DNA from: Burkholderiaceae bacterium
Lineage (GTDB): Bacteria > Pseudomonadota > Gammaproteobacteria > Burkholderiales > Burkholderiaceae_B
Length of the DNA: 64,000 bases
Direction of reading: 5' to 3'
Assembly (NCBI GenBank): GCA_023653055.1
Contig: JAMNXR010000002.1
Location: 1 to 64,000, forward strand
The notes beneath the pieces were generated by a model. The model had not been told where the DNA came from. It made no database searches and saw only the letters and a program-made list of their open reading frames with translations. Both the position numbers and the translations under genes were made by a program. Position 1 is the stretch's first letter. Each line of letters starts with the position of its first letter. Below, one piece after another: positions 1-64,000 of this stretch.

Positions 1-504
1 GGCGTCACGTCATTGACGGTGCCTTGGGAAACTTTGCTGATTTCAACGATTTTGTATGTCGTCTTGCCATTGATCGCGGGTGTATTGACGCGTGAGGCCT
101 TGTTGCGCAAGTCGCCAACCGCAGTCAGCCGTTTTGTGGCGATGCTCAAGCCTTGGTCAATTGTGGGGTTGATCGCGACCGTTGTGTTGTTGTTTGGCTT
201 TCAGGCACGCACGATTGTGGCGCAACCATTAGTGATCGGCATGATTGCGATCCCTTTAATTTTGCAGACGTATGGCATTTTTGCTGTGAGTTGGCTGGGC
301 GCGCGTTGGCTCAAACTACCCCGCGACATCGCTGGACCCGCCTGTTTGATCGGGACGTCAAACTTTTTCGAGTTGGCGGTGGCGGTCGCGATTTCTTTGT
401 TTGGGTTGAATTCAGGTGCGGCGCTGGCCACGGTGGTGGGGGTACTGGTCGAAGTGCCGGTGATGCTTTCGCTGGTCTGGTTACTGAACCGTGGTCGGGC
501 TTGA
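1..504 (+). CDS. acr3: ACR3 family arsenite efflux permease, C-terminal part (5' end outside window)
   Basis: The frame is open from base 1 and ends at 504, giving the last 167 residues of a protein whose family is usually about 340 residues long. The visible part is a run of hydrophobic helices. It includes the stretch [13 protein letters not shown], the ACR3 motif carrying the conserved glutamate of a late transmembrane helix. ACR3 proteins expel arsenite across the inner membrane using the proton gradient. The location a few kilobases from GAPDH-arsJ supports an arsenic role. The start and any upstream arsR or arsC cannot be seen. An ArsB or bile-acid symporter relative is less likely because of the SNFFELA motif. 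Confidence 0.85.
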
Positions 505-525
505 CGCGTTAACGTTTGACGCGCC

Positions 526-555
526 TAAGCCAGACCCGCTTAAGCTAGACCCGCT
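526..555. repeat. Two 15-bp tandem copies at the 3' end of the EamA gene
   Basis: Bases 526-540 and 541-555 are the same 15-base unit (TAAGCYAGACCCGCT) with one difference, C or T at position 6. The T copy supplies the stop codon of the minus-strand transporter gene. A local duplication may therefore have set its C-terminus. Confidence 0.7.
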
Positions 556-1414
556 TGGAACCCACGCCATTGGCCAGAGCCAAGCCCGTAAAAATAAGTA
601 AAACGCCTAAAAGGGTGCGCAACGTAAAGTGCTCGTCCATCAGCGTCCAGCCCCAGAACAGTCCTACGACCGGGACGAGATAAGACACCGTCATGGCGCG
701 TGCCGGACCGATATGCTGAATCAAGCGGTAATACAAGACATACGCAACAGCCGAGCACAGCACCGCCAACACCAGTGCTGCGAGCCAAGCTGTTCCAGTC
801 ACCGGCTCGGTGGGCCACCAGTACCAAGCAAGCGGAAGGAGCAACACCCCACTTGTGAGCGAAGAGCCCGTCGCGTTTACAAACGGACTAAACGACGACA
901 GGTACTTTTTGGCGTAACACGCTGAAAGTGCATAACAAACTGGGCCAAGCACGGCTGCGGCCAGCGCCAGGGTCGAGTTGCTCAAGGCGAGTTCAAAGCG
1001 CTCCCAGACCAGAAACGTGATGCCGAGTAAACCAATGATGAGTCCCAGTGCACCTGTCACGGTTAAGCGAATCCCTAGCCATAGCCAAGCCACTAACGCA
1101 CCCCAGAGCGGTGTGACGGCATTGATGACCGAGATCGTGCCGGAGGGAATGTGCAGCGCGGCATAGGCCGACAGCATATAGGGCAGACTCGAGTCCAACA
1201 GCCCGAGAGGAATAAAGTTTTTCCAATGTTTGAACAGGGTCCAGACTTCGCGTCTAAAGGCTAACACCAGCAATAACATCAGTCCCGCGATCATCGTTCT
1301 CAAAAAGATAAGAGGAGCAGGACCAAATTCGGCGACGCCGATTTGAATCAAAAGAAAAGAGCTTCCCCAAAAAAAGGAAAGCAGTAATAGTTCGAAAACG
1401 CTATGAGGACGCAT
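545..1414 (-). CDS. EamA/DMT-family membrane transporter
   Basis: The protein has 289 residues from the ATG at 1414, the usual length of a ten-helix drug/metabolite transporter. It starts with the hydrophobic MRPHSVFELLLLSFFWGSSF, where FWGSSF is typical of the first EamA repeat. A second EamA half follows from about residue 150 with the family-like ending LIFTGLALANG. The frame stays open upstream of 1414, but that extension is polar and unlike the family, so the internal ATG is preferred. Substrate is unknown; relatives export amino acids or metabolites. It is divergent from the GT39 gene and shares its 96-bp upstream region. Its role in arsenic handling is only suggested by location. Confidence 0.8.
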   Translation of the reverse strand: MRPHSVFELLLLSFFWGSSFLLIQIGVAEFGPAPLIFLRTMIAGLMLLLVLAFRREVWTLFKHWKNFIPLGLLDSSLPYMLSAYAALHIPSGTISVINAVTPLWGALVAWLWLGIRLTVTGALGLIIGLLGITFLVWERFELALSNSTLALAAAVLGPVCYALSACYAKKYLSSFSPFVNATGSSLTSGVLLLPLAWYWWPTEPVTGTAWLAALVLAVLCSAVAYVLYYRLIQHIGPARAMTVSYLVPVVGLFWGWTLMDEHFTLRTLLGVLLIFTGLALANGVGSKRV

Positions 1415-1513
1415 GCGCAATAGTATCCGCTTAAAATGTTTCAAACTCTCGAAGGTCCACGGACGATTGTGGCTTCGCTCAAATGACGCTTTTCTACTTG
1501 TATTTGCTAAGTG

Positions 1514-3001
1514 ATGACATATCGAAATTTTCTCTGGTTCATTTTTGCTGCAGCGTGCGTACGCTTGGTCTTGCTCGGCTTTTCGCCGCTCATGGACACC
1601 ACTGAAGCGCGTTATGGCGAAATCTCGCGCATTATGTTTGAGCTCAATGACTGGGTGACGCCGTGGTTTACCTATGACGTACCGTTTTGGGGCAAGCCTC
1701 CTCTGGCGTTCTGGATCACGGCCATTAGTTTCAATATCTTTGGCGTCAATGAGTTTGCCGCGCGCTTTCCGCACTGGTTGGCGGGCATGGTGGTGCTCTG
1801 GATCCTCTGGGGCATGCGCCCGCGCAGTGGCTCGACGGGGGCGACCTACGCAATCGCTCTGTTACTAGGCTCCGTCATGTTTTTTGTGGCCTCAGGGATG
1901 GTCATGATGGATATGGCCTTGGTGATTGGAACGACCTTGGCGATGCGTGGATTTTGGAATGGTTTGCATGGAGATGAGGCGCGGCGTGGTTCTGAGCGGT
2001 GGCTGCTATTTATAGGTTTAGGGATTTCTTTACTGGCCAAGGGGCCGGTAGGGGTCGTGTTAACAGGCCTGCCTTGCGGAATCTGGGCCTTGGTATCGGG
2101 TAATCTTCGGGTCATCTGGCGTGATTTGCCTTGGATCCGCGGGTTGTTAATGACCGCTGCCATTGCGCTGCCTTGGTATGTGATTGCTGAGTTGCGTTCG
2201 CCTGGCTTTATCAACTATTTCATTGTGGGCGAGCACTTCCATCGCTTTGTTACACCAGGTTGGAAAGGTGACTTATACGGCACGGCACATGTCTTTCCCT
2301 ATGGCACCATTTGGCTGTTCATGATGGCGGATGTGTTGCCTTGGACGATTCTGTTTCCTATTTTGGCTTGGCAGACGCGCGCTTCACGTGCAGAGGTTGC
2401 CACCCCGCACACGCAGTCTATTGAGACGGCCAGCCCCGCCTCTTGGCGCAACTATTTGCTCCTCTGGGCGTTTATGCCAGCGGTCTTTTTTACGATGGCG
2501 GGCAATATTATCTGGCCGTACGTCATGCCAGGCTTACCAGCGTTAGCGTTATTGGTGGGGGGGTGGTTGACCACCCGCGCCAATCAAAATCTGGTGCGGA
2601 TCAATCTGTCGCTAGGTCTGTCGATCACGATGGTGCTCGCGGTGGGTTTTAACGCCAGTATGCCCTTTACTGGTCGCAGCAATGATTTGGCCGCTAAGAC
2701 CTTGATCGAGGACTACCGGACGCGTCAGCCAGAAGGGCTGCCCTTGATTTACTTGGGTCATCGACCATTTTCCGCGTCTTTTTACAGTCAGGGAAAGGCC
2801 TTGCTTGAAAAGACCCCGGAGAGTCTGGCAAAAAAGCTAGAGACGACTCCCGCCTTTGTAGCGATCCGCACATCCAATTTAGCCTACATGCCTCCATCTT
2901 TGCTCGCAGGCCTCGAGCCCTTGAGCAAGCACGGCTACTTTACGTTGTTTCGCCAGAAGAGCGTTTCAGGGGCAGTGCCAGGGTCACCAGCCAGCAAGTG
3001 A
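1514..3001 (+). CDS. GT39/ArnT-like membrane glycosyltransferase
   Basis: About 495 residues, mostly hydrophobic helices. Near the N-terminus, in the first periplasmic loop, is DTTEARYGEISRIM, matching the acidic D-x-E region used by GT-C fold enzymes of the GT39 (PMT/ArnT) family. PFWGKPPLAFW follows, as in ArnT-like proteins. Such enzymes move a sugar from an undecaprenyl-phosphate carrier to lipid A, protein or another acceptor at the periplasmic face. A GTG just before the ATG at 1514 could also start the protein. The 3' end overlaps the convergent arsJ gene by 62 bases. Acceptor and donor cannot be told from sequence, and no arnA/C genes are nearby. Confidence 0.8.
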   Translation: MTYRNFLWFIFAAACVRLVLLGFSPLMDTTEARYGEISRIMFELNDWVTPWFTYDVPFWGKPPLAFWITAISFNIFGVNEFAARFPHWLAGMVVLWILWGMRPRSGSTGATYAIALLLGSVMFFVASGMVMMDMALVIGTTLAMRGFWNGLHGDEARRGSERWLLFIGLGISLLAKGPVGVVLTGLPCGIWALVSGNLRVIWRDLPWIRGLLMTAAIALPWYVIAELRSPGFINYFIVGEHFHRFVTPGWKGDLYGTAHVFPYGTIWLFMMADVLPWTILFPILAWQTRASRAEVATPHTQSIETASPASWRNYLLLWAFMPAVFFTMAGNIIWPYVMPGLPALALLVGGWLTTRANQNLVRINLSLGLSITMVLAVGFNASMPFTGRSNDLAAKTLIEDYRTRQPEGLPLIYLGHRPFSASFYSQGKALLEKTPESLAKKLETTPAFVAIRTSNLAYMPPSLLAGLEPLSKHGYFTLFRQKSVSGAVPGSPASK

Positions 3002-4166
3002 TCAGCATCAAGGCTGAGCCTATCAGCGCATAGAGGAGGCCACCCCATTGATATAACAAACCTGAAAGCAGGGTGCCGATAAAGCGGCCCAAGGCGTTGG
3101 CTGCATAATAAAAACCAACGTCCTCGGCTGCTTTTTCTGAACCGGCATAGGCCAAAACTAAATACGAGTGCACAGAAGAATTCACGGCAAACGCAAAGCC
3201 AAATGCGGCCAAGCCCACGACAACGCCCCATTCGAGATGGCTGACGTCAAGCCACACTAGTAAACACAGCACGACGGTGACCAAGGCAAGGATGGCCGAC
3301 CAGTGACGGGCGGCGGGCACCTCATTGCTCAAGCCGTCTTCACTGCGCCGCACCAGCGAGGGTGCCATCGCCTGCACAAAGCCATAGCCGATTGTCCACG
3401 CGGCGAGAAAGCCGCCCACCATCGTAAACGTCCAGCCTGAAGCGTATAGAAATACGGGCACACCAACGACGAACCACACGTCCCGCGCACCAAACAGCAC
3501 GACACGTGCAGCGGCGAGCAGATTAATGCCACGGTTTTTGGCAAACAGTTCCTTGGCGGATTTGGAGGCTTTGCTTTTTCCCATCATGGGGGGGAGCGAA
3601 AACACGACGCCCACCAAAATCAACGCCAATAGCGCTGCCATGATCCAAAGCGAACCCTGAAAGCCGACCTGATCGAGCAATAGGCCGCCCAGAAAGAAGC
3701 CCACACCCTTCATGGCATTTTTGCTGCCAGTAAACCAAGCGACCCACTTAAATAATTGGCCCGAGGCTTGTCCAGCGGTGATTTTGATAGCGGATTTGCT
3801 TGCGGTCTTGGTCAGGTCCTTGGCCACACCACATACGCCTTGCGCCATCACGACCCAGGCGACGGATACTGCTGCCGTCCATTCGGGTGACAGTGCGGAG
3901 AGCAGCAGAAAGCCGACAATCTGGGTGACTAAACCCACCATCAGCATGCGCGAAATACCAAAGCGCGTGGCTAACCATCCGCCCAGCAGATTGGCGACTA
4001 CGCCAGCAGCTTCGTACAGCAAAAATAGAAAGGCGAGGGCAAAGGGTGAATAACCCAGTCGGTAAAAATGCAGCAATACCAACATGCGCAAGGCGCCGTC
4101 CGTGAGCGTGAACCCCCAGTATGCGGAGGTCACAATGGCATAGTTGCGTGCGGCGTGTGTCGACAT
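2940..4166 (-). CDS. arsJ: ArsJ, organoarsenical (1-arseno-3-phosphoglycerate) efflux MFS transporter
   Basis: A 408-residue major facilitator protein with about twelve helices. Early features are GGWLATRFG (the loop 2-3 MFS signature) and a conserved-looking stretch VCGVAKDLTKTASKSAIK. The gene lies six bases behind a GAPDH gene on the same strand. This pairing is diagnostic: in known ArsJ systems GAPDH makes 1-arseno-3-phosphoglycerate from arsenate and ArsJ expels it, after which it breaks down outside the cell. The function is therefore assigned by family resemblance plus the GAPDH partner. The 3' end overlaps the GT39 gene on the other strand. The operon carries a strong Pho box upstream of its first gene. 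Confidence 0.88.
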   Translation of the reverse strand: MSTHAARNYAIVTSAYWGFTLTDGALRMLVLLHFYRLGYSPFALAFLFLLYEAAGVVANLLGGWLATRFGISRMLMVGLVTQIVGFLLLSALSPEWTAAVSVAWVVMAQGVCGVAKDLTKTASKSAIKITAGQASGQLFKWVAWFTGSKNAMKGVGFFLGGLLLDQVGFQGSLWIMAALLALILVGVVFSLPPMMGKSKASKSAKELFAKNRGINLLAAARVVLFGARDVWFVVGVPVFLYASGWTFTMVGGFLAAWTIGYGFVQAMAPSLVRRSEDGLSNEVPAARHWSAILALVTVVLCLLVWLDVSHLEWGVVVGLAAFGFAFAVNSSVHSYLVLAYAGSEKAAEDVGFYYAANALGRFIGTLLSGLLYQWGGLLYALIGSALMLITCWLVTLALPLKRSSGETT

Positions 4167-4171
4167 GGGGA

Positions 4172-5215
4172 CTAAATACCCTGTGCTTGCATATGGCAGG
4201 CAAGGTCGATCATGCGGCAGGAGTACCCCATTTCGTTGTCATACCACGCGTACACCTTGAGTAGTGTGCCATCGGTCACCATGGTGGAGGGGGCATCTAC
4301 GATGGCGCTACGTGTGTCACCTGCATAATCGACGCTGACTAAGGGGCGGGTTTCGATGCCAAGGATGCCCGCTAGGCTGCCTTGAGCTGCTTGCGTAAAC
4401 AACGCATTGACTTCCTCGACCGTGGTTTCGCGCTTGAGCTCAAACACACAGTCGGTCAATGAGGCATTGAGCACGGGGGCACGGACGGCGTGGCCGTTGA
4501 GCTTGCCTTTTAAATCTGGATAAATCAAGGTGATCGCGGTCGCGCTGCCTGTGGTGGTGGGCGCGAGACTCTGCATGGCGCTGCGGGCACGACGCAAATC
4601 TTTGTGGGGCGCATCGACGACGAGATTGGTATTGGTTGGATCGTGGATGGTGGTGATTTGGCCATGACGAATGCCAATACTTTCGTGGATCACTTTGACG
4701 ACAGGTGCCAGGCAATTGGTGGTGCATGACGCGGCTGTCACGATTTTATTTTGTGTGGTGTCGTAGAGGTGTTCGTTGACACCCACGACAACATTGAGGA
4801 CGTTACCGACCTTGACGGGCGCGGCGACGATCACGCGCTTGGCACCGCGGTCAAAGTGGCCCTGAATGGTCTCAGGGGTCAAAAACTTGCCTGTGCACTC
4901 CAGCACGACGTCCACACCCAAGTCACCCCAGGGGATATCTCCAGGTGCGGCATGCGAGGAAAAGGAAACGGAGCGCTTGCCGATCCTAATGGTGCTGTCA
5001 CCTTCGACCTCGATATCTTCTTTCCAGCGGCCCTGAACAGAGTCAAAAGTCAGCAGATGTGCGGTCGCAGCGATCCCGCCCTTGAGTTCGTTGAGATGGA
5101 CGACCTCGAGCCGATTGTTGCGGCGAGGATCGTCGTCGGGACGATGTGCAGCGCCCAAAGCCGCCCGCAGGGCTAAGCGTCCAATCCTACCCATGCCATT
5201 GATGCCAACTTTCAT
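4172..5215 (-). CDS. gap: ArsJ-associated glyceraldehyde-3-phosphate dehydrogenase
   Basis: 347 residues, slightly longer than a housekeeping GAPDH. The N-terminal NAD site [14 protein letters not shown] is present, as is the active-site cysteine in [11 protein letters not shown] near residue 160 and the late WYDNEMGYS motif. In ArsJ systems this enzyme uses arsenate in place of phosphate to form 1-arseno-3-phosphoglycerate, which ArsJ exports. It is the first gene of a two-gene operon with arsJ. A ribosome site (GAGGATGG) precedes the ATG at 5215. The insertion around residues 26-34 (RPDDDPRRN) makes the N-terminal domain longer than usual. A glycolytic role cannot be excluded, but the gene pair argues for arsenate detoxification. 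Confidence 0.9.
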
Positions 5216-5282
5216 CGCCTATCCATCCTCAATATGTTTACCTTTACGCATCCCATTTATAAAACATTTAGATTGCAAACAC

Positions 5283-5300
5283 ATGACAGTGCGATGACAG
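5283..5300 (-). promoter_or_regulatory. Perfect two-repeat Pho box upstream of GAPDH-arsJ
   Basis: On the minus strand the sequence reads CTGTCATCGCACTGTCAT. This is two exact CTGTCAT heptamers with a 4-base spacer, so an 11-base period, which is the PhoB-binding consensus. It ends 67 bases before the GAPDH start and points toward it. A TATAAA-like element lies between box and start. Binding by PhoB is inferred from the match and from phoB-phoR being in the same window. Confidence 0.8.
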
Positions 5301-5352
5301 GTCACCTCTGTCTCAGGCTATCATGCCCGATTGCTATGTGGAGCCCCGACCA

Positions 5353-6057
5353 ATGAAGCCTTTCGCTTATCTGAATAATTGGCATATTGAGCAACCTGCA
5401 ACCCGTTTTGACCGGGCGATTCGTGACAGTGGTTTGCCGCTGGTTGAGTTTAAAACCAATGTTGGCGAGTTTCCGACCACTACGGATTTTTCGGGGGTGT
5501 TTGTGGGGGCGAGCGTTGCAGGCGCCTACGATCAGGACGCGTGGGTGGCTCAGGCGCATGACTCCGTGCGATTGCTCGCGCATGCCCAAGTGCCGATGCT
5601 GGGTTTGTGTTTCGGCAGTCAGCTGCTGGCCTCGGCCTTGATGGGACATGATCAGGTATTTAAGCGCGGCTCACGCAATACAGGTTATTCAGAGGTGGAG
5701 TTTACGGAAGCCGCCAAGAACGATCCATTGACGCAAGATTTTCCTAAGCTTGTACGTACCTTTCATTGGCATGGCGATGAAATCAAAGCCGATCATCCAG
5801 ATATGGTGATTTTGGCGCGCAATGGCGATTGCGGTAATCAGATCTGGAAATGGCAGCATGGCCCGGTTTGGGGCATTCAGCCTCATCCGGAGATGGACCG
5901 CACACAAATTTGTCAATTTTTGGAAAAAAACCGCGACTGGTTTCTGGCCGAAGGCAAAGACGTCGATGCCTTGATCGCCGGTGCCGAAGAAAACGAACAG
6001 CTTGGTGCGATTTTTGATCGTTTTATGACACTGGTGCGCGCGCAACAGATTGCTTGA
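5353..6057 (+). CDS. Class I glutamine amidotransferase domain protein (GMP synthase-like)
   Basis: About 234 residues. The nucleophile elbow GLCFGSQLLA supplies the catalytic cysteine, and GIQPHPEM supplies the His and Glu of the triad. It is therefore a class I glutaminase-type domain standing alone. The ATG at 5353 has GGAG nine bases upstream; an in-frame ATG at 5323 is possible but has a poorer site. Free-standing members of this family resemble the GuaA amidotransferase domain and have varied, mostly unknown substrates, some being gamma-glutamyl hydrolases. No synthetase partner is adjacent. It lies between the GAPDH promoter region and the convergent DUF2237 gene. Confidence 0.75.
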   Translation: MKPFAYLNNWHIEQPATRFDRAIRDSGLPLVEFKTNVGEFPTTTDFSGVFVGASVAGAYDQDAWVAQAHDSVRLLAHAQVPMLGLCFGSQLLASALMGHDQVFKRGSRNTGYSEVEFTEAAKNDPLTQDFPKLVRTFHWHGDEIKADHPDMVILARNGDCGNQIWKWQHGPVWGIQPHPEMDRTQICQFLEKNRDWFLAEGKDVDALIAGAEENEQLGAIFDRFMTLVRAQQIA

Positions 6058-6070
6058 CCCTTGCATGATG

Positions 6071-6436
6071 TCATGTTTTAGGACTGGGGGCGGCGCAGGA
6101 TTGTAGCCATTCCAGGGAGACGAAATCCAGGGCACGTTTATGCGTAGACTCAAGAAAAACCAGTGGGGCCACACCGGCTTCAAACGCCTCTTTCCAACGT
6201 AACGCACACAAGCACCAGCGATCGCCTGGCTTGAGTCCTGGAAAGCGGTAGTGTGGCATGGGCGTGGACAAGTCATTGCCGCGTTGTTTGGAAAACGCTA
6301 AAAACTCTTGGGTCATTTTGGCGCAGATCACATGCGAGCCCAAATCATCAGCCTGTGTGTTGCAGCAGCCATCCCTAAAATAACCCGTCAACGGGTCATA
6401 AGAGCAAGCGATCAATGCAGTGCCAAGTACGTTCAT
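6071..6436 (-). CDS. DUF2237 family protein
   Basis: 121 residues, matching the compact DUF2237 family. It starts MNVLGTALIACSYDPLTGYF and contains GCCNTQADDLGSHVICAKMT and PGDRWCLCALRW, with several conserved cysteines. The function of the family is not known. Its start overlaps the stop of the upstream MerR regulator by four bases, so the two are translationally coupled. DUF2237 genes often occur with light or oxidative stress genes in other proteobacteria, which would agree with the MerR and TIGR03643 genes here, but that is an inference. Confidence 0.8.
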   Translation of the reverse strand: MNVLGTALIACSYDPLTGYFRDGCCNTQADDLGSHVICAKMTQEFLAFSKQRGNDLSTPMPHYRFPGLKPGDRWCLCALRWKEAFEAGVAPLVFLESTHKRALDFVSLEWLQSCAAPSPKT

Positions 6437-7404
6437 AATTCAATTCCTTCGTGTCGCGCCACTTTTTCCAGCGCGTGTTCAAACAAGGCTCGGGCCGAGC
6501 CGGAGACTGAAGTGAGATACGCATGCAAGTGTGCGTCTTCAGTACTTTTGTTTAAACACTCCTGACTATACTGCTCAAAGCTCGCGAGCTGGGCAATGAT
6601 TTCAGCGACATGCTTTGGACATTCGCACAGCACGTTGGTTGAAATCCCCGCAACACGCGCAAGCGTTTCATCTGAGTATTTGCGTGCAGGAATCATGGCG
6701 CTCGGTGCGACTTCGCGCAAAGTATGGTTGGCTTCGACTGTCAGGACTGAGCGAATGAGTTCTGCGAGCTCATAATCAGAAATCGGCTCACGCCGCACCA
6801 GCATGCCCGCAGCGCGCATCGCATGTGCAACTTGGTCGCGCCCAAAGTTGTAAATCACAATCACTTGAGTGGCTTTGTTTATTTCTTTGACGACTTCGAT
6901 GTCGCGCATCACGATTTCGTGCAAGGTATTGACTTTAATCAGCAAGATTTCGGCGGGTTTTTCAAACGGGCCAGACTGTGCTGACGCGAGATCCGCAAAG
7001 ATGTCTGTGACTTCAACGCTGTCACAAAGGATGTTGAGCGCAAACTTTTTTGCCTCAATGCGCCGAGCGAGACCTAGCCCTATGACCGCCATGGCAACAT
7101 GTTGCGCGGAGGTAGGACGCTCCTCGAGCGTTTTCCCGTTGCGATGTTTGTGATGCAGTTGGCTAAGTGCCTGGACGTTGAGGTTGGCGATTGTGCTAAT
7201 GCCATGCCCCTCATCACAAAGTTGTTTGATCAGCGTGGCACGTAGCAAGTCCTCTTCGCCATACAGGCGATGCTGTCCTTCTGTTTTGATAGGCGTAAAC
7301 GCGGCGTAGCGTGACTCCCAAACTCTAAGGGTTGGAACGGGTATGCCTGCCAGTTTGGAAATGGTACCGATCCGATAACTGTGGTTTTTTAACTCTGCGG
7401 ACAT
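6433..7404 (-). CDS. MerR family regulator with a B12-domain-like C-terminal region
   Basis: 323 residues. Residues about 10-77 are a MerR winged helix: YRIGTISKLAGIPVPTLRVW, then ESRY and GQHRLYGEEDL. The middle resembles the helical domain of CarH/LitR regulators. The part after about residue 120 looks like the alternating strands and helices of a cobalamin-binding Rossmann fold (ILLIKVN, VIVIYNFG, AGMLVRREP). The DxHxxG motif that gives the cobalt-ligating histidine is not seen, so cobalamin binding is doubtful. It may be a light-independent member of the LitR/CarH group. It is divergent from the Rrf2-like unit, with 11-base direct repeats between them that are candidate operators. Confidence 0.75.
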   Translation of the reverse strand: MSAELKNHSYRIGTISKLAGIPVPTLRVWESRYAAFTPIKTEGQHRLYGEEDLLRATLIKQLCDEGHGISTIANLNVQALSQLHHKHRNGKTLEERPTSAQHVAMAVIGLGLARRIEAKKFALNILCDSVEVTDIFADLASAQSGPFEKPAEILLIKVNTLHEIVMRDIEVVKEINKATQVIVIYNFGRDQVAHAMRAAGMLVRREPISDYELAELIRSVLTVEANHTLREVAPSAMIPARKYSDETLARVAGISTNVLCECPKHVAEIIAQLASFEQYSQECLNKSTEDAHLHAYLTSVSGSARALFEHALEKVARHEGIEL

Positions 7405-7427
7405 TGGCGTCTCAATAAAAGCATTGA

Positions 7428-7512
7428 TTGAATAGATATTGAATAGATTACAGCATATTTTTTATGTAGATATGGTTAATGGATATAGATATTTGATGGA
7501 ATTGAATAGAAA
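7428..7512. promoter_or_regulatory. TTGAATAGA direct repeats between the divergent MerR and Rrf2 units
   Basis: Two adjacent 11-base units, TTGAATAGATA (7428-7438) and TTGAATAGATT (7439-7449), lie just before the merR start. A third copy, TTGAATAGAAA, lies at 7502-7512, and a partial one (TTGAATCTA) at 7531. The 160-base region is AT-rich. MerR proteins of the CarH/LitR type bind direct repeats, so these are candidate operators controlling both directions. The repeat is seen directly; the binding is inferred. Confidence 0.5.
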
Positions 7513-7564
7513 TTGCCGTATATTTGAGTCTTGAATCTACTCGTCACATGACTAAGGATTAAAA

Positions 7565-8107
7565 ATGAGCGCCAACGAATCGAAACATGCTCTGAGCCTT
7601 GTCGTATTGCTCGCGGGGTTGCCCAACGGCGAAGCTCTGACTACGCAAGACCTTGCCAGGCACTTGGACTTATCTGTTTCCTATGTCGAGAATCTCTTAA
7701 AAGGTTTGCGGACACGCCAGCTTTTGAAATCCAACCGTGGACCCCGTGGTGGCCATCGGTTTGATGGTGATCTGACCGCTTTGAGTGTTTGGGACGTGGT
7801 CTCGATTTTCGGTGGAGCCGAATTGCCACCGGCAGAGCCTAGTGAAAACGGTCATGTCACCGCATGGCTTGAAGCGGAGTATGAACACATTAAAAACGAG
7901 TTTCTAAAAGCTGTCCCGCTGATCAAGCTCCTTGGCCACTCCGGTGAGATCGATTTTGCGCTCGAGTGGGAAATGACAGCCGATGATTTCAAACCCGTGT
8001 TGGATTCACTGGCACTTAACGCTTTGGAACACGATGAAGACTATGCACACTCCGAGCGAGATCTCAAGAATCATCGAGATGGCGTGGGAAGATCGTACGC
8101 CCTTTGA
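7565..8107 (+). CDS. Rrf2-like winged-helix regulator without cysteines
   Basis: 180 residues, with an AAGGA ribosome site before the ATG. The N-terminal 75 residues look like the Rrf2 winged helix: LTTQDLARHLDLSVSYVENL, then RGPRGGHRF, matching the RGxxGGxxL wing. Rrf2 proteins such as IscR and NsrR normally carry three cysteines for an iron-sulfur cluster; this protein contains none at all. It therefore either senses without a cluster or works as a simple DNA-binding factor. The C-terminal part is acidic and unrecognised. It heads a likely four-gene unit and its 3' end overlaps the TIGR03643 gene. Confidence 0.7.
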   Translation: MSANESKHALSLVVLLAGLPNGEALTTQDLARHLDLSVSYVENLLKGLRTRQLLKSNRGPRGGHRFDGDLTALSVWDVVSIFGGAELPPAEPSENGHVTAWLEAEYEHIKNEFLKAVPLIKLLGHSGEIDFALEWEMTADDFKPVLDSLALNALEHDEDYAHSERDLKNHRDGVGRSYAL

Positions 8108-8306
8108 GGCAATAGCGCGTCAGTTTGGGCTCAGCGAGCCGCAAGTGATTACACTGATGCGTAGAGAGCTTAAACAGTCTTCTTTTCGACTGTGGCGCGC
8201 CCGGGTGACTGGGCGCATTACTAAACATGTGACGCGTCGTCCCGCCGAAATGAATGATGGCGGTCGTCACACTGCGTGTTTGGGACAGCCCGCTCGCCCT
8301 CGCTAA
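8034..8306 (+). CDS. TIGR03643 family small protein
   Basis: About 90 residues. The core SEISRIIEMAWEDRTPFEAI, then FGLSEPQVITLMRRELK and SSFRLWRARVTGR, is the TIGR03643 pattern, a short helix-turn-helix-like protein of unknown role. The chosen ATG at 8034 has GGAAC upstream; ATG 8043 is an alternative. The gene begins inside the end of the rrf2-like gene in another frame, overlapping it by 74 bases. In other genomes the family sits near photolyase/cryptochrome and LitR genes, so a light or oxidative stress link is likely but not shown. The C-terminal 25 residues are not conserved in my memory of the family. Confidence 0.75.
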   Translation: MKTMHTPSEISRIIEMAWEDRTPFEAIARQFGLSEPQVITLMRRELKQSSFRLWRARVTGRITKHVTRRPAEMNDGGRHTACLGQPARPR

Positions 8307-8329
8307 GCTTCAATATCAATAGGAAAATC

Positions 8330-8476
8330 ATGCAAGAAGACAAAAGATGCTGTGGGTCGGGAACCTGCATCATTAATGAGGAAGGGGTATGCTGGTGTGG
8401 TCAACGCTGGAACGGCGAAAAGATGTGCTTCGATGTTCAGGCTCCGACACCAGATGAATCCAACGACAGCGAGTAG
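8330..8476 (+). CDS. 48-residue Cys-rich protein
   Basis: A short frame with AGGAAA before its ATG. It has six cysteines in 48 residues, at positions 7, 8, 13, 21, 23 and 33, arranged CC-x4-C-x7-C-x-C-x9-C. An acidic tail follows. The spacing suggests metal (zinc or iron-sulfur) binding, or disulfides if exported, but no signal peptide is visible. It fits between the TIGR03643 and dioxygenase genes with short gaps (23 and 21 bases), so it is probably translated as part of that operon. I do not recognise a named family. Confidence 0.6.
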   Translation: MQEDKRCCGSGTCIINEEGVCWCGQRWNGEKMCFDVQAPTPDESNDSE

Positions 8477-8497
8477 CTGTCGCACCTCGAGCGAGCG

Positions 8498-9253
8498 ATG
8501 TCAATCCAAACACTGCAGCCCCCACTGACGCACGCCTCTGACCTGCGGGAGCGCATTGAGCAGCAAGGATTTGCCGTGTTGAGCGCGGAAAGCGTTGCGC
8601 AGTTGAGTGGGGCGTCTTTAGCAGCACTCCAGCATCTCGAATCGACGTGGACGTCGCTGTCACCGGATCAGTATCTCAAGGATGGCGGACGTTATCGTTA
8701 CCGCCGACACAGCAGCTATGTAATCAACGCTGATGACGTGACACTGGTTGAGCATCGCGCGCACTGGCAACCTCTTTCCTACAACGCACTACACGGCGGG
8801 ATGCACCGCTGGTTTGAACCCGTTGAGTCACACGTCTCTCAAGACCCCGCTTGGCAAGCGCTGTTGCGCTTTCTTGGTCGTGTCGCGTCTGAGATGCATG
8901 GCGCACAAACTTGGTTTACTGAAGCACACCAGTTTCGTATCGACACGGCCGGCGGCATTGGCCGCCCCACACCAGAGGGGGCGCATCGAGATGGCGTGCA
9001 TCTGGTCGCGGTGTTTATGGTGGGGCGTCATCACATCAAAGGTGGTGAGACGCGGGTGTTCAATATGACGACACCTTTTGGTCAACGCTTTACCCTTTCA
9101 CAACCTTGGTCTGTTTTGTTGCTAGACGACGAGCGTGTGATCCACGAAACGACACCGATTCAGCCCACAGATGAAAACGGCTGTCGTGACACTTTGGTCG
9201 TGACGCTGAGAGCGAAAGCGTTTCTCGACGACCCTGCCATGCTCAAGGTGTAA
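8498..9253 (+). CDS. 2OG-Fe dioxygenase family protein (PF10014-like)
   Basis: 251 residues. The iron site is visible: HRDGVHLV gives the HxD pair and DDERVIHETTP the distal histidine, with a later RDTLVVTLR likely holding 2-oxoglutarate. The overall pattern, including RYRRHSSYV and GGETRVFN, fits the 2OG-Fe_Oxy_2 family, which includes amino acid hydroxylases. The substrate is unknown. It is last in the Rrf2/TIGR03643/Cys-rich unit and ends eight bases from the convergent CusF-like gene. Confidence 0.8.
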   Translation: MSIQTLQPPLTHASDLRERIEQQGFAVLSAESVAQLSGASLAALQHLESTWTSLSPDQYLKDGGRYRYRRHSSYVINADDVTLVEHRAHWQPLSYNALHGGMHRWFEPVESHVSQDPAWQALLRFLGRVASEMHGAQTWFTEAHQFRIDTAGGIGRPTPEGAHRDGVHLVAVFMVGRHHIKGGETRVFNMTTPFGQRFTLSQPWSVLLLDDERVIHETTPIQPTDENGCRDTLVVTLRAKAFLDDPAMLKV

Positions 9254-9261
9254 GCGCGCGC

Positions 9262-9570
9262 TTATTTTTTTTGAATATTTCCGATCGAGTATTGACCGTT
9301 GGTGTCGAACGCCTCAAAGACGACTTCGTCACCGGGTGAAAGAGACTTCAGCAGTTCGGGTTTTTTTGCGACAAACACCATCGTCATAGGCGGCATATCA
9401 AGCGCTTTGATTTCGCCATGACGGATTGAGATTTTGTTGTTGTCCAAATCGATCCGTCGCACCACACCCTCGGCCTTAGCTTGCGCAAACGCGCTGCCAT
9501 TTAGTCCGAATGTCATCCCTAAGGTGCTGATCGTTAGCCCGAGCGCGAGCACACACTTTTTAATACGCAT
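9262..9570 (-). CDS. CusF-like periplasmic copper-binding protein
   Basis: 102 residues with a signal peptide ending near SAFAQA. The mature part has the CusF barrel pattern: RRIDLDNNKISIRHGEI, then MPPMTMVFVAKKPELL, then LSPGDEVVFEAF. In CusF, copper(I) is held by a His, two Met and a capping Trp. Here His and the Met pair (MTM) are present, while the Trp position appears to be Met (LDMPPMTM). It probably accepts or delivers copper in the periplasm. It overlaps the stop of the upstream cupredoxin gene by one base (TAATG), showing tight operon coupling. Confidence 0.82.
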   Translation of the reverse strand: MRIKKCVLALGLTISTLGMTFGLNGSAFAQAKAEGVVRRIDLDNNKISIRHGEIKALDMPPMTMVFVAKKPELLKSLSPGDEVVFEAFDTNGQYSIGNIQKK

Positions 9571-10067
9571 TATTTTGCTCCTGGCGTCACATTAATTTTC
9601 CCGACCATCCCCGCAGAATAATGACCAGGTAACAAGCAAGCAAAATCAAACTGTCCAGCGCGATTGAAATTCCAAATGATATCAGCGCTTTTTCCGGGAG
9701 AAACGTGCGCCATATAGGGCTCATCGTGCTCCATGTTTGGATGTTTTTTCATCATCTCTGCGTGCGTGTCCAGCTCCTGCTTGGTGCCAATGACCAGTTC
9801 GTGCATGACCTTGCCTGAGTTTTTAACCCTTAATCTGACGACTTCACCTTGCTTGATGGTGAGTTGATCCGGCACGAAGCGCATCGTGTCCAACATCGTG
9901 ATTTCAATCGTGCGGGTGACGGTACTTTCATCACCGCCGATACCCCATTCCTTTTGTTCCTTTGGCATCGTGTTGGAGGCAGCGTGCTTGGCTTGATGTG
10001 CCAGGGTAGGGAGGGTCAAGGTCGCAAGCGATAGACCTAGCACTAAAGGAGCAAGTATATTTTTCAT
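9570..10067 (-). CDS. Periplasmic cupredoxin (plastocyanin/azurin-like)
   Basis: 165 residues with a clear signal peptide (MKNILAPLVLGLSLATL, cleaved near TLAHQ). The type 1 copper ligands are recognisable: His in GKVMHELVIG, then Cys, His and Met in FACLLPGHYSAGMVG at the C-terminus. It is likely an electron or copper carrier acting with the neighbouring multicopper oxidase. It is the third gene of the tolC-like, oxidase, cupredoxin, cusF-like operon, six bases behind the oxidase gene. Confidence 0.87.
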   Translation of the reverse strand: MKNILAPLVLGLSLATLTLPTLAHQAKHAASNTMPKEQKEWGIGGDESTVTRTIEITMLDTMRFVPDQLTIKQGEVVRLRVKNSGKVMHELVIGTKQELDTHAEMMKKHPNMEHDEPYMAHVSPGKSADIIWNFNRAGQFDFACLLPGHYSAGMVGKINVTPGAK

Positions 10068-10073
10068 GAAGGT

Positions 10074-11492
10074 TCAGTGTTTGTGTGAGCTGTTGTTAGA
10101 TTGATTTGGTTTACGTACTTGAGCGTTGCCATTGTCAGTCGTCACGCCCGCAGATGCTGGATTCTCTCGACTGACGGGTGGCGTGCTACCCCTGTATTCA
10201 TAGGCTTGCGTACCGGGTGGTTGCTTGTACCAGCCCGGATCTGAATAGTCATTAGGCTTTAAATCCTCTCGGACCTTGAGCATGGTAAACATGCCGCCCA
10301 TGCCAATCGGACCATAAGGTCCGGTGCCTGTCATCATGGGGATCGTATTGGGGGGCAACTCCATTTCCATTTCTTTCATGTCGTACATGCCACGCTCACC
10401 CATGACCATGTAGTCAGGGACAACTTTTTGAATGCGGCCCACCAGACCTTGGTGGTTGATACCAATCATGGTCGGGACGTCATGGCCCATCGCACCCATG
10501 GTGTGGTGACTCTTGTGACAATGCACTGCCCAGTCTCCCGGCTCATCGGCGATAAATTCGATTTGACGCATCTGACCGACTGCGATGTCTTGTGTCACCT
10601 CGGGCCAGCGGGCAGAAACAGGGACAGGGCCGCCATCCGTACCGGTGAGCTCAAACTCAATGCCATGCACATGAAACGGATGATTCGTCATAGTCAGGTT
10701 GCCAACCCGGATGCGAACGCGATCGCCGAGTTTAGCGACCATGGGTGAGATTCCCGGATACACGCGACTGTTAAAAGCCCAAATATTAAAGTCCAACATG
10801 GTATTGACCTTGGGCGTCTTGCTGCCAGGCTCGACATCAAAAGCGTTAAGCAACAAGCAGTAATCGCGATCCACTTCACTGATGTTGGGATGCTTGGCTT
10901 TTGGGTGTGTGACCCAAAAGCCCATCATGCCCATCGCCATTTGGGTCATTTCATCGGCATGGGGGTGGTACATAAAGGTACCCGGCCGTTTTGCGACAAA
11001 CTCATATACAAAGGTTTTGCCAACCGGAATGGGAGGTTGATTGAGACCGCTCACTCCGTCCATGCCATTTGGCAGTCTCTGGCCATGCCAGTGAATAGTG
11101 GTTTTTTCAGGAAGTCGATTGGTCACAAAAATACGGACGCGATCACCCTCGACGACTTCGACTGTGGGGCCAGGACTTTGGCCGTTATAGCCCCACATAT
11201 TGACTTTGAAACCGGGTGACATCTCGCGCACAACGGGTTCGGCAACGAGATGAAACTCTTTCACACCTTCATTCATGCGATAAGGCAGTGTCCAGCCATT
11301 GAGGGTGACAACCGGGCGATAGCGCGCTTCTGGCCCTTCGGTCTCTGGACCGCGCCATGGCGGTGCTGTGCCTGCGCTCGGTTGGTAAATGGGCTCAGGT
11401 ACGTTGGCTAGCGCCTGTTTGTTGACGGTTGCCGCCGTCACGGTACCGGCTAGACTAATAAGCGCTTGATGGATAAAGTCTCTGCGTTCCAT
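10074..11492 (-). CDS. Multicopper oxidase (CopA/CueO-like)
   Basis: 472 residues. All four copper motifs are visible: HWHGQRLPNG, YHPHADE, NHPFHVHGIE, and HCHKSHHTMGAM near residue 325. The axial ligand is Met. The N-terminus MERRDFIHQALISLAG fits a twin-arginine signal, so it is probably folded before export to the periplasm. It likely oxidises copper(I) to the less toxic copper(II). About 110 residues follow the last copper motif, including Met-rich stretches (MKEMEMELPP, MGGMFTML) that may bind extra copper. It lies between the TolC-like and cupredoxin genes with six-base gaps. Confidence 0.9.
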   Translation of the reverse strand: MERRDFIHQALISLAGTVTAATVNKQALANVPEPIYQPSAGTAPPWRGPETEGPEARYRPVVTLNGWTLPYRMNEGVKEFHLVAEPVVREMSPGFKVNMWGYNGQSPGPTVEVVEGDRVRIFVTNRLPEKTTIHWHGQRLPNGMDGVSGLNQPPIPVGKTFVYEFVAKRPGTFMYHPHADEMTQMAMGMMGFWVTHPKAKHPNISEVDRDYCLLLNAFDVEPGSKTPKVNTMLDFNIWAFNSRVYPGISPMVAKLGDRVRIRVGNLTMTNHPFHVHGIEFELTGTDGGPVPVSARWPEVTQDIAVGQMRQIEFIADEPGDWAVHCHKSHHTMGAMGHDVPTMIGINHQGLVGRIQKVVPDYMVMGERGMYDMKEMEMELPPNTIPMMTGTGPYGPIGMGGMFTMLKVREDLKPNDYSDPGWYKQPPGTQAYEYRGSTPPVSRENPASAGVTTDNGNAQVRKPNQSNNSSHKH

Positions 11493-11498
11493 AGTTGA

Positions 11499-12767
11499 TC
11501 AATGGCCTTTGCTAGAAGAGCTGCTGCTGTTCGGACTACCTGCATTGCTGCCAGGGCCCGCATAGGGTGCACCAGCTAACACGGCACGCATGTCTGCAAG
11601 GGCGATCCAAAATGATTGCTTGGCTTGGGTCACTGCCAGCTCGGCCTGCATTTTGGCTTGTGCTTTAGCGATTAACTCCCAAGTGCTGATGAACATACCG
11701 TTGTAGCGCATGAGGGCTTCCTCTTCTGCGCTGCCGTACAGGTTTTGCAAGGTATTCAAGATGTCAGAGGCCTGCGTATGTGTAGCGCGCAAATGCTCTC
11801 GGGCTTGTAGTAAGTCACTTTTGGTCTGGATACGCATACGCGAGGCATCAGCCCGTGCTTTGATGGCTTTGTCCAGATCGTGATTCCAGAGAATCTTGGT
11901 GCGATCAAGTGTGGGAATGCTGCTTGTCCAGCTTGTACTGGCGGCGATTAAGCTGTCAAGTTGCTGCCGCCACTGCTCTAACATGTCAGGCCCCACAATC
12001 TTTTCATAGTATTGTGCTTCTTTTTCCATGAAGCTGTATTGTGGGTGTCGTGCCAAGAGTTCCGTTTGTTGTTGATCCAACGGGATCAGCAATTCAGATA
12101 AACCGTTTCGGCTGAGCGGTTTAGGCAAGGCGTTGGGGAGTCGCCATTGGTCTGAGCCCAGCTGTGTGAGAAGTTTTTGTCGACTATTCAATGCGGCTTG
12201 ATCTGCAAGCAGCAATTGGTTGCGCGCGGTTTGGTAACTAATCTCCACATCGACCAATCGATTGCGTCCCCAGTTGCCGACTTTTTCCATCCGCTTGGCG
12301 AGTTCGAGTGAAACGCTAGCCGCCTCTGTCAGGCGAGTCTGTATATTTAACTGCTCCTTTGCGGAAACCGCTTCAATCCAAAGCTTCTGTGTAGTTTGAA
12401 GGAGCATAAGCAGCTGGGTATCTCGGGCGTATTTTTCCAGATTACTAATGGCCTGACCGGAGAGCAAGTCAGCATGCAGAGACAAAACGGCTTTGCGCGC
12501 AGCTTCCTCAGAAAGCTCAGGCGCAGAGGTATCCTCTTTAAAGGCGCCAAACGTCAGACTGGGGTCACGCTCGATGCGACCACGCTCGGCCTTCAGCAGG
12601 TCAATATGACCGCGTGCGTAGCGACCTACCTCGCTGTTCGCGTTGCGCCATCTTTGGCTTTCTGATTCTTGAGAAGCGCGAGCAGAGGGAGAGGCATTTT
12701 GCGAATGTGCAACTGAAAATGACCCTAGTGCCAATAGCGCAGGAAGAATCATCAGCATGGATCTCAT
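11499..12767 (-). CDS. TolC-family outer membrane efflux-like protein
   Basis: 422 residues from the ATG at 12767, which has CAGGGAC upstream and opens directly into a signal peptide (MRSMLMILPALLALGSFSVA). Longer in-frame starts up to 12863 exist but would bury that signal. The rest is largely helical and Gln/Leu/Ala rich, as in TolC periplasmic barrels. The last residues are Ser-rich (SPNSSSSSSKGH). It is first in the copper operon. No inner membrane RND pump or adaptor (CusA, CusB) is found nearby, so it may act with a pump elsewhere or have a different job. Confidence 0.72.
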   Translation of the reverse strand: MRSMLMILPALLALGSFSVAHSQNASPSARASQESESQRWRNANSEVGRYARGHIDLLKAERGRIERDPSLTFGAFKEDTSAPELSEEAARKAVLSLHADLLSGQAISNLEKYARDTQLLMLLQTTQKLWIEAVSAKEQLNIQTRLTEAASVSLELAKRMEKVGNWGRNRLVDVEISYQTARNQLLLADQAALNSRQKLLTQLGSDQWRLPNALPKPLSRNGLSELLIPLDQQQTELLARHPQYSFMEKEAQYYEKIVGPDMLEQWRQQLDSLIAASTSWTSSIPTLDRTKILWNHDLDKAIKARADASRMRIQTKSDLLQAREHLRATHTQASDILNTLQNLYGSAEEEALMRYNGMFISTWELIAKAQAKMQAELAVTQAKQSFWIALADMRAVLAGAPYAGPGSNAGSPNSSSSSSKGH

Positions 12768-12878
12768 TAGCGTCCCTGAGGGGCGGACATCAAGCGGTCG
12801 CATCGGTATGTGCATCAATTTTAAAATTACGGAAACTCTACTGTAGTATGGCAAGGTCAACAATGACGTGACACCAAG

Positions 12879-12894
12879 ATTACAAAATTGTTAT
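12879..12894. promoter_or_regulatory. CusR/CopR-type palindrome in the divergent copper promoter
   Basis: ATTACAAAATTGTTAT matches the E. coli CusR site core (ATGACAANNTTGTCAT) at 12 of 14 defined bases, including the full ACAA-NN-TTGT palindrome. It lies between the TolC-like operon (start 12767) and the response regulator (start 12918). One site could serve both directions. Binding is inferred from the adjacent CusR-like regulator. Confidence 0.6.
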
Positions 12895-12917
12895 GTAGCA
12901 AGCAGGGGGATACTCAG

Positions 12918-13601
12918 TTGAAAATACTGCTGATTGAAGACGAACCCAAAACTGGGGATTATTTGCGCCAAGGCTTGCGCGAGGCAGGATTCTCTGTTGA
13001 TCTTGTTCAAGATGGTTTGGATGGCTTGCATCTTGGCATTGAGGGTGGCCAAGATCTCATTATTCTCGATGTCATGCTCCCGCGCATGGATGGTTGGGGG
13101 GTCTTGCAGGCACTGGCGCAGGCAGGTGTCCCCACGCCCGTGATTTTTCTCACCGCGCGCGATCAGGTCGAGGAGCGTGTGCGGGGACTTGAGCTCGGTG
13201 CAGCGGATTACTTGGTGAAACCTTTTTCTTTTGCAGAGCTATTGGCGCGGGTGCGCAATGTGCTGCGACGTGGTAGACCTTCGCTTGAGAGTGCGACTTT
13301 ACAAGTGGCAGACTTGGAGGTTGACGTCATGCGGCGTCGCGTGACGCGGGCAGGGCGTCGGATTGATTTGACACCCAAAGAGTTTGGCTTGCTTGAGTTG
13401 CTGATGCGTCGCCAAGGTGAAGTCTTGCCGCGTTCGTTGATTGCTTCACTGGTGTGGGATATGAATTTTGATAGTGATACCAACGTCATCGAGGTGGCGA
13501 TGCGTAGATTGCGCGCCAAGGTCGATGAGGGATTTGATGTGCGACTGATTCAGACCGTACGCGGAATGGGTTATGTCTTGGACAATGGGAAGTTGGGGTG
13601 A
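12918..13601 (+). CDS. Heavy-metal OmpR/PhoB-type response regulator (CusR/CopR-like)
   Basis: About 227 residues using a TTG start at 12918, preceded by AGGGGGAT at good spacing and giving the classic [20 protein letters not shown] opening. The receiver domain has the phosphorylated Asp in [13 protein letters not shown], Thr in FLTARD and Lys in LVKPFSF. A winged-helix DNA-binding domain follows ([20 protein letters not shown], then [16 protein letters not shown]). This is the CusR/CopR group, which turns on copper resistance genes. Its end overlaps the kinase gene by one base. Confidence 0.9.
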
Positions 13602-14974
13602 TGTTGCGACGTTTGACGCTTGTGACACGATTGACGATCCTCTATGCGCTGGTGTCGGCCCTTGTGCTGAGTGGCCTAGGTTTGATGGTGGCACGCGCGA
13701 CCTATGCGCATTTTGTGGACCTGGATCTGGCTTACCTCCAAGGCAAGGCGAGTCTTGTAAAAAGTAGTCTGACCCAAGAGCAGGATTCGACGGCGCTTCA
13801 AGTACTCATGATGCAGCAGATGCGCAGTCATGAGGGGCTTTATATCGTCATCGATAAAGGCACGTCAGAGCCACTTAAGTTTGAAGGGGTTGATTTTTCT
13901 TCTTTGCGAGACGCTCAGATTGCATCGGGTCAAACCTATGACTGGAAAAATCAAGATCTCGATTTGCGCGGGATCAAAATGCCCCTGACAAACGGTGAAC
14001 AGTTGTTATTGGCACTAGATACGCATCACCACACACACTTCATGAGCCAGCTTCACTTCACCCTTGCGTTGTATTTGTTGTGTGCAACGATATTGAGTGG
14101 TCTGTTGGGTTGGTGGGCCGCGCGACGAGGGTTGACACCTTTGCGCGTGATGCATGAGCACGCTCGAAAAATTGATGCAAATCAATTGAATGTGCGAATG
14201 CCTACGACAGAAAGTTCTCTAGAGTTGGCCGAGCTCGCACAAGGCCTCAATCAGATGTTAGAGCGGTTGGAAACGGATTTCGAGGGACTCTCGGAGTTTT
14301 CTGGTGATTTGGCGCATGAGTTACGTACGCCCATTACCAATCTGCTTACCCAAACACAGGTGACGTTGACGCGCGAGCGAGATGCCGAGGTTTATCGAGA
14401 AATTTTGGCGTCTAACGCTGAGGAGTTTCAGCGGCTTGCACGGATGGTGTCGGATATGTTGTATCTCGCGAAAACGGAAAATGGCCTAGAGTTGCCTCAT
14501 CGCGAATCGGTCTTGCTCGAGCGAGAGGTGCAGTCACTTTTTGATTTTTATGAAGCCGTTGCAGAGGAGGCGGAGCTTGGCTTGAGCGTGCAAGGCGCGG
14601 CGACGATTGATGGTGATCGTGTGATGATGCAGCGCGCAATCGGCAATCTGCTTTCAAATGCGCTTCGTCATGCCCGCATGCACTCTATCGTACGGGTGAC
14701 GATTGTGGCGCACGTTGACACCGTAGAACTGAGCGTCATCAACGAAGGGCAACCGATTGATCCTGCCTGGATACCCCGATTATTCGATCGGTTTTTTCGT
14801 ATTGAGAAGTCGCGGCCTCATCCGGAACATAGTGGCACGGGCCTCGGACTCTCCATCACCCAGTCGATCATGATCGCGCATGGCGGCACAATTCGTGTCG
14901 CGTCAAATGAAAAAAACACCCGTTTTACGCTGGTGTTTCCAAATCACTTGCGTCGCGCCACCATCAACACATAG
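13601..14974 (+). CDS. Heavy-metal sensor histidine kinase (CusS/CopS-like)
   Basis: About 457 residues. Two membrane helices (near residues 13-35 and 150-172) frame a periplasmic sensor loop of roughly 115 residues. A HAMP linker follows (ARRGLTPLRVMHEHARKI). The H-box DLAHELRTPITNL carries the phosphorylated His, and the ATPase part has NLLSNALRHA and GTGLGLSI. It pairs with the upstream regulator through an overlapping start. It probably senses periplasmic copper or silver. The 3' end overlaps the convergent secreted-protein gene by 31 bases. Confidence 0.9.
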   Translation: MLRRLTLVTRLTILYALVSALVLSGLGLMVARATYAHFVDLDLAYLQGKASLVKSSLTQEQDSTALQVLMMQQMRSHEGLYIVIDKGTSEPLKFEGVDFSSLRDAQIASGQTYDWKNQDLDLRGIKMPLTNGEQLLLALDTHHHTHFMSQLHFTLALYLLCATILSGLLGWWAARRGLTPLRVMHEHARKIDANQLNVRMPTTESSLELAELAQGLNQMLERLETDFEGLSEFSGDLAHELRTPITNLLTQTQVTLTRERDAEVYREILASNAEEFQRLARMVSDMLYLAKTENGLELPHRESVLLEREVQSLFDFYEAVAEEAELGLSVQGAATIDGDRVMMQRAIGNLLSNALRHARMHSIVRVTIVAHVDTVELSVINEGQPIDPAWIPRLFDRFFRIEKSRPHPEHSGTGLGLSITQSIMIAHGGTIRVASNEKNTRFTLVFPNHLRRATINT

Positions 14975-16047
14975 TTACCGTCTTTGTAGTAACCCACCCG
15001 AAAATTCAAAGGCTGCACGTCTTGACGTTGCGCATACGCGCGCGCGAGATCGCCATGATAGCTTTGAAAAGCGTGGTGCGCGGTCACGAACTTGCCGAAC
15101 AAGGTGCTATTGAATTTTTGGCTGAGCGCGGTGTAGTTCACTCCTGTTTCGTCCTGCACCACAAGTGGCGCATGGTCGAGGACTGCATTCGCAATCATAT
15201 TGAAGTTGGCATTTTGCGGGAGGTGCGAGGCAGCTTTGAAAAGCGTTGGATTAAAGGCCATCTGTTGCACGAATTTGAAATGGTCAGGCGCTGCTTGTAA
15301 CCCTTGATTCGATAAGTCGATTCTGAGGTAATCCAGCACAATTGGATTGCCATTTTTAGTCGCGTTAAAACGTACGGAGCTCCAAAGCGTAGTCTCAAGA
15401 GGCAGCTCCTCTACTTCGCCATTTGCGCCCACCTTGATCGGAGTCACGCGTTCGATGTCAAAGCCTTGTAGCTTTAGAAAGATAGCGAGAAAGGTACTCG
15501 CACCGATTTTTCCTTGGCTGGCGTAGTAATAGCGCTCTAAATATTCCGTCACAAAAAAACCATGCGTCCCGTAGAGCTGCCAAGCAGAAGTCAGTTGCTC
15601 CAAGCTTTGGTCGGTAATCAGGGGTGAGTACGCACCAAGATTCATCGGACGACCCGCATGCTGCATCGCGATCATGACGTAACGCTTGGCATCGGGAAAG
15701 AGTTTATGAACCGTGGTGAAGTCAGGACCAGAAAAGGGGTAGAAAATCGTATCCGTCGTCTGACCGATATTTTGTTTTGCCCAATCGATCATGGGAAGAC
15801 CAATTTTTTTGGTGTATTTAGCCCAGTTATTTTCGACTTCTTTTGCGTACAACTTCCACTTCAAATTATCGTTGACATTGCTTGGTAGACCTGACGAAGG
15901 TTCTTTGCCAGTAAGCAATGTGGCAATTTCCTGGAGTTGGGATGCCGAAGGTGCTGGGGTAGAAACTGTTTGTGCCTGAATACTGACTGCTGTAGCGAGA
16001 GAACACAAAAATAGGGCGATTTTTCTTGTCATTGAGGTAATTATCAT
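14944..16047 (-). CDS. Secreted protein of unknown function
   Basis: 367 residues (or 362 from the second Met at 16032) with a signal peptide ending near SIQAQT. The mature part contains TIFYPFSGPDFTTVHKLFPD, followed by GRPMNLGAYSPLI and YLERYYYASQGKIG. The FYPFSGPDF region occurs in a set of conserved secreted proteins of unknown role, as far as I can recall. No catalytic motif is obvious and no lipobox is present. It has no obvious ribosome site. It is convergent with the copper sensor kinase, overlapping its end, so a shared role is not implied. Confidence 0.7.
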   Translation of the reverse strand: MIITSMTRKIALFLCSLATAVSIQAQTVSTPAPSASQLQEIATLLTGKEPSSGLPSNVNDNLKWKLYAKEVENNWAKYTKKIGLPMIDWAKQNIGQTTDTIFYPFSGPDFTTVHKLFPDAKRYVMIAMQHAGRPMNLGAYSPLITDQSLEQLTSAWQLYGTHGFFVTEYLERYYYASQGKIGASTFLAIFLKLQGFDIERVTPIKVGANGEVEELPLETTLWSSVRFNATKNGNPIVLDYLRIDLSNQGLQAAPDHFKFVQQMAFNPTLFKAASHLPQNANFNMIANAVLDHAPLVVQDETGVNYTALSQKFNSTLFGKFVTAHHAFQSYHGDLARAYAQRQDVQPLNFRVGYYKDGNYVLMVARRK

Positions 16048-16146
16048 TGTTTTTCTACTGGATATCGCAGTTCAGGTTTTTTAGAAGGTGCAATTTTAAT
16101 GTAAAGATTTTAGAGTGGGCGCCGCAACTGTAATTTTAAGTTATTC

Positions 16147-18858
16147 TTAGATTTGTTGTTGCTCATTCGGTGTGTGTGCTGCGAGGATGCGATCGAGTTT
16201 TAAGATGTCAGCTAGGGGTAAAGCTTTTGAAAAAAGAAAGCCTTGTCCAAGATGGCATCCGTTATTCATTAACACTTCTCGTTGCAACTCTGTTTCTACG
16301 CCTTCTGCGATGATCTCTAGGCCGAGTGAAGTGCCGAGCGCAATGATACTTTTCACGATTTTTTGGTTGGTTTGATCGTCGATATCACGGACAAAATCTC
16401 GATCAATTTTGAGCTTTTGGAAAGGAAGGCTGCCGAGTCGTGAAAGCGAGGAGTAGCCTTTTCCAAAATCATCGATTGCAAGTTTTAATCCCATACCAAT
16501 GAGCATTTGCAGTTGCAGATGCAGCTGAATAGATTGAGGACTCTGTGAAAGTTCTGACTCTGTCAGTTCTAGTACAAGGCCATCCAGGCAATCGACATCC
16601 CGCTCCAGGTGATTGGCAAAAAATGTCGTGATTTCTTGTTTGACAAAAAAGTGCGGAGAAATGTTGACTGCAATGGCTACACCCTTAAAGTGTGCGTCAA
16701 TAAATGGTTTGTCAGCCATCACCTTGTTCAGAATCGCGACAGTGACTAAGTTAATGAGGTTAGTCTGCTCTGCGATCTCAATAAACTCCCCGGGTGACAT
16801 CGTCCCGAGTTCGGCGTCTGTCCAGCGTGCAAGTGCCTCAAAACCAAGGATTCTGCCCGTGGAGAGCTCGACGCAAGGCTGATAGTAGGGAATGATTAGC
16901 CCCTGCGTGAGTGCAAGTGTCAATTTTTCATGGATGGTATTGAGACGTTGGGCGCGCGCTTGAATGTTTTTGCTATACCAAACCAACTGTGAGCGCCCAG
17001 TTTCTTTGGCGACGCGCAAGGCCATATCTGCTGCAGTGAGCAAACCGTTTAATTCTTGCGCGTCATCTGGATATATCGCAGCGCCTGCACTAAAGCTTGT
17101 GTGGATCAATCTCGGTTCGCTGATGCCTGCATCAACTGTAAAGGTGTGGGCCAGTTGACGTAACGTTTGCAGTAAGTTGGGCAGCTGCTGTTTGTTGTGA
17201 ATGAGTGCAATAAATTCATCGCCCGAACGACGGCATAAAAAAGAACCTTCGGGCAGACATGCCTTCAGATGCTCACTGAGCTTGATGATCACCAGATCAC
17301 CTTCTTCGTGTCCATACTTGTCGTTGATTATCTTGAGATGATCAAGATCGATGAAAATCAACGCGCAAGAAAAGTCTTTATCTGGATGCGCAAGCAATGG
17401 GGTGATGTGATCGACAAATGCCCGATAGTTTGGCATTCCAGTTAACTGATCGTTATAGCTCAGCTCTCGTAACTGGTTTTCTGCTTGTTTCAGTGGACGG
17501 ATATCCGAAAATAGTGCGATATTTCCTAAGTGTTGTCCGTTTTCTGCGCGTAATCTTGAGGCAGACAGCATGACGGGGATGAGGCGGCCTTCTACGTCTT
17601 TAAAGTATGTTTCACCCCGCCACTCACCAAAGCGATCGATGCTTTGTGAAATGAGATGTTGAGAAATCGCTTCGCCAGTAGGCGATTGATGGATATCTCT
17701 GTAGAGTACGCCCGACTTTTGTCCTAGCAGCTGAGATTTTGTTTGACCCGTGATTTTGAGCAGGGCTGGATTCACATCAATGATGTCTCCATTCATATCC
17801 GTGACCATGATGGCCTCAGCTGCATTATCGAAAATTCTTGAAAAGGTTGAGAGCTGTTTGTTCAAGACTTGTTGCGTACTCAACATTTGCTGTAGCGAAG
17901 TAAAAAGTAAAGAAATTTCATCGTGTTGCTCATCTTTGGCAACGGTGACTTCTTTGCCAGCCACAATATCTCTTGCCTGCTCAAGCAATGCATTCAGTCG
18001 CGCGGTAGTGTTGCGCGCAAAACTAAGAGACCATTTTTTGAGTCTATGGAGTAATAGTGCGCCGGTCAACAATATCAGCACAAAACAAAAAGTGATGACG
18101 AATAGAGAGTTCAGCGCAGATTGTTGGACCGTGAGGTGCAGCGCAAGTTTTTGACTTTGACCTGAAACGAGAAAGTCAGCTTCGGTTTGCTGAATCCAAA
18201 TACCTTGCTTGGGGAGAGCCGGCAGATTGTTCTGCATGCCAATGTTAACCGTCACACCTTTTGGCAAATCAATCGTCTCAATGAGTTTATTTAAATCAAA
18301 ACTAAGAAGAAGAATACCCAGAGGTGTATCGATAAAAGGTGCATTGACCACTAATGTCGTCAAGAGCAGGCTTTGACCGTCCTGCGCTGTTTCGATTGTA
18401 TGTTTTGACTGATTGGTCTGAACGGTGTGCGAAATGAGTTGTTGCGCCTGGGGGATATTTATATCCACAGCGCGACTTTCGATTACTGGGCGACCTCGAT
18501 CGTCCAGCAACTCAATTTTATGAATGGCATTTTGATTGATTTTTTGGAAAAGAGGTTCGAGATAGGCCTCCCGTCCACCGGAGTCTGTGAGCGCAGCCCA
18601 TAGCAAGGGCGACTCTGCGAGCACATTCATATCGCGGATCTTACCGGAAACCTCAGTACTCACTTTGGTGATCACGAGTTCTTGGACGTGTTCGAGTTTG
18701 CTGACGCGGTAGATATAAAGACTCAACACTGCAATGATGAGCACGGCAAGTGCCGTCAATGCGAGAGACCACCCGACGATTGAAATCAGTTTCTTTTCTA
18801 TCTGATACTGCAAAGAGTTCGTCTTCGTCTGCAAAGATGTCCAGAAGTAACAAAACAA
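16147..18858 (-). CDS. Membrane PAS-GGDEF-EAL protein (cyclic di-GMP turnover)
   Basis: Up to 903 residues; the start is uncertain (TTG 18858, or TTG 18834 with GGAC upstream). A transmembrane helix near residue 30-52 is followed by an extracytoplasmic sensor region to about 260, a second helix, a HAMP-like linker, and PAS (about 340-455, MVTDMNGDIIDVNPALLKIT). The GGDEF domain has SGDEF in CRRSGDEFIALI. The EAL domain keeps GFEALARW, LELTESEL, DDFGKGYSSL and EGVETE. The EAL residues needed for phosphodiesterase activity look complete, while the first Gly of GGDEF is Ser, often still active. It is divergent from malonyl-CoA decarboxylase. Signal and target are unknown. Confidence 0.88.
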   Translation of the reverse strand: MFCYFWTSLQTKTNSLQYQIEKKLISIVGWSLALTALAVLIIAVLSLYIYRVSKLEHVQELVITKVSTEVSGKIRDMNVLAESPLLWAALTDSGGREAYLEPLFQKINQNAIHKIELLDDRGRPVIESRAVDINIPQAQQLISHTVQTNQSKHTIETAQDGQSLLLTTLVVNAPFIDTPLGILLLSFDLNKLIETIDLPKGVTVNIGMQNNLPALPKQGIWIQQTEADFLVSGQSQKLALHLTVQQSALNSLFVITFCFVLILLTGALLLHRLKKWSLSFARNTTARLNALLEQARDIVAGKEVTVAKDEQHDEISLLFTSLQQMLSTQQVLNKQLSTFSRIFDNAAEAIMVTDMNGDIIDVNPALLKITGQTKSQLLGQKSGVLYRDIHQSPTGEAISQHLISQSIDRFGEWRGETYFKDVEGRLIPVMLSASRLRAENGQHLGNIALFSDIRPLKQAENQLRELSYNDQLTGMPNYRAFVDHITPLLAHPDKDFSCALIFIDLDHLKIINDKYGHEEGDLVIIKLSEHLKACLPEGSFLCRRSGDEFIALIHNKQQLPNLLQTLRQLAHTFTVDAGISEPRLIHTSFSAGAAIYPDDAQELNGLLTAADMALRVAKETGRSQLVWYSKNIQARAQRLNTIHEKLTLALTQGLIIPYYQPCVELSTGRILGFEALARWTDAELGTMSPGEFIEIAEQTNLINLVTVAILNKVMADKPFIDAHFKGVAIAVNISPHFFVKQEITTFFANHLERDVDCLDGLVLELTESELSQSPQSIQLHLQLQMLIGMGLKLAIDDFGKGYSSLSRLGSLPFQKLKIDRDFVRDIDDQTNQKIVKSIIALGTSLGLEIIAEGVETELQREVLMNNGCHLGQGFLFSKALPLADILKLDRILAAHTPNEQQQI

Positions 18859-18905
18859 AAAATTATGTTAACGTGAATTGAAGCCCAACATCGGAGAAAT
18901 GCTAT

Positions 18906-20189
18906 ATGTTTGAAAGGTTTATAAAAGGTCGGTCGCTCGAGACGGCTAAAAAGACAGCCTTGAACTTACTCTCTGAAAAGGGCGATACCAATGCCCAAAG
19001 CATGGCGTCCAAGCTCTTAGAGACTTTTCACAACCTTGATCGGGCGGAGCAGCTCAGTTTTTTTGAGTTTATGGCGGACCGTTTTAATCCTGAGCCTGCA
19101 GCCGTTCTCGCTGCGGCACAACGCTATGCAGACCGCCCTGATCATGCGAGTTTGAGTAATCTGTTTCATACGGTTGAACCCGCAAGACAAGAGTTAGTGA
19201 GACGTTTAAATCGCGCGATCGGTGGAACGCACTCAATTGTTCAAATGCGCGAAAGACTGCTGGGTCATTTAAAAGCGCATCCAGGGCTCAAGTCGGTCGA
19301 CATAGATATTCAGCACGTCTTTAGTTCTTGGTTCAATCCAGGATTCTTGGAGCTCCATGAAATTACGTGGTCTTCGCCGGCGATCTTGCTCGAAAAAATC
19401 ATCAAACACGAGTCTGTGCACGCGATTGATGGTTGGGACGACTTACGCAGACGCCTACAGCCGGATCGCCGATGTTTTGCCTTTTTCCATCCCCAGTTGC
19501 CGGGAGAGCCTCTTATTTTTGTCGAAGTTGCGCTGGTACCGACGATTGCGCGAGAGATTGGCACATTGCTCGACAAAAAGGCTGAGCCCCTTGAGTCCAA
19601 GAAATTTAAGACTGCAATCTTTTATTCAATTAGTAACTGCCAGCCGGGACTCAAAGGCGTTTCGCTAGGTAACTTTCTGATTAAGCGAGTCGCTGAAAAA
19701 ATTCAGCAAGAGATTCCGTCGGTCAAAACCTTTTGCACATTGTCACCTATCCCAGGCTTTACAAAATGGCTGGATTCGGGCGTCAAGGCTGAGCAGTTTG
19801 ATTTGACGCCCGCCAAGCGTGCGAAGGTTGAACATGCCTTTAAGCTTTTACGCGACAAAGGTCAGCCATGGGCCAAGATACTCGCGGCAGGATGGACGAG
19901 TCTCAATGTCAGCCCAGAAGAACAAGCGGCTTTGCTGTGTGTGTGTTTTGTGTACTTGACGCAAGCGTCCTGTACAAAAGAGGGGGATGCGGTGGCGAAA
20001 TTCCACCTGTCAAATGGTGCGCAACTTTTTAACATTAACTGGGCGGCTGACCTGTCTAAAAAGGGTGTCGCGCAATCTTGTAGTTTGATGGTCAACTATT
20101 TATACGAGTTGGATGCGGTTGAAAATAACCACGAAGCTTTTGTGAATAAGACTGTGGTGTATGCAAAGAGTCTAGAAAAGTTAGTATGA
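18906..20189 (+). CDS. Malonyl-CoA decarboxylase
   Basis: 427 residues. The catalytic pair expected for this GNAT-fold enzyme is present: Ser in TLSPIPGFTKWL near residue 280 and His in AKFHLSNGAQLFNINW near 365. The helical N-terminal domain with SWFNPGFLELHEITW is also typical. It converts malonyl-CoA to acetyl-CoA and CO2 in the cytosol. GGAGA lies before the ATG. A Bug receptor gene follows 103 bases downstream on the same strand, which could point to malonate uptake and use. No malonyl-CoA synthetase (matB) is present. Confidence 0.92.
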   Translation: MFERFIKGRSLETAKKTALNLLSEKGDTNAQSMASKLLETFHNLDRAEQLSFFEFMADRFNPEPAAVLAAAQRYADRPDHASLSNLFHTVEPARQELVRRLNRAIGGTHSIVQMRERLLGHLKAHPGLKSVDIDIQHVFSSWFNPGFLELHEITWSSPAILLEKIIKHESVHAIDGWDDLRRRLQPDRRCFAFFHPQLPGEPLIFVEVALVPTIAREIGTLLDKKAEPLESKKFKTAIFYSISNCQPGLKGVSLGNFLIKRVAEKIQQEIPSVKTFCTLSPIPGFTKWLDSGVKAEQFDLTPAKRAKVEHAFKLLRDKGQPWAKILAAGWTSLNVSPEEQAALLCVCFVYLTQASCTKEGDAVAKFHLSNGAQLFNINWAADLSKKGVAQSCSLMVNYLYELDAVENNHEAFVNKTVVYAKSLEKLV

Positions 20190-20292
20190 AACCTAGGGTT
20201 TATCGGGAGACGATCTATACCTATGAGGGTATAAACTACCGAATCATAAAAGCTGATAGTGTTTTTAAATTAATTTAAGCAAGGAGTGTTAA

Positions 20293-21273
20293 GTGCTAAA
20301 TAAACTCATACGTCACGTCGGATTAGCTCTTGGTGTTTTAGCGGTTGCTGCGTCACCCATCGCTTCGGCACAACAGTGGCCAGTCAAGCCGGTTACTTTT
20401 GTTTCGCCCTTTCCTCCAGGTGGCTCCGTTGATCCTCTGGCCCGTTTGTTTGCGGTGAAGTTGAGCGAGGCGCTCGGTCAACAGTTTATCGTTGAAAACC
20501 GGACCGGTGCCTCAGGCTCTATCGGAACAGCGTATGTTGCGAAAGCACCTGCTGATGGTTACACATTTGTGTTTGTGTTTGACACGCATGCAACAAACCC
20601 ATACTTGTTGCCAAAGATGACCTATGACACCCTCAAGGACTTGACGCCTGTGATGTTGGTGGGGACCGCGCCCATGGCCTTTGCCACTTCGCCTAACAAG
20701 CCATATAAAAACTTTACGGATTACGTCAAAGCTGCAAAAGCTAAACCAGATACGTTGAGCTATGGCTCAGTCGGCAGCGGTAGCTTGGGTCACCTTGCGA
20801 TGACAATGCTTGAGAAAGACGGTAAATTCAAGGTTGTGCATGCCCCCTACAAGGGCGGTGGTCCAATGTCCATCGACATTATGGGCGGCCAAATCGATGG
20901 TGGTATTGGTTCAATCGCCGTGTTGGGTAACCATATTCGCAGCGGAAAAATGCGCGCCTTGGCTGTGACCAGCGAAACGCGTGCGCCTTCATTGCCCGAT
21001 GTGCCAACAATGGCCGAGCTGGGCTTTAAGGGTTTTTCAGCCGAAGCCTGGTGGGCTGTGTATGCGCCAACAGGTACACCTAAGGCAATCATCGACAAGC
21101 TCAATGCTGAAATGGTCAAAATCACCAAGATGCCTGACGTCAATAAACAATTGACGGAAGTACAAGGCATGAACCTCAAAGCCAGCACACCCGAAGCACT
21201 CGCCAAGTTCACGCAATCCGAGATGGATCGCTGGTCCAAGGTCATCAAGGAAAACAACATTAAACCTGATTAA
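20293..21273 (+). CDS. Bug/TctC-type periplasmic solute receptor
   Basis: 326 residues starting at GTG 20293, placed seven bases after a strong AAGGAG. A signal peptide ends near IASAQQ. Family marks are WPVKPVTFVSPFPPGGSVD, VENRTGASGSIG and HAPYKGGGPMSIDIMGG. Bug proteins bind carboxylates or related small molecules; many work with TctAB permeases, none of which is near. Its place after malonyl-CoA decarboxylase suggests a dicarboxylate such as malonate, but this is only from context. An intrinsic terminator follows its stop. Confidence 0.88.
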   Translation: MLNKLIRHVGLALGVLAVAASPIASAQQWPVKPVTFVSPFPPGGSVDPLARLFAVKLSEALGQQFIVENRTGASGSIGTAYVAKAPADGYTFVFVFDTHATNPYLLPKMTYDTLKDLTPVMLVGTAPMAFATSPNKPYKNFTDYVKAAKAKPDTLSYGSVGSGSLGHLAMTMLEKDGKFKVVHAPYKGGGPMSIDIMGGQIDGGIGSIAVLGNHIRSGKMRALAVTSETRAPSLPDVPTMAELGFKGFSAEAWWAVYAPTGTPKAIIDKLNAEMVKITKMPDVNKQLTEVQGMNLKASTPEALAKFTQSEMDRWSKVIKENNIKPD

Positions 21274-21296
21274 TGTTTTGATCTGAAATTGTATGT

Positions 21297-21323
21297 AAAA
21301 CGCCCCTCTCGGGGCGTTTTTTT
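21297..21323 (+). terminator. Intrinsic terminator after the Bug gene
   Basis: CGCCCC (21301-21306), loop TCTC, GGGGCG (21311-21316), then seven T bases, with AAAA before the stem. It could also stop the convergent alcohol dehydrogenase transcript, because the A-run becomes a T-run on the minus strand. Confidence 0.9.
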
Positions 21324-21346
21324 CAACTGTAATTAGTACATGCTAT

Positions 21347-22429
21347 TTAGTGCACCGCGTATAAGCGTTCAGGTGTCACAAAGTTTTTGCCACGCCGCGA
21401 GAGTAGAGCGGCTTTAATCTGTGCATCAATAGCGGGATCTGTATCGGTGAGTAAGACAGGTTGATAGCCAAGGTGAATGAGCCATTCTTGTAGCTCCCAT
21501 TCGTCGTTCACAATGGGTTCCATAGCTGCACGAAGATAGATGCCGAGCTCCTCTGAGGACTCGCGTGCGAGTTTATAGACACGCGGCAACCATCTTGCAC
21601 ACGCTGCGCCGTGCGGCACACCTTTCAGAAGAGTATCTTCATAAGAGAGGGCATGTACGAGGGCCGTCTCAGTTAAGGCCATCGCTTGACCCGCCCAGAG
21701 CGATGCTTGACTCATTTCAGCTCTGAGAGCAATGTCATGGGGGTGATCAATGAGTCCTGGCAAGGCCCGTGTAATCTGCTGCGCAGCCGACATCGCGAAC
21801 GCAAAGGCCTTTGGCACGCGCTGGAGATTCCAGATTGCTTCTAAAGCGTGGGCAAGGGCATCCACACCGCTATCTCGCGTGACATGCCAGGGCGCCGTGA
21901 GACATAGTTCAGGATCCACAACGGCCCAATCCGCGATGGCGGCGGTGCCATAAAATGAATGTTTAGAACCGTTATCAATATCCCAAAGCGTTGCAGTGGA
22001 AGAAACCTCACTGCCTGTACCTGCTGTAGTCGGCATTAACAAAAGAGGACACGATGCGAAATCATTGATATCACTCGGTTGATCGAGCACGCTTGTAATC
22101 GATACGTTTGGCGCGAGCGTGATTCTCATGGATTTCGCCAGGTCGAGCGTGCTGCCACCACCAATTGCGATCAACGTAGGGACGTCACGCCCTGAGTGAT
22201 GGGTCCAAAAATGCTGTCGCATTTGATCCGCGCGTTCAATGGTCACTAACCCGTCAGGACAATATAGAATTTCCTTCAAACGGGCCCCGAACATGCTGCG
22301 TACTTCTTCTATCAGCTGCCTGCTGGCGTGCGAATGCAAAAGTATCACCACAGAGCGATCGCCGATTAAAGCCGGTATGCTGTGACGTGCACCAATGCTA
22401 AAGGAAATTTCTGGCTTGAGGTCGTTCAT
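21347..22429 (-). CDS. Iron-type (group III) alcohol dehydrogenase
   Basis: 360 residues, typical for the family. The NAD(P) site is GGGSTLDLAKS; TAGTGSEVSSTA follows. Metal ligands are visible: Asp and His in DSGVDALAHALEA, and two more His in ALVHALSYEDTLLKGVPHGA. It should interconvert an alcohol and an aldehyde or ketone. The start overlaps the stop of the metallophosphoesterase gene (ATGA), so it is the third gene of the agt-plcP operon, where its substrate may be a lipid headgroup or a breakdown product. It is shorter at the N-terminus than most relatives, which are around 380. The substrate is not predicted by any motif I can read. Confidence 0.82.
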   Translation of the reverse strand: MNDLKPEISFSIGARHSIPALIGDRSVVILLHSHASRQLIEEVRSMFGARLKEILYCPDGLVTIERADQMRQHFWTHHSGRDVPTLIAIGGGSTLDLAKSMRITLAPNVSITSVLDQPSDINDFASCPLLLMPTTAGTGSEVSSTATLWDIDNGSKHSFYGTAAIADWAVVDPELCLTAPWHVTRDSGVDALAHALEAIWNLQRVPKAFAFAMSAAQQITRALPGLIDHPHDIALRAEMSQASLWAGQAMALTETALVHALSYEDTLLKGVPHGAACARWLPRVYKLARESSEELGIYLRAAMEPIVNDEWELQEWLIHLGYQPVLLTDTDPAIDAQIKAALLSRRGKNFVTPERLYAVH

Positions 22430-23247
22430 ATCGCGAGACCTTCCTCTTCTTCTTGTTCTTGTTTCTTATCAACTTTTGAACGGTAGGGCCAGTGCACGAT
22501 CTTTAATTCACCTGAATTGGTTTCGACAATAGCAGAGAGACTTTCGACCCAATCGCCATCGTTGCAATACAAGATCCCATTAATCTCTCTAATCTCAGCT
22601 TTGTGGATGTGTCCGCACAGGACACCATCAAAGCCACGGCGCTTGGCTTCGTCTGTTAAAACTGTCTCAAACTCCGTGATAAATGAAACAGCATTTTTGA
22701 CACGGTGCTTGAGGTATTGAGAAAGCGACCAATAAGACATGCCAAACTTGTGTCGCAGATGATTAAAGGTATTGTTGAGTTTTAAAATAAAGGTGTAGAG
22801 TGAATCACCTAGGTATGCCAGCCACTTGGCGTGCTTGATGATGCCATCAAATAGATCACCATGCGTGATCCAAATTTTTCTGCCATCCATCAACACATGC
22901 GTGGCTTCATTGACAATCTCTATTTCTCCAAAGGTCATTCCAGTAAAGGAGCGGAGCGCTTCGTCGTGATTGCCCGCGATATAAATGACTTTGGTGCCTT
23001 TTCTGGATTTACGTAATATTTTTTGCACAACATCGTTGTGACTTTGTCGCCAATACCAGCCACGCTTCAGTTGCCAACCATCGATGATGTCGCCGACCAA
23101 ATACAACGTATCAGATTCATTGAACTTGAGAAAATCAACCAGATAGTCGGCTTTGCAGCCAGGTGTACCTAAATGGACGTCGGATATCCATATTGATCGG
23201 TATCGCTCATGACGCTGTTCTGGAGTTGATAATTCATATGAAATCAT
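22426..23247 (-). CDS. plcP: Metallophosphoesterase resembling PlcP-type phospholipase C (often labelled UDP-2,3-diacylglucosamine hydrolase)
   Basis: 273 residues with all five calcineurin-fold motifs: SDVHLGT, GDIIDGW, GNHDE, THGD and GHIHKAE. The segment SDVHLGTPGCKADYLVDFLK, then WQLKRGWYWRQSHNDVVQKI, matches the PlcP group. That group hydrolyses phosphatidylethanolamine and other phospholipids to diacylglycerol in phosphate-starved bacteria. LpxH-like annotation is common for such proteins, but true LpxH is shorter and this one follows a glycosyltransferase gene, the usual PlcP context. It lies 32 bases after that gene, whose end is followed by a CTGTCAT half-site. It is not proven biochemically here. 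Confidence 0.75.
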   Translation of the reverse strand: MISYELSTPEQRHERYRSIWISDVHLGTPGCKADYLVDFLKFNESDTLYLVGDIIDGWQLKRGWYWRQSHNDVVQKILRKSRKGTKVIYIAGNHDEALRSFTGMTFGEIEIVNEATHVLMDGRKIWITHGDLFDGIIKHAKWLAYLGDSLYTFILKLNNTFNHLRHKFGMSYWSLSQYLKHRVKNAVSFITEFETVLTDEAKRRGFDGVLCGHIHKAEIREINGILYCNDGDWVESLSAIVETNSGELKIVHWPYRSKVDKKQEQEEEEGLAI

Positions 23248-23279
23248 GGGCTGTATTATCTCTAGAGAACATGACAGTT

Positions 23280-24509
23280 TTATGTCGGAATGGTGAAGGT
23301 GTCGTGACGTGGGTTGTTTTTTTTAGAATGAATCAGTTCGCAGAAGATTTTTTCGGTTTTGCGGATGATGGCTTCCCACGAATGATGGCGGGCAGTTTCT
23401 GCAGCTGCATGGCCGAGTCCATGTAAAAGGGGTTGATTCATCGTCGTTTCTACGACGGCTTCAATAAAAGCTTGTTCATCCCCAGCTTCAACCGTGATGC
23501 CATTCACCCCGGTGTCGATTAAATCGCCTGCCGCAGCGTGACGATAGGCGACAACGGCCAAACCGCTCGCCATTGCTTCAATGGTGACATTGCCGAAGGT
23601 TTCGGTGAGGCTGGGAAATACAAAAACGTCAGCGCTTGCATAATGCTGGGCGAGATCCGTGCCACGTTTCATTCCAACAAAGATGGCATGAGGGCATTGT
23701 TTCTCTAAGGTGGCGCGTAACGGACCATCCCCCACAATGACAAGTTTGACTGTGGGAGCAATCGCTTGCGCTGCTTCATAACTACGGAGTAAGAGATCCA
23801 GGTTTTTTTCAACCGCTAATCTGCCCACCGAAAGTAAAACGACATCTGACGCGTGCGCGCCCCATGAGGCACGAAGGGATTCTGATCTTAAGTGTGATGA
23901 AAAGTGCGACGTATCAACGCCTCTGGGCATGACTTCTAAATTCAATAACCCCATTGTTTGGAGTTCTTGTTTAAGTTTTGCAGTCGGCACCATTGTTTTG
24001 TTCGTGGCATTATGAATCCAGCGCAAGTAGGCAACAATCAGCGGTTCAATCGCCCCAATTTTGTACATCCCACTGTAGGCATGAAAATTTGTTCTGAAGT
24101 CTGAAGACGTTGGAATACCCAGCTCGCGGGCCGCTCGGACGGCGGACCATCCAAGGGGGCCTTCCGTGGCGATGTGCACGACATCGGGTCGCTTATTTCT
24201 CCAGCGGTTGAGGAGTTTTTGTTTGCAGGGTAAGCCGCCCCGCAGTTCGCGATAAAATGGAATAGGAAAAGATTTCACTAAAAAATCGTTTTCACGGTCA
24301 GCGTTGGATACGTTCGCGTGGTCTGCTGGTTGTTTTGGTCGAATGACACAGACGTGATGCTTGATTTTCCTTAACCCTTTTACCAGCATTGAAACAGTGT
24401 GCGCGACACCATTTACCTCTGGGGGGTAGGTTTCGGTCACGACATCAATATGTAGTGGGGTGTTGTATGTTGGACAATCTATTGTTTTGTCTTGCGTTGT
24501 CTCTGCCAT
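23280..24509 (-). CDS. agt: GT4 glycosyltransferase, Agt/MgtA-like (diacylglycerol glycosyl transfer)
   Basis: About 409 residues from the ATG at 24509 (AAGG upstream; a TTG at 24527 is possible). The N-terminal Rossmann domain opens with TYPPEVNGVAHTVSMLVKGL, typical of MgtA/PimB-like enzymes. The C-terminal domain has SVGRLAVEKNLDLLL and the retaining EX7E motif in ETFGNVTIE. With PlcP, Agt turns diacylglycerol into a glycolipid that replaces phospholipids under phosphate limitation. The gene order agt-plcP-ADH, all on the minus strand with short gaps, supports this. Sugar donor and exact acceptor are unknown. A candidate Pho box lies 44 bases upstream. Confidence 0.78.
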   Translation of the reverse strand: MAETTQDKTIDCPTYNTPLHIDVVTETYPPEVNGVAHTVSMLVKGLRKIKHHVCVIRPKQPADHANVSNADRENDFLVKSFPIPFYRELRGGLPCKQKLLNRWRNKRPDVVHIATEGPLGWSAVRAARELGIPTSSDFRTNFHAYSGMYKIGAIEPLIVAYLRWIHNATNKTMVPTAKLKQELQTMGLLNLEVMPRGVDTSHFSSHLRSESLRASWGAHASDVVLLSVGRLAVEKNLDLLLRSYEAAQAIAPTVKLVIVGDGPLRATLEKQCPHAIFVGMKRGTDLAQHYASADVFVFPSLTETFGNVTIEAMASGLAVVAYRHAAAGDLIDTGVNGITVEAGDEQAFIEAVVETTMNQPLLHGLGHAAAETARHHSWEAIIRKTEKIFCELIHSKKNNPRHDTFTIPT

Positions 24510-24552
24510 CTTGAGTGCCTTATGCAACTAAGACTCACTCTAGTATGGTTGT

Positions 24553-24570
24553 ATAACCATTTGATGACAG
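24553..24570 (-). promoter_or_regulatory. Candidate Pho box before the agt-plcP operon
   Basis: On the minus strand CTGTCAT (24564-24570) is followed after four bases by TGGTTAT (24553-24559), a weak second repeat. The spacing to the ATG is 43 bases. A TTGTCAT heptamer on the plus strand (24588-24594) faces the divergent membrane protein gene. One heptamer per side is perfect or nearly so; the partner repeats are poor, so this is a lower-confidence site. Confidence 0.4.
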
Positions 24571-24685
24571 TGATTGAATTTTTGCTATTGTCATCAGATC
24601 TTAATATTTCACGTTCACGCTATCGTCTAAGGTGGGGTTTTCCTGCTTTTCTTATAATAATTGGCCTTACTTTGTGGAGCCTTAT

Positions 24686-25294
24686 ATGCGAGTACTTTTG
24701 GGACAGCTTTCCGAGCAGCGCTGGGACGACCATCGTCTTTATCACCACAGCCGCATTAATCAAAGCCTGCATTTAATCAGCGCGTTGTCCTTTATTTTTT
24801 CTTATGCAATGTTGTTTATTAACCCAGTGATCGCTTCGTTGGTCGCATGGTCGGTGTCCATGACTACGCGTCAGGCTGGGCATTTTTTCTTTGAGCCTAG
24901 AGGCTATGACTACGTCAACAATATGACGGACGCGCACAAAGAAGAAATCAAAGTAGGCTATAACATTCAACGCAAGATTGTCTTGATGGCGGTGTGGGCT
25001 GCTATTCCAGTGATCGCGTACTTTTCTCCCACCTCACTTATGTGGGCAGTGCCTGCAGAAAACCACCATGATCTAGTCGGTTTGACAGCAATGTGGTGGT
25101 TGTATTTAGGTTTGGGCGGAATGCTGTTCCGTATGTTGCAATTGTGGATTCAGGACAATTATGTCAGCGCCTTAGCATGGGGCCTTAAAATCATGACGGA
25201 TCCTTTTCATGATGTGAAGTTGTATTACAAAGCGCCCTTTCATTTGATGAAAGGGCAGCTGATTGATCCGATGCAGCATGTACATTCAAAGTAA
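24686..25294 (+). CDS. Mpo1/DUF962-like membrane protein
   Basis: 202 residues; the ATG at 24686 has GGAG six bases upstream (a GTG at 24632 is a poorer start). Four or five hydrophobic helices. The segments HHSRINQSLHLISAL and TRQAGHFFFEP resemble the conserved histidine motifs of the DUF962/Mpo1 family (N-terminal H, N and H; later QxxGHxxFE). Yeast Mpo1 is an iron(II) dioxygenase of 2-hydroxy fatty acid alpha-oxidation. If the match holds, this could be a lipid-modifying oxygenase. It lies between the agt operon and the aminotransferase, convergent with the latter by seven bases. The assignment is tentative. Confidence 0.55.
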   Translation: MRVLLGQLSEQRWDDHRLYHHSRINQSLHLISALSFIFSYAMLFINPVIASLVAWSVSMTTRQAGHFFFEPRGYDYVNNMTDAHKEEIKVGYNIQRKIVLMAVWAAIPVIAYFSPTSLMWAVPAENHHDLVGLTAMWWLYLGLGGMLFRMLQLWIQDNYVSALAWGLKIMTDPFHDVKLYYKAPFHLMKGQLIDPMQHVHSK

Positions 25295-25301
25295 TCACGT
25301 A

Positions 25302-26972
25302 TTAATTCAGTCGCGCGCCGAACAAGGTTTTTACCAATTCGCGCGCGACTGAGCGTTTAATGTTTTTGTTTGTTTGCCCCACCGGTGTCCACCACCACCC
25401 ATCTTCACCCATGGCTTGGGCTGCCGCGATAAAGCGACGTGAAAACTCCTCAAAGTCTTCGTCTCTAAAGCCTAAATTAAAAATCATACGGCCCGTGCCC
25501 ACCCAACTCAGGGCAATGCCTTGACGTCTGAGGTAATACTGCAGCATCCAGTTATACCGGCTGGGTACGTCATACAAGACTGTCCACACGGTTGACATCG
25601 ACTCTATTTGCAGTGGAAGGTTTTGTTGTTTCAACTGTTGGTTGAGCTGCTCGCGTCTTGAGATCCACGTCTTATCCAGGCTTGCGTATTGAGCCTGTAT
25701 TTCTGGTCGATCAAGTTCATGCAAAAAGCTATTCATCGCACCCATGACATAGGGATGCGCATTAAAAGTGCCACGTGAGAAACATAAATCTGCAGGACGA
25801 TCTTCACGAGAGCGCTTCATCAGGTCAGCGCGGCCACACAGCACTCCGATAGGAAAACCACCCCCCAAGGTCTTACCGTAGGTCACCATATCCGCACGAA
25901 TACCAAAATACTCTTGCGCGCCACCTCGGGCGAGTCTAAAGCCCATAAATACTTCATCAAAAATCAGGACGATCCCGCGTTCAGTACAGACTTCCCTGAC
26001 AGATTGGAGCCATTGTGTATAGGATTCACGATCATATTGCGCGTTGCGCGACCCATCCACTAGCATGGAGTCTGTCGGGGCAGCGCGATTGGGGTGCATG
26101 GCTTGAATCGGATTAATGAGGACACACGCAATATCACGTCTGCGACGCAGCACCCGCAGGGTATTGGCATGCATGTCGCGTAAGGTCAAGGTGTCCGGGG
26201 ATGGCGGCATCGGATTGCCAGGACCGGGTTGCACATCATCCCACCAGCCATGATACGCACTGGTAAATCTCACGATCTTGTTGCGACGCGTTTGATAGCG
26301 CGCCACTCTGACCGCTTGCATCACGGCTTCAGTGCCTGACATATGAAAGGTGACTTCATCCATGCCGGATAGTTCAGTGATCCGACGGGCATTGTCCAGC
26401 ACGCAAGGATGATAGCCGCCTAAAAGCGGACCCAGGGCATGGACTGTCGCGGAACCTTCTTCGATACATTTTTTATAAAAGTCCTGACCAAACAAGTTCA
26501 CGCCGTAAGAGCCGCTGACGTCGATATAGCTTTGACCATCGAGATCTTTCAACCACACGCCTTGTGTTTCGTTATAGAAGCTTCCAATCGTGAGATTTTT
26601 TTCAACTACAGCGCGAAATTGAAAGGGGACGCGGTAGCGGCTGGTCAACTGAAGGTCTGACAGCATCGTTTTTGCTTGAGCGGTTTGCGCGAGGGAAAGA
26701 GGACTCCTCTCCCGTAAGGTCTGACTCAAGGCCAGAAAGGCACTTTTCCGTTTTGCAACGATTTCCTCGGGGGCATCGTCTATCTCAAGCCATTTTTTTT
26801 CGTCGTAGGCGTAGTAGGGCACGACGCGGGCAAATCGTTTCGCCCACCTTAAGTGCCCCCCCAGTCCTGGAGACTTCGCCAGTGAGAGCTGAAGTCTTTG
26901 TAACGCTACTTTACCGAACCAAATAGCGATGATTGTCACAATTGTGTATTGCAAAAGTAGCAGAATAGTCAT
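25302..26972 (-). CDS. Membrane-anchored class III aminotransferase (HemL-like)
   Basis: About 556 residues from ATG 26972 (a TTG at 27011 would add 13). The first 25 residues are a hydrophobic helix (MTILLLLQYTIVTIIAIWF), followed by about 100 residues not found in GSA aminomutase. From about residue 120 the fold-type I core shows MSGTEAVMQAVRVAR, SAYHGWWD, IFDEVFMGFR and the PLP lysine in MVTYGKTLGGGFPIG. HemL is usually about 430 residues and soluble, so this is a distinct enzyme, likely bound to the inner membrane. Its substrate may be a lipid or lipid precursor, judging by neighbours psd, olsB and agt-plcP. That is inference; it is not a housekeeping hemL by structure or place. Confidence 0.8.
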   Translation of the reverse strand: MTILLLLQYTIVTIIAIWFGKVALQRLQLSLAKSPGLGGHLRWAKRFARVVPYYAYDEKKWLEIDDAPEEIVAKRKSAFLALSQTLRERSPLSLAQTAQAKTMLSDLQLTSRYRVPFQFRAVVEKNLTIGSFYNETQGVWLKDLDGQSYIDVSGSYGVNLFGQDFYKKCIEEGSATVHALGPLLGGYHPCVLDNARRITELSGMDEVTFHMSGTEAVMQAVRVARYQTRRNKIVRFTSAYHGWWDDVQPGPGNPMPPSPDTLTLRDMHANTLRVLRRRRDIACVLINPIQAMHPNRAAPTDSMLVDGSRNAQYDRESYTQWLQSVREVCTERGIVLIFDEVFMGFRLARGGAQEYFGIRADMVTYGKTLGGGFPIGVLCGRADLMKRSREDRPADLCFSRGTFNAHPYVMGAMNSFLHELDRPEIQAQYASLDKTWISRREQLNQQLKQQNLPLQIESMSTVWTVLYDVPSRYNWMLQYYLRRQGIALSWVGTGRMIFNLGFRDEDFEEFSRRFIAAAQAMGEDGWWWTPVGQTNKNIKRSVARELVKTLFGARLN

Positions 26973-27016
26973 ATTTAGAAGTCCGGACAGTGAGACTTCC
27001 TTTTTATACAAATAGA

Positions 27017-27034
27017 ATGACTAAATGATGAAAA
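27017..27034 (-). promoter_or_regulatory. Candidate Pho box before the aminotransferase gene
   Basis: On the minus strand TTTTCAT (27028-27034), four bases, TAGTCAT (27017-27023). Each heptamer matches CTGTCAT at five of seven positions with the right 11-base period. It lies 44 bases before the start at 26972, as in the other sites here. It overlaps the psd start codon on the other strand, so use for psd is unlikely. Confidence 0.3.
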
Positions 27035-27897
27035 TTTCACAATTTATTAGAAAGCTCTTTACAAATGAGGATTTAAACTTCTTACTGACCAACCGTATCC
27101 CGAGACATACTGCAACAGTTTGGATGGGATGGTTTAGCAAGATTGAAATACCTTGGGTTCGAGATCTTTCTATATACGTTTGGCGGATTTTTACGGATTT
27201 AGACCTTTCTGAGGCAAAAAAGCACTCCTTTAAAAGTTTGCATGATTGCTTTGTGAGGGAGTTGCGCGACGGCGCACGCACGATTGATCACAACGATTCG
27301 GTGGTGACGAGTCCGTCTGATGGCATTGTGGGTGAGTGCGGCACCATTATTAACGGTCAGGTGTTTCAAGCCAAAGGTTTTCCCTACAAAATTTCGGAGT
27401 TGATGGGTGATCACGTCGATCCGCAATCGCTTGAGGGAGGGATCTATGTGACTTTACGCCTGACTTCGGCCATGTATCATCGATTCCATGCCCCCTTCAG
27501 CGGCAGGATTGATCGGGTTGTACATCACTCCGGAGATACGTGGAATGTGAACCCTATCGCATTGCGTCGAATTGAAAAACTATTTTGTATGAATGAGCGC
27601 GCCATGATCTCGATGCAGATCGGACCCGCGGCGCACCAGATCTACCTCGTGCCCGTCGCGGCCATACTGGTGGCCAGCATCCGGTTACATGGACTCAATC
27701 TTTTGCTCAATAGTGGCTACCGAGGCAAGCAGACTATCAATTGTGATCTGCCCTGTAAGAAGGGGCAGGAGCTTGGATGGTTTGAGCATGGTTCGACCAT
27801 TATTGTGTTTGCACCACGTGGTTTTAAGCTCGCGCCAGGGATCGAAAATGGCGCGTATGTCAAAATGGGGTGTGCCCTATTTACGCTGCCTGAATGA
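27025..27897 (+). CDS. psd: Phosphatidylserine decarboxylase proenzyme
   Basis: 290 residues, the E. coli-type length. It shows FFVREL-like FVRELRDGARTID, ADG-region SPSDGIVGECG, and the histidine motif MYHRFHAPFSGRID. The self-cleavage site is HGST near residue 255 (WFEHGSTIIVFAP), where Ser becomes the pyruvoyl cofactor. It makes phosphatidylethanolamine from phosphatidylserine at the inner membrane. It is divergent from the aminotransferase gene (52 bases between starts). The 3' end overlaps the convergent olsB-like gene by 17 bases. Whether it is the only psd of the genome cannot be told from the window. Confidence 0.92.
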   Translation: MMKISQFIRKLFTNEDLNFLLTNRIPRHTATVWMGWFSKIEIPWVRDLSIYVWRIFTDLDLSEAKKHSFKSLHDCFVRELRDGARTIDHNDSVVTSPSDGIVGECGTIINGQVFQAKGFPYKISELMGDHVDPQSLEGGIYVTLRLTSAMYHRFHAPFSGRIDRVVHHSGDTWNVNPIALRRIEKLFCMNERAMISMQIGPAAHQIYLVPVAAILVASIRLHGLNLLLNSGYRGKQTINCDLPCKKGQELGWFEHGSTIIVFAPRGFKLAPGIENGAYVKMGCALFTLPE

Positions 27898-28696
27898 GTG
27901 TTTGTGCTTGAAATGTTTGTGCATCAAAACCAAGGCGTTGTTTGTAGCGGGTCGTCATTTCTGAGACCGTGAGCAGCATTGGAAAATCGACTGTATTAAA
28001 GTCAGGATCCCAGGCGGGCTCCCCGCAGACTTTGACCCCCAGTTTTAGATATCCTGCAATTAATGCCGGAATATTGGCAGGTAATTGGGGGTTAACATGA
28101 TCGACCGGGTAGGGGTGAAGAGGTTTTACTCGAAACCCTTCACCTTGATGAACTAAATCGCGTACGCTGCGCCAGACTTCTGCTGCAGTGACGCCATCAT
28201 CTCGCAAGCTTACGCTCGCGCATCCCAGCACATATTGATAGTTGTTCTGTCGAATCAGTTCGGATAGACCGGACCATAACATCATCAGCGTGGGACCACT
28301 TCTGTATTCAGGATCGATACAAGCGCGACCAAACTCGACGGTTTTGTGGCGGATTGTGTTCAGTCCAGAGAGATCAAATTCTGACTCTGAGTAAAAACCG
28401 CCTGCACGGATGGCTTGTTCTGGTCTAAGTATCCTGTACGTGCCAACGACACGCTTGGTGACATGGTCATGCACGAGCAAGTGATCACACCATTGATCGA
28501 ATCTATCTTCATCAATACCGGGTGCGGCAGCATGAAAATTTGCCCCATATTCTTGGCTGAACACATCATGGCGCAGGCGCTGCGCTGCTTTTACTTCTTT
28601 AGCTTTTCTGGCGATACTGACGGTGAGTAATTGTTTCTTTTGTTTATTCTTTTTAATTGCACAATATTTTGATTTTTCGGGGACTTGGATCAACAT
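27881..28696 (-). CDS. olsB: OlsB-like N-acyltransferase (GNAT fold; ornithine lipid synthesis candidate)
   Basis: 271 residues. The pattern RLRHDVFSQEYGANF, then VGTYRILRPEQA and FGRACIDPEYRSG, is that of OlsB and related acyl-ACP-dependent acyltransferases, and of the autoinducer synthase-like fold. OlsB joins a 3-hydroxyacyl chain to ornithine, the first step of phosphorus-free ornithine lipids. The partner OlsA is not in the window. Three 11-base-spaced Pho repeats lie 55 bases upstream, agreeing with phosphate-starvation control. The N-terminus is Lys-rich (KKNKQKKQ). Other amino acids (Gly, Lys, Gln) are possible acceptors. Confidence 0.75.
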   Translation of the reverse strand: MLIQVPEKSKYCAIKKNKQKKQLLTVSIARKAKEVKAAQRLRHDVFSQEYGANFHAAAPGIDEDRFDQWCDHLLVHDHVTKRVVGTYRILRPEQAIRAGGFYSESEFDLSGLNTIRHKTVEFGRACIDPEYRSGPTLMMLWSGLSELIRQNNYQYVLGCASVSLRDDGVTAAEVWRSVRDLVHQGEGFRVKPLHPYPVDHVNPQLPANIPALIAGYLKLGVKVCGEPAWDPDFNTVDFPMLLTVSEMTTRYKQRLGFDAQTFQAQTLIQAA

Positions 28697-28750
28697 TGCC
28701 TTAGATCTCCGTAGATTGCCGACATGATCAAAGATTCGGATGTCAGTTCT

Positions 28751-28779
28751 ATGACAGTTTGATGAAGAATTGATGACAA
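28751..28779 (-). promoter_or_regulatory. Three-repeat Pho box before the olsB-like gene
   Basis: On the minus strand TTGTCAT (28773-28779), TCTTCAT (28762-28768) and CTGTCAT (28751-28757) are each separated by four bases, giving an 11-base period. The first and last are near-perfect heptamers. The block ends 54 bases before the start at 28696. Confidence 0.65.
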
Positions 28780-28783
28780 GGTG

Positions 28784-28801
28784 CTGTCATACGCATGTCA
28801 T
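28784..28801 (+). promoter_or_regulatory. Pho box before phoX
   Basis: CTGTCAT (28784-28790), ACGC, ATGTCAT (28795-28801): 13 of 14 consensus bases at 11-base spacing. It lies 63 bases before the phoX start and is back to back with the olsB-side repeats, so one PhoB-bound cluster may serve both genes. Confidence 0.75.
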
Positions 28802-28864
28802 GTTTTCTGTGTGTACTCATTCATAGGTTTCAAATATGATGCGTAACACGCTTAGGTGTAAAAG

Positions 28865-31108
28865 ATGAAAAAAATGACGTCAAACGATAGCTTTCAGTCC
28901 GTACTTAAGCGAGCCTTAGCGAGTCCGTCACGACGGACCGTGCTGAGGGGTGGACTCGGGCTTGGATTGTTAGGCCTCATGCCTGAAGCGTTGAAATCGA
29001 CGTTCGCGACACCCGTGACGGCGAGCGCAGTAACGTCGGGGGGCACCGTGGCTGTAGACGTACCGCTGGGTTTTCAGGCTGTTGGGAAAAGCCTGCTTGA
29101 TAATGTGCAATTGCCTGACGGTTACCGTTATACGATTTTGCATGCGACGGGTGATCCTCTTAAATCGGGTGTCTCGGCCTACTCCAATGCGGGTGCAGAA
29201 GCCGACGACTGGACCGGCCGAGTGGGGGACCACCACGACGGGATGGAGCTTTTTTATATTGATGCAAAAGGTCGCTATTCAGAAGCCCAAACGGATCGGG
29301 CGGTGCTGTGTGTCAACCATGAAAGCTCGGCTGATGCGCATTTTCTGCACCCCCGTGGACAAACTTCTGCCGGTGTGACGGGTAAAAAGTTTAATCAATT
29401 TGGTCAGTGGGATATTGGAGATCGGCCTCAGGTTGAAGTCGTCAAAGAAATGAATCTCCACGGTGTTTCAATTGTTGAGCTTGTGCGCGATGGTCATGCT
29501 TGGAAGTATCGGGTGGATGCTCCACTCAATCGGCGCATCACACCAGAGTCGCCGATGCTGTTTGGCGGACCCGCAGCACACTTGCCGCAGATCAATGCGT
29601 TAATGAAAACAGCGTTTGATCCCAGTGGTCGTTCGAGTCGAGGGACGTTAAATAACTGTGGGCACGGTAAAACGCCTTGGGGTACTTATCTCACCTGCGA
29701 GGAAAATTGGTCACGGTATTTTCAAATCAGCGCAGATTCTGCCGCAATCGGTCCCAAACAGGTTGCAGGCTTAAAGCGCTATGGCGTCGCCTCACAGCCG
29801 CTCAATAAAGATCTTAAAAAAGCCTTTAGCCAGGGCTGGCATACGGTATCTGCGCAGGACAATCGTTTTGCGCGTTGGAATCTGGCATATCTCCAAGCAG
29901 AGCCAGAGGGTGATTTTCGTCAAGAAGCCAACACGTTTGGCTTTAATGTGGAAGTCGATCCACTAGAGCCATCATCGGTGTCCGTCAAGAGGACTGCGAT
30001 GGGGCGGTTTGCGCACGAGGCGGCAGTCTGTGGCAAGCCTGTTGCCGGAGAGCCGCTCGCTTTCTACATGGGTTGTGACTCCGTCAATGAATACATCTAT
30101 AAGTTTGTATCCGAGGCCACGTGGGATCCCAGCGATGTCGGGGGTGGCATCCGCGCAGGCGATAAATATCTGAACGAAGGCCGTTTGTATGCTGCGCGTT
30201 TTAACGACGACGGGACAGGGGATTGGCTTGAGCTCACGTTCCAGGATCCTAAAATCCGTGGATTTGAAGCATATCGCTTTGCTAATCAAGCCGACGTACT
30301 GGTGCACGCCAGGTTTGCGGCGAGTGCCGTCGGTGCGACTCCAATGGATCGTCCTGAGTGGGGTGCAGTGAATCATCGCAATGGTGATGTCTATTTTGCG
30401 CTTACGAACAACAGTGCTGCCAATCGCACACCAGCGAAGGTCAATGCTGCGAATCCGCGTGCCTACAATGACTTGGATGGTCGGAAAAGATCCGGTAATC
30501 CCCATGGCCATATTGTGCGTTTTCGCGATCAGGCCGCGCGGGCGAGTGCAAACACCTTTGGTTGGGACATCTTTTTATTCGGTGCCGAAGAGGATGATCC
30601 TCGTTCAAACCTCTCTGGTTTGACCGCCGTAAACTCTTTTTCATCTCCGGATGGTTTATGGTTTAGTCGGGCAACAGGTATTTGCTGGATTCAGACGGAT
30701 GATGGTGCCATGACCGACGAGAGCAACTGTATGATGTTGGCGGCGATTCCTGGGGCATTAGGGGACGGCGGCAAGATGACGGTGGCCAATTCGATGCAAG
30801 TCAGTGGTGCGCTGCAGGAAGGACAGCAGGAGACTTTTATTGGTGCGACGCTTGGAGAAGCGCGTTTGCGTCGCTTCCTGGTGGCGCCGAAAGGTGCTGA
30901 AGTGACTGGGGTGACCGAGTCGGCCGATGGCAAGACGCTTTTTGTCAATATTCAGCATCCGGGTGAAAAAACGCCTGCTTTAGGCTCTTCCGGGCAGTAT
31001 GCTTTTGAAAGTGCATGGCCAGGTAATCAGGGGTATGGTCAGCCCGGTCGGCCACGCTCCGCGACCATTGTGATTCAGCGGGAGGATGGGGGTCTCATCG
31101 GGCTATAG
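28865..31108 (+). CDS. phoX: PhoX-type alkaline phosphatase
   Basis: 747 residues. The N-terminus has a twin-arginine signal (SRRTVLRGGLGLGLLGL, near residues 22-38), so it is exported folded. The mature part has DUF839/PhoX features such as NNCGHGKTPWGTYLTCEENW, GRFAHEAA and YMGCDSVNEYIYKF, and late NSFSSPDGLWFSRATGICWI. PhoX enzymes are calcium- and iron-dependent periplasmic phosphatases releasing phosphate from organic esters. A good Pho box lies upstream. It precedes phoU-phoB-phoR, and fits the Pho regulon. Confidence 0.92.
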   Translation: MKKMTSNDSFQSVLKRALASPSRRTVLRGGLGLGLLGLMPEALKSTFATPVTASAVTSGGTVAVDVPLGFQAVGKSLLDNVQLPDGYRYTILHATGDPLKSGVSAYSNAGAEADDWTGRVGDHHDGMELFYIDAKGRYSEAQTDRAVLCVNHESSADAHFLHPRGQTSAGVTGKKFNQFGQWDIGDRPQVEVVKEMNLHGVSIVELVRDGHAWKYRVDAPLNRRITPESPMLFGGPAAHLPQINALMKTAFDPSGRSSRGTLNNCGHGKTPWGTYLTCEENWSRYFQISADSAAIGPKQVAGLKRYGVASQPLNKDLKKAFSQGWHTVSAQDNRFARWNLAYLQAEPEGDFRQEANTFGFNVEVDPLEPSSVSVKRTAMGRFAHEAAVCGKPVAGEPLAFYMGCDSVNEYIYKFVSEATWDPSDVGGGIRAGDKYLNEGRLYAARFNDDGTGDWLELTFQDPKIRGFEAYRFANQADVLVHARFAASAVGATPMDRPEWGAVNHRNGDVYFALTNNSAANRTPAKVNAANPRAYNDLDGRKRSGNPHGHIVRFRDQAARASANTFGWDIFLFGAEEDDPRSNLSGLTAVNSFSSPDGLWFSRATGICWIQTDDGAMTDESNCMMLAAIPGALGDGGKMTVANSMQVSGALQEGQQETFIGATLGEARLRRFLVAPKGAEVTGVTESADGKTLFVNIQHPGEKTPALGSSGQYAFESAWPGNQGYGQPGRPRSATIVIQREDGGLIGL

Positions 31109-31116
31109 CCCCTGCG

Positions 31117-31134
31117 CCGTCATCAAACTGAAAT
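31117..31134 (+). promoter_or_regulatory. Candidate Pho box before phoU-phoB-phoR
   Basis: CCGTCAT (31117-31123), CAAA, CTGAAAT (31128-31134): six of seven and five of seven matches at 11-base spacing. It sits 82 bases before the phoU start, just after the phoX stop. It suggests that phoUBR has its own PhoB-controlled promoter. Confidence 0.45.
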
Positions 31135-31216
31135 ATTGAATGGTTAACGTGTCGTGTATATTGACCTCAGTGGGTTGTTCGCCCGATATGGGTGGCATTA
31201 GATAACAGGAATTTTC

Positions 31217-31924
31217 ATGGCTGACAAACATCTTTCGTCGCAGTTTGATACGGATCTCAACGCTCTTTGCAGCAGTTTGCTGGAAATGGGTGGAATGGTC
31301 GAAGTTCAGATCATTGACGCGATGCGTGCGTTTTCAGAGATGAATATCGAGCTGTGCAAAGAAGTGGTTGATCGTGAAAAGGCGATCAACACCAAAGAAA
31401 TTGAGATTGACTTAGCATGTGCTGAAATCATCGCGCGCAGACAACCTACCGCAAGAGATCTGCGTCTTGTGATGGCCGTCTCCAAGGCGATTACCAATCT
31501 TGAGCGCGCTGGTGACGAGGTTGAAAAGATTGCAAAGCGTACGCGACGTATTATTCGCAGCGGAGCTGAGCACAAAATCAATGTCGCGGAGATCATCATT
31601 TCTGGTCAATTGGCTGTAAAGCAACTGCGTCAGAGTCTGGATGCCTTTGCGCGCCTCGATCGCGAAGCCGCAGTGGATATCGTCCTGGATGACCGCCAGA
31701 TCGACGAAGAATTTCGAGCATTCGTTCGTAAATTGACATCCTACATGACAGAAGATCCACAAACGATCGCGACAGGTTTGGACATGCTGACGATCGCGAA
31801 ATCGATCGAGCGCATTGGCGATCACGCCAAAAACATCGCTGAGTTTGTGATTTATGTGGTGGGCGGTGAGGATGTCCGACATTCCCCCAAGAGCGAGTTA
31901 CAAAAACGCGCTTCTGAGGAATAA
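31217..31924 (+). CDS. phoU: PhoU phosphate signalling regulator
   Basis: 235 residues, the normal length. It has the two three-helix halves, with the repeated metal-binding pattern: EKAINTKEIEIDLACAEIIA in the first and DRQIDEEFRAFVRKL in the second, plus LERAGDEVEKIAKR and IERIGDHAKNIAE. PhoU restrains PhoR when phosphate is plentiful and normally communicates with the PstSCAB transporter. In this window pstSCAB is absent upstream, where phoX lies instead. phoB starts seven bases after its stop. Confidence 0.95.
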   Translation: MADKHLSSQFDTDLNALCSSLLEMGGMVEVQIIDAMRAFSEMNIELCKEVVDREKAINTKEIEIDLACAEIIARRQPTARDLRLVMAVSKAITNLERAGDEVEKIAKRTRRIIRSGAEHKINVAEIIISGQLAVKQLRQSLDAFARLDREAAVDIVLDDRQIDEEFRAFVRKLTSYMTEDPQTIATGLDMLTIAKSIERIGDHAKNIAEFVIYVVGGEDVRHSPKSELQKRASEE

Positions 31925-31931
31925 GCGAGCT

Positions 31932-32669
31932 ATGAGTCATCGAATTCTGATCGTTGAAGACGAAATCTCTATTTCTGAGCTGATTGCGATCAATCTGACC
32001 CATGCAGGTTATGAGGTTCAGCAAGCATTTCAAACTGAAGAAGCCAACCTCAAGATGCGGGAGTCGCTTCCTGACATGATGATCTTGGACTGGATGCTAC
32101 CAGGTAAGTCTGGTGTGCATTACGCCAAAGAGTTGCGTGCCAATGAGCGTACCGCAGGCATTCCAATTTTGATGTTGACGGCCAAGAGTGAAGAGGCCGA
32201 CAAGGTTCAGGGTCTGGATGCCGGTGCGGACGACTATATGACCAAGCCATTTTCCACTAAGGAATTGGTCGCTCGGGTCAATGCGCTATTGCGGCGTCAT
32301 AGTCGCGCGCCGACGAATGACGATTTGATGGTACTAGGTGCTTTGCGGTTGGATCCTGTCACCCATCGCGTCACCGCAGAGTGGCCGGGGTCGCCTCGCC
32401 GAGAAATTATCGTTGGACCGACTGAGTTTCGATTGTTACAGTTTATGATGGGTGCACCTGAGCGCGTCCATTCTCGTGCCCAGTTACTGGATCAAGTGTG
32501 GGGTAACGAGGTGTTTATCGAAGAGCGTACGGTCGACGTTCACATCAGAAGATTGCGCGTCGCTTTGGCGGTCGCAAAGTGCGATGTATACATTGAAACA
32601 GTGCGAGGTGTTGGCTATCGTTCGACGCGTCAACCTTCGGCTGTATCCTCGGACAGCGACCATTTGTAA
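31932..32669 (+). CDS. phoB: PhoB phosphate response regulator
   Basis: About 245 residues from ATG 31932. The receiver opens MSHRILIVEDEISISELIAI, with the phosphorylated Asp in MMILDWMLPGKSG, Thr in MLTAKSEE and Lys in YMTKPFS. The winged-helix domain has GPTEFRLLQFMMGAPERVHS and RTVDVHIRRLRVAL, whose recognition helix matches PhoB. It binds Pho boxes, several of which are seen in this window. It is followed by phoR 27 bases later. Confidence 0.95.
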   Translation: MSHRILIVEDEISISELIAINLTHAGYEVQQAFQTEEANLKMRESLPDMMILDWMLPGKSGVHYAKELRANERTAGIPILMLTAKSEEADKVQGLDAGADDYMTKPFSTKELVARVNALLRRHSRAPTNDDLMVLGALRLDPVTHRVTAEWPGSPRREIIVGPTEFRLLQFMMGAPERVHSRAQLLDQVWGNEVFIEERTVDVHIRRLRVALAVAKCDVYIETVRGVGYRSTRQPSAVSSDSDHL

Positions 32670-32696
32670 TCGATTATTTCGAAACGGTATGCATGT

Positions 32697-33992
32697 ATGA
32701 GGCTTTACCTTGGCAGGTTTTTAGCACTGGTTGTGCTGGCGCTCATACTTGGCTGGTCGCTCAGCGTGTTTCTTGATCCCCTTGTCGGTCTGCTGGTCGA
32801 AATCATTGTGATGGCGATCCCGCTTGCCAGAGGCTATCGCTATCTCGAACGTATGCAGCAACTGACCATGCTTGAATCTAATAAGCTTGGGACTGGCGCT
32901 TCTGGCGCTTGGGGGGATGCCCTTTCAAAAATTGACCGTATTGTGACCGATGCACGTTCGCAAATACATACGCTAGAAGCACGTCACAATCGTTTTATTG
33001 AGGGCTTTCAAGCCTCACCAAACGGTGTGGTGATGTTGGATGATGATCTTCATATTGAGTGGTGTAATGCAAGCGCTGAGAGTTTCTTTGGAATCAACTT
33101 ACGTAAAGATAATTTGCAAAACATCAGCTATCTGGTGCGCAACCCAGATTTTGTAAACTACCTCTCTTTGCGCCGCTTTGAGCATCCTATTGTGATTCAG
33201 CGTATGGGTTTTGCCCATGAGCTCACGATTGCTATTCAGGTCTTTCCTTTTGGAGAAGATCAGTTGCTCTTACTTGCCCAGGACGTAACAGATTTGCAAA
33301 AAACTGAGGCAATGCGTCGAGATTTTGTGGCGAATGTTTCGCATGAAATCCGCACACCCCTGACAGTATTGATTGGTTTCCTAGAAACCATGCAATCAAT
33401 TGAGCTCGCGCCGGATCAGCGTAACCGGTACGTCGGTTTGATGATGACGCAGTCTTCACGGATGAAAAGTTTAGTTGAGGATCTGCTGACCCTTGCGAAC
33501 CTGGAGGCCAATACTGCGTATGCGCCGATGCAAGAGTTTAATGTGGTAGCTGAGATGGCGGCTCTGAAAGTGGATGCCGAAGCGCTTTCTGCAGGCCGTC
33601 ACCGTATTGTTTTCGACGTCAAGACGGATACGGCGCTCTATGGTGAGCGACGCGAACTCCATTCGGCTTTTAGTAACCTGATTTCAAATGCGGTTCGCTA
33701 TACGCCGGAAGGTGGGCAGATCACGGTGAGCTGGAGTTTGAGCCCAAACCGGCATGGTATTTTTTCCGTGACGGATTCGGGGCCAGGTATTGAAGCCATC
33801 CATCTGCCGCGTTTGACAGAGCGGTTTTATCGTGTGGACGGCAGTCGTTCGCGTGATACGGGTGGCACAGGTCTTGGCTTGGCGATTGTCAAACACATCG
33901 CGACACGCCACAACGCGCAATTGTTGATTTCAAGCGTTGTGGGTGATGGCAGTACATTTAAATTGCGATTTGCACCTGAGCGCATTCTCTAA
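32697..33992 (+). CDS. phoR: PhoR phosphate sensor kinase
   Basis: 431 residues. One or two membrane helices lie in the first 45 residues with almost no periplasmic part, typical of PhoR. A PAS domain follows (about 95-195; GFQASPNGVVMLDDDLHIEW). The H-box is DFVANVSHEIRTPLTVLIGF, and the ATPase domain has LISNAVRYTPEGG and GTGLGLAIVKH. It phosphorylates PhoB under phosphate limitation. It ends two bases from the convergent small gene. Confidence 0.95.
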   Translation: MRLYLGRFLALVVLALILGWSLSVFLDPLVGLLVEIIVMAIPLARGYRYLERMQQLTMLESNKLGTGASGAWGDALSKIDRIVTDARSQIHTLEARHNRFIEGFQASPNGVVMLDDDLHIEWCNASAESFFGINLRKDNLQNISYLVRNPDFVNYLSLRRFEHPIVIQRMGFAHELTIAIQVFPFGEDQLLLLAQDVTDLQKTEAMRRDFVANVSHEIRTPLTVLIGFLETMQSIELAPDQRNRYVGLMMTQSSRMKSLVEDLLTLANLEANTAYAPMQEFNVVAEMAALKVDAEALSAGRHRIVFDVKTDTALYGERRELHSAFSNLISNAVRYTPEGGQITVSWSLSPNRHGIFSVTDSGPGIEAIHLPRLTERFYRVDGSRSRDTGGTGLGLAIVKHIATRHNAQLLISSVVGDGSTFKLRFAPERIL

Positions 33993-33994
33993 AA

Positions 33995-34342
33995 CTAGAG
34001 AAATTGCACGCGCTTAGTCAGACTGGCCAAATCGTTTTGGACTGACTGGAGCACGCCATCTGGTGAGACTGTGCCGCAAATGATGCCAACGCCCGAGACG
34101 GGGGCGAGGTTATCCACTTTAAAGCGTGCATCACCTGGTTTGGCTTTGATAAAGCAATCTTCATCGAAGTACAGTCGATCACCGCCATCATCAATTTCAT
34201 CAAAATCCACATGCTTTGCGCCGATAAAGGTTGCGATTTGCATCGTACCTTCGGTGAGTTCAAGGCTTCGAATTTCACGTGCGGTGGGGTCGATCAGATA
34301 AACATTCATGTATGAAGTCCAAGTGGTGATTTGTAAAGCCAT
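33995..34342 (-). CDS. Small acidic protein of unknown function
   Basis: 115 residues, or 104 if it starts at ATG 34309 (MNVYLIDPTAREIRSLEL), which seems more natural because the first eleven residues are unlike the rest and GGAC precedes 34309. It is soluble and acidic, with VDFDEIDDGGDRLYFDEDCF and a C-terminal GVGIICGTVSPDG. The YLIDP ... GxxLYFDED ... GIICGT layout recalls short uncharacterised proteins found in bacteria and phages, but I cannot name a family. It is convergent with phoR. Confidence 0.6.
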   Translation of the reverse strand: MALQITTWTSYMNVYLIDPTAREIRSLELTEGTMQIATFIGAKHVDFDEIDDGGDRLYFDEDCFIKAKPGDARFKVDNLAPVSGVGIICGTVSPDGVLQSVQNDLASLTKRVQFL

Positions 34343-34420
34343 TTAGCCGTATTTCAATTAATGCATGGCTGTTACTTTACTTGAATCTTGTCATGCGCGC
34401 GCAAGCGTGTGTGTAGACTT

Positions 34421-34822
34421 TCAATCAGCGCGGATCTTGTCAGCGAGTGTCTCTAGTAACGAGGCGGCGTGCGTTTGAGACTGTTGCTCAATGGTGCGAT
34501 AGAGACGGATCACCTCTAAGCCCACTGATGTGAGTGCGGTGCCTCCGCCCTGTGTGCCTCCGGTTGCTGCGCGAACAACGGGCTCTTTAAAATATTGGTT
34601 CATCTGATCGACTAATAACCAAGCGCGACGATAAGACATCCCCAGTTTTCTGCCAGCGGCTGAAATAGAGCCCGTTTCAGCGATCGCTTCCAGAATGGCG
34701 ATCTTGCCTGGCCCGACGGCGATCTCTTCGCCATATTTGATACGCAGGCGAAATTGAACCACGACATTTTTTGCGTCTGACGCGGCACGCAATACGGTTT
34801 TAGATTTTTTTTCTTTCAACAT
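34421..34822 (-). CDS. ModE-type winged-helix regulator, DNA-binding domain only
   Basis: 133 residues. The centre, GPGKIAILEAIAETGSISAA then GRKLGMSYRRAWLLVDQMN, is the LysR-like helix-turn-helix of ModE, including SYRRAW. The molybdate-binding domains that follow in full ModE are missing, so sensing must be different or indirect. It starts seven bases after the ferric-reductase-like gene stop and likely belongs to the same unit. Single-domain ModE proteins are common; targets are unknown. Confidence 0.82.
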   Translation of the reverse strand: MLKEKKSKTVLRAASDAKNVVVQFRLRIKYGEEIAVGPGKIAILEAIAETGSISAAGRKLGMSYRRAWLLVDQMNQYFKEPVVRAATGGTQGGGTALTSVGLEVIRLYRTIEQQSQTHAASLLETLADKIRAD

Positions 34823-34829
34823 ATATCAT

Positions 34830-36167
34830 TTAACGCATTTCAAAAAGTTCTTGATGAAAGCGACGACCTGGAAGACCTTGTTTTGACAACCAACGTTTGA
34901 TCGCTATACCAAACCCTGAGGCGCCACAGAACCAGACAGTGCGATGGAGAAAATCAGGCACAGTTTCACAGATTGTTTGTGCGGTTAATGCAGGATTTTT
35001 TCCGTTGATGGACAGGTGCAATCGCACGCCGGCTTGTTTGGTCAACTGTTCGACACTTTCAATGAGTGCATGATCTGAGTTGCGTGCACTGTAAAAGAGC
35101 GTGATCGGTTGCGATGCTGGAGTAGGTGCGTGGGCGAGCGCCTCTAGGCGCGATAAAAAGGGGGTGATGCCAATGCCGCCAGCAATCCAGATTTGAGGGC
35201 CTGGATCTGCAGCAAAATCAAACCTCCCATAAGGACCTTCGACGATCACAGGGTCTCCGACATGCAGTGCATGGCTCAACGTGCGTGTGTAATCGCCCAG
35301 TTGCTTGATGTGAAATGTGAGTCTTGCGTCATTCCTCCAGCTCGAGGACAGCGTAAAGGGGTGGTGACCTTCGCGGGGATCAAAGGTGACAAAGGCGAAT
35401 TGACCTTCCTTGTGTCCTTCCCAAGGTGTCGTCAGTGTGACCTCGACCTCAGTGACCTTGCCGTCCTCATGTAAACGAATCTGGCTGATGCGGCCGCTGG
35501 CGCGATGCGTCGCGCCAATTTGTTTAAACAGGGAAAGGCATGCAGCTGGAATGCCAATCAGCAAAAGCATACCGACTAAGAGACCAACCGGCGTAAGCCA
35601 AGCGATTTTGCCAAAAAGAATCAAGGTGTGAAACGCCAAAATCAAGTAGATCAGGGCAAGGATGCGATGTGTTTTAAAAAAGTAGCGGTAAGGAAACTTT
35701 TTCCAAAGTGCGAGTACGGCGAGTAACAGGAGTGCGTACAGCGCCCATTCTCCTAAATCCTCTGCGAGATCTTCTAGGGGCTTAAAAAAATTATTGTGCT
35801 GAAAAAAATCAGTTAATCCTTTCGGGGTCGAAAAATCCTGACGGTCATAGAAGCCAAGTTCGATCAGCCACTTATATTTTTTACTGAGCCAGTGCGCCAG
35901 CGCGAATAAGGCCGCTGTAATCCCCAGCCACTTGTGTAGACGGTAGTGTGTATCTAACCCCCCGACCCAGCGCTCAACTGTATGGAGTCGCATCGCGAGG
36001 ATCATGCCGATAGTCATTGCGACAAACGACATGATCCCCGTGTAGTAAAGCATCGATTTACGCAGCGCCCAAGGCGCGAGTGACCGTTCGATATCAGTGA
36101 GGCTGACCCAGTAGAGTACCGTGACCAGTACCAATAAAATTGCAAAGATCCATTTGATTCTTTTCAT
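34830..36167 (-). CDS. Ferric-reductase/NOX-like membrane flavoprotein
   Basis: 445 residues. About six membrane helices in the first 220 residues include the His-containing LHKWLGITAALFALAHWLSK and FKTHRILALIYLILAFHT, the expected heme-binding pairs. The second half is a ferredoxin-reductase module: HPFTLSSSW for FAD, GPYGRF, and WIAGGIGITPFLSRL for NAD(P). It should carry electrons from NAD(P)H across the membrane, perhaps for metal reduction. The physiological acceptor is unknown. A ModE-type regulator gene follows. Confidence 0.85.
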   Translation of the reverse strand: MKRIKWIFAILLVLVTVLYWVSLTDIERSLAPWALRKSMLYYTGIMSFVAMTIGMILAMRLHTVERWVGGLDTHYRLHKWLGITAALFALAHWLSKKYKWLIELGFYDRQDFSTPKGLTDFFQHNNFFKPLEDLAEDLGEWALYALLLLAVLALWKKFPYRYFFKTHRILALIYLILAFHTLILFGKIAWLTPVGLLVGMLLLIGIPAACLSLFKQIGATHRASGRISQIRLHEDGKVTEVEVTLTTPWEGHKEGQFAFVTFDPREGHHPFTLSSSWRNDARLTFHIKQLGDYTRTLSHALHVGDPVIVEGPYGRFDFAADPGPQIWIAGGIGITPFLSRLEALAHAPTPASQPITLFYSARNSDHALIESVEQLTKQAGVRLHLSINGKNPALTAQTICETVPDFLHRTVWFCGASGFGIAIKRWLSKQGLPGRRFHQELFEMR

Positions 36168-36235
36168 ACTGCCAGTATATTAGGGTTGTATTTCTAGAAC
36201 CACATAAAAAACAATGAGTCATAATGGAGACAACC

Positions 36236-37216
36236 ATGATCCGTCGTAAAATTTTGGCCACAATGTTGGCCGTATTAGGTACATCCTTTGCGGGAGCAGC
36301 CTTTGCCCAAGGCAACGTCAATTTCACCAAACCCATCAAGATCGTTGTGCCATTTGCCCCAGGTGGGACGTCAGATATTCTGTCACGCATGATTGCGCCC
36401 AAGTTATCCCTGACGCTTAAACAGACCGTTGTGGTTGAAAACCGTCCTGGTGCTGCAGGTAATTTGGGCGCCTCGCTTGTCGCGAAGTCCGATCCAGATG
36501 GACATACCCTTTTATTGATGGATCTGTCCTCACTGGCTGTCGCGCCTCACCTGTATACGACACTGACATACAATCCCGTCAAGGATTTGGCGCCTGTATC
36601 GATGATCAGTTTTTCTCCCTATTTATTAGCTGTGAATCCGAAGCTGGGCGTAAAAACTGTCGCTGAGCTCCTTGCGTTTGGCAAGAAAAATCCAGATAAG
36701 CTGATCTTTGCGCACGCGGGCATTGGTTCGGGTAATCAAATTGTCGGACTCGAGCTGGCCAAGCATTGGGGCATCGAGTGGGTGACGGTGCCTTACAAGG
36801 GTGGTTCGGCTGCGATCAATGCTGTGTTGGCGGGCGAAGCCAACGTGATAGTGAACGGTTCCACCGCGACCTTGCCCTATGTCAAAAACAATCAGCTCGT
36901 CGCCCTCGCGGTCACGGGAGATAAGCGCTTTGAGTCACTACCGAACGTCCCGACCTATGCTGAGCTCAAATTGCCGGCAGCAGACAGTGGCAGTTGGCAA
37001 GGGGTGTTAGTGGCCTCTGGAACGCCAGCCCCGGTTGTTGCGAAACTCAATGCGGAGATTAATGAGATTCTCAAAGACCCAGAAGTCGTTTCGAGAATTG
37101 CTGCGCAAGGTGCCAAGCCAGTTCCGATGACACCGCAAGCGCTGGCCACCTGGATGCAGGCCTCTTCAGTGAATTTTGGCAAAGTCATTCGCGAAAACAA
37201 CTTGAAGATCGAATAA
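36236..37216 (+). CDS. Bug/TctC-type periplasmic solute receptor
   Basis: About 326 residues from ATG 36236, with GGAGA five bases upstream. The signal peptide ends near GAAFAQG. Family marks: PIKIVVPFAPGGTSD, VENRPGAAGNLG and VPYKGGSAAINAVLAGE. It starts an apparent operon with a CitE-like lyase (36-base gap) and a class III CoA transferase, which suggests that it captures a carboxylic acid that those enzymes break down. Confidence 0.9.
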   Translation: MIRRKILATMLAVLGTSFAGAAFAQGNVNFTKPIKIVVPFAPGGTSDILSRMIAPKLSLTLKQTVVVENRPGAAGNLGASLVAKSDPDGHTLLLMDLSSLAVAPHLYTTLTYNPVKDLAPVSMISFSPYLLAVNPKLGVKTVAELLAFGKKNPDKLIFAHAGIGSGNQIVGLELAKHWGIEWVTVPYKGGSAAINAVLAGEANVIVNGSTATLPYVKNNQLVALAVTGDKRFESLPNVPTYAELKLPAADSGSWQGVLVASGTPAPVVAKLNAEINEILKDPEVVSRIAAQGAKPVPMTPQALATWMQASSVNFGKVIRENNLKIE

Positions 37217-37252
37217 AACGGTACATAATTGTAGGTTTTCTAGGAGCGGTAC

Positions 37253-38140
37253 ATGATGTCGTTGGTAAAGCCGATACGTACTTGGTTGTTTGCACCCGGA
37301 ATGGATGCCCGTAAGTGCGAAAAAGCCGTGCAATCTGGGGCGGATGCCTTGATCCTTGATCTTGAAGATGCTGTGGCCTTGTCTGAAAAGCCAAAAGCAC
37401 GCCTCATGCTCAATCAGTTGGTCAAATCCGTATCACCAGACCGCCAAGTGTATGTGCGTGTCAACGACTTCATGACCGGTATGACGGCCGAGGACCTGCG
37501 TGCTGTTTGTACGGGTGGCCTCGCAGGGATTGTGTTGTCCAAGGCGGAGTCTGCTGAAATGGTGCGGATTGCTAGCGCCATGATTGACGAGCTGTCTCGC
37601 GCCGAAGGCTTGCCGCACGGCCAAATCACAATGTGTGGGATCTTAGAGACCGCGCGCGGGGTGTTGCGTGCTGAAGAGGTCGCCGCAGCTGGCGGGAGAC
37701 TTTCCACACTCATGTTTGGTGCGGGAGATTTTACGGGCGATTTGGGGATTCCGACCTCTAATGTGGGGCCGCATTTGGTCAATGGCAAAATTCAAACCGC
37801 CTTGGCTTGTCGCGCGGCGGGGATTCGTCCACCTGTGGATACCGTATTTTTTGATGTCACAGACGCCGAAGGTTTTGAGGCGGATTGTCGTCAGGCAAAA
37901 GGTTTAGGTTTTCAGGGTAAAGCTGTCATTCACCCCAATCAGATTGCGATGGCGAATGGCGTATTTTCTCCATCGTCCGATGAGATTGCCTATGCACGTC
38001 TGGTGGTGGAGAGCTTTACCAAAGCCGAGTCAGAGGGCGTGGGTGCGATTCGTGTCGAGGGCAAACTGATCGACTATGCCATGGTTAAAAACTCCCAGAA
38101 GCTGCTTGATCTCGCACGCGCTTTAAAACTTTCTGAATAA
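37253..38140 (+). CDS. HpcH/HpaI-CitE-like aldolase/lyase
   Basis: 295 residues with AGGAG before the ATG. Typical CitE-family stretches: RTWLFAPGMDARKCEKA, DALILDLEDAVALSEK, VRVND, and GKAVIHPNQIAMAN. The Glu/Asp magnesium ligands are in LDLEDAV and near DFTGDLG. Such enzymes cleave or form malyl-, citramalyl- or related CoA thioesters. The next gene, a CoA transferase three bases on, would make the CoA ester. The exact acid is not readable from sequence. Confidence 0.87.
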   Translation: MMSLVKPIRTWLFAPGMDARKCEKAVQSGADALILDLEDAVALSEKPKARLMLNQLVKSVSPDRQVYVRVNDFMTGMTAEDLRAVCTGGLAGIVLSKAESAEMVRIASAMIDELSRAEGLPHGQITMCGILETARGVLRAEEVAAAGGRLSTLMFGAGDFTGDLGIPTSNVGPHLVNGKIQTALACRAAGIRPPVDTVFFDVTDAEGFEADCRQAKGLGFQGKAVIHPNQIAMANGVFSPSSDEIAYARLVVESFTKAESEGVGAIRVEGKLIDYAMVKNSQKLLDLARALKLSE

Positions 38141-38143
38141 ATC

Positions 38144-39391
38144 ATGACGATGTCTGCTGCTGATCAACATTCAAACACTTCTCAACCCAATTCAACTCCG
38201 ACCTCACAAACCTTGCCTCTCGAGGGTATTCGGGTACTTGACTTGGCTAGGCTCGTTGCCGGCGGCTGCATCGGTACCTTACTCGGCGACTTTGGCGCCG
38301 AAGTCGTCAAGATCGAGGCACCCGGCAAGGGCGACCCGTTACGCGGCTGGGCGGTCGAGAAAAAAGAGTTCTGGTGGAAGGTCTACGCACGCAATAAAAA
38401 GAGCATGACGCTCAACCTCGCGGTGCAGGAGGGGCGTGACATCCTGCTCGAGATGATTCCGCATTTTGATGTGATGATCGAGGGCTTTGTGCCCGGTAAG
38501 CTTGAAAGCTGGGGGCTCTCGCCTGAGGTCTTGCTCAAGATCAATCCTGGACTCGTGCTCGTGCGTGCCTCGGGTTGGGGGCAGACCGGCCCCTACAGCT
38601 CACGCCCTGGCTTTGGCACGCTGATCGAGTCGATGAGCGGTTTTGCGCATATGACTGGCATGCCCGATGGTCCCCCGACTTTGCCGCCGCTGCCACTCGC
38701 GGATATGACAACTGCGTTGTATGGCACGTCTGCGACGATGTTTGCGCTGTTTCATCGCGAGCGTCATGGGGGCAAAGGGCAAGTAATCGATTTGTCGATT
38801 TATGAGTCGATGATCTCTATCCTTGGACCTGCTGCAGCCGAGTATCAGCATTGTGGTGTGATTCAGCAACGACGCGGTAATCGCGCCCCAACCAATGCGC
38901 CGCGCAACACCTATCAGAGCGCGGATGGCAAATGGATTGCGATGTCAGCCGCGACGCAGTCGATGGCTGAAAAAACTATGCGGGCGATTGGTCGTCCTGA
39001 CATGATTGAGGATCCACGGTTCAAAACTAATGAACAGCGCATCATAAACGTTGAGGCGTTGGATGACGCCATTCAAGACGAAATCAGCAAGTTCAGCCAA
39101 GCGGATATGCTGGCGCGTTTTCATCAAGCTGGGGTCACGGCAGCACCCGTGTATGACATTGAGCAGTTGTTGGCCGATGAGCATGTGCAAAAGCGCGAAG
39201 TGATCGTGGAAGTCCCAGATCAGGAAATGGGGACGATCAAAATGCATAACGTCATTCCCCGCTTGTCCGGTACACCTGGCCAAATCCGCTCGACCGGGCC
39301 GGCTCTCAATCAGCATGGCGACGAAGTGCTGCGCTCAATTGGTTTTACAGAGGCGCGTATTGCGGCAGCCAAAGCGAAAGGTTTGTTTTAG
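38144..39391 (+). CDS. CaiB/BaiF family (class III) CoA transferase
   Basis: 415 residues. LEGIRVLDLARLVAGG, then LLGDFGAEVVKIEAPGKGDP, is the family opening, and NKKSMTLNL follows. The catalytic aspartate is expected in LPLADMTTALYG. It moves CoA between carboxylic acids. The N-terminal 25 residues are Ser/Thr/Gln-rich and not part of the family. It completes the Bug-lyase-CoA transferase unit; the stop overlaps the convergent MFS gene by four bases. Confidence 0.9.
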   Translation: MTMSAADQHSNTSQPNSTPTSQTLPLEGIRVLDLARLVAGGCIGTLLGDFGAEVVKIEAPGKGDPLRGWAVEKKEFWWKVYARNKKSMTLNLAVQEGRDILLEMIPHFDVMIEGFVPGKLESWGLSPEVLLKINPGLVLVRASGWGQTGPYSSRPGFGTLIESMSGFAHMTGMPDGPPTLPPLPLADMTTALYGTSATMFALFHRERHGGKGQVIDLSIYESMISILGPAAAEYQHCGVIQQRRGNRAPTNAPRNTYQSADGKWIAMSAATQSMAEKTMRAIGRPDMIEDPRFKTNEQRIINVEALDDAIQDEISKFSQADMLARFHQAGVTAAPVYDIEQLLADEHVQKREVIVEVPDQEMGTIKMHNVIPRLSGTPGQIRSTGPALNQHGDEVLRSIGFTEARIAAAKAKGLF

Positions 39392-40656
39392 CGGATGCGA
39401 ACAAAGCTACTGGCAAGTAGGGCGATACTGATGAGAATGGAGGAGAGCAAGCAGACCGAATGAAATCCGCTTAAAAAGGCTGCGTTGGCGGCAAGCCCCT
39501 GCTCAAGTGCGCTTAAGCGAACCTTTTCCAGTAACCATAGCCACAAGAGTGCTGCACTGACCACGCCGATGGTGCGCGTTAAAACGGTCAGGCCACCCGC
39601 CACGCCACGCGCCTGAATAGGTAAGGTTCTCACCACCCAATCAGAGTAAGACACTTGAAAAAGTCCCAGGCCGGCACCGTGAATAAAAACTGCCGCAAAG
39701 GTAAGTGGCAATGCAATGTCGATTGACCACAATCCTGTCATACACAAGCCTGCCACACAAAGCCAGCCTGCGCAGAAGGCGCTGTGGCGTGTCCCAAGAC
39801 GACCCGCTACCTGGGCGGTCAGGGCAGAGCCTATCAACATACCTAACGCCCAAATGGCCAGGACCAAACCTGATTGTGCGGGTCCCCAGTGTGCAACGGT
39901 TGAAAGGTAATAGGGGACAAGCAAGGGAATCGTAAAGCTCCCCATTTGGACGAGGATGCTGAGTACATTGATCGAAATAAATTGTGGTGAGGATTTAAAA
40001 ATATCGAATAGTAAAAAGATGGTAGAAGCTTTTTTTTGTTGAATGCTGCGGTTTGAGGGATTGTTGCTGCGTGCTTGGACTGTCACACTCGCATGGAGTG
40101 TCGGGCGATGACGCAGACGCTTTTCAATGAGGGGAAGTGCTGCGAGCGCAAGTAATGCGAGTGGCACGCGAAACCAATACACGCCAGGCCATCCCATCAG
40201 GGCAATACTGAGCCCACCCGCGAGCGGCGCAATGAGGCTGGCGATCGAGGTCATCGTGCCATACGCGGACAGAGCACGCGTGCGCGCGTGCTCATCGTAT
40301 AAAAACGTCACGAGTGCCGGGGCGCACGAGAGGGTGAGGGCCATGCTGATCCCTTGCAAGACCCTTGCCGAAATGAGCCAGAAATAACTGGGTGCAAGGG
40401 CGCAAAGCGACAGGGCTACGATGCCCATCATTAAGCCAATTCTGAAGACGCGCAAATGCCCAATGCGATCTCCTAGCGCACCAAAGCCGATGACAAGTAC
40501 CCCATACGTCAACACATAGCTGAGCGGAATCCAGCGAATCGCTTGCGTGTCGAGCGCAAAGGCCTCTGTAATGGCTGGGAAAGCAACATTGACGGAAAAG
40601 TCTAACGGTGCAATCGATGCGCCAAGTCCTATAATTAAAAGTGCGAGAATATTCAA
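39388..40656 (-). CDS. MFS transporter (EmrB/QacA-like group)
   Basis: 422 residues with about twelve helices. GFGALGDRIGHLRVFRIG is the loop 2-3 MFS signature, and ARVLQGISMALTLSCAPALV resembles the DHA group. The central loop near residues 185-215 is polar (SVTVQARSNNPSNRSIQQKK). Substrate unknown. It is divergent from the M20 hydrolase gene by 25 bases, so the two may share control. Confidence 0.8.
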   Translation of the reverse strand: MNILALLIIGLGASIAPLDFSVNVAFPAITEAFALDTQAIRWIPLSYVLTYGVLVIGFGALGDRIGHLRVFRIGLMMGIVALSLCALAPSYFWLISARVLQGISMALTLSCAPALVTFLYDEHARTRALSAYGTMTSIASLIAPLAGGLSIALMGWPGVYWFRVPLALLALAALPLIEKRLRHRPTLHASVTVQARSNNPSNRSIQQKKASTIFLLFDIFKSSPQFISINVLSILVQMGSFTIPLLVPYYLSTVAHWGPAQSGLVLAIWALGMLIGSALTAQVAGRLGTRHSAFCAGWLCVAGLCMTGLWSIDIALPLTFAAVFIHGAGLGLFQVSYSDWVVRTLPIQARGVAGGLTVLTRTIGVVSAALLWLWLLEKVRLSALEQGLAANAAFLSGFHSVCLLSSILISIALLASSFVRIR

Positions 40657-40681
40657 ACCAATCTCTTCCTAAGGTGTATGC

Positions 40682-41950
40682 ATGAGGATAGTCGATCAAC
40701 TCCATGAGCAGGCGCAAGCGCTTTTTGATGCATTGCGAATGGGTAGTCTAGATCATGCTCGGGGTGGCGTCACACGGGATACCTATGGTGTGGGAGAGGA
40801 TTACGCGCATACGCTGCTTGCCAAACACGCGACCCAGCTCGGCCTGGAGGTCAAGCACGACCATATGCGTAATACCTATATGGTGTTGCCAGGCAAAGAC
40901 CGTCATTTGCCAGCGATTGTGATTGGTTCGCACCTCGATTCGGTCGCGGGCGGCGGTAATTTTGACGGTGCTGCGGGTGTGGTGTCCGGCTTGATTGCCG
41001 TCCAAGCCCTTCAGCAAGCCGGTATCCAGTTGCCTTGCGATGTGGTGGTCATGGGCGTGCGCGCCGAGGAAAGCATTTGGTTTCAAGTGTCTTATATCGG
41101 TAGTCGTGGCGCGTTAGGTCGTTTGCAACCAGAGACCTTGAACGCGCTTAGGATTGATACGAAGCGCAGCTTAGCGGATCATTTGACTGAGGCGGGAGGT
41201 GATCCCGAGGCGGTCAAGCGGGGCGATGCCTTTTTGTCGCCAAAAAATGTTCGGGCCTTTATGGAGGTGCATATTGAACAAGCACCCAGCCTGGCACTCA
41301 CAGGCTTTCCGATTGCGATTGGGACAGGTGTGCCCGGTAATTTTCGCTATCCAAAGATCAGAATCAAGGGTGAGTATGGCCATGTGGGACTCGGTCGTCG
41401 CTTTCGTCATGACGCCTCGCTGGCGGGCGCAGATTTGACGCTTGGTCTTGATGCGATTTGGGCCGAATGGGAGCGGCAGGGCCGTTTAATGGCTTGTACC
41501 GTTGGAGAGTTTCATACCAACGTAGAAAGACACGGTCTCACGGTAGTACCCGGTGAGTTCAGCATGAGCCTGGATGTGCGGGCGTATGCGCAGCCTGATC
41601 TGGTGGAGTTGGAGTCTGCTTTTCTCGCACTTGTTAAAGAGGTAGAGAAAAAGCGAGGCGTCATGATTGACCTTGGGCTGCGTGCCAGTGCAGAGGTGGC
41701 TCAGGCAGATCCTGTCTTGACCCAACAATTAAGGGGCTGCGCGCAAGACTTGTCGATTGCGTGTTGTGATTTACCTAGTCCCGCATCGCACGATGCCGCC
41801 GCGTTTTGCGCCGCCGGTATTCCTTTTGGCTTTCTCTTTATTCGCAATCCAAACGGAAGCCATCACCCCGAAGAGGCGATGGCAACGGAGGACTTTATGC
41901 TCGCGACAGACGTACTCACGCGATGGTTGATGACCCAACAGGACACCTAA
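40682..41950 (+). CDS. M20-family Zn hydrolase (carbamoylase/allantoate amidohydrolase type)
   Basis: 422 residues. Zinc-site features: GSHLDSVAGGGNFDGAAGV (His, Asp), VRAEES (Glu pair), EVHIEQAPSL and NPNGSHHPEEAMATEDF. The dimerisation lid domain lies in the middle. Enzymes of this group hydrolyse N-carbamoyl amino acids, ureido acids or similar amides. No hydantoinase neighbours are present. It faces an MFS gene that may import the substrate or export the product. Confidence 0.85.
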   Translation: MRIVDQLHEQAQALFDALRMGSLDHARGGVTRDTYGVGEDYAHTLLAKHATQLGLEVKHDHMRNTYMVLPGKDRHLPAIVIGSHLDSVAGGGNFDGAAGVVSGLIAVQALQQAGIQLPCDVVVMGVRAEESIWFQVSYIGSRGALGRLQPETLNALRIDTKRSLADHLTEAGGDPEAVKRGDAFLSPKNVRAFMEVHIEQAPSLALTGFPIAIGTGVPGNFRYPKIRIKGEYGHVGLGRRFRHDASLAGADLTLGLDAIWAEWERQGRLMACTVGEFHTNVERHGLTVVPGEFSMSLDVRAYAQPDLVELESAFLALVKEVEKKRGVMIDLGLRASAEVAQADPVLTQQLRGCAQDLSIACCDLPSPASHDAAAFCAAGIPFGFLFIRNPNGSHHPEEAMATEDFMLATDVLTRWLMTQQDT

Positions 41951-41993
41951 TGGGTTCATCTAAAGGTGAGGAGGACTGCGATTTTCGTCGAGA

Positions 41994-43016
41994 CTATCGT
42001 TCCAGACGACCACCCGCGCGCGCCAGATAGAACCATTCTTGGCCAGGCTGGGATTTGATGTTGGGAAATACGATGAAGCAGTCTTGTTCGGCACGCAAGA
42101 CTGTGCCATCGGCCCGAGTCCCGATTGTTTCGCCTTGTGTGATGGGATCAAAACTTTTCCAAGTTTTTGCAAAAGTATCGTTCATGTCAAATCGATCGTA
42201 GACATCGTAGAGCCCCAGCACTTGAAAATCTTGGGCAGGTTGTGGCGCAGGGCCATCAATCAGTCCAAGAAAAATCAAGGTATTGAGGATGGCTTGATAC
42301 GCGACCTCACGTCCACCTGCGTCGTCATGCTGACTGCATTCGAGGGTGATGGACCAGCCGCCGGTTGAGCGCATGTACTCTGTGGTGCCGATGCCATAGC
42401 GGGTGTCAATGTCGACCTCTTTTGCATTAAAGCGTCCCGCTTTCACCTCAGCGGCACGTCTGCCGATGCCCTTGGCATAGGTATCGAGCCAGCCATAGAC
42501 GAAGCGAGAACAGCCGAGTCTTTGTACCAGTGCTTCTTCGATCTCAGCATGTGTAAAAGGCTCAAGACTTTCTTGATTGTTTTTAGGGCCAAACAGCGCA
42601 AAGGGCTGCGTGCCACTCTGAAAGGAGTGCAGATCGAGCAGACCATCGTGCTCGGCTAAAAGTGGGCAAAGCCAGTTGGCGATATGGTCTTCGTATTGCA
42701 CTGGGATGTCGGTCGGGATGAGTCGACGGTTGAGGTTGCGATCGCCATTGCGACGTTGCAGCCGATAGGCTTTTGGATTGGTGACAGGAACAAAGGTGAT
42801 GGCTCCGCACTTGAGTTTGAGCTCGCCACTTTCGAATTGCTTGACGAGTCTTTCGATGGCAAAGGTGCCACAGGTCTCGTTGCCATGCACCGCCGCAGTG
42901 ACGATCAGACGACGGCCCTTGAGAGGGCTCTGCAGCCGAATCGCTTGAAAAGGACGCTCTTGATCGAGTGAAAGTTGCTCCGGCTGGGAGGTAAGCAGAG
43001 GGGAGGGAAGAGACAT
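41994..43016 (-). CDS. M14-type succinylglutamate desuccinylase/aspartoacylase family protein
   Basis: 340 residues. The zinc-site motif VHGNETCG (His, Glu) and the later His of DGLLDLHSFQSG are present, with the catalytic Glu probably in WSITLECSQHDD. The C-terminal beta-rich part (GLYDVYDRFD, then GETIGTRADGTVLRAEQDCF) is usual. It should cleave an amide of an N-acyl amino acid. The gene is convergent with the M20 hydrolase and divergent from the Ntn amidase, giving three amide-cleaving enzymes side by side. Confidence 0.82.
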   Translation of the reverse strand: MSLPSPLLTSQPEQLSLDQERPFQAIRLQSPLKGRRLIVTAAVHGNETCGTFAIERLVKQFESGELKLKCGAITFVPVTNPKAYRLQRRNGDRNLNRRLIPTDIPVQYEDHIANWLCPLLAEHDGLLDLHSFQSGTQPFALFGPKNNQESLEPFTHAEIEEALVQRLGCSRFVYGWLDTYAKGIGRRAAEVKAGRFNAKEVDIDTRYGIGTTEYMRSTGGWSITLECSQHDDAGGREVAYQAILNTLIFLGLIDGPAPQPAQDFQVLGLYDVYDRFDMNDTFAKTWKSFDPITQGETIGTRADGTVLRAEQDCFIVFPNIKSQPGQEWFYLARAGGRLER

Positions 43017-43030
43017 CGTCGAGACCTTGA

Positions 43031-43056
43031 TGAGCGGAAGTGAGCGGAAGTGAGCA
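43031..43056. repeat. 10-bp tandem repeat upstream of the M14 gene
   Basis: TGAGCGGAAG occurs twice in tandem (43031-43050), followed by a partial third copy (TGAGCAG...). It lies in the 145-base gap between the divergent M14 and Ntn genes. It could be a simple duplication or a binding site; nothing supports a specific role. Confidence 0.6.
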
Positions 43057-43161
43057 GATAAAGTATTTTAATTTGTCATGATTTTAGAGGCATAATCAAA
43101 ATGTTAAAAAAGAGAAGCGTGATGTCTCTTTTTACATTTTGTTGTTAAAAGGAGGTTCCCA

Positions 43162-44292
43162 ATGAAGCAATTCTCAGTTCCCAAAGTTTCTCGTGCGATC
43201 GCTGGTCTCTGTCTGATCGCCTTTGCGCATCATGCGAGTGCCTGCACCGCGGTCAATGTGTCAGCCAAGGATGGGGCTGTGATTGCTGGTCGCACAATGG
43301 AGTGGGCCTATGATATGCAATGGACGCTCAAGTCTGTGCCTGTCGGCTCTGCTATCCCCTTGACGGCTCCCGCCAAGATGAAGTTGGCGGGTACGGAGCT
43401 CAAATCAACATACGCTTTTGTCGCGGTGATGCCGGCTATTCTCAAGGGGGCCGATGCCTTTCTAGAGGGTCAAAATAGCGCCGGTTTAGGGATGAGTGGA
43501 AATTTCTTACCCGGTTTTACGGAGTATCAGAGCGTAGCGACGGGCGACAAAGACTACGTGTCCATCTTGAATCTCGGTCGTTTTGCGCTGGGGATGTTTG
43601 ACAGCGTGAAAGCGCTTCGCGCCGAGCTTCCTAAATACAAGGTCTGGTTTGATCCCTCGGAGGTCAGTGGACTGCCCACTCCGCCATGGTTGCATTTTGT
43701 CTTTACTGACCGCATGGGCGACAGCATCATCGTCGAATTCGTTAAAGGTCAGATGGTCATCAGCGATAACGTGACCCAGGTGCTGACCAATGCGCCGACT
43801 TACGAGTGGCATGTTTTAAATTTGAGAAACTTCATTTCTCTCTCTAAGGATGGTAAAGCTTCTGTCCCGTATCGTGGTGGCGATGTTACTGCATTGGGTC
43901 AAGGGGGCGGACTACTAGGTCTGCCTGCTGACTATCAGCCGTCTTCGCGTTTCGTGCGGGCTGCATATTTACGTCATTTGGCGACTACGCCCTCTAATGC
44001 GAGCGAAGCCAGCCAGTTGGCTGTGCATGTGCTCAACAACGTTGATATTCCTATCGGTGTGGTCTCTTCCAAAGAAGGTGACAAAACGGTCTCGGATTAC
44101 ACGCAGTGGGTGATGATCAAGGATCTCACAAATAATCGCGTGATGATCGCCAACGATAAAAACCGTGCAAATTATGTGGCCTTAGATCTGAAGCAGATCT
44201 TCAGCGCAAAAGAGTCCTTCTCTTCGCTGATTGATGCATTGCCTTATCAACCGAACGACGCGACTGCAAAATTTAAAGCCACTGCGAAATAA
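43162..44292 (+). CDS. Ntn-type linear amide C-N hydrolase (choloylglycine hydrolase family), exported
   Basis: 376 residues with GGAGG before the ATG. A signal peptide (AIAGLCLIAFAHHASA) is followed at once by CTAVNVSAKDGAVIAGRTME. Cleavage would expose the N-terminal nucleophile Cys, as the family requires. The following Arg (GRTMEWA) and Asp-like residues fit penicillin V acylase or bile salt hydrolase relatives. Secreted members act on N-acyl amides, including acyl-homoserine lactones in some cases. The substrate is unknown. Two hairpins with a T-run follow its stop. Confidence 0.85.
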   Translation: MKQFSVPKVSRAIAGLCLIAFAHHASACTAVNVSAKDGAVIAGRTMEWAYDMQWTLKSVPVGSAIPLTAPAKMKLAGTELKSTYAFVAVMPAILKGADAFLEGQNSAGLGMSGNFLPGFTEYQSVATGDKDYVSILNLGRFALGMFDSVKALRAELPKYKVWFDPSEVSGLPTPPWLHFVFTDRMGDSIIVEFVKGQMVISDNVTQVLTNAPTYEWHVLNLRNFISLSKDGKASVPYRGGDVTALGQGGGLLGLPADYQPSSRFVRAAYLRHLATTPSNASEASQLAVHVLNNVDIPIGVVSSKEGDKTVSDYTQWVMIKDLTNNRVMIANDKNRANYVALDLKQIFSAKESFSSLIDALPYQPNDATAKFKATAK

Positions 44293-44295
44293 AAA

Positions 44296-44320
44296 AAGCA
44301 GACGTGTTGAGCGTCTGCTT
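44296..44320 (+). other. Hairpin directly after the Ntn hydrolase stop
   Basis: AAGCAGACG (44296-44304) pairs with CGTCTGCTT (44312-44320) across a seven-base loop. The T-run after it is short (TTGTT), so it is a weak terminator; it may add to the stronger hairpin downstream. Confidence 0.6.
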
Positions 44321-44336
44321 GTTAATCATTCTCATG

Positions 44337-44366
44337 AACCACTCTCAAACGAGAGTGGTTTTTTTT
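44337..44366. terminator. Intrinsic terminator between convergent genes
   Basis: AACCACTCTC (44337-44346), loop AAAC, GAGAGTGGTT (44351-44360), then TTTTTT. A ten-base perfect stem with a T-run serves the Ntn hydrolase. The convergent Bug gene ends at 44382, so it may be reached from both sides. Confidence 0.88.
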
Positions 44367-44381
44367 AGAGGTGGTTTTTTA

Positions 44382-45347
44382 TTACTCAGCTTTGATGTTT
44401 GCGTCCTTAACGGTTTTTCCCCACTTAGCAAAGTCAGACTTAATACGATCGGCTGACTGTTGTGGCGTAAAGTCCATGGGCTCGTAACCCTCGCGTTTGA
44501 TCGCTGCGATGACCGTAGGATCCTTCATAATCTTGTTGAGGGCTGGGACGAGAGTATCCATGACGTTTTTTGGCAGTCCAGCGGGACCGACAATGCCAAA
44601 CCAGATGGTGGCATCAAAGCCAGGAAAGCCAGACTCAGCCATGGTGGGAACATTTGGGAACATTGAACTGCGCTTGCTGGCAGTATCGGCTAAGGCCACA
44701 ATCTTGCCCGACTGAATCTGTGATGCAGCAGCACCCAGCGATGAGAACAAGAATGGTACGTGACCACCCAATAGTTCTGTCATCGCAGGATTGCCACCCT
44801 TGTAAGGAATGTGCGAGATATCAAGTTTTGCGGCAGCCTTGAATTGTTCGCCAGCCAAATGTCCGACTCCCCCCACGCCTGACGTGCCGTAGCTCCAGTT
44901 TTTAGGATCTTTTTTGGCGAGTGCGACGAGTGATTTGATGTCTTTTGCTGGAGAAGTTGGCAAGACGACTACCGCTACGCCACCCTCACCAATCATTGAA
45001 ATAGGCGTGAAATTTTTGAGTGGGTCATAACCCATTTTTTTCATGTGCGGCAAAATGGTCATCGGACCGGAGTCGGTGATGTGCAAGGTGTAGCCGTCTG
45101 GCGCTGCTTTAGAGGTGAAGTCAGCGGCAACCGAAGCACCTGCGCCCGGCTTGTATTCGATGATGAACGGTTGCTTGAGCATCTTGGACAGTTGATCCGT
45201 GATGGGGCGTATCAGTTTGTCGGCGGCACCGCCTGGTGCATAGCCTACTACCATGCGAATAGGTTTGTCGGGGTATTGGGCCATTGCCATCGGGCTAAAC
45301 ACCGATAGGGCGATCGCGCCCGCCAACACTGATTTGATTAAACGCAT
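44382..45347 (-). CDS. Bug/TctC-type periplasmic solute receptor
   Basis: 321 residues. The signal peptide ends near MAMAQY. PDKPIRMVVGYAPGGAAD, EYKPGAGASVAADF and IPYKGGNPAMTELLGG are family marks. The usual Asn-Arg of VENRPG is replaced by EYKPG. AGGAGAAC lies before the ATG on this strand. It stands alone between a terminator and the quinone oxidoreductase gene, 96 bases away. The ligand is unknown. Confidence 0.88.
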   Translation of the reverse strand: MRLIKSVLAGAIALSVFSPMAMAQYPDKPIRMVVGYAPGGAADKLIRPITDQLSKMLKQPFIIEYKPGAGASVAADFTSKAAPDGYTLHITDSGPMTILPHMKKMGYDPLKNFTPISMIGEGGVAVVVLPTSPAKDIKSLVALAKKDPKNWSYGTSGVGGVGHLAGEQFKAAAKLDISHIPYKGGNPAMTELLGGHVPFLFSSLGAAASQIQSGKIVALADTASKRSSMFPNVPTMAESGFPGFDATIWFGIVGPAGLPKNVMDTLVPALNKIMKDPTVIAAIKREGYEPMDFTPQQSADRIKSDFAKWGKTVKDANIKAE

Positions 45348-45442
45348 ATTGTTCTCCTAATTGTTATGAAAAATACCAGGTGGATGGCTAGGCTATTTCC
45401 CTGGTTGCTGCTGGGTATTTAAAAGTGAAATGAGGAATCAAA

Positions 45443-46450
45443 TTACTTTTTAATAAAAAGGTCGTCCGGAATCAAGACGATCGCACCTTGGGTGGTTCGA
45501 CCCTCAAGCAGGCGGTGAGATTCGCTCGCTTGACTCAAGGGCAGTACAGTATCGATATCCAGACGGATCGAGGGATCACTCAAGATCTCGAAAGCTTCTT
45601 TTGCCATCGCGAGCATCTCCGCACGATCGGCAACATAAGTTTTTAAGGTCGGACGACAGACCCACAAAGACTTGCTATGTAGATCTTGTAATTTAAACCC
45701 TTCGACTTGTCCCGAGGCGGTGCCGTAGTTCACAACTAGGCCACGTGACTCGAGGCATTTGACAGAGCCATCAAAGGTGTCTTTACCAACCGAGTCAAAC
45801 ACCACGCTGACACCTTTACCATCGGTGATGCGATTGACTTCGGTGACGAAATCTTGCGTACGATAGTTGATTGCGAAATCTGCGCCAAGCGCGAGCGCGG
45901 TTTTGATTTTGGCCTCGCTGCCCGCTGTAGCGATCACGATCAATCCCAGACGCTTGGCCCATTGCACCAAAATCTGACCCACACCACCAGCCGCGGCATG
46001 CACCAAAATGCGGGTGCCTGGTTTGAGTGGTCGCATTTGCTTGAGCAAGTATTGCGAGGTCAGTGTACGCACCAGACCCGCAGCCACTCTCACATCATCG
46101 AGCGACTCTGGCACGGGGATCACCCGCTCTGCTGGAAGCGCCACATGCGTGCAATAGCTGCCAACACCGGCGTTGGTATAGGTGGCCTTATCGCCAACAT
46201 TGAGGTCGCGGACATTGCTACCGATTGCTTTGATACGACCAATACCGCTCACGCCTGGGATGAAAGGAGGGGTAGGGTTATGTGAGTGTGGTTGTCCGGC
46301 ACGCAGGTAAATGTCTACGAAGTTCACCGCCACAGCCGTTTGTTCAATGACGACCTCGTCTGCACCAGGAACGGGCATGGCAATAGGCTGCGCCTTGAGA
46401 ACTTCGGGGCCGCCAATCGCGGTCACAAATACGGCAAAAGGTGCTGACAT
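45443..46450 (-). CDS. NADPH:quinone oxidoreductase (zinc-free MDR family)
   Basis: 335 residues from ATG 46450; an upstream extension to 46519 is open but basic and not family-like. GAADEVV-type opening (VPGADEVVIEQTAVAVNFVD) and the cofactor loop AAAGGVGQILVQWAKRLG are typical of QOR/zeta-crystallin. The structural and catalytic zinc ligands of alcohol dehydrogenases are lacking. It reduces quinones or enones one electron or hydride at a time. It is divergent from the TRAP operon. Confidence 0.87.
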   Translation of the reverse strand: MSAPFAVFVTAIGGPEVLKAQPIAMPVPGADEVVIEQTAVAVNFVDIYLRAGQPHSHNPTPPFIPGVSGIGRIKAIGSNVRDLNVGDKATYTNAGVGSYCTHVALPAERVIPVPESLDDVRVAAGLVRTLTSQYLLKQMRPLKPGTRILVHAAAGGVGQILVQWAKRLGLIVIATAGSEAKIKTALALGADFAINYRTQDFVTEVNRITDGKGVSVVFDSVGKDTFDGSVKCLESRGLVVNYGTASGQVEGFKLQDLHSKSLWVCRPTLKTYVADRAEMLAMAKEAFEILSDPSIRLDIDTVLPLSQASESHRLLEGRTTQGAIVLIPDDLFIKK

Positions 46451-46675
46451 GAATACAAATCCTGAAAAGTGTTGACGCAAGAAGCGCTTACTGTACAGAT
46501 AGTGCTGCCGTTGCGTCAAAATGTGTTACCCCGTAGGTATTTACCCTTAATTCTGTAATCTCGTGATTGTGACAATTCGCTGACACGCATACACTCATTG
46601 TGCTTTGACGGAGTTTGGCTGCGTCAAAAAACCGTGGTCGATTTTCGACTGACTCACTCGCTCAAGGATATCCTC

Positions 46676-47647
46676 ATGCGTAAAACTGTATCTTGGCTTG
46701 CTGGCGCACTAATCGCGACAGCTGGTATTTCGGCTCAGGCCCAAACAAAGTGGGATTTGCCTTCGGCTTATTCACCTTCAAACTTCCACGTCGAAAACTT
46801 AGTTGAGTTTTCTAAAGACGTGTCGCAGGCCTCAAAGGGCAAGCTGAACATCACCGTTCATGCCAACGCCTCTCTCTACAAAGCACCTGAAATCAAGCGC
46901 GCAGTCCAGGGCAATCAAGCCCAGCTCGGCGAAGTATTGCTGGTGAACTTTGCCAACGAAGACTCGATCTATGAGCTCGATGGTGTGCCTTTCTTGGTGT
47001 CAAGCTATGCCGGCGCCCGCAAGTTGGCTAACATTCAAAAATCCTACCTCGAAAAGAAACTTGCCTCACAAGGCATGATGCTGTTGTTTACAGTGCCATG
47101 GCCACCACAAGGCATTTTCACGAATCGTGATTTGAAGTCAGTTGCTGACATGAAGGGTCTGAAATGGCGCGCATATAGCCCAGCGACTTCCAAGATCGCC
47201 GAATTGGTGAGTGCACAACCTGTCACGATCCAAGCCGCCGAGCTGTCACAAGCCATGGCCACTGGCGTGATTGATTCGTATATGTCTTCAAGTGCAACCG
47301 GTGTTGACACCAAGACTTACGAGTACATCAAAAAGTTTTATGACACACAAGCTTGGATTCCCAAGAATGCCATCTTGATGAACAAGAAAGCCTTCGATGC
47401 CCTCGACGCAGACACTAAAAAAGCTGTGCTCGAAGCCGGTGCCCGTGCTGAAGAGCGTGGTTGGAAAATTTCCGAAGCCAAAACCAAAGAGTACTTGGCT
47501 GCTTGGACGAAGAATGGCGGTCAAATCCTTCCTCCTAGCCCAGAACTGACCAAGGGTTTGAATGATATTGGTCAAAAAATGTTGGCTGATTACATCAAGA
47601 AGGCCGGCAAAGATGGCCAAGCTATTGTTGACGCTCTGAAAAAGTAA
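46676..47647 (+). CDS. dctP: TRAP transporter solute receptor DctP
   Basis: About 323 residues from ATG 46676, with AAGGAT upstream and a signal peptide ending ISAQAQ. WDLPSAYSPSNFHVEN and GLKWRAYSPATSKIAELV are the DctP pattern; the conserved Arg (KWRAY) holds the carboxylate. It captures an organic acid in the periplasm and hands it to DctQM. dctQ starts three bases after its stop. The substrate cannot be told; the divergent quinone reductase gives no firm clue. Confidence 0.9.
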   Translation: MRKTVSWLAGALIATAGISAQAQTKWDLPSAYSPSNFHVENLVEFSKDVSQASKGKLNITVHANASLYKAPEIKRAVQGNQAQLGEVLLVNFANEDSIYELDGVPFLVSSYAGARKLANIQKSYLEKKLASQGMMLLFTVPWPPQGIFTNRDLKSVADMKGLKWRAYSPATSKIAELVSAQPVTIQAAELSQAMATGVIDSYMSSSATGVDTKTYEYIKKFYDTQAWIPKNAILMNKKAFDALDADTKKAVLEAGARAEERGWKISEAKTKEYLAAWTKNGGQILPPSPELTKGLNDIGQKMLADYIKKAGKDGQAIVDALKK

Positions 47648-47650
47648 TCG

Positions 47651-48160
47651 ATGAGACGTTTTCTTGATGGTTTGTATTCTGCCGCCGAATTTCTGGCGGC
47701 AGTTTCTTTAATTGGAGTCTTGGTTTCGGTGCTCTTGAGTATCGTCAGCAGACAATTATCTTTCCATATTTCAGGCCTGGATGCCTATGCGGGCTATTTC
47801 ATGGCTTCCGCTGGATTTTTCGCTTTGGCTTCGACTTTGCGCCACGGTGAACATATTCGAGTCACGGTTTTAATAAATGCTCTATCCTCCGCTGGACAGC
47901 GCCGCTTAGACATTGGCTCGATTTCAGTGGGGTTGGTTGTGGTCGCGTCACTTGCATTTTTTAGTTGCAAGTTAGTGCTGGACTCGTGGGTGTTTAACGA
48001 TATCTCAACAAGTAATGATGCGACACCGCTCTGGATCCCCCAGTTGAGTATGGCCGCTGGAAATATTTTATTTGTAATCGCCTTCATAGATTTGTTGTTG
48101 GCACGCATTCGAGGCGACGCTTTGATGATTGATACACAGGAGTTGCAGCGTAATGAGTGA
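47651..48160 (+). CDS. dctQ: TRAP transporter small permease DctQ
   Basis: 169 residues with four hydrophobic helices, the DctQ layout. The stretch FFALASTLRHGEHIRVTVL is the conserved cytoplasmic loop motif (GEHIRV). It links DctP and DctM in the membrane. The start is three bases after dctP and the end overlaps dctM by eight. Confidence 0.9.
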   Translation: MRRFLDGLYSAAEFLAAVSLIGVLVSVLLSIVSRQLSFHISGLDAYAGYFMASAGFFALASTLRHGEHIRVTVLINALSSAGQRRLDIGSISVGLVVVASLAFFSCKLVLDSWVFNDISTSNDATPLWIPQLSMAAGNILFVIAFIDLLLARIRGDALMIDTQELQRNE

Positions 48161-49454
48161 TCTTTTTATTATTACGTTGCTAGTCATCTCACTGTTTGGC
48201 TTTTTAGCAGGTGGTGTTTGGGTAGGATTGACGCTTGCGGGCACTGCGTGGATTGGAATGGAGTTATTTTCCACCCGTCCGGCAGGTGATGCAATGGCGA
48301 TTACCATCTGGGGAGCATCCTCCAGCTGGACCTTGACGGCCTTGCCACTGTTTTTGTGGATGGGAGAAATCCTGTTTCGCACAAGACTCTCACAGGACTT
48401 GTTCACCGGTTTAGCGCCATGGTTAAACAAGCTTCCTGGGCGCCTGTTGCATACGAACGTGATTGGCTGTGCGATTTTTGCAGCTGTCTCAGGTTCGTCG
48501 GCAGCAACATGCGCCACGATCGGCAAGATGACTTTACCTGAGCTTAAAAAGCGCGGTTACCCCGACCACATGGTCATCGGTACGTTGGCCGGTGCTGGAA
48601 CCCTTGGGTTGCTGATTCCTCCTTCGATCATCATGATTGTTTATGGTGTGGCGGCTGAGGTCTCGATCGCTCAGCTTTTTATCGCTGGCATTATTCCTGG
48701 TATTTTCCTAGCAATGCTATTTAGTGGTTACATCATGTTCTGGGCGTGGCGTAATCCTTCTCAGGTGCCCCCTGCTGACGAAGAGATGACTTTCCGCCAA
48801 AAGGTATACGAATCTCGTAATTTGATTCCCGTCATGCTCTTGATTGCAAGCGTATTGGGGTCCATTTACAGCGGTATTGCTACGGCGACTGAGGCTGCTG
48901 CGATTGGTGTGCTGGGTTCGTTGATCATTTCGTTTTTTCAGAAGTCATTGAACTGGGCAACGTTCAAAGCCTCCATTTTGGGTGCGACGCGCTTGTACTG
49001 CATGATTGCGTTGATTCTCGCAGGCGCCCAGTTTCTAACTCTTTCGATGGGATACATCGGCTTACCGCGTGCGTTGGCTGAGTGGATCGGCAGCATGGGT
49101 CTTTCGCAGTTCTGGCTCATCGTAGTACTGATGGTATTTTTCATTATTTTGGGGTGCTTCCTGGATGGCATTTCAATGGTGGTGTTGACGATGGGCGTGT
49201 TGTTGCCTACCGTCCAAGCTGCTGGCATTGATTTGATCTGGTTTGGTATTTTTATTGTATTTGTCGTGGAGATGGCACAAGTGACACCGCCAGTCGGTTT
49301 CAATCTATTTGTGCTGGCGGGGATGACCAAGCGAGATTTACCCTACATCGCTCGTGTGTCTTCGCCATTGTTTTTCCTGATGGTCTTTGCAGTACTGGTG
49401 CTTTATTATGTACCTGAACTCGCAACCTTGCTTCCGAAACACATGAAGTTGTAA
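48153..49454 (+). CDS. dctM: TRAP transporter large permease DctM
   Basis: About 433 residues from ATG 48153, overlapping dctQ. Many helices; VSGSSAATCATIGKMTLPEL and GAGTLGLLIPPSIIMIVYG are strongly conserved DctM motifs, and EMAQVTPPVGFNLFVL lies near the C-terminus. It is the sodium-driven channel-forming unit of the transporter. It ends the dctPQM operon; a CBS/nucleotidyltransferase gene follows 81 bases on. Confidence 0.93.
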   Translation: MSDLFIITLLVISLFGFLAGGVWVGLTLAGTAWIGMELFSTRPAGDAMAITIWGASSSWTLTALPLFLWMGEILFRTRLSQDLFTGLAPWLNKLPGRLLHTNVIGCAIFAAVSGSSAATCATIGKMTLPELKKRGYPDHMVIGTLAGAGTLGLLIPPSIIMIVYGVAAEVSIAQLFIAGIIPGIFLAMLFSGYIMFWAWRNPSQVPPADEEMTFRQKVYESRNLIPVMLLIASVLGSIYSGIATATEAAAIGVLGSLIISFFQKSLNWATFKASILGATRLYCMIALILAGAQFLTLSMGYIGLPRALAEWIGSMGLSQFWLIVVLMVFFIILGCFLDGISMVVLTMGVLLPTVQAAGIDLIWFGIFIVFVVEMAQVTPPVGFNLFVLAGMTKRDLPYIARVSSPLFFLMVFAVLVLYYVPELATLLPKHMKL

Positions 49455-49535
49455 GATGCATCAAATGCCGTCAGTCCTCGTTCGAGGCTGATGGTCCAGT
49501 GCTCAGGACGCTACAGACTTTAATGGAGGCTTGCG

Positions 49536-51413
49536 ATGAGTTCACCTAGCCTGGTTCAAAATCTTCGCCAACAATTGATGCAACGTCTGCCATTTTCAGA
49601 AATGGCAATCAAGGACGTTGATTTTTTTCTGACGTCTGCGCACGAGGCCTACTTCGCACCAAGCGAGGTGATTTTGGCGCCCGCCGATGGTCCGCCTAGC
49701 TTTCTTTATCTGATTCGGCAGGGACGTGTTTCCGGCAAGCGTGTCAATCCCGGTTTGGTCGAAACCGTTTTTGAGATGGAAGCGGGCGACCTGTTTTCTG
49801 TCAGTGCAAGTTTGGCTGCACGTCCGGTCGCAGCAACGTATACGGCGGTGACAGATTGTTTTTGTTTACTGCTTCCAGCGGCGGCACTTCAGGATCTTTC
49901 TGCACGCTCTCAAGCATTTCGGGATTTTGCCAACAATCGTGTCTGGATGCTGCTTGAACAATCCCGACAGGCGATGCGAAACAGCGTGGCCTCAAAGGCG
50001 TTGCATGAGCAGTCTCTCGAGAGTCGCTTAGGAGACTTGATTCGTCGCGCTCCGATTGTGACCGCGCCACACACATCCTTGCGTGAAGCCCTCACGCTCG
50101 TACATGAAAAAAAAGTAGGTTCGGTACTCATTACCGAGGATGGACATGAGATTTTAGGCATTTTGACGCGTGACGATGTCCTGAGTCGTGTCACGCTTGC
50201 GGGGATCAGCTTGGAGACGCCAATCCGCGAGGTCATGTCTAAAAACGTCAAGGCCTTGACGGTCGATGACACTGCTGAGGAGGCAGCTGTCATGATGTCC
50301 CAGTTTCGCATTCGTCATGTGCCGGTACTGGATCAGGGGCGAATTGTTGGGTGTATCTCGGAGCGGGATCTGTTCTCTCTGCAACGACTGTCTTTTGACA
50401 CGATTAGTTCAGCCGTGCGGCTTGCAGAGGATGTGTCCGCCTTACAAGAGTGTGCAGCCAATATCCGTAAATTTGCACGCAGCCTGCTAGGACAAGGGGT
50501 CAAGGCGCGTCAGCTCACTTTTTTAATTAGTCATTTGAATGATGTCCTGACTTCTAGGCTTGTAACTTTATTGGCGCACCAGCATGGCCTGGACCTGAAT
50601 GACTTTGCTTGGATTGCCTTGGGATCTGAAGGTCGAAGCGAACAGACGATCGCAACCGATCAAGATAATGCCTTGATCTATGTGGATCGCGGCGACGTGG
50701 CCATCAAGGATCGCTATATTGCCTTTGCGCGAGAGGTGAATGTTGCACTAGATGCCTGTGGCTATCCGCTGTGTAAGGGCAATATTATGGCAAGCAATCC
50801 CACGCTGTGCTTAACCCAACAAGAATGGCGTAATCGTTTTGTCCATTGGGTTGAACATGGCCACCCCGAAGACTTGTTAAACGCAGGGATCTTTTTTGAC
50901 TGTAGAGCGTTAGTCGGTTGCGATCAGCTTTTAAAAGAGTTGCGTACTAAAGTCACCGAGATGACAGCGGTTACTCCACGCTTTCTCAAGCTGATGGCCG
51001 AAGCATCATTACGAAATACCGTACCCTTAAACTGGTTGGGTAGTCTGGACACCAAGAAAATCAACAATAAACAGGTGATCGACCTCAAGCTACAGGGCAC
51101 GGCGATTGTTGTGGAAATCGCGCGCATTTATGCGCTGGCGCATCGTATCGAGGCACTCAATACGCAAGAACGTCTGGCGGCGCTTGGCCGAGTCGCGGGT
51201 GTGCCCAAAAAAGAAAGCGCTGCCTGGATTGCTGCGTTTCAGTATTTGCAGACTTTGCGTCTCGCGATCCAGTTGGAAGGCAACTTGATTGAAGATAATC
51301 CGAATGCCTTGGATGTTGATACGCTCAATGCGGTTGATCGTACGATTTTAAAAGGATCGTTGGCGCGTATTCGCTCCTTGCAACAGCGTCTTGAGCTTGA
51401 TTATGTTCGCTAA
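49536..51413 (+). CDS. cNMP-binding, CBS and DUF294 nucleotidyltransferase-like protein
   Basis: 625 residues in four parts: a cyclic-nucleotide-binding-like domain (about 20-140), a CBS pair (about 165-285; GSVLITEDGHEILGILTRDD, then RHVPVLDQGRIVGCISERDL), a DUF294 nucleotidyltransferase domain (WIALGSEGRSEQTIATDQDN near 365) and a helical DUF294 C-terminal domain. The GSEGR ... DQD motif is like that of GlnD-type transferases. It may modify a target in response to nucleotide levels. It is coupled to an exonuclease gene; such pairs commonly accompany organic-acid transporters, here dctPQM. Confidence 0.87.
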   Translation: MSSPSLVQNLRQQLMQRLPFSEMAIKDVDFFLTSAHEAYFAPSEVILAPADGPPSFLYLIRQGRVSGKRVNPGLVETVFEMEAGDLFSVSASLAARPVAATYTAVTDCFCLLLPAAALQDLSARSQAFRDFANNRVWMLLEQSRQAMRNSVASKALHEQSLESRLGDLIRRAPIVTAPHTSLREALTLVHEKKVGSVLITEDGHEILGILTRDDVLSRVTLAGISLETPIREVMSKNVKALTVDDTAEEAAVMMSQFRIRHVPVLDQGRIVGCISERDLFSLQRLSFDTISSAVRLAEDVSALQECAANIRKFARSLLGQGVKARQLTFLISHLNDVLTSRLVTLLAHQHGLDLNDFAWIALGSEGRSEQTIATDQDNALIYVDRGDVAIKDRYIAFAREVNVALDACGYPLCKGNIMASNPTLCLTQQEWRNRFVHWVEHGHPEDLLNAGIFFDCRALVGCDQLLKELRTKVTEMTAVTPRFLKLMAEASLRNTVPLNWLGSLDTKKINNKQVIDLKLQGTAIVVEIARIYALAHRIEALNTQERLAALGRVAGVPKKESAAWIAAFQYLQTLRLAIQLEGNLIEDNPNALDVDTLNAVDRTILKGSLARIRSLQQRLELDYVR

Positions 51414-52062
51414 GCTCAGTCGTTGGGTGAGAAGCTTTGGCGGTCGGCGCATTGAGGAACGCAACCAGAGCCAGCGCTGGATCATGCTCGATGTTGAGAC
51501 AACCGGACTCGATCCTAGCGCCGACCAGCTGTTGGCGATCGCCGCAGTGGCGTTGCGCTTTACACCCACGACAGGTCGATTAGAGGTTGCAGTGGGGGAT
51601 AGTTTTGAGATTGTGTTGCGGCAAGATAAGCCTTCGGCTAAAGACAATATCTTGATCCACCATATCGGTGTTCAGGCGCAGTCTGAGGGCATTGCACCGA
51701 CAGAGGCGCTTGAGCAGTTTAGGGCCTGGGCGGGAGACTCGCCTCTGTTGGCGTTTCACGCGGCGTTTGATCAAACCATGATTGAGCGTGCCTTGCGACG
51801 TTTTCAACTAGCACCGCTTGAAAACGAATGGCTCGATATAGAGCCGATCGCGCGTTTGGTTGGTGGCAATACCAAAGCGCGCGCACTCGATGATTGGTTG
51901 ACGCACTTTGGCATCGAATGTGCTGTGCGACATCAAGCTGCCTCTGATGCGTTTGCGACTGCGGAGTTGTTGCTGCGTTTGTGGCCTGCCACACGTAAAG
52001 AGGCAAACTCTTGGACGCAGCTTCGCGTGCTGGCACGCAACGCCGCCTGGATCCCTCGCTGA
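51403..52062 (+). CDS. DnaQ-like 3'-5' exonuclease
   Basis: About 219 residues from ATG 51403, overlapping the upstream stop by 11 bases. The DEDD motifs are visible: MLDVETTGLDP (Asp, Glu), FHAAFDQTMIE (Asp) and HQAASDAFATAELLL (Asp, with the His of the DEDDh type). It resembles the epsilon proofreading subunit of DNA polymerase III but stands with a DUF294 gene, so it is unlikely to be the replicative one. Its role in that pairing is not known. Confidence 0.87.
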   Translation: MFAKLSRWVRSFGGRRIEERNQSQRWIMLDVETTGLDPSADQLLAIAAVALRFTPTTGRLEVAVGDSFEIVLRQDKPSAKDNILIHHIGVQAQSEGIAPTEALEQFRAWAGDSPLLAFHAAFDQTMIERALRRFQLAPLENEWLDIEPIARLVGGNTKARALDDWLTHFGIECAVRHQAASDAFATAELLLRLWPATRKEANSWTQLRVLARNAAWIPR

Positions 52063-52144
52063 GAGCAATGCACGGCATTTCAGCGGCGGGGCTCTGCGGC
52101 GTGTCTAAAGGTAAAATGATGGAAATCAAGGGATCAAAAGTTTC

Positions 52145-53146
52145 ATGAATCTACAAGACACACTCGTTTGGTCGGGACTCATCATCGGGCTGCTATTTGG
52201 TGCGACAGGACAGTTCTCAGGCTTTTGTTTAAATCGTGCGCTCAAAGAGTACTGGCAGTCTGGCGCGCTCCATAAGGCGCAGTCCTTCGTCCTGGCTTTG
52301 GCCGTTGCGATGATCGGGACACAGGCCTTGGCCCAATTTGAATGGATTGATCTGAGTAAATCCATCTATCGCGGTCCAACATTCTCATGGCTATTAGTAC
52401 CGATAGGGGGCATGCTATTTGGTTATGGCATGATGTTGGCCAATGGTTGCGGGGCGCGTAGCTTGGTGTTGTTTGCGCAGGGGAATTTACGTTCTTTGGT
52501 TGTCTTGTTGTGTTTAGGTATTTCTGCCTTCATGACGCTGACGGGTGTGCTGGGTCCGCTGCGCCAAGCGCTCAACCAAATGACAGCTGTTTCGGGTGCC
52601 AGCATTGCAGAACTGCCTGTCATGGCGCAAGGATGGGTCGTGAGTCTGGTATTGCTCTGTTTGTTCGTGTTCAGTTTTTGGAAACTCAATCTGCTCAAAC
52701 ACAAAAAAGATTTGTTCGCCGGATTCATGGTGGGGCTCTTGATTGTGGCGGGCTGGTTTTCGACAGGCTGGTTGGCGTTTGATGAGTTTGAGCCAGTTAA
52801 TCTCGTTTCTTTGACCTTTATTGCGCCCATTGGCGAGACGATTCAATATTCGATGATTGCGACGGGAACCAAGTTGAGTTTTGGTGTGACGGTCGTCTTG
52901 GGCGTCATACTCGGTTCTTTTTTATTAGCCTGTTTGCGCAAGGGTCTGCATCTGCAGGGCTTTAGTTCGCCCAGAGAGATGTTGCGCTTCATCACCGGTG
53001 GGGTTTCGATGGGCGTAGGAGGTTCTTTGGCGCTCGGGTGTTCGATTGGGCAAGGATTGACGGGGCTGTCAACGCTTGCCTTGAGTTCTGTCGTCGCTGC
53101 AGCAGGTATCCTAGTGGGCGCCCGCTTGGGCTTTCGTCACAACTGA
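52145..53146 (+). CDS. YeeE/YedE (TsuA-like) sulfur-compound transporter
   Basis: 333 residues, full length, with about nine or ten helices. Conserved Cys sites: FSGFCLNRAL, ANGCGARSLVLF and LGCSIGQGLTG, as in TsuA, which takes up thiosulfate through a chain of Cys residues. It lies on the other strand from the sulfide module, convergent with its last gene by four bases. It probably imports thiosulfate or a related sulfur compound. Confidence 0.85.
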   Translation: MNLQDTLVWSGLIIGLLFGATGQFSGFCLNRALKEYWQSGALHKAQSFVLALAVAMIGTQALAQFEWIDLSKSIYRGPTFSWLLVPIGGMLFGYGMMLANGCGARSLVLFAQGNLRSLVVLLCLGISAFMTLTGVLGPLRQALNQMTAVSGASIAELPVMAQGWVVSLVLLCLFVFSFWKLNLLKHKKDLFAGFMVGLLIVAGWFSTGWLAFDEFEPVNLVSLTFIAPIGETIQYSMIATGTKLSFGVTVVLGVILGSFLLACLRKGLHLQGFSSPREMLRFITGGVSMGVGGSLALGCSIGQGLTGLSTLALSSVVAAAGILVGARLGFRHN

Positions 53147-53150
53147 CTTT

Positions 53151-54353
53151 TTAAATGGCGGTGCGTGTCTTTTCCTGATTCTGTTTGTGTCGCAACCAGA
53201 TCAAAGCAGCTCCCATGAGCACGACAGGAAAGAGCGATGTGAAGTTCAAAATATCCCAGCCAGAGGTCGTCACCAACGCCCCTGAGCTAAACGAAGTGAT
53301 GGCCATCGTTGCAAACACAAAGAAATTAATAATCCCCTGGGCTTTATCTTTTTCTTCGGGTCGATAGGCGGTCATCGCCAGACTTGTCGCCCCTGTAAAC
53401 AGGAAGTTCCAGCCAACCCCGAGGATGAATGACGATAATAGGAACTGATAGACCTCTACCCCTGAGAGTGCAATCAAAATACAAACGAAATTCAGTGCAA
53501 TTCCCAAAATCATTATGCGGTACGTGCCAAACTTTTTAATCAGTGAACCTGTAAAAAAGCCGGGCGCAAACATGCCGATGACGTGCCATTGGAGGACGAG
53601 TGCCGCATCTGAAAAGGGTAGACCACAGACTTTCATGGCCAGCGGTGTGGCTGCCATGAGCAAGTTCATGACGCCATAGCCAAGTGCAGAGCTAATGGCC
53701 GCTACCAGAAACACAGGCTGGCGCAGCAGTTCCATCGCACTGCGTCCAGGCTGCAACACTTTTTTAACCGCCACTTCGTCAGGAAAGTGAATGAAGTTCA
53801 TCACAATCAGACCCAAAATGCCTGCGACGGTCAGCGTCAAATACGCACCCAGAAAGGGGGTATCAAAGAAGTCTTTTGTCAGTACGGCGAGATTGGGCCC
53901 TGCCACGGCACCCAAAATGCCGCCGGCCAAGACCCAGGAGATCGCTTTGTCACGCAAACTGACATGAGTCAGTTCAGGTGCGGCAAAGCGATAGAGCTGT
54001 CCGTTGGCGCTGTAGTAGCCCGCGACAAAGGTGCCAAAGGTCAATAACCAGAAGTTTTTGGAATACGCGGCGTACCCACAAATGAGCGAGGATATAACCG
54101 CGACGAGAAGCCCGAGCTGAAAGGATTTTTGGCGACCATATTTTTTTTGTGTCCGTGCAACGAGTCCGGTAGAAAGCGCACCGCCCACGACATAACCCAT
54201 GATCGGAAGCGTAGCCATCCAGGAGATATTGGTCAGGCTCAAGCCGACTAGACCATTAATCGCCACGAACGTGATGTTGTTGGTGAGAAAAATGCCCTGA
54301 CACAAAATCAACAACACCAGATTCTTATTAAATAAACGCGGCGAATTTTCCAT
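53151..54353 (-). CDS. MFS transporter in the sulfide-responsive operon
   Basis: 400 residues with about twelve helices and the loop signature GLVARTQKKYGRQKSF. It starts eight bases after the SulP gene stop, so it is the last of five genes: bigR-like, two yedE-like, sulP-like and this. Context suggests export or import of a sulfur compound such as sulfite, but the sequence itself shows no specific marker. I do not recognise a named subfamily. Confidence 0.8.
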   Translation of the reverse strand: MENSPRLFNKNLVLLILCQGIFLTNNITFVAINGLVGLSLTNISWMATLPIMGYVVGGALSTGLVARTQKKYGRQKSFQLGLLVAVISSLICGYAAYSKNFWLLTFGTFVAGYYSANGQLYRFAAPELTHVSLRDKAISWVLAGGILGAVAGPNLAVLTKDFFDTPFLGAYLTLTVAGILGLIVMNFIHFPDEVAVKKVLQPGRSAMELLRQPVFLVAAISSALGYGVMNLLMAATPLAMKVCGLPFSDAALVLQWHVIGMFAPGFFTGSLIKKFGTYRIMILGIALNFVCILIALSGVEVYQFLLSSFILGVGWNFLFTGATSLAMTAYRPEEKDKAQGIINFFVFATMAITSFSSGALVTTSGWDILNFTSLFPVVLMGAALIWLRHKQNQEKTRTAI

Positions 54354-54361
54354 GAAGATGA

Positions 54362-56092
54362 TTAAAGCACAGTCTGAGTGGGGGTGATTTCAGGAGAAAG
54401 ATGTTGCACTGCACGATAATTGGTCAAAAAAACCTGACCACTTAGGTGCTTGAGAAAGTCTGATTTTTCTAGACGATCCATGACGGGACCTTTCACTTCG
54501 GACAGGTGCAAACAAATCCCTGACTCGCGTAAACGTTTCTCGATCGCTTCGAGGCTGTCCAGCGCACTGGCATCGATGTCGTTGATCGCCGAGCACTGGA
54601 GCACGACGTGTTTCAGCAAAGGGTTCTCCGCGACTTCTGCATTCAGACGGTCTTCGATGTTGCGGGCATTGGCAAAATAAAGACTCTCATCGATGCGTAA
54701 ACACAAGACCTCTGGGCTGGTGAGTACCTCGTGACGCAAGACATTACGAAAATGTTCTGTTCCTGGCACCAGACCAATCTTGGCGATATGGGGCTGGCTG
54801 CTGCGGTACAAGTGAATCGCAAGGGACAGTACGACTCCTGCGACCAAGCCTATTTCTACGCCAATACCCAAGGTCGCGAGCATTGTGACGACAACGGCTG
54901 CGAAGTCTGCTTTAGAAAAACGCCAGGTATGTTTAAAAATACTGAAATCCACAAGGGACAAAACAGCCACAATAATCGTTGCGGCCAGCGTGGCTTGCGG
55001 TAAGAAAAATAGAGCGGGTGTGAGCAGCAGCGAAGCGAGTGTGATACCCACTGCGGTATACAGTCCCGCGGCAGGCGTTCGGGCACCGCTATCGGCATTG
55101 ACGACTGAACGTGCAAAGCCACCCGTCACGGGGAAGCCCCCTGTGAGCGAAGCGGAGACGTTACAGGCACCGAGCGCTACCAGTTCCTGGTTGGGTTCAA
55201 TGCGCTCCCGACGCCTGGCCGCAAGCGTTTGGCCAACCGAGACGGATTCGACAAAACCGATAATGCTAATGAGCAGGGCGGGGACGAAGAGGTTGTTCCA
55301 TAAGGCCAAATCCCATAAGGGGGCGGTCAGTGGCGGAAGTCCTTGAGGCACGGTACCGACAACTTTTAAGCCTGCTTCAGGCCAATTGAGTTGCCAGGCC
55401 AGTGTGGTGGTCACAATAATCGCCAGCACGGGGCCGGCCTTGGTGATGATGTCGGCTGCGAGCTTGTTGAAACCAAGTTTCATCAATAAAGGTTTGAGTT
55501 GCTGCCTGACCCAGAACAAAAACGCTGTAGCGATCAGACCGATCGCGAGCGTCAGGCTATGGGTGTTGGGTATTTGCTGAATCAGCGACCAGACCAGCGC
55601 AAAGAAATTGTCGCCTGAGGCTTGAACACCCATCAGTGTTTTGAGTTGACTCGCGGCAATCAACAGCCCAGAGGCAGAGATAAAGCCGGACACCACCGAG
55701 TGACTGAGAAAGTTGGCCAGAAAGCCGAGCCGCAGAAAGCCCATCAGCAACAGCAAACCGCCAGAGATAAAGGCGAGCGTCAGTGCGATCTGCCAGTAAC
55801 TATGGACACCCAGTGCGGCTTGTTCTGCGACCGCCGCTGCGGTCATAAGCGACACCACCGCAACAGGCCCGACCGCCAACACACGACTCGTGCCGAGCAA
55901 GGTGTACATCACCAAGGGCGCCACGCTGGCGTAGAGGCCGACCTCGGGGGGCAAGCCCGCGAGCATCGCATAGGCGAGACTCTGCGGGATCAGCATGATG
56001 GTGACAATCAGTGCCGCGACCAGATCACTGATGAGGAGTTCGCGGTTGTACTGAGCACCCCATTGCATGATAGGCAAGGTCGGCAATTTCAT
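54362..56092 (-). CDS. SulP family anion transporter with STAS domain
   Basis: 576 residues. The SulP signature region is PQSLAYAMLAGLPPEVGLYA near the N-terminus; ten or more helices follow. The last 130 residues are a STAS domain (LRIDESLYFANARNIEDRL, then AINDIDASALDSLEAI). It probably moves sulfate, or possibly bicarbonate, and in this operon may handle sulfate from sulfide oxidation. It starts ten bases after the second YedE-like gene. Confidence 0.9.
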   Translation of the reverse strand: MKLPTLPIMQWGAQYNRELLISDLVAALIVTIMLIPQSLAYAMLAGLPPEVGLYASVAPLVMYTLLGTSRVLAVGPVAVVSLMTAAAVAEQAALGVHSYWQIALTLAFISGGLLLLMGFLRLGFLANFLSHSVVSGFISASGLLIAASQLKTLMGVQASGDNFFALVWSLIQQIPNTHSLTLAIGLIATAFLFWVRQQLKPLLMKLGFNKLAADIITKAGPVLAIIVTTTLAWQLNWPEAGLKVVGTVPQGLPPLTAPLWDLALWNNLFVPALLISIIGFVESVSVGQTLAARRRERIEPNQELVALGACNVSASLTGGFPVTGGFARSVVNADSGARTPAAGLYTAVGITLASLLLTPALFFLPQATLAATIIVAVLSLVDFSIFKHTWRFSKADFAAVVVTMLATLGIGVEIGLVAGVVLSLAIHLYRSSQPHIAKIGLVPGTEHFRNVLRHEVLTSPEVLCLRIDESLYFANARNIEDRLNAEVAENPLLKHVVLQCSAINDIDASALDSLEAIEKRLRESGICLHLSEVKGPVMDRLEKSDFLKHLSGQVFLTNYRAVQHLSPEITPTQTVL

Positions 56093-56102
56093 GGCTTTTC
56101 TC

Positions 56103-56531
56103 TTAAGCTTTTTTGTTGCGCATTGTGCGCTCGGCTATTTCAAAGCCAACCATCCCGATCAGCATCGCGATGACAAAAATCAAGGCTTTTTCATGGCCTG
56201 CTGCCATCGATACCAAGACTGGACCTGGACAGAAGCCTGCGAGTCCCCAGCCCACGCCAAACATTAGGCTGCCAATGACGAGTCGTTTGTCGATGTGACT
56301 GGCTTTGGGAAGGTGTAACGCCCCACCAAAAAAATTGGTCGTACGTTTTTTCGCCAGAGTAAAAGCAAAGATGCCAACCAAGATGGCGCCACCCATCACA
56401 AAAGCCAACGAGGGATCCCATTGACCAAAGAGGTCTAGAAAACCGAGGACTTTAGCGGGGTTGGTCATACCTGACAGAATCAGGCCTAAACCAAAAAGTA
56501 GACCTGCAAGAAATTCGAAAACACGAAGCAT
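56103..56531 (-). CDS. YeeE/YedE half-protein, C-terminal type
   Basis: 142 residues from ATG 56531 with four helices. It has GLGLILSGMTNPAKVLGFLD and a Cys in GLAGFCPGPVLVSMA. In many bacteria YedE is one chain; here two small genes (with the next entry) provide the halves, as in PmpA/PmpB. They move sulfur compounds, possibly persulfide or thiosulfate. The gap to its partner is 13 bases. Confidence 0.82.
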   Translation of the reverse strand: MLRVFEFLAGLLFGLGLILSGMTNPAKVLGFLDLFGQWDPSLAFVMGGAILVGIFAFTLAKKRTTNFFGGALHLPKASHIDKRLVIGSLMFGVGWGLAGFCPGPVLVSMAAGHEKALIFVIAMLIGMVGFEIAERTMRNKKA

Positions 56532-56544
56532 GTTGTGTGCGCCT

Positions 56545-56982
56545 TTAAAAGAGGTGACGTGCAAGGTATACGGTCAGAAAACCTGACGCCATAAAGGACA
56601 CTGTTGCGACCAATGAGCGGGGTGACATACGGGAGAGCCCACAGACTCCGTGGCCTGACGTGCAGCCTGAGCCATAGCGTGTACCGATGCCGACCAGCAG
56701 TCCGGCGATGATTAGCAGGACCGTATCCGCATCAATCTGCGGTGTCGTGATGAGCTCGGATGGCGCCAAGGCGTTAAATATCCAGGGTGCGGCAAACATA
56801 CCTGCCAAAAAAGCGATGCGCCAAAACGTATCCCCTGACTTCGGTGGCAAGAGGCCGCCCAAAATACCGCTGATCCCCAGTACACGACCGTTGATCAAAA
56901 TAAAGAGCGCTGAGGCGACGCCCAAAATAATGCCGCCAGATAGAGAACTCCATGGCGTAAAGTGTGTCCAGTCTATGTTCAT
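56545..56982 (-). CDS. YeeE/YedE half-protein, N-terminal type
   Basis: 145 residues with four helices. The Cys-rich motif RYGSGCTSGHGVCGLSR lies near residue 100, a conserved YedE site for sulfur transfer. The start overlaps the stop of the bigR-like gene by four bases (ATGA). With the following half it likely forms a membrane channel for sulfur compounds. Confidence 0.85.
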   Translation of the reverse strand: MNIDWTHFTPWSSLSGGIILGVASALFILINGRVLGISGILGGLLPPKSGDTFWRIAFLAGMFAAPWIFNALAPSELITTPQIDADTVLLIIAGLLVGIGTRYGSGCTSGHGVCGLSRMSPRSLVATVSFMASGFLTVYLARHLF

Positions 56983-57314
56983 GTGCTGACCTCTTTGTTT
57001 TTACAGAATTGTGAATAGAGCACTTCCATCACGGCCAGCGCTTGTGGGCTTGAAAATTGGTAATAGATATTTTTCCCCTCGCGACGGGTGTTGACCAACT
57101 GTTCGTTTCTTAAGATAGTGAGTTGCTGCGAGAGTGTGGGTTGCAGAATACCGAGCGAGGTTTCAAGCTCGCTCACGCAACGCTCGCCCTCGGTCAACTG
57201 GCAAAGAATCATTAAGCGGTCGGGATTGGTCAGTACCTTCATGAGCCGACAGGCGTTGCTGGCCGACGCCTTCATGGCGCTGAGCTCAAAGGGAACAATG
57301 TCTTCTGTGATCAT
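56979..57314 (-). CDS. bigR: ArsR-family sulfide/persulfide sensor (BigR/SqrR-like)
   Basis: 111 residues. The winged helix is seen in NPDRLMILCQLTEGERCVSE and SLGILQPTLSQQLTILRNEQ. Two cysteines, C38 (in ILCQL) and C104 (in YSQFCKN), have the 66-residue spacing of the SqrR/BigR dithiol pair that forms a tetrasulfide link when persulfides are present. A metal-binding ArsR is less likely because of the genes it controls. It represses by binding upstream of itself; an AT-rich inverted repeat lies in the divergent region. Confidence 0.85.
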   Translation of the reverse strand: MITEDIVPFELSAMKASASNACRLMKVLTNPDRLMILCQLTEGERCVSELETSLGILQPTLSQQLTILRNEQLVNTRREGKNIYYQFSSPQALAVMEVLYSQFCKNKEVST

Positions 57315-57347
57315 GTGCGGGAGAGAGGATTAAGTTGAAGATGATGA

Positions 57348-57387
57348 ATTATAATATATATACAAATAAATTGTTATTATATATAAT
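57348..57387. promoter_or_regulatory. AT-rich inverted repeat, candidate BigR operator
   Basis: ATTATAATATATA (from 57348) and ATTATATATAAT (57376-57387) form an imperfect inverted repeat between the divergent bigR-like and persulfide dioxygenase genes. BigR is known to bind AT-rich palindromes. Its position would block both directions; binding is inferred. Confidence 0.55.
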
Positions 57388-57426
57388 GTATTTACGTTAT
57401 TCAAATATGCATTGATTGGAGTTCAT

Positions 57427-58350
57427 ATGAACATCACTTCCGGCACCACTTCAGGCACCACTTCAGGCACAACTGCTGGCATCACTTCTTCAAAGCCGAT
57501 GGTGCATGGCATTTTTGATCCCACCACATGGACAGTGACGTATGTTGTGTATGAAAAACCAGGTACAGCCTGCGCGATCATTGATTCCGTGTTGGACTAT
57601 GACCCTAAATCGGGTCGGACTAAGCATGTTTCAGCCGATAAAGTGATTGATTTCGTTCGCACTAACAATTTGAGTGTTGAGTGGATCCTTGAAACGCACG
57701 CCCATGCGGATCACTTGTCGGCAGCTCCTTATCTCAAACAACATCTTGGCGGCAAGATTGCGATTGGCGATCACATCACTACCGTGCAAAAGGTATTCGC
57801 GGGTGTATTTAACCTCGAGCCCGAATTTCGTCAGGATGGCTCTCAGTTTGATGCTTTAATTAAAGAAGGTGAGTCCTTCAAGGTTGGCGCATTGGAGGGA
57901 AAAGCACTCTATGTCCCAGGACATACGCCTGCCTGCATGGCGTATCAGTTTGGTGACGCGGTTTTTGTGGGCGACACCTTGTTTATGCCCGATGTCGGAA
58001 CGGCGCGGTGTGATTTTCCGGGGGGGGACGCCAAAACTTTGTATGCCTCGACCCGCCGTTTGTTGAGCCTACCTTCTGAGACGCGTTTGTTTATGTGTCA
58101 TGACTACCCGCCCGCAGGGAGGGCAGTGAACTTTGAAACAACGGTCGCAGAGCAGCGCGCAAAAAATATACATGTTCATGATGGCATTACCGAGGCTCAG
58201 TTTGTAGACATGCGAACCAAGCGTGACGCCACTCTTGAAATGCCGGTGCTGATTCTACCTGCTGTCCAGATCAATATTCGTGCTGGGGAGCTACCACCTA
58301 AGGAGTCCAACGGCATTGCCTATGTGAAGATCCCTCTAAATGCGCTGTAG
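57427..58350 (+). CDS. ETHE1-like persulfide dioxygenase (Blh type)
   Basis: About 307 residues from ATG 57427, with GGAG upstream. Metallo-beta-lactamase fold with THAHADHLSAAP (iron ligands), VPGHTPACMAY, VFVGDTLFMPDVGTARCDFP and FMCHDYPP. This is the ETHE1 iron(II) pattern: oxidation of glutathione persulfide to sulfite. The N-terminus has a repeated stretch (SGTTSGTTSGTT) encoded by 12-base tandem units. It faces the BigR operon and should be induced by sulfide. Confidence 0.9.
   Translation: MNITSGTTSGTTSGTTAGITSSKPMVHGIFDPTTWTVTYVVYEKPGTACAIIDSVLDYDPKSGRTKHVSADKVIDFVRTNNLSVEWILETHAHADHLSAAPYLKQHLGGKIAIGDHITTVQKVFAGVFNLEPEFRQDGSQFDALIKEGESFKVGALEGKALYVPGHTPACMAYQFGDAVFVGDTLFMPDVGTARCDFPGGDAKTLYASTRRLLSLPSETRLFMCHDYPPAGRAVNFETTVAEQRAKNIHVHDGITEAQFVDMRTKRDATLEMPVLILPAVQINIRAGELPPKESNGIAYVKIPLNAL
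57430..57489 (+). repeat. 12-bp tandem repeats coding the N-terminus of the persulfide dioxygenase
   Basis: Five 12-base units run from 57430 to 57489. The second and third (57442-57465) are identical, GGCACCACTTCA, and the others differ by one to four bases. They encode Gly-Thr-Thr-Ser-like repeats before the folded domain. Copy number could vary between strains. Confidence 0.8.
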
Positions 58351-58488
58351 CTGCGTGTCGCTGCGTTGTGCACGTTGGTTGACACAGATCAACAGATATT
58401 GAGTCACTTGTCCCGCATGTGTAAAAAAATGCGTTTCAATATCAATCAGGGTTTTATAAGAAGTTCAACGCATCAAAGGATATCAATC

Positions 58489-58704
58489 ATGAAATGCAAT
58501 GTTGGCACTATCGATCGTACGCTGCGGATTGTCGCTGGCTTGACTCTGATTGCGTTGGCCGCAACAGGCACAGTAGGTGTCTGGGGTTGGATCGGCGTAA
58601 TACCTCTTTTGACGGGAATCTTCCGTTTTTGTCCCGCTTACCCTTTGTTGGGGATTAATTCCTGCGCTAAAGAAAATGCAGGTGCTAGTTGCTGTAAAAA
58701 ATAA
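58489..58704 (+). CDS. DUF2892 small membrane protein
   Basis: 71 residues with AAGGATATC before the ATG. MKCNVGTIDRTLRIVAGLTL, then a second hydrophobic stretch and FRFCPAYPLLGINSC, is the DUF2892 pattern, as found in the membrane part of YgaP-like proteins. The tail ends CCKK. It lies 138 bases after the dioxygenase and is often linked with rhodanese and sulfur genes. Its role is unknown. Confidence 0.85.
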   Translation: MKCNVGTIDRTLRIVAGLTLIALAATGTVGVWGWIGVIPLLTGIFRFCPAYPLLGINSCAKENAGASCCKK

Positions 58705-58761
58705 GCAAAAATCTTAAAGGGGTTACGACAGGCAATCAAGCTTGCTTGCTGCACCTCGCGC

Positions 58762-59721
58762 TCACTGGTGTTTAAATTCGATGGGTACCAGTACTGTTGA
58801 GGCAACAGGCTGTTGGCCTCTTGAGGCTGGAACAAAGCGCCATTGACGGACGGCCTCCATGGCAGCTTGGTCGAGTCTTTGATACGCACTCGTGGTTTGT
58901 ATATTGATATCGCGAACCTCGCCCGTGGCGTCAAGGCTGACACGCAACAGAACCGTCCCAGCTTCGCGGAGTCGTTTGGATACAGCTGGATAGATTGGGT
59001 TTGGGCGATGCAGATAGTTGGGGTCGACTTGTGCAGGGGTTGTTGGCAGCGAGTCGTTGGCGGTGTCGGTCAGCGCAACGGGACTTGAATTTTCGCTAGA
59101 TCCTCCCCTCATTGTTTGACTTGTTGCCGGCTTAGGTGAAACAGGCGTTGTTGTTTGGGGAGACGTTGTTAGCGGAGACACAGGGGCAGGTGCTGTCAGC
59201 GGTGCAGGCGCTGGTGGGGTGGTCTGAGGTGTTTCTGGTGGCATCACTGGTTGCGTCGCAGCTGGTTGAGCCTCAGGTTCTGCCGCGAGTGGGATCTCTT
59301 TTTCGACATCAGTCGTTGCTTGGGTTTGTGTTTCAGTTGGCGGCGCTGCGGAGGGGGATGTTTCAGGTTCAGTGGGCGCCTTTTCTTGAGCGGGCTCTTG
59401 CGGGGTTTCTTTTACAGGTTCTTGCGTCGTTTCTTGTGCAGGCGTTGGGATTGAAGTGGGCTCTGGCGTTGACTCTAGCTCTGTTTCGACTTTTTCTTCC
59501 AGCTTATTTTCTTGATCCCCATCAGTTTCGAGGGTAACGGGAATCACAAAACCTGATTGACCCGCGTTGTCGTTTGTTTCTACGCCCACGCCATTGAGCC
59601 ATCCAAAATGTGCCAGGAGCAAAATAATCACCAGCGCATGCGCCAGCGTGACGAGCGTCAACAGGGTGACGAATCGCAGGCCGGATTTGGATTGAAAGGC
59701 TGGTGTTGTAGAGCTTGTCAT
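58762..59721 (-). CDS. TonB-family energy transducer
   Basis: 319 residues. One membrane helix near residues 15-38, then a long Pro/Glu/Thr-rich spacer (about 75-215), then a TonB C-terminal domain (HRPNPIYPAVSKRLREAGTV, then AAMEAVRQWRFVPA). It would carry energy from ExbBD to outer-membrane receptors. No exbB or exbD is adjacent. It is divergent from the PCuAC gene by 61 bases, raising the possibility of a metal-uptake link. Confidence 0.88.
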   Translation of the reverse strand: MTSSTTPAFQSKSGLRFVTLLTLVTLAHALVIILLLAHFGWLNGVGVETNDNAGQSGFVIPVTLETDGDQENKLEEKVETELESTPEPTSIPTPAQETTQEPVKETPQEPAQEKAPTEPETSPSAAPPTETQTQATTDVEKEIPLAAEPEAQPAATQPVMPPETPQTTPPAPAPLTAPAPVSPLTTSPQTTTPVSPKPATSQTMRGGSSENSSPVALTDTANDSLPTTPAQVDPNYLHRPNPIYPAVSKRLREAGTVLLRVSLDATGEVRDINIQTTSAYQRLDQAAMEAVRQWRFVPASRGQQPVASTVLVPIEFKHQ

Positions 59722-59782
59722 AGATGTAGTTTAGAGGTTTTCAGCTAAAATTTATGATTCAGCTTGAATCGAGTCTTACACA

Positions 59783-60298
59783 ATGAACAATATGTCCAAA
59801 AAACTTCTTTCAAACGTGGTCTTCACAATTCTGGCAGGCATCACGTCTTTGACGGCGGTCTCAGTTGCAAGGGCCACCGAACAGGTTGTCGGTGATTTAA
59901 AGCTCACGGCCCCTTGGATACGCGCTTCTGTACCTGGACAGGTCAACGGTGCGGGCTACGTCCAGATCGACAATAAAGCAGGGCAGACTGACCGTCTGAT
60001 TTCGGCGACGACAAACGGCGTCAATCGCGTTGAGTTGCACACCATCATCACGGATAACGGTGTGGCCAAAATGCGCGAGGTGCCTGGCATCGACGTGCCC
60101 GCCAATGGTGCGGTCAAACTAATGCCTGGCGGCTTTCACATTATGTTTCTCGGATTAAGTACGCCTTTTAAGGCTGATACGACTATCCCGGTCACGCTCA
60201 AGTTTGAAAAGGCGGGTGAGGTCAAGGTTGATTTTGAAATCAAACCCGCCACCTTCAATCCTAGTGCCAAGTCAGCGCATGCCAGTCACAAACACTGA
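59783..60298 (+). CDS. Periplasmic copper chaperone PCu(A)C
   Basis: 171 residues with a signal peptide ending near ARATEQ. The copper motif H-x10-M-x21-H-x-M is present: His and Met in HTIITDNGVAKM and the HIM of GFHIMFLGL. The C-terminus adds a His cluster (HASHKH). It delivers copper(I), typically for cytochrome oxidase assembly. A LysE gene follows 15 bases on, with no known functional tie. Confidence 0.9.
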   Translation: MNNMSKKLLSNVVFTILAGITSLTAVSVARATEQVVGDLKLTAPWIRASVPGQVNGAGYVQIDNKAGQTDRLISATTNGVNRVELHTIITDNGVAKMREVPGIDVPANGAVKLMPGGFHIMFLGLSTPFKADTTIPVTLKFEKAGEVKVDFEIKPATFNPSAKSAHASHKH

Positions 60299-60313
60299 TC
60301 GCCAAGGTCACCC

Positions 60314-60928
60314 ATGCTGGGTGTGACGGATTATCCCGCCTTTGTGGTGGCCTTCATCATTTTTTTGTTGATTCCAGGGCCGGGTAATCTCGTCATCATC
60401 ACCTCGACCACCAAGGGCGGCTTGCGTGGCGGTTTTGCAGCCACCATCGGAATCATTCTTGGCGATCAAGTACTCTCGTGGATGGCGGTCGCTGGGTTGG
60501 CTGCTGTGCTCGCCGCTTCGCCAGTGGCGTTCGAGGCGGTGCAATGGGTGGGGGCGATCTACCTTGTTTGGTTGGGCGCCAAAATGGTCTTGGCCAAGCC
60601 GGGAGCCGCACCCGTGCTCAATATTAAGCCCTACCATTACCTGCGCCAGGCGATGGTCATTACACTGTTCAATCCAAAAGCCATTGTCTTTTATATGGCT
60701 TTTTTCCCGTTGTTTGTAGATCCCGTGCAAAACCGAGGCTTGGTGACATTTGCTTTTCTGGCTGCGACCATTGCAGTGTTAGCCTTTTTGTATGGTGTTG
60801 TCGCAATTTTGCTCACGCATTTCTTGGCGGAGCGATTACGCAGCAGTGCCATCATTTCTCTTGTGCTAGAAAAGATAGCTGGACTGTGCCTAATAGGCTT
60901 TGGACTCAGGCTCGCGCTCTCGCGCTAA
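60314..60928 (+). CDS. LysE/RhtB family amino acid exporter
   Basis: 204 residues with about six helices, the standard length. The conserved opening FIIFLLIPGPGNLVIITST (family PGP) and GGLRGGFAATIGIILGD are seen, plus NPKAIVFYMAFFP. It exports amino acids such as lysine, homoserine or threonine, or related compounds; the exact one is not predicted. It follows the PCuAC gene closely and may be cotranscribed. Confidence 0.87.
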   Translation: MLGVTDYPAFVVAFIIFLLIPGPGNLVIITSTTKGGLRGGFAATIGIILGDQVLSWMAVAGLAAVLAASPVAFEAVQWVGAIYLVWLGAKMVLAKPGAAPVLNIKPYHYLRQAMVITLFNPKAIVFYMAFFPLFVDPVQNRGLVTFAFLAATIAVLAFLYGVVAILLTHFLAERLRSSAIISLVLEKIAGLCLIGFGLRLALSR

Positions 60929-60980
60929 GCCTTTCGTCCAAACGTAGCGTCACCGCCGACCTGTTGGCTGATTCGCTGCA

Positions 60981-61892
60981 TCAGCCTTTGTTATGCTCTA
61001 CCACCATGTGCGTGTGCGCGGCCTTAAGCAGAGGGCAGGCGACGGCCTTTTGTACGCCTGCTTCAATCATTGCGCCCAAAATATGCTCGTGCTCCGTCTG
61101 GTTGCCTTGGGTCAAGTCCCTAAGCATGGAGGCTGCAAAGCTCGAACCCGACTTAGTCAGCATCGCCAAGGCTTTTTGTTGGGCGCTTTCTTTGGTGGGG
61201 AAACCATTCGCCAACGCGATGGCGCAACTCTCTGCATAGAAACTGGTCATGGTCTCCTTGCCCCACGGTGCATCAGCGATTTTTCCAACATGACCGCGAC
61301 ACAACGTCGTCATGCCTGCGAGCGTGGCTAAAAATACCCATTTATCCCAAAGCGACTGTTCAATATTTTCACTGAAGGTGTGGTCAAAACTGGCTTGTTC
61401 ACATAGAGCCGAAAACGCGTGGGCCAGTGCTTCGTGAGCGGGATCGCGATGACCCACCGTGAGTGCGTGGAGGTCGGTGAGTTGTTTAACAGCGCCACTG
61501 CTTGTGACGGTCGCGGCGATATGCGCGACGCCACCCATCACTCGGCTGCGGCCGAATGTTGCGTCGAGTTTGGCAATATGGCTCAGTCCGTTCAGAACAG
61601 GCAAGATGACGCCGTGGCTGCTTGCTGCGCTGACGGACTCAAGCGCGTCGTCTAAGTCATAGGCCTTGGGCGCAAGGATAATCACGTCATATTCGGGCTT
61701 GAGTTGGTCGCGCGTCACAGTCTTTGGATGAAGGGTGAAGGTTTCCTTTGGTGTTTCAATTACCAACCCATCCGCTTGGATCTTTTGATGACGCTTGTCC
61801 CGCAATAGGTAGGTGACATCAGCCCCCGCCTGAATGAGTCGTGCACCAAAATACCCCCCCACACCACCCGCACCCAATATTAGAATTTTCAT
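60981..61892 (-). CDS. 2-dehydropantoate 2-reductase-like (ApbA/PanE family)
   Basis: 303 residues. The NADP loop ILGAGGVGGYFGARL starts the protein and the catalytic Lys is expected in LWDKWVFLATLAGMT. The family makes pantoate for coenzyme A, but many members act on other 2-keto acids, and no pan genes are close. It is convergent with LysE and divergent from the fourth Bug gene. Confidence 0.85.
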   Translation of the reverse strand: MKILILGAGGVGGYFGARLIQAGADVTYLLRDKRHQKIQADGLVIETPKETFTLHPKTVTRDQLKPEYDVIILAPKAYDLDDALESVSAASSHGVILPVLNGLSHIAKLDATFGRSRVMGGVAHIAATVTSSGAVKQLTDLHALTVGHRDPAHEALAHAFSALCEQASFDHTFSENIEQSLWDKWVFLATLAGMTTLCRGHVGKIADAPWGKETMTSFYAESCAIALANGFPTKESAQQKALAMLTKSGSSFAASMLRDLTQGNQTEHEHILGAMIEAGVQKAVACPLLKAAHTHMVVEHNKG

Positions 61893-62068
61893 GCTTGCTC
61901 CTTTTAAGCATCAATCTTATCGTGTTGACGCGCCTTGTGCCAAGACAAGCGTTAAGGGTGGAGTCTGGTCTCGCCAGTCGTAGACAAAGACAGATTTTTA
62001 AAGGAACATAGTGGGCATGTCGCAAGTGCTTCATTTCAAAAGCACAATAAAACATTCAGGAGATCGTT

Positions 62069-63064
62069 TTGAAAATATCCCGCCTAGGCTCTGCGCTGCC
62101 CGCTTTATGTTCTTTAACACTCGCCTTGGGCGTACTGGGTGCCTCCGCCTCTGTATCGGCCCAAGAGTTCCCTAAAGGTCAGACCATCACGATCGTAGTG
62201 GGTTTTGTACCCGGTGGCGGAACCGATACCGCTACACGGATTGTGGCGAAAGCTCTTTCGGCTAATTTAGGTCAACCCGTTGTCGTTGAAAACCGTGCCG
62301 GAGCAGGTGGGGTGATTGCGACACAGGCGGTGGCTAATGCCAAGCCAGACGGCACGACTCTTTTGCTGGGTACGATTGGTCCAATGACTGTGTCACCCCA
62401 TCTGATGAAGATGACGATTGATCCGCTCAAGGACCTCGCACCCATTACGATGGGCGTGAACTTTCCCAACGTTTTGGTGGTTCCACCCGAGTTAAAGGTG
62501 AACTCTTTGGCTGAGTTGATCGCAGCAGCTAAAAAGGAACCAGGCAAGCTGACGTATGCGTCAACAGGTGTAGGCTCTGCGGCGCATTTGGCCGGTGAGT
62601 TGTTTGCGCAGCGTGCCGGAGTGGAAATGATCCACGTGCCCTACAAGGGCGGAAGTGCAGCGATGCTTGATTTGCTGAGCGGTCGCATTGATGCGTATTA
62701 CTCGACGCCAACGACAAGTATTCAGCATGTTCAGGCTAATAAGCTCAAGGCCTTAGCGACAACGGGTTTAAAGCGTACGGACCTGATGCCTGATGTCCCC
62801 ACGATGGCAGAGTCTGGCTTCCCAGGCTTTAACGCGACCAACTGGTATGCGTTTGTGGCACCCGGCAAAACACCGGCCCCTATTCTCGATCGTTGGAACA
62901 CTGAAATCGTCAAGGTACTCAACGATCCTGAAGTCCGTGCACAGCTCAATAAACATGGCCTGACCCCTGATCCCACCACGCGTCAGGAATTGGCTGACTT
63001 TATGGCCAAGGAGTCCGCAACCTGGAAAAAAGTCGTAACTGAGCGCAACATCAAGCTCGAATAA
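62069..63064 (+). CDS. Bug/TctC-type periplasmic solute receptor
   Basis: 331 residues; the start at 62069 is TTG, preceded by AGGAGATC. The signal peptide ends near SVSAQE. GQTITIVVGFVPGGGTD, VENRAGAGGVIA and VPYKGGSAAMLDLLSG are the marks of the family. An MFS gene begins nine bases after its stop, so the two may form one unit. The ligand is unknown. Confidence 0.9.
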   Translation: MKISRLGSALPALCSLTLALGVLGASASVSAQEFPKGQTITIVVGFVPGGGTDTATRIVAKALSANLGQPVVVENRAGAGGVIATQAVANAKPDGTTLLLGTIGPMTVSPHLMKMTIDPLKDLAPITMGVNFPNVLVVPPELKVNSLAELIAAAKKEPGKLTYASTGVGSAAHLAGELFAQRAGVEMIHVPYKGGSAAMLDLLSGRIDAYYSTPTTSIQHVQANKLKALATTGLKRTDLMPDVPTMAESGFPGFNATNWYAFVAPGKTPAPILDRWNTEIVKVLNDPEVRAQLNKHGLTPDPTTRQELADFMAKESATWKKVVTERNIKLE

Positions 63065-63072
63065 ACGGCAGT

Positions 63073-64000
63073 ATGTCAGGTTCTTTTAGCAGCATGATGG
63101 CGTCTACACGCGCACCTTTTAAGGTGCGCAGTTTTCGCAATCAGTGGGCTGCCGATCTAGCGACCTCTTGGGCCTTAGAGATGGAGCTTATAGTGCTGGG
63201 CTGGTATGTACTGGTCGAGTCGGGCTCCGTGCTATTGCTGGTGATTTTTGGTGCCTTGCACTACACGGGTGCCTTGATTTCTCCATTTCTTGGTATCGCA
63301 GGTGACAGGGTCGGTTATCGCGTGCTCTTTATGTTGACCCGGGGACTGTATGCGTTGGCTGCAATGACGATTGCCATACTCGCATTTTTTGACAGCCTAA
63401 CCCCACTGAATGTCATTGTCATCGCGACTGTTGTCGGCATGATTCGTCCCTCTGATTTAATGATGCGCTATGCGTTGATTGGCCAGACGCAGCCAAGCGA
63501 TCAGCTGACCTCTGCCTTGGGTATTTCACGGATGACGTCAGACTCTGCGCGCGTCGCAGGTGCATTGGCAGGTGCGGGCATATTTGCACAATTCGGAATG
63601 ATCCCGGTCTATGTCTGTATCACCTTGCTGTATCTCATCAGTTTTTGTTTTTCTATGAGGGTCGCAGGTAAGCCCGCCCAAGTCATTGCGCACACCGCTC
63701 GTCCATCACCTTTTACAGATTTACAACACGCCTTTTCATACGTTTGGGGTAAGCCAGTCTTGCTTGGGTCGATGAGTATCGCTTTCCTTGTGAATTTTCT
63801 CGCTTTTCCGTTTTCGCTTGGTCTGTTGCCCTACATTGCCCGTACGGTCTATGAGGTCGGTCAGTCTGGTTTGGGTGTGTTAAGCGCGAGCTTCGCCTTT
63901 GGCGCTTTACTAGGGTCGCTGGTGCTGGGATCGAACCGCTTTTCTCTCGGTACGGGGCGAGCTTTATTGGTCGCGACGGGGATTTGGTTTGGACTGTTGA
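63073..64000 (+). CDS. MFS transporter, N-terminal part (3' end outside window)
   Basis: The frame opens at ATG 63073 (GGCAGT upstream, weak site) and remains open to the right edge, giving 309 residues. It has many hydrophobic helices. GIAGDRVGYRVLFMLTRGLY is the loop 2-3 MFS signature; PFTDLQHAFSYVWGKPVLLG resembles the central loop of the MFS_3 (enterobactin exporter-like) group. It lies nine bases after the Bug gene. Substrate unknown. Confidence 0.85.
   Translation, partial: MSGSFSSMMASTRAPFKVRSFRNQWAADLATSWALEMELIVLGWYVLVESGSVLLLVIFGALHYTGALISPFLGIAGDRVGYRVLFMLTRGLYALAAMTIAILAFFDSLTPLNVIVIATVVGMIRPSDLMMRYALIGQTQPSDQLTSALGISRMTSDSARVAGALAGAGIFAQFGMIPVYVCITLLYLISFCFSMRVAGKPAQVIAHTARPSPFTDLQHAFSYVWGKPVLLGSMSIAFLVNFLAFPFSLGLLPYIARTVYEVGQSGLGVLSASFAFGALLGSLVLGSNRFSLGTGRALLVATGIWFGLL

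Follow-up and report, generated by a model that had tools for sequence, protein, structure and literature searches.

The window, a stretch of 64,000 nucleotides, carries near its left end two adjoining genes on the minus strand, one for a glyceraldehyde-3-phosphate dehydrogenase (GAPDH) of the ArsJ-associated type and one for ArsJ, an organoarsenical efflux protein of the MFS type. Both proteins score above the curated cut-offs of their family models (Table 1), so that the identity of the GAPDH-arsJ operon, proposed earlier in a reading of the sequence alone (the sequence-only reading), is upheld. The closest named relative of the GAPDH is from Zwartia vadi IMCC34845 (91%). A gene for a class-I glutamine amidotransferase (5353-6057, plus strand) diverges from the GAPDH gene and lies beside GAPDH in four of the five closest loci, L186 being a second copy of the L111 contig. 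The C-terminal part of an ACR3 arsenite pump is found at 1-504 (plus strand), truncated by the contig edge, and the N-terminal part of ACR3 stands at the end of another contig (C1, 3,051 bp). Since the two halves occupy two contig ends, the arsenite pump is probably located about 2.4 kb from arsJ. No arsR was seen by eye among the open reading frames of contig C1, and a Pho box ahead of this acr3 was rejected, the best score being 5.0 and on the wrong strand.

Table 1. Genes and sequence elements of the window that bear on the GAPDH-arsJ promoter
Feature	Position	Strand	Evidence or remark
ArsJ-associated GAPDH gene	4172-5215	-	NF033735.1, 542.3 bits, cut-off 450
arsJ, organoarsenical efflux MFS gene	2940-4166	-	NF033734.1, 526.6 bits, cut-off 400; 5 bp past GAPDH
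Pho box half-site 1, CTGTCAT	5294-5300	-	consensus matched exactly
Pho box half-site 2, CTGTCAT	5283-5289	-	11-bp period with half-site 1
Pho box half-site 3, TTGCAAT	5272-5278	-	degenerate; 11-bp period kept
-10 hexamer, TATAAA	5256-5261	-	10 bp past half-site 3
Likely ribosome-binding site of GAPDH, GAGGA	5226-5230	-	spotted by eye in the sequence
phoB, proposed activator	31935-32669	+	TIGR02154, 307.5 bits, cut-off 296.2
phoR, sensor kinase of PhoB	32697-33992	+	TIGR02966, 410.9 bits, cut-off 334.2
Pho box before OlsB-like N-acyltransferase gene (27881-28696)	28740-28757	-	motif scan, 1 mismatch
Pho box before PhoX phosphatase gene (28865-31108)	28784-28801	+	motif scan, 1 mismatch; gene PF05787, 406 bits
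Pho box before metallophosphoesterase gene (22426-23247)	23271-23288	-	motif scan, 2 mismatches

The intergenic region upstream of GAPDH contains an exact Pho box, CTGTCAT-N4-CTGTCAT (5283-5300, minus strand), which is separated from the start codon (5215-5213) by the 67 bases from 5216 to 5282. The two heptamers (5300-5294 and 5289-5283), their 11-base spacing and their orientation towards GAPDH are as the sequence-only reading had described them, and two elements absent from that reading can be added, a third half-site and a -10 hexamer. On the minus strand the order is CTGTCAT, CGCA, CTGTCAT, GTGT, TTGCAAT, CTAAATGTTT, TATAAA, 40 bases and the GAPDH start codon. The third half-site, TTGCAAT, matches the Pho consensus weakly and is identical in the window and its four closest orthologues (alignment of five sequences). 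When half-sites 2 and 3 are taken as the promoter-proximal box, the 18-bp box is followed after 10 bp by a -10, as in the phoA promoter. Escherichia coli Pho promoters of the phoA/pstS class likewise carry CTGTCAT-like repeats of 11-bp period where a -35 element would stand, and in phoA the -10 lies about 10 bp downstream of the box; they drive phosphate acquisition, whereas the promoter in the window precedes detoxification genes. A search of 2900-5400 for a sigma-70 consensus promoter with a -35 of its own came back empty, which is weak evidence given a shuffle average of 1.2, and an Rfam scan of the window returned nothing at gathering scores. With repeats of 11-bp period, a box over the -35 region that faces the gene and a -10 at fixed spacing, the segment 5256-5300, third half-site and -10 included, is by its sequence a PhoB-type promoter.

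PhoB and PhoR are encoded in the same window, as had been claimed, and both pass the cut-offs of their models (Table 1). No solved structure is near the window PhoB at E ≤ 1e-60, and the structure matches at 1e-35 are four other OmpR-family regulators. In the draft genome (2.84 Mb, 30 contigs, 95% complete) the box at 5283-5300 is the sole exact copy, against 0.02 expected for 14 fixed bases on both strands at equal base frequencies. Three sites have one mismatch, two of them inside the window; sites with up to two mismatches number 23, compared with 6 for a reversed-pattern control, and several of the weak matches fall within genes. Within the window there are 14 sites with up to three mismatches (shuffle mean 5.7). 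Boxes with two mismatches precede pstS-like and phnD-like genes, named by reading their translations. As the CTGTCAT motif also stands before the phoX, OlsB-like, pstS-like and phnD-like genes, this organism very likely uses it as its Pho box.

Alignment of the window with its four closest orthologues reveals a footprint in which 25 of the 45 columns from box to -10 are invariant, compared with 4 of the 80 columns upstream and 2 of the 55 columns downstream. Recurrence of the box was followed in two sets of loci. The first comprises 101 GAPDH-arsJ loci, 33 from a family survey (all those above the cut-off, sub-cut-off fragments being left out) and 68 others from a phylum survey, in which 88 genomes exceeded the cut-off; the window's own and these 68 were used and 19 left out, a roughly score-based and non-random selection. 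The second consists of 80 named loci that partly overlap the first, reduced to 79 when L241 was dropped for too little upstream DNA. The surveyed genomes may be incomplete. Scoring relied on a matrix of eleven half-sites from other Pho genes of this genome, the arsJ promoter excluded; being built from one genome, the matrix misses degenerate boxes. Each region was compared with its own dinucleotide shuffles, and p ≤ 0.02 was counted, with p ≤ 0.025 on the gene strand for labels and p ≤ 0.06 for the named spacing set.

Of the stretches before GAPDH in the 101 loci, 20 score at p ≤ 0.005 and 32 at p ≤ 0.02 (0.5 and 2 expected), and 29 of these 32 boxes face GAPDH. The 79 named regions give 21 and 34 at the same thresholds, 33 of the 34 facing GAPDH. 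As a control, 451 regions upstream of other genes in these loci were scored, 204 having been excluded because regions shared with GAPDH contaminate the set; they yield 14 at p ≤ 0.005 and 27 at p ≤ 0.02, with 16 of the 27 facing the gene; this rate exceeds the nominal one partly because other Pho genes, pstS-like ones included, are among the controls. A FastTree tree of 170 rows, made after removal of 10 named loci on duplicate contigs, places the window in a clade of 76 rows, mostly Burkholderiales by record title. The search for Pho boxes before GAPDH-arsJ in other Burkholderiales, suggested as a check by the sequence-only reading, found a box in 50 of these 76 rows (p ≤ 0.025, right strand) and in 10 of the other 94 rows of the tree. 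The rows are related, with at least 26 changes of Pho state and 14 independent pairs on supported branches. Box-positive loci make up 14 of 26 in the window's genus and all seven in a second genus of the family. Of the 12 loci of the window's genus that fail p ≤ 0.025, three are directly preceded by arsR, and some of the rest contain degenerate boxes, seen by eye only. The named box holders include Limnohabitans, Hydrogenophaga, Acidovorax, Rubrivivax, Rhodoferax, Malikia, a Polynucleobacter MAG and the isolate LSUCC0115.

The spacing of the -10 provides a test that draws on bases outside the box. Across the 50 box-positive clade rows the mean -10 score, computed with assumed base frequencies, is +3.02 at spacing 10, compared with -3.79 (sd 0.47) at random offsets and -6.49 to -2.31 at the other 25 spacings. 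The best -10 among spacings 5-19 lies at exactly 10 in 33 rows and at 11 in six (3.3 expected each); in the five rows with three half-sites counting began at the second box, formed by half-sites 2 and 3, a decision taken post hoc. Named rows outside the window's genus have the same peak, +2.59 at spacing 10 and -1.47 at the next best (n = 33, box p ≤ 0.06). Sixteen control regions with boxes score -1.28 at spacing 10, still their best spacing, as would be expected if some control boxes are real Pho promoters. Models of the PhoB-polymerase complex, in the excerpted text of PMC10294691, back strict spacing requirements. Box orientation, -10 spacing, the motif before other Pho genes, the footprint and the recurrence thus give computational support to the PhoB control proposed in the sequence-only reading, and it is highly probable that the GAPDH-arsJ operon is a direct PhoB target activated at low phosphate. 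We infer that PhoB would occupy the promoter, that low phosphate would induce the operon and that the operon would confer arsenate resistance.

The earlier remark that no arsR is seen between 505 and 5215 holds in the list of open reading frames examined by eye, in a PF01022 search and in a search with an ArsR protein, and no arsenic-type ArsR was found across the 95%-complete draft genome. PF01022 matches two places in the genome, an ArsR/SmtB gene at 56979-57314 (minus strand), its sole match in the window, and part of a 581-aa frame on contig C14. Since PF01022 barely detected the known ArsR of genome G265 (22.5 bits), the ArsR protein query, taken from a sister locus with the order arsR-gapdh-arsJ, is the better test. 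Its sole match in the window's genome is 56994-57272 at 26%. The same query found matches at 99, 83, 61 and 42% in G265, G255, G240 and G252, respectively, and one distant gene each in G000, G251, G253 and G267 (26-28% identity). The ArsR/SmtB gene scores 84 bits with the general ArsR/SmtB model (cut-off 55) and 105.6 bits with BigR, the nearest specific model, which is under the cut-off of 155. By eye it adjoins YeeE/YedE-like and persulfide dioxygenase-like genes, and it seems likely that it controls sulfur rather than arsenic genes.

The relatives display three promoter designs. The first, a PhoB box with no arsR in the searched flank, is found in 31 of the 50 box-positive clade rows, the flanks varying in length and some stopping at a contig edge; it includes the five-row clade of the window and the box-positive rows of its genus. 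The second, a PhoB box with a downstream arsR, accounts for 19 of the 50, and Hydrogenophaga is among the relatives with a downstream arsR. The gene order in this design is gapdh-arsJ-arsR in 16 rows, with a further upstream arsR in two, and gap-arsR-arsJ in L230, where the order is perhaps an overlap of ORF calls. A palindrome, TTC[AG]A-N6-T[TC]GAA, derived here from the relatives and regarded as a putative operator, is found no more than 120 bp before the start in 17 of the 29 clade rows with a downstream arsR versus 6 of the 47 without (Fisher p 6e-5, a statistic that ignores the kinship of rows). It is present in 13 of the 19 rows of the second design, 11 of them with the palindrome at offset 15 after the box, which is the last base of the -10, and two (L207 and L261) with it at offset 26. 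These composite promoters, in which a Pho box, 10 bp, a -10, the palindrome and a downstream arsR follow one another, are those of L118, L192, L197, L198, L202, L204, L207, L209, L217, L230, L238, L245 and L261. Such a promoter is probably a PhoB-and-ArsR gate, with the putative ArsR operator blocking a PhoB-dependent promoter.

In the third design arsR lies directly upstream, mostly without a box before GAPDH, and this is seen in 43 of the 94 rows outside the clade and 4 of the 76 inside. An adjacent upstream arsR occurs in 46 of 110 box-negative rows versus 1 of 60 box-positive rows (raw Fisher p 7e-10), an association that loses significance when only independent pairs are compared (median p 0.25; about 3 of 14 informative). 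Pho-like boxes were found at p ≤ 0.02 before 8 of 75 arsR genes in arsR-led operons, six of them facing arsR, L105, L251 and L264 being loci where such boxes precede the arsR of an arsR-led GAPDH-arsJ operon; the excess is weak, and a few cases, L105 and L264, look convincing.

The composite promoters raise the question of dual control in the window as well, whereby PhoB would activate the operon and a trans-acting arsenic-responsive repressor, missed in the draft or of another family, would gate it. The frequency and the fixed position of the palindrome beside downstream arsR genes in relatives are in favour of this reading, as is G240, whose GAPDH is 93% identical and which encodes an ArsR elsewhere, its 61% match to the query containing one stop codon; the draft is only 95% complete, and the ArsR/SmtB protein of the window passes only the general metalloregulator model, so that its ligand is not certain. 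On the other hand, the 120 bp before the window GAPDH lack the palindrome, as do three of the four closest orthologues, the remaining one having a looser match only, and the ArsR query retrieved nothing beyond one distant gene in each of G000, G251, G253 and G267. Dual control is considered unlikely here. In the window's clade, PhoB is the only regulatory input visible from sequence.

The divergent amidotransferase gene shares the intergenic region and its place beside GAPDH is kept in most of the closest loci, and the box could in principle serve it rather than GAPDH. The direct repeats, however, face GAPDH, the -10 at spacing 10 is on the GAPDH side, L110 has the box but no amidotransferase match, and the searched flanks of the other loci gave none either, all of which makes this assignment very improbable. 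OmpR-family regulators bind direct repeats of about 10-11 bp, and another member of the OmpR/PhoB family might use the site, for instance the response regulator at 12888-13601, which looks by eye like an OmpR-family protein. The heptamer, however, is the E. coli PhoB consensus (PMC4415409, in excerpt) and matches the sites before the phoX, pstS-like and phnD-like genes of the genome, which leaves little room for a different regulator. That the repeats are a chance match without function is hardly credible, for although weak boxes are common, with several of the 23 sites of up to two mismatches inside genes, this one is exact, unique in the genome, set in a promoter, conserved amid diverged flanks and recurrent across the clade with a fixed -10 spacing.

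Direct activation by PhoB, the preferred reading, would proceed as follows. When phosphate is scarce, PhoR would phosphorylate PhoB, and PhoB dimers would then bind the tandem half-sites at 5300-5272 (minus strand), over the -35 region. Once bound, PhoB would bring sigma-70 RNA polymerase to the -10 hexamer (5261-5256). The GAPDH would turn arsenate that has entered via the induced phosphate transporter into 1-arseno-3-phosphoglycerate, which ArsJ would export. The conversion and export step is taken from work on Pseudomonas aeruginosa DK2, Halomonas GFAJ-1 and Vibrio cholerae (PMC5930303, PMC9601151 and PMC6205960, all in excerpt). Because arsenate uses phosphate transporters, cells short of phosphate should take in more of it from the same arsenate level, and they would probably arm against arsenate when phosphate uptake is hardest. 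Where related Burkholderiales have the putative operator and a downstream arsR, expression would probably require activation by PhoB as well as release of ArsR. A wider scheme, which we put forward tentatively and at somewhat less than even odds, is that the operon is switched on in Burkholderiales primarily by phosphate starvation, with the Pho box as its old core promoter, to which ArsR was added as a veto (gapdh-arsJ-arsR, with the operator overlapping the -10); the arsenic sensor would have been dropped in the window's clade, where lack of phosphate would be the only cue by which the operon anticipates arsenate.

The literature searched, which is thin on subscription journals, yielded no case of arsJ being controlled directly by PhoB, and the excerpts of PMC9846622 (Nodularia) and PMC12607644 (a Bacillus review) do not describe PhoB binding at arsJ. 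The gapdh-arsJ genes of P. aeruginosa DK2 and the var operon of V. cholerae, arsR-varG-varH-arsJ, encode the same GAPDH and ArsJ families, presumably with the same chemistry. The window differs in having a Pho-box promoter and no local arsR; in V. cholerae, arsJ is under ArsR control (PMC9601151, in excerpt). A link between PhoB and arsenite oxidation is already published: in Halomonas sp. HAL1, PhoB binds a Pho box at the arsenite oxidase genes aioBA, a box that is 56% identical to the consensus and lies on the antisense strand at -21 to -3 (excerpt of PMC4563254). The likeness to the window is a Pho box at an arsenic gene and a connection between phosphate and arsenic, with PhoB binding in HAL1 and predicted binding in the window. 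The HAL1 genes serve arsenite oxidation, whereas those of the window serve arsenate efflux and have an exact consensus in a promoter-spaced box. PMC7533571 reviews the relation of Pho to arsenite oxidation, and PMC3834237 and PMC4415409 mention it, as far as their excerpts go.

Phosphate limitation raises the same gene pair in the cyanobacterium Nodularia spumigena, with log2 values of 1.57 and 2.41 for GAPDH and of 0.29 and 1.20 for arsJ in the first two table columns of PMC9846622, a response that in the window is predicted. In the excerpted text of that paper most arsenate-related genes lack a strong response, the authors see no conserved P-box and the locus tags run in the order arsR, sphX, GAPDH, arsJ. 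The arsB gene of Crocosphaera is induced by phosphate starvation (cited in the excerpted text of PMC4284471).

A detoxification operon triggered by phosphate shortage would be a case of predictive regulation, a response to risk and not to the poison, and arsJ in Burkholderiales would perhaps be partly a phosphate-stress gene. The presence of three designs in one gene family (PhoB only, PhoB with ArsR, and ArsR-led) makes two-signal integration testable with reporters. As the carriers include Limnohabitans, Hydrogenophaga and one Polynucleobacter MAG, this control may bear on how arsenic cycles in fresh water with little phosphate.

Several further features were seen in the course of the survey. 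The loci of the second genus (L108, L109 and L112-L115) have Pho boxes and, directly after the -10, a different palindrome like ATTTCGATAATTATCGAAAT, which is imperfect in L112-L115; no ArsR was found in their searched flanks. In a distant family (f33; L139, L159, L167 and L173), repeats such as CTGACATGATGCTGACAT lie before GAPDH and are followed by a stretch like ATCCGCATATCAGGAT; they may be Pho boxes or sites of a different regulator. A pstS-like gene is present in the searched flank of GAPDH-arsJ in 9 of 181 loci (L112, L194, L207, L229, L231, L233, L235, L247 and L261). In the window itself, a phosphate-stress cluster extends over 22426-33992 and comprises genes for a metallophosphoesterase, which we take to be PlcP-like, a GT4-type glycosyltransferase, the OlsB-like acyltransferase (155.7 bits with the OlsB model, under the cut-off of 350), PhoX, a PhoU-like protein (by eye), PhoB and PhoR. 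The Pho boxes of the OlsB-like and PhoX genes are arranged back-to-back between them, and the cluster looks like one for membrane-lipid remodelling at low phosphate.
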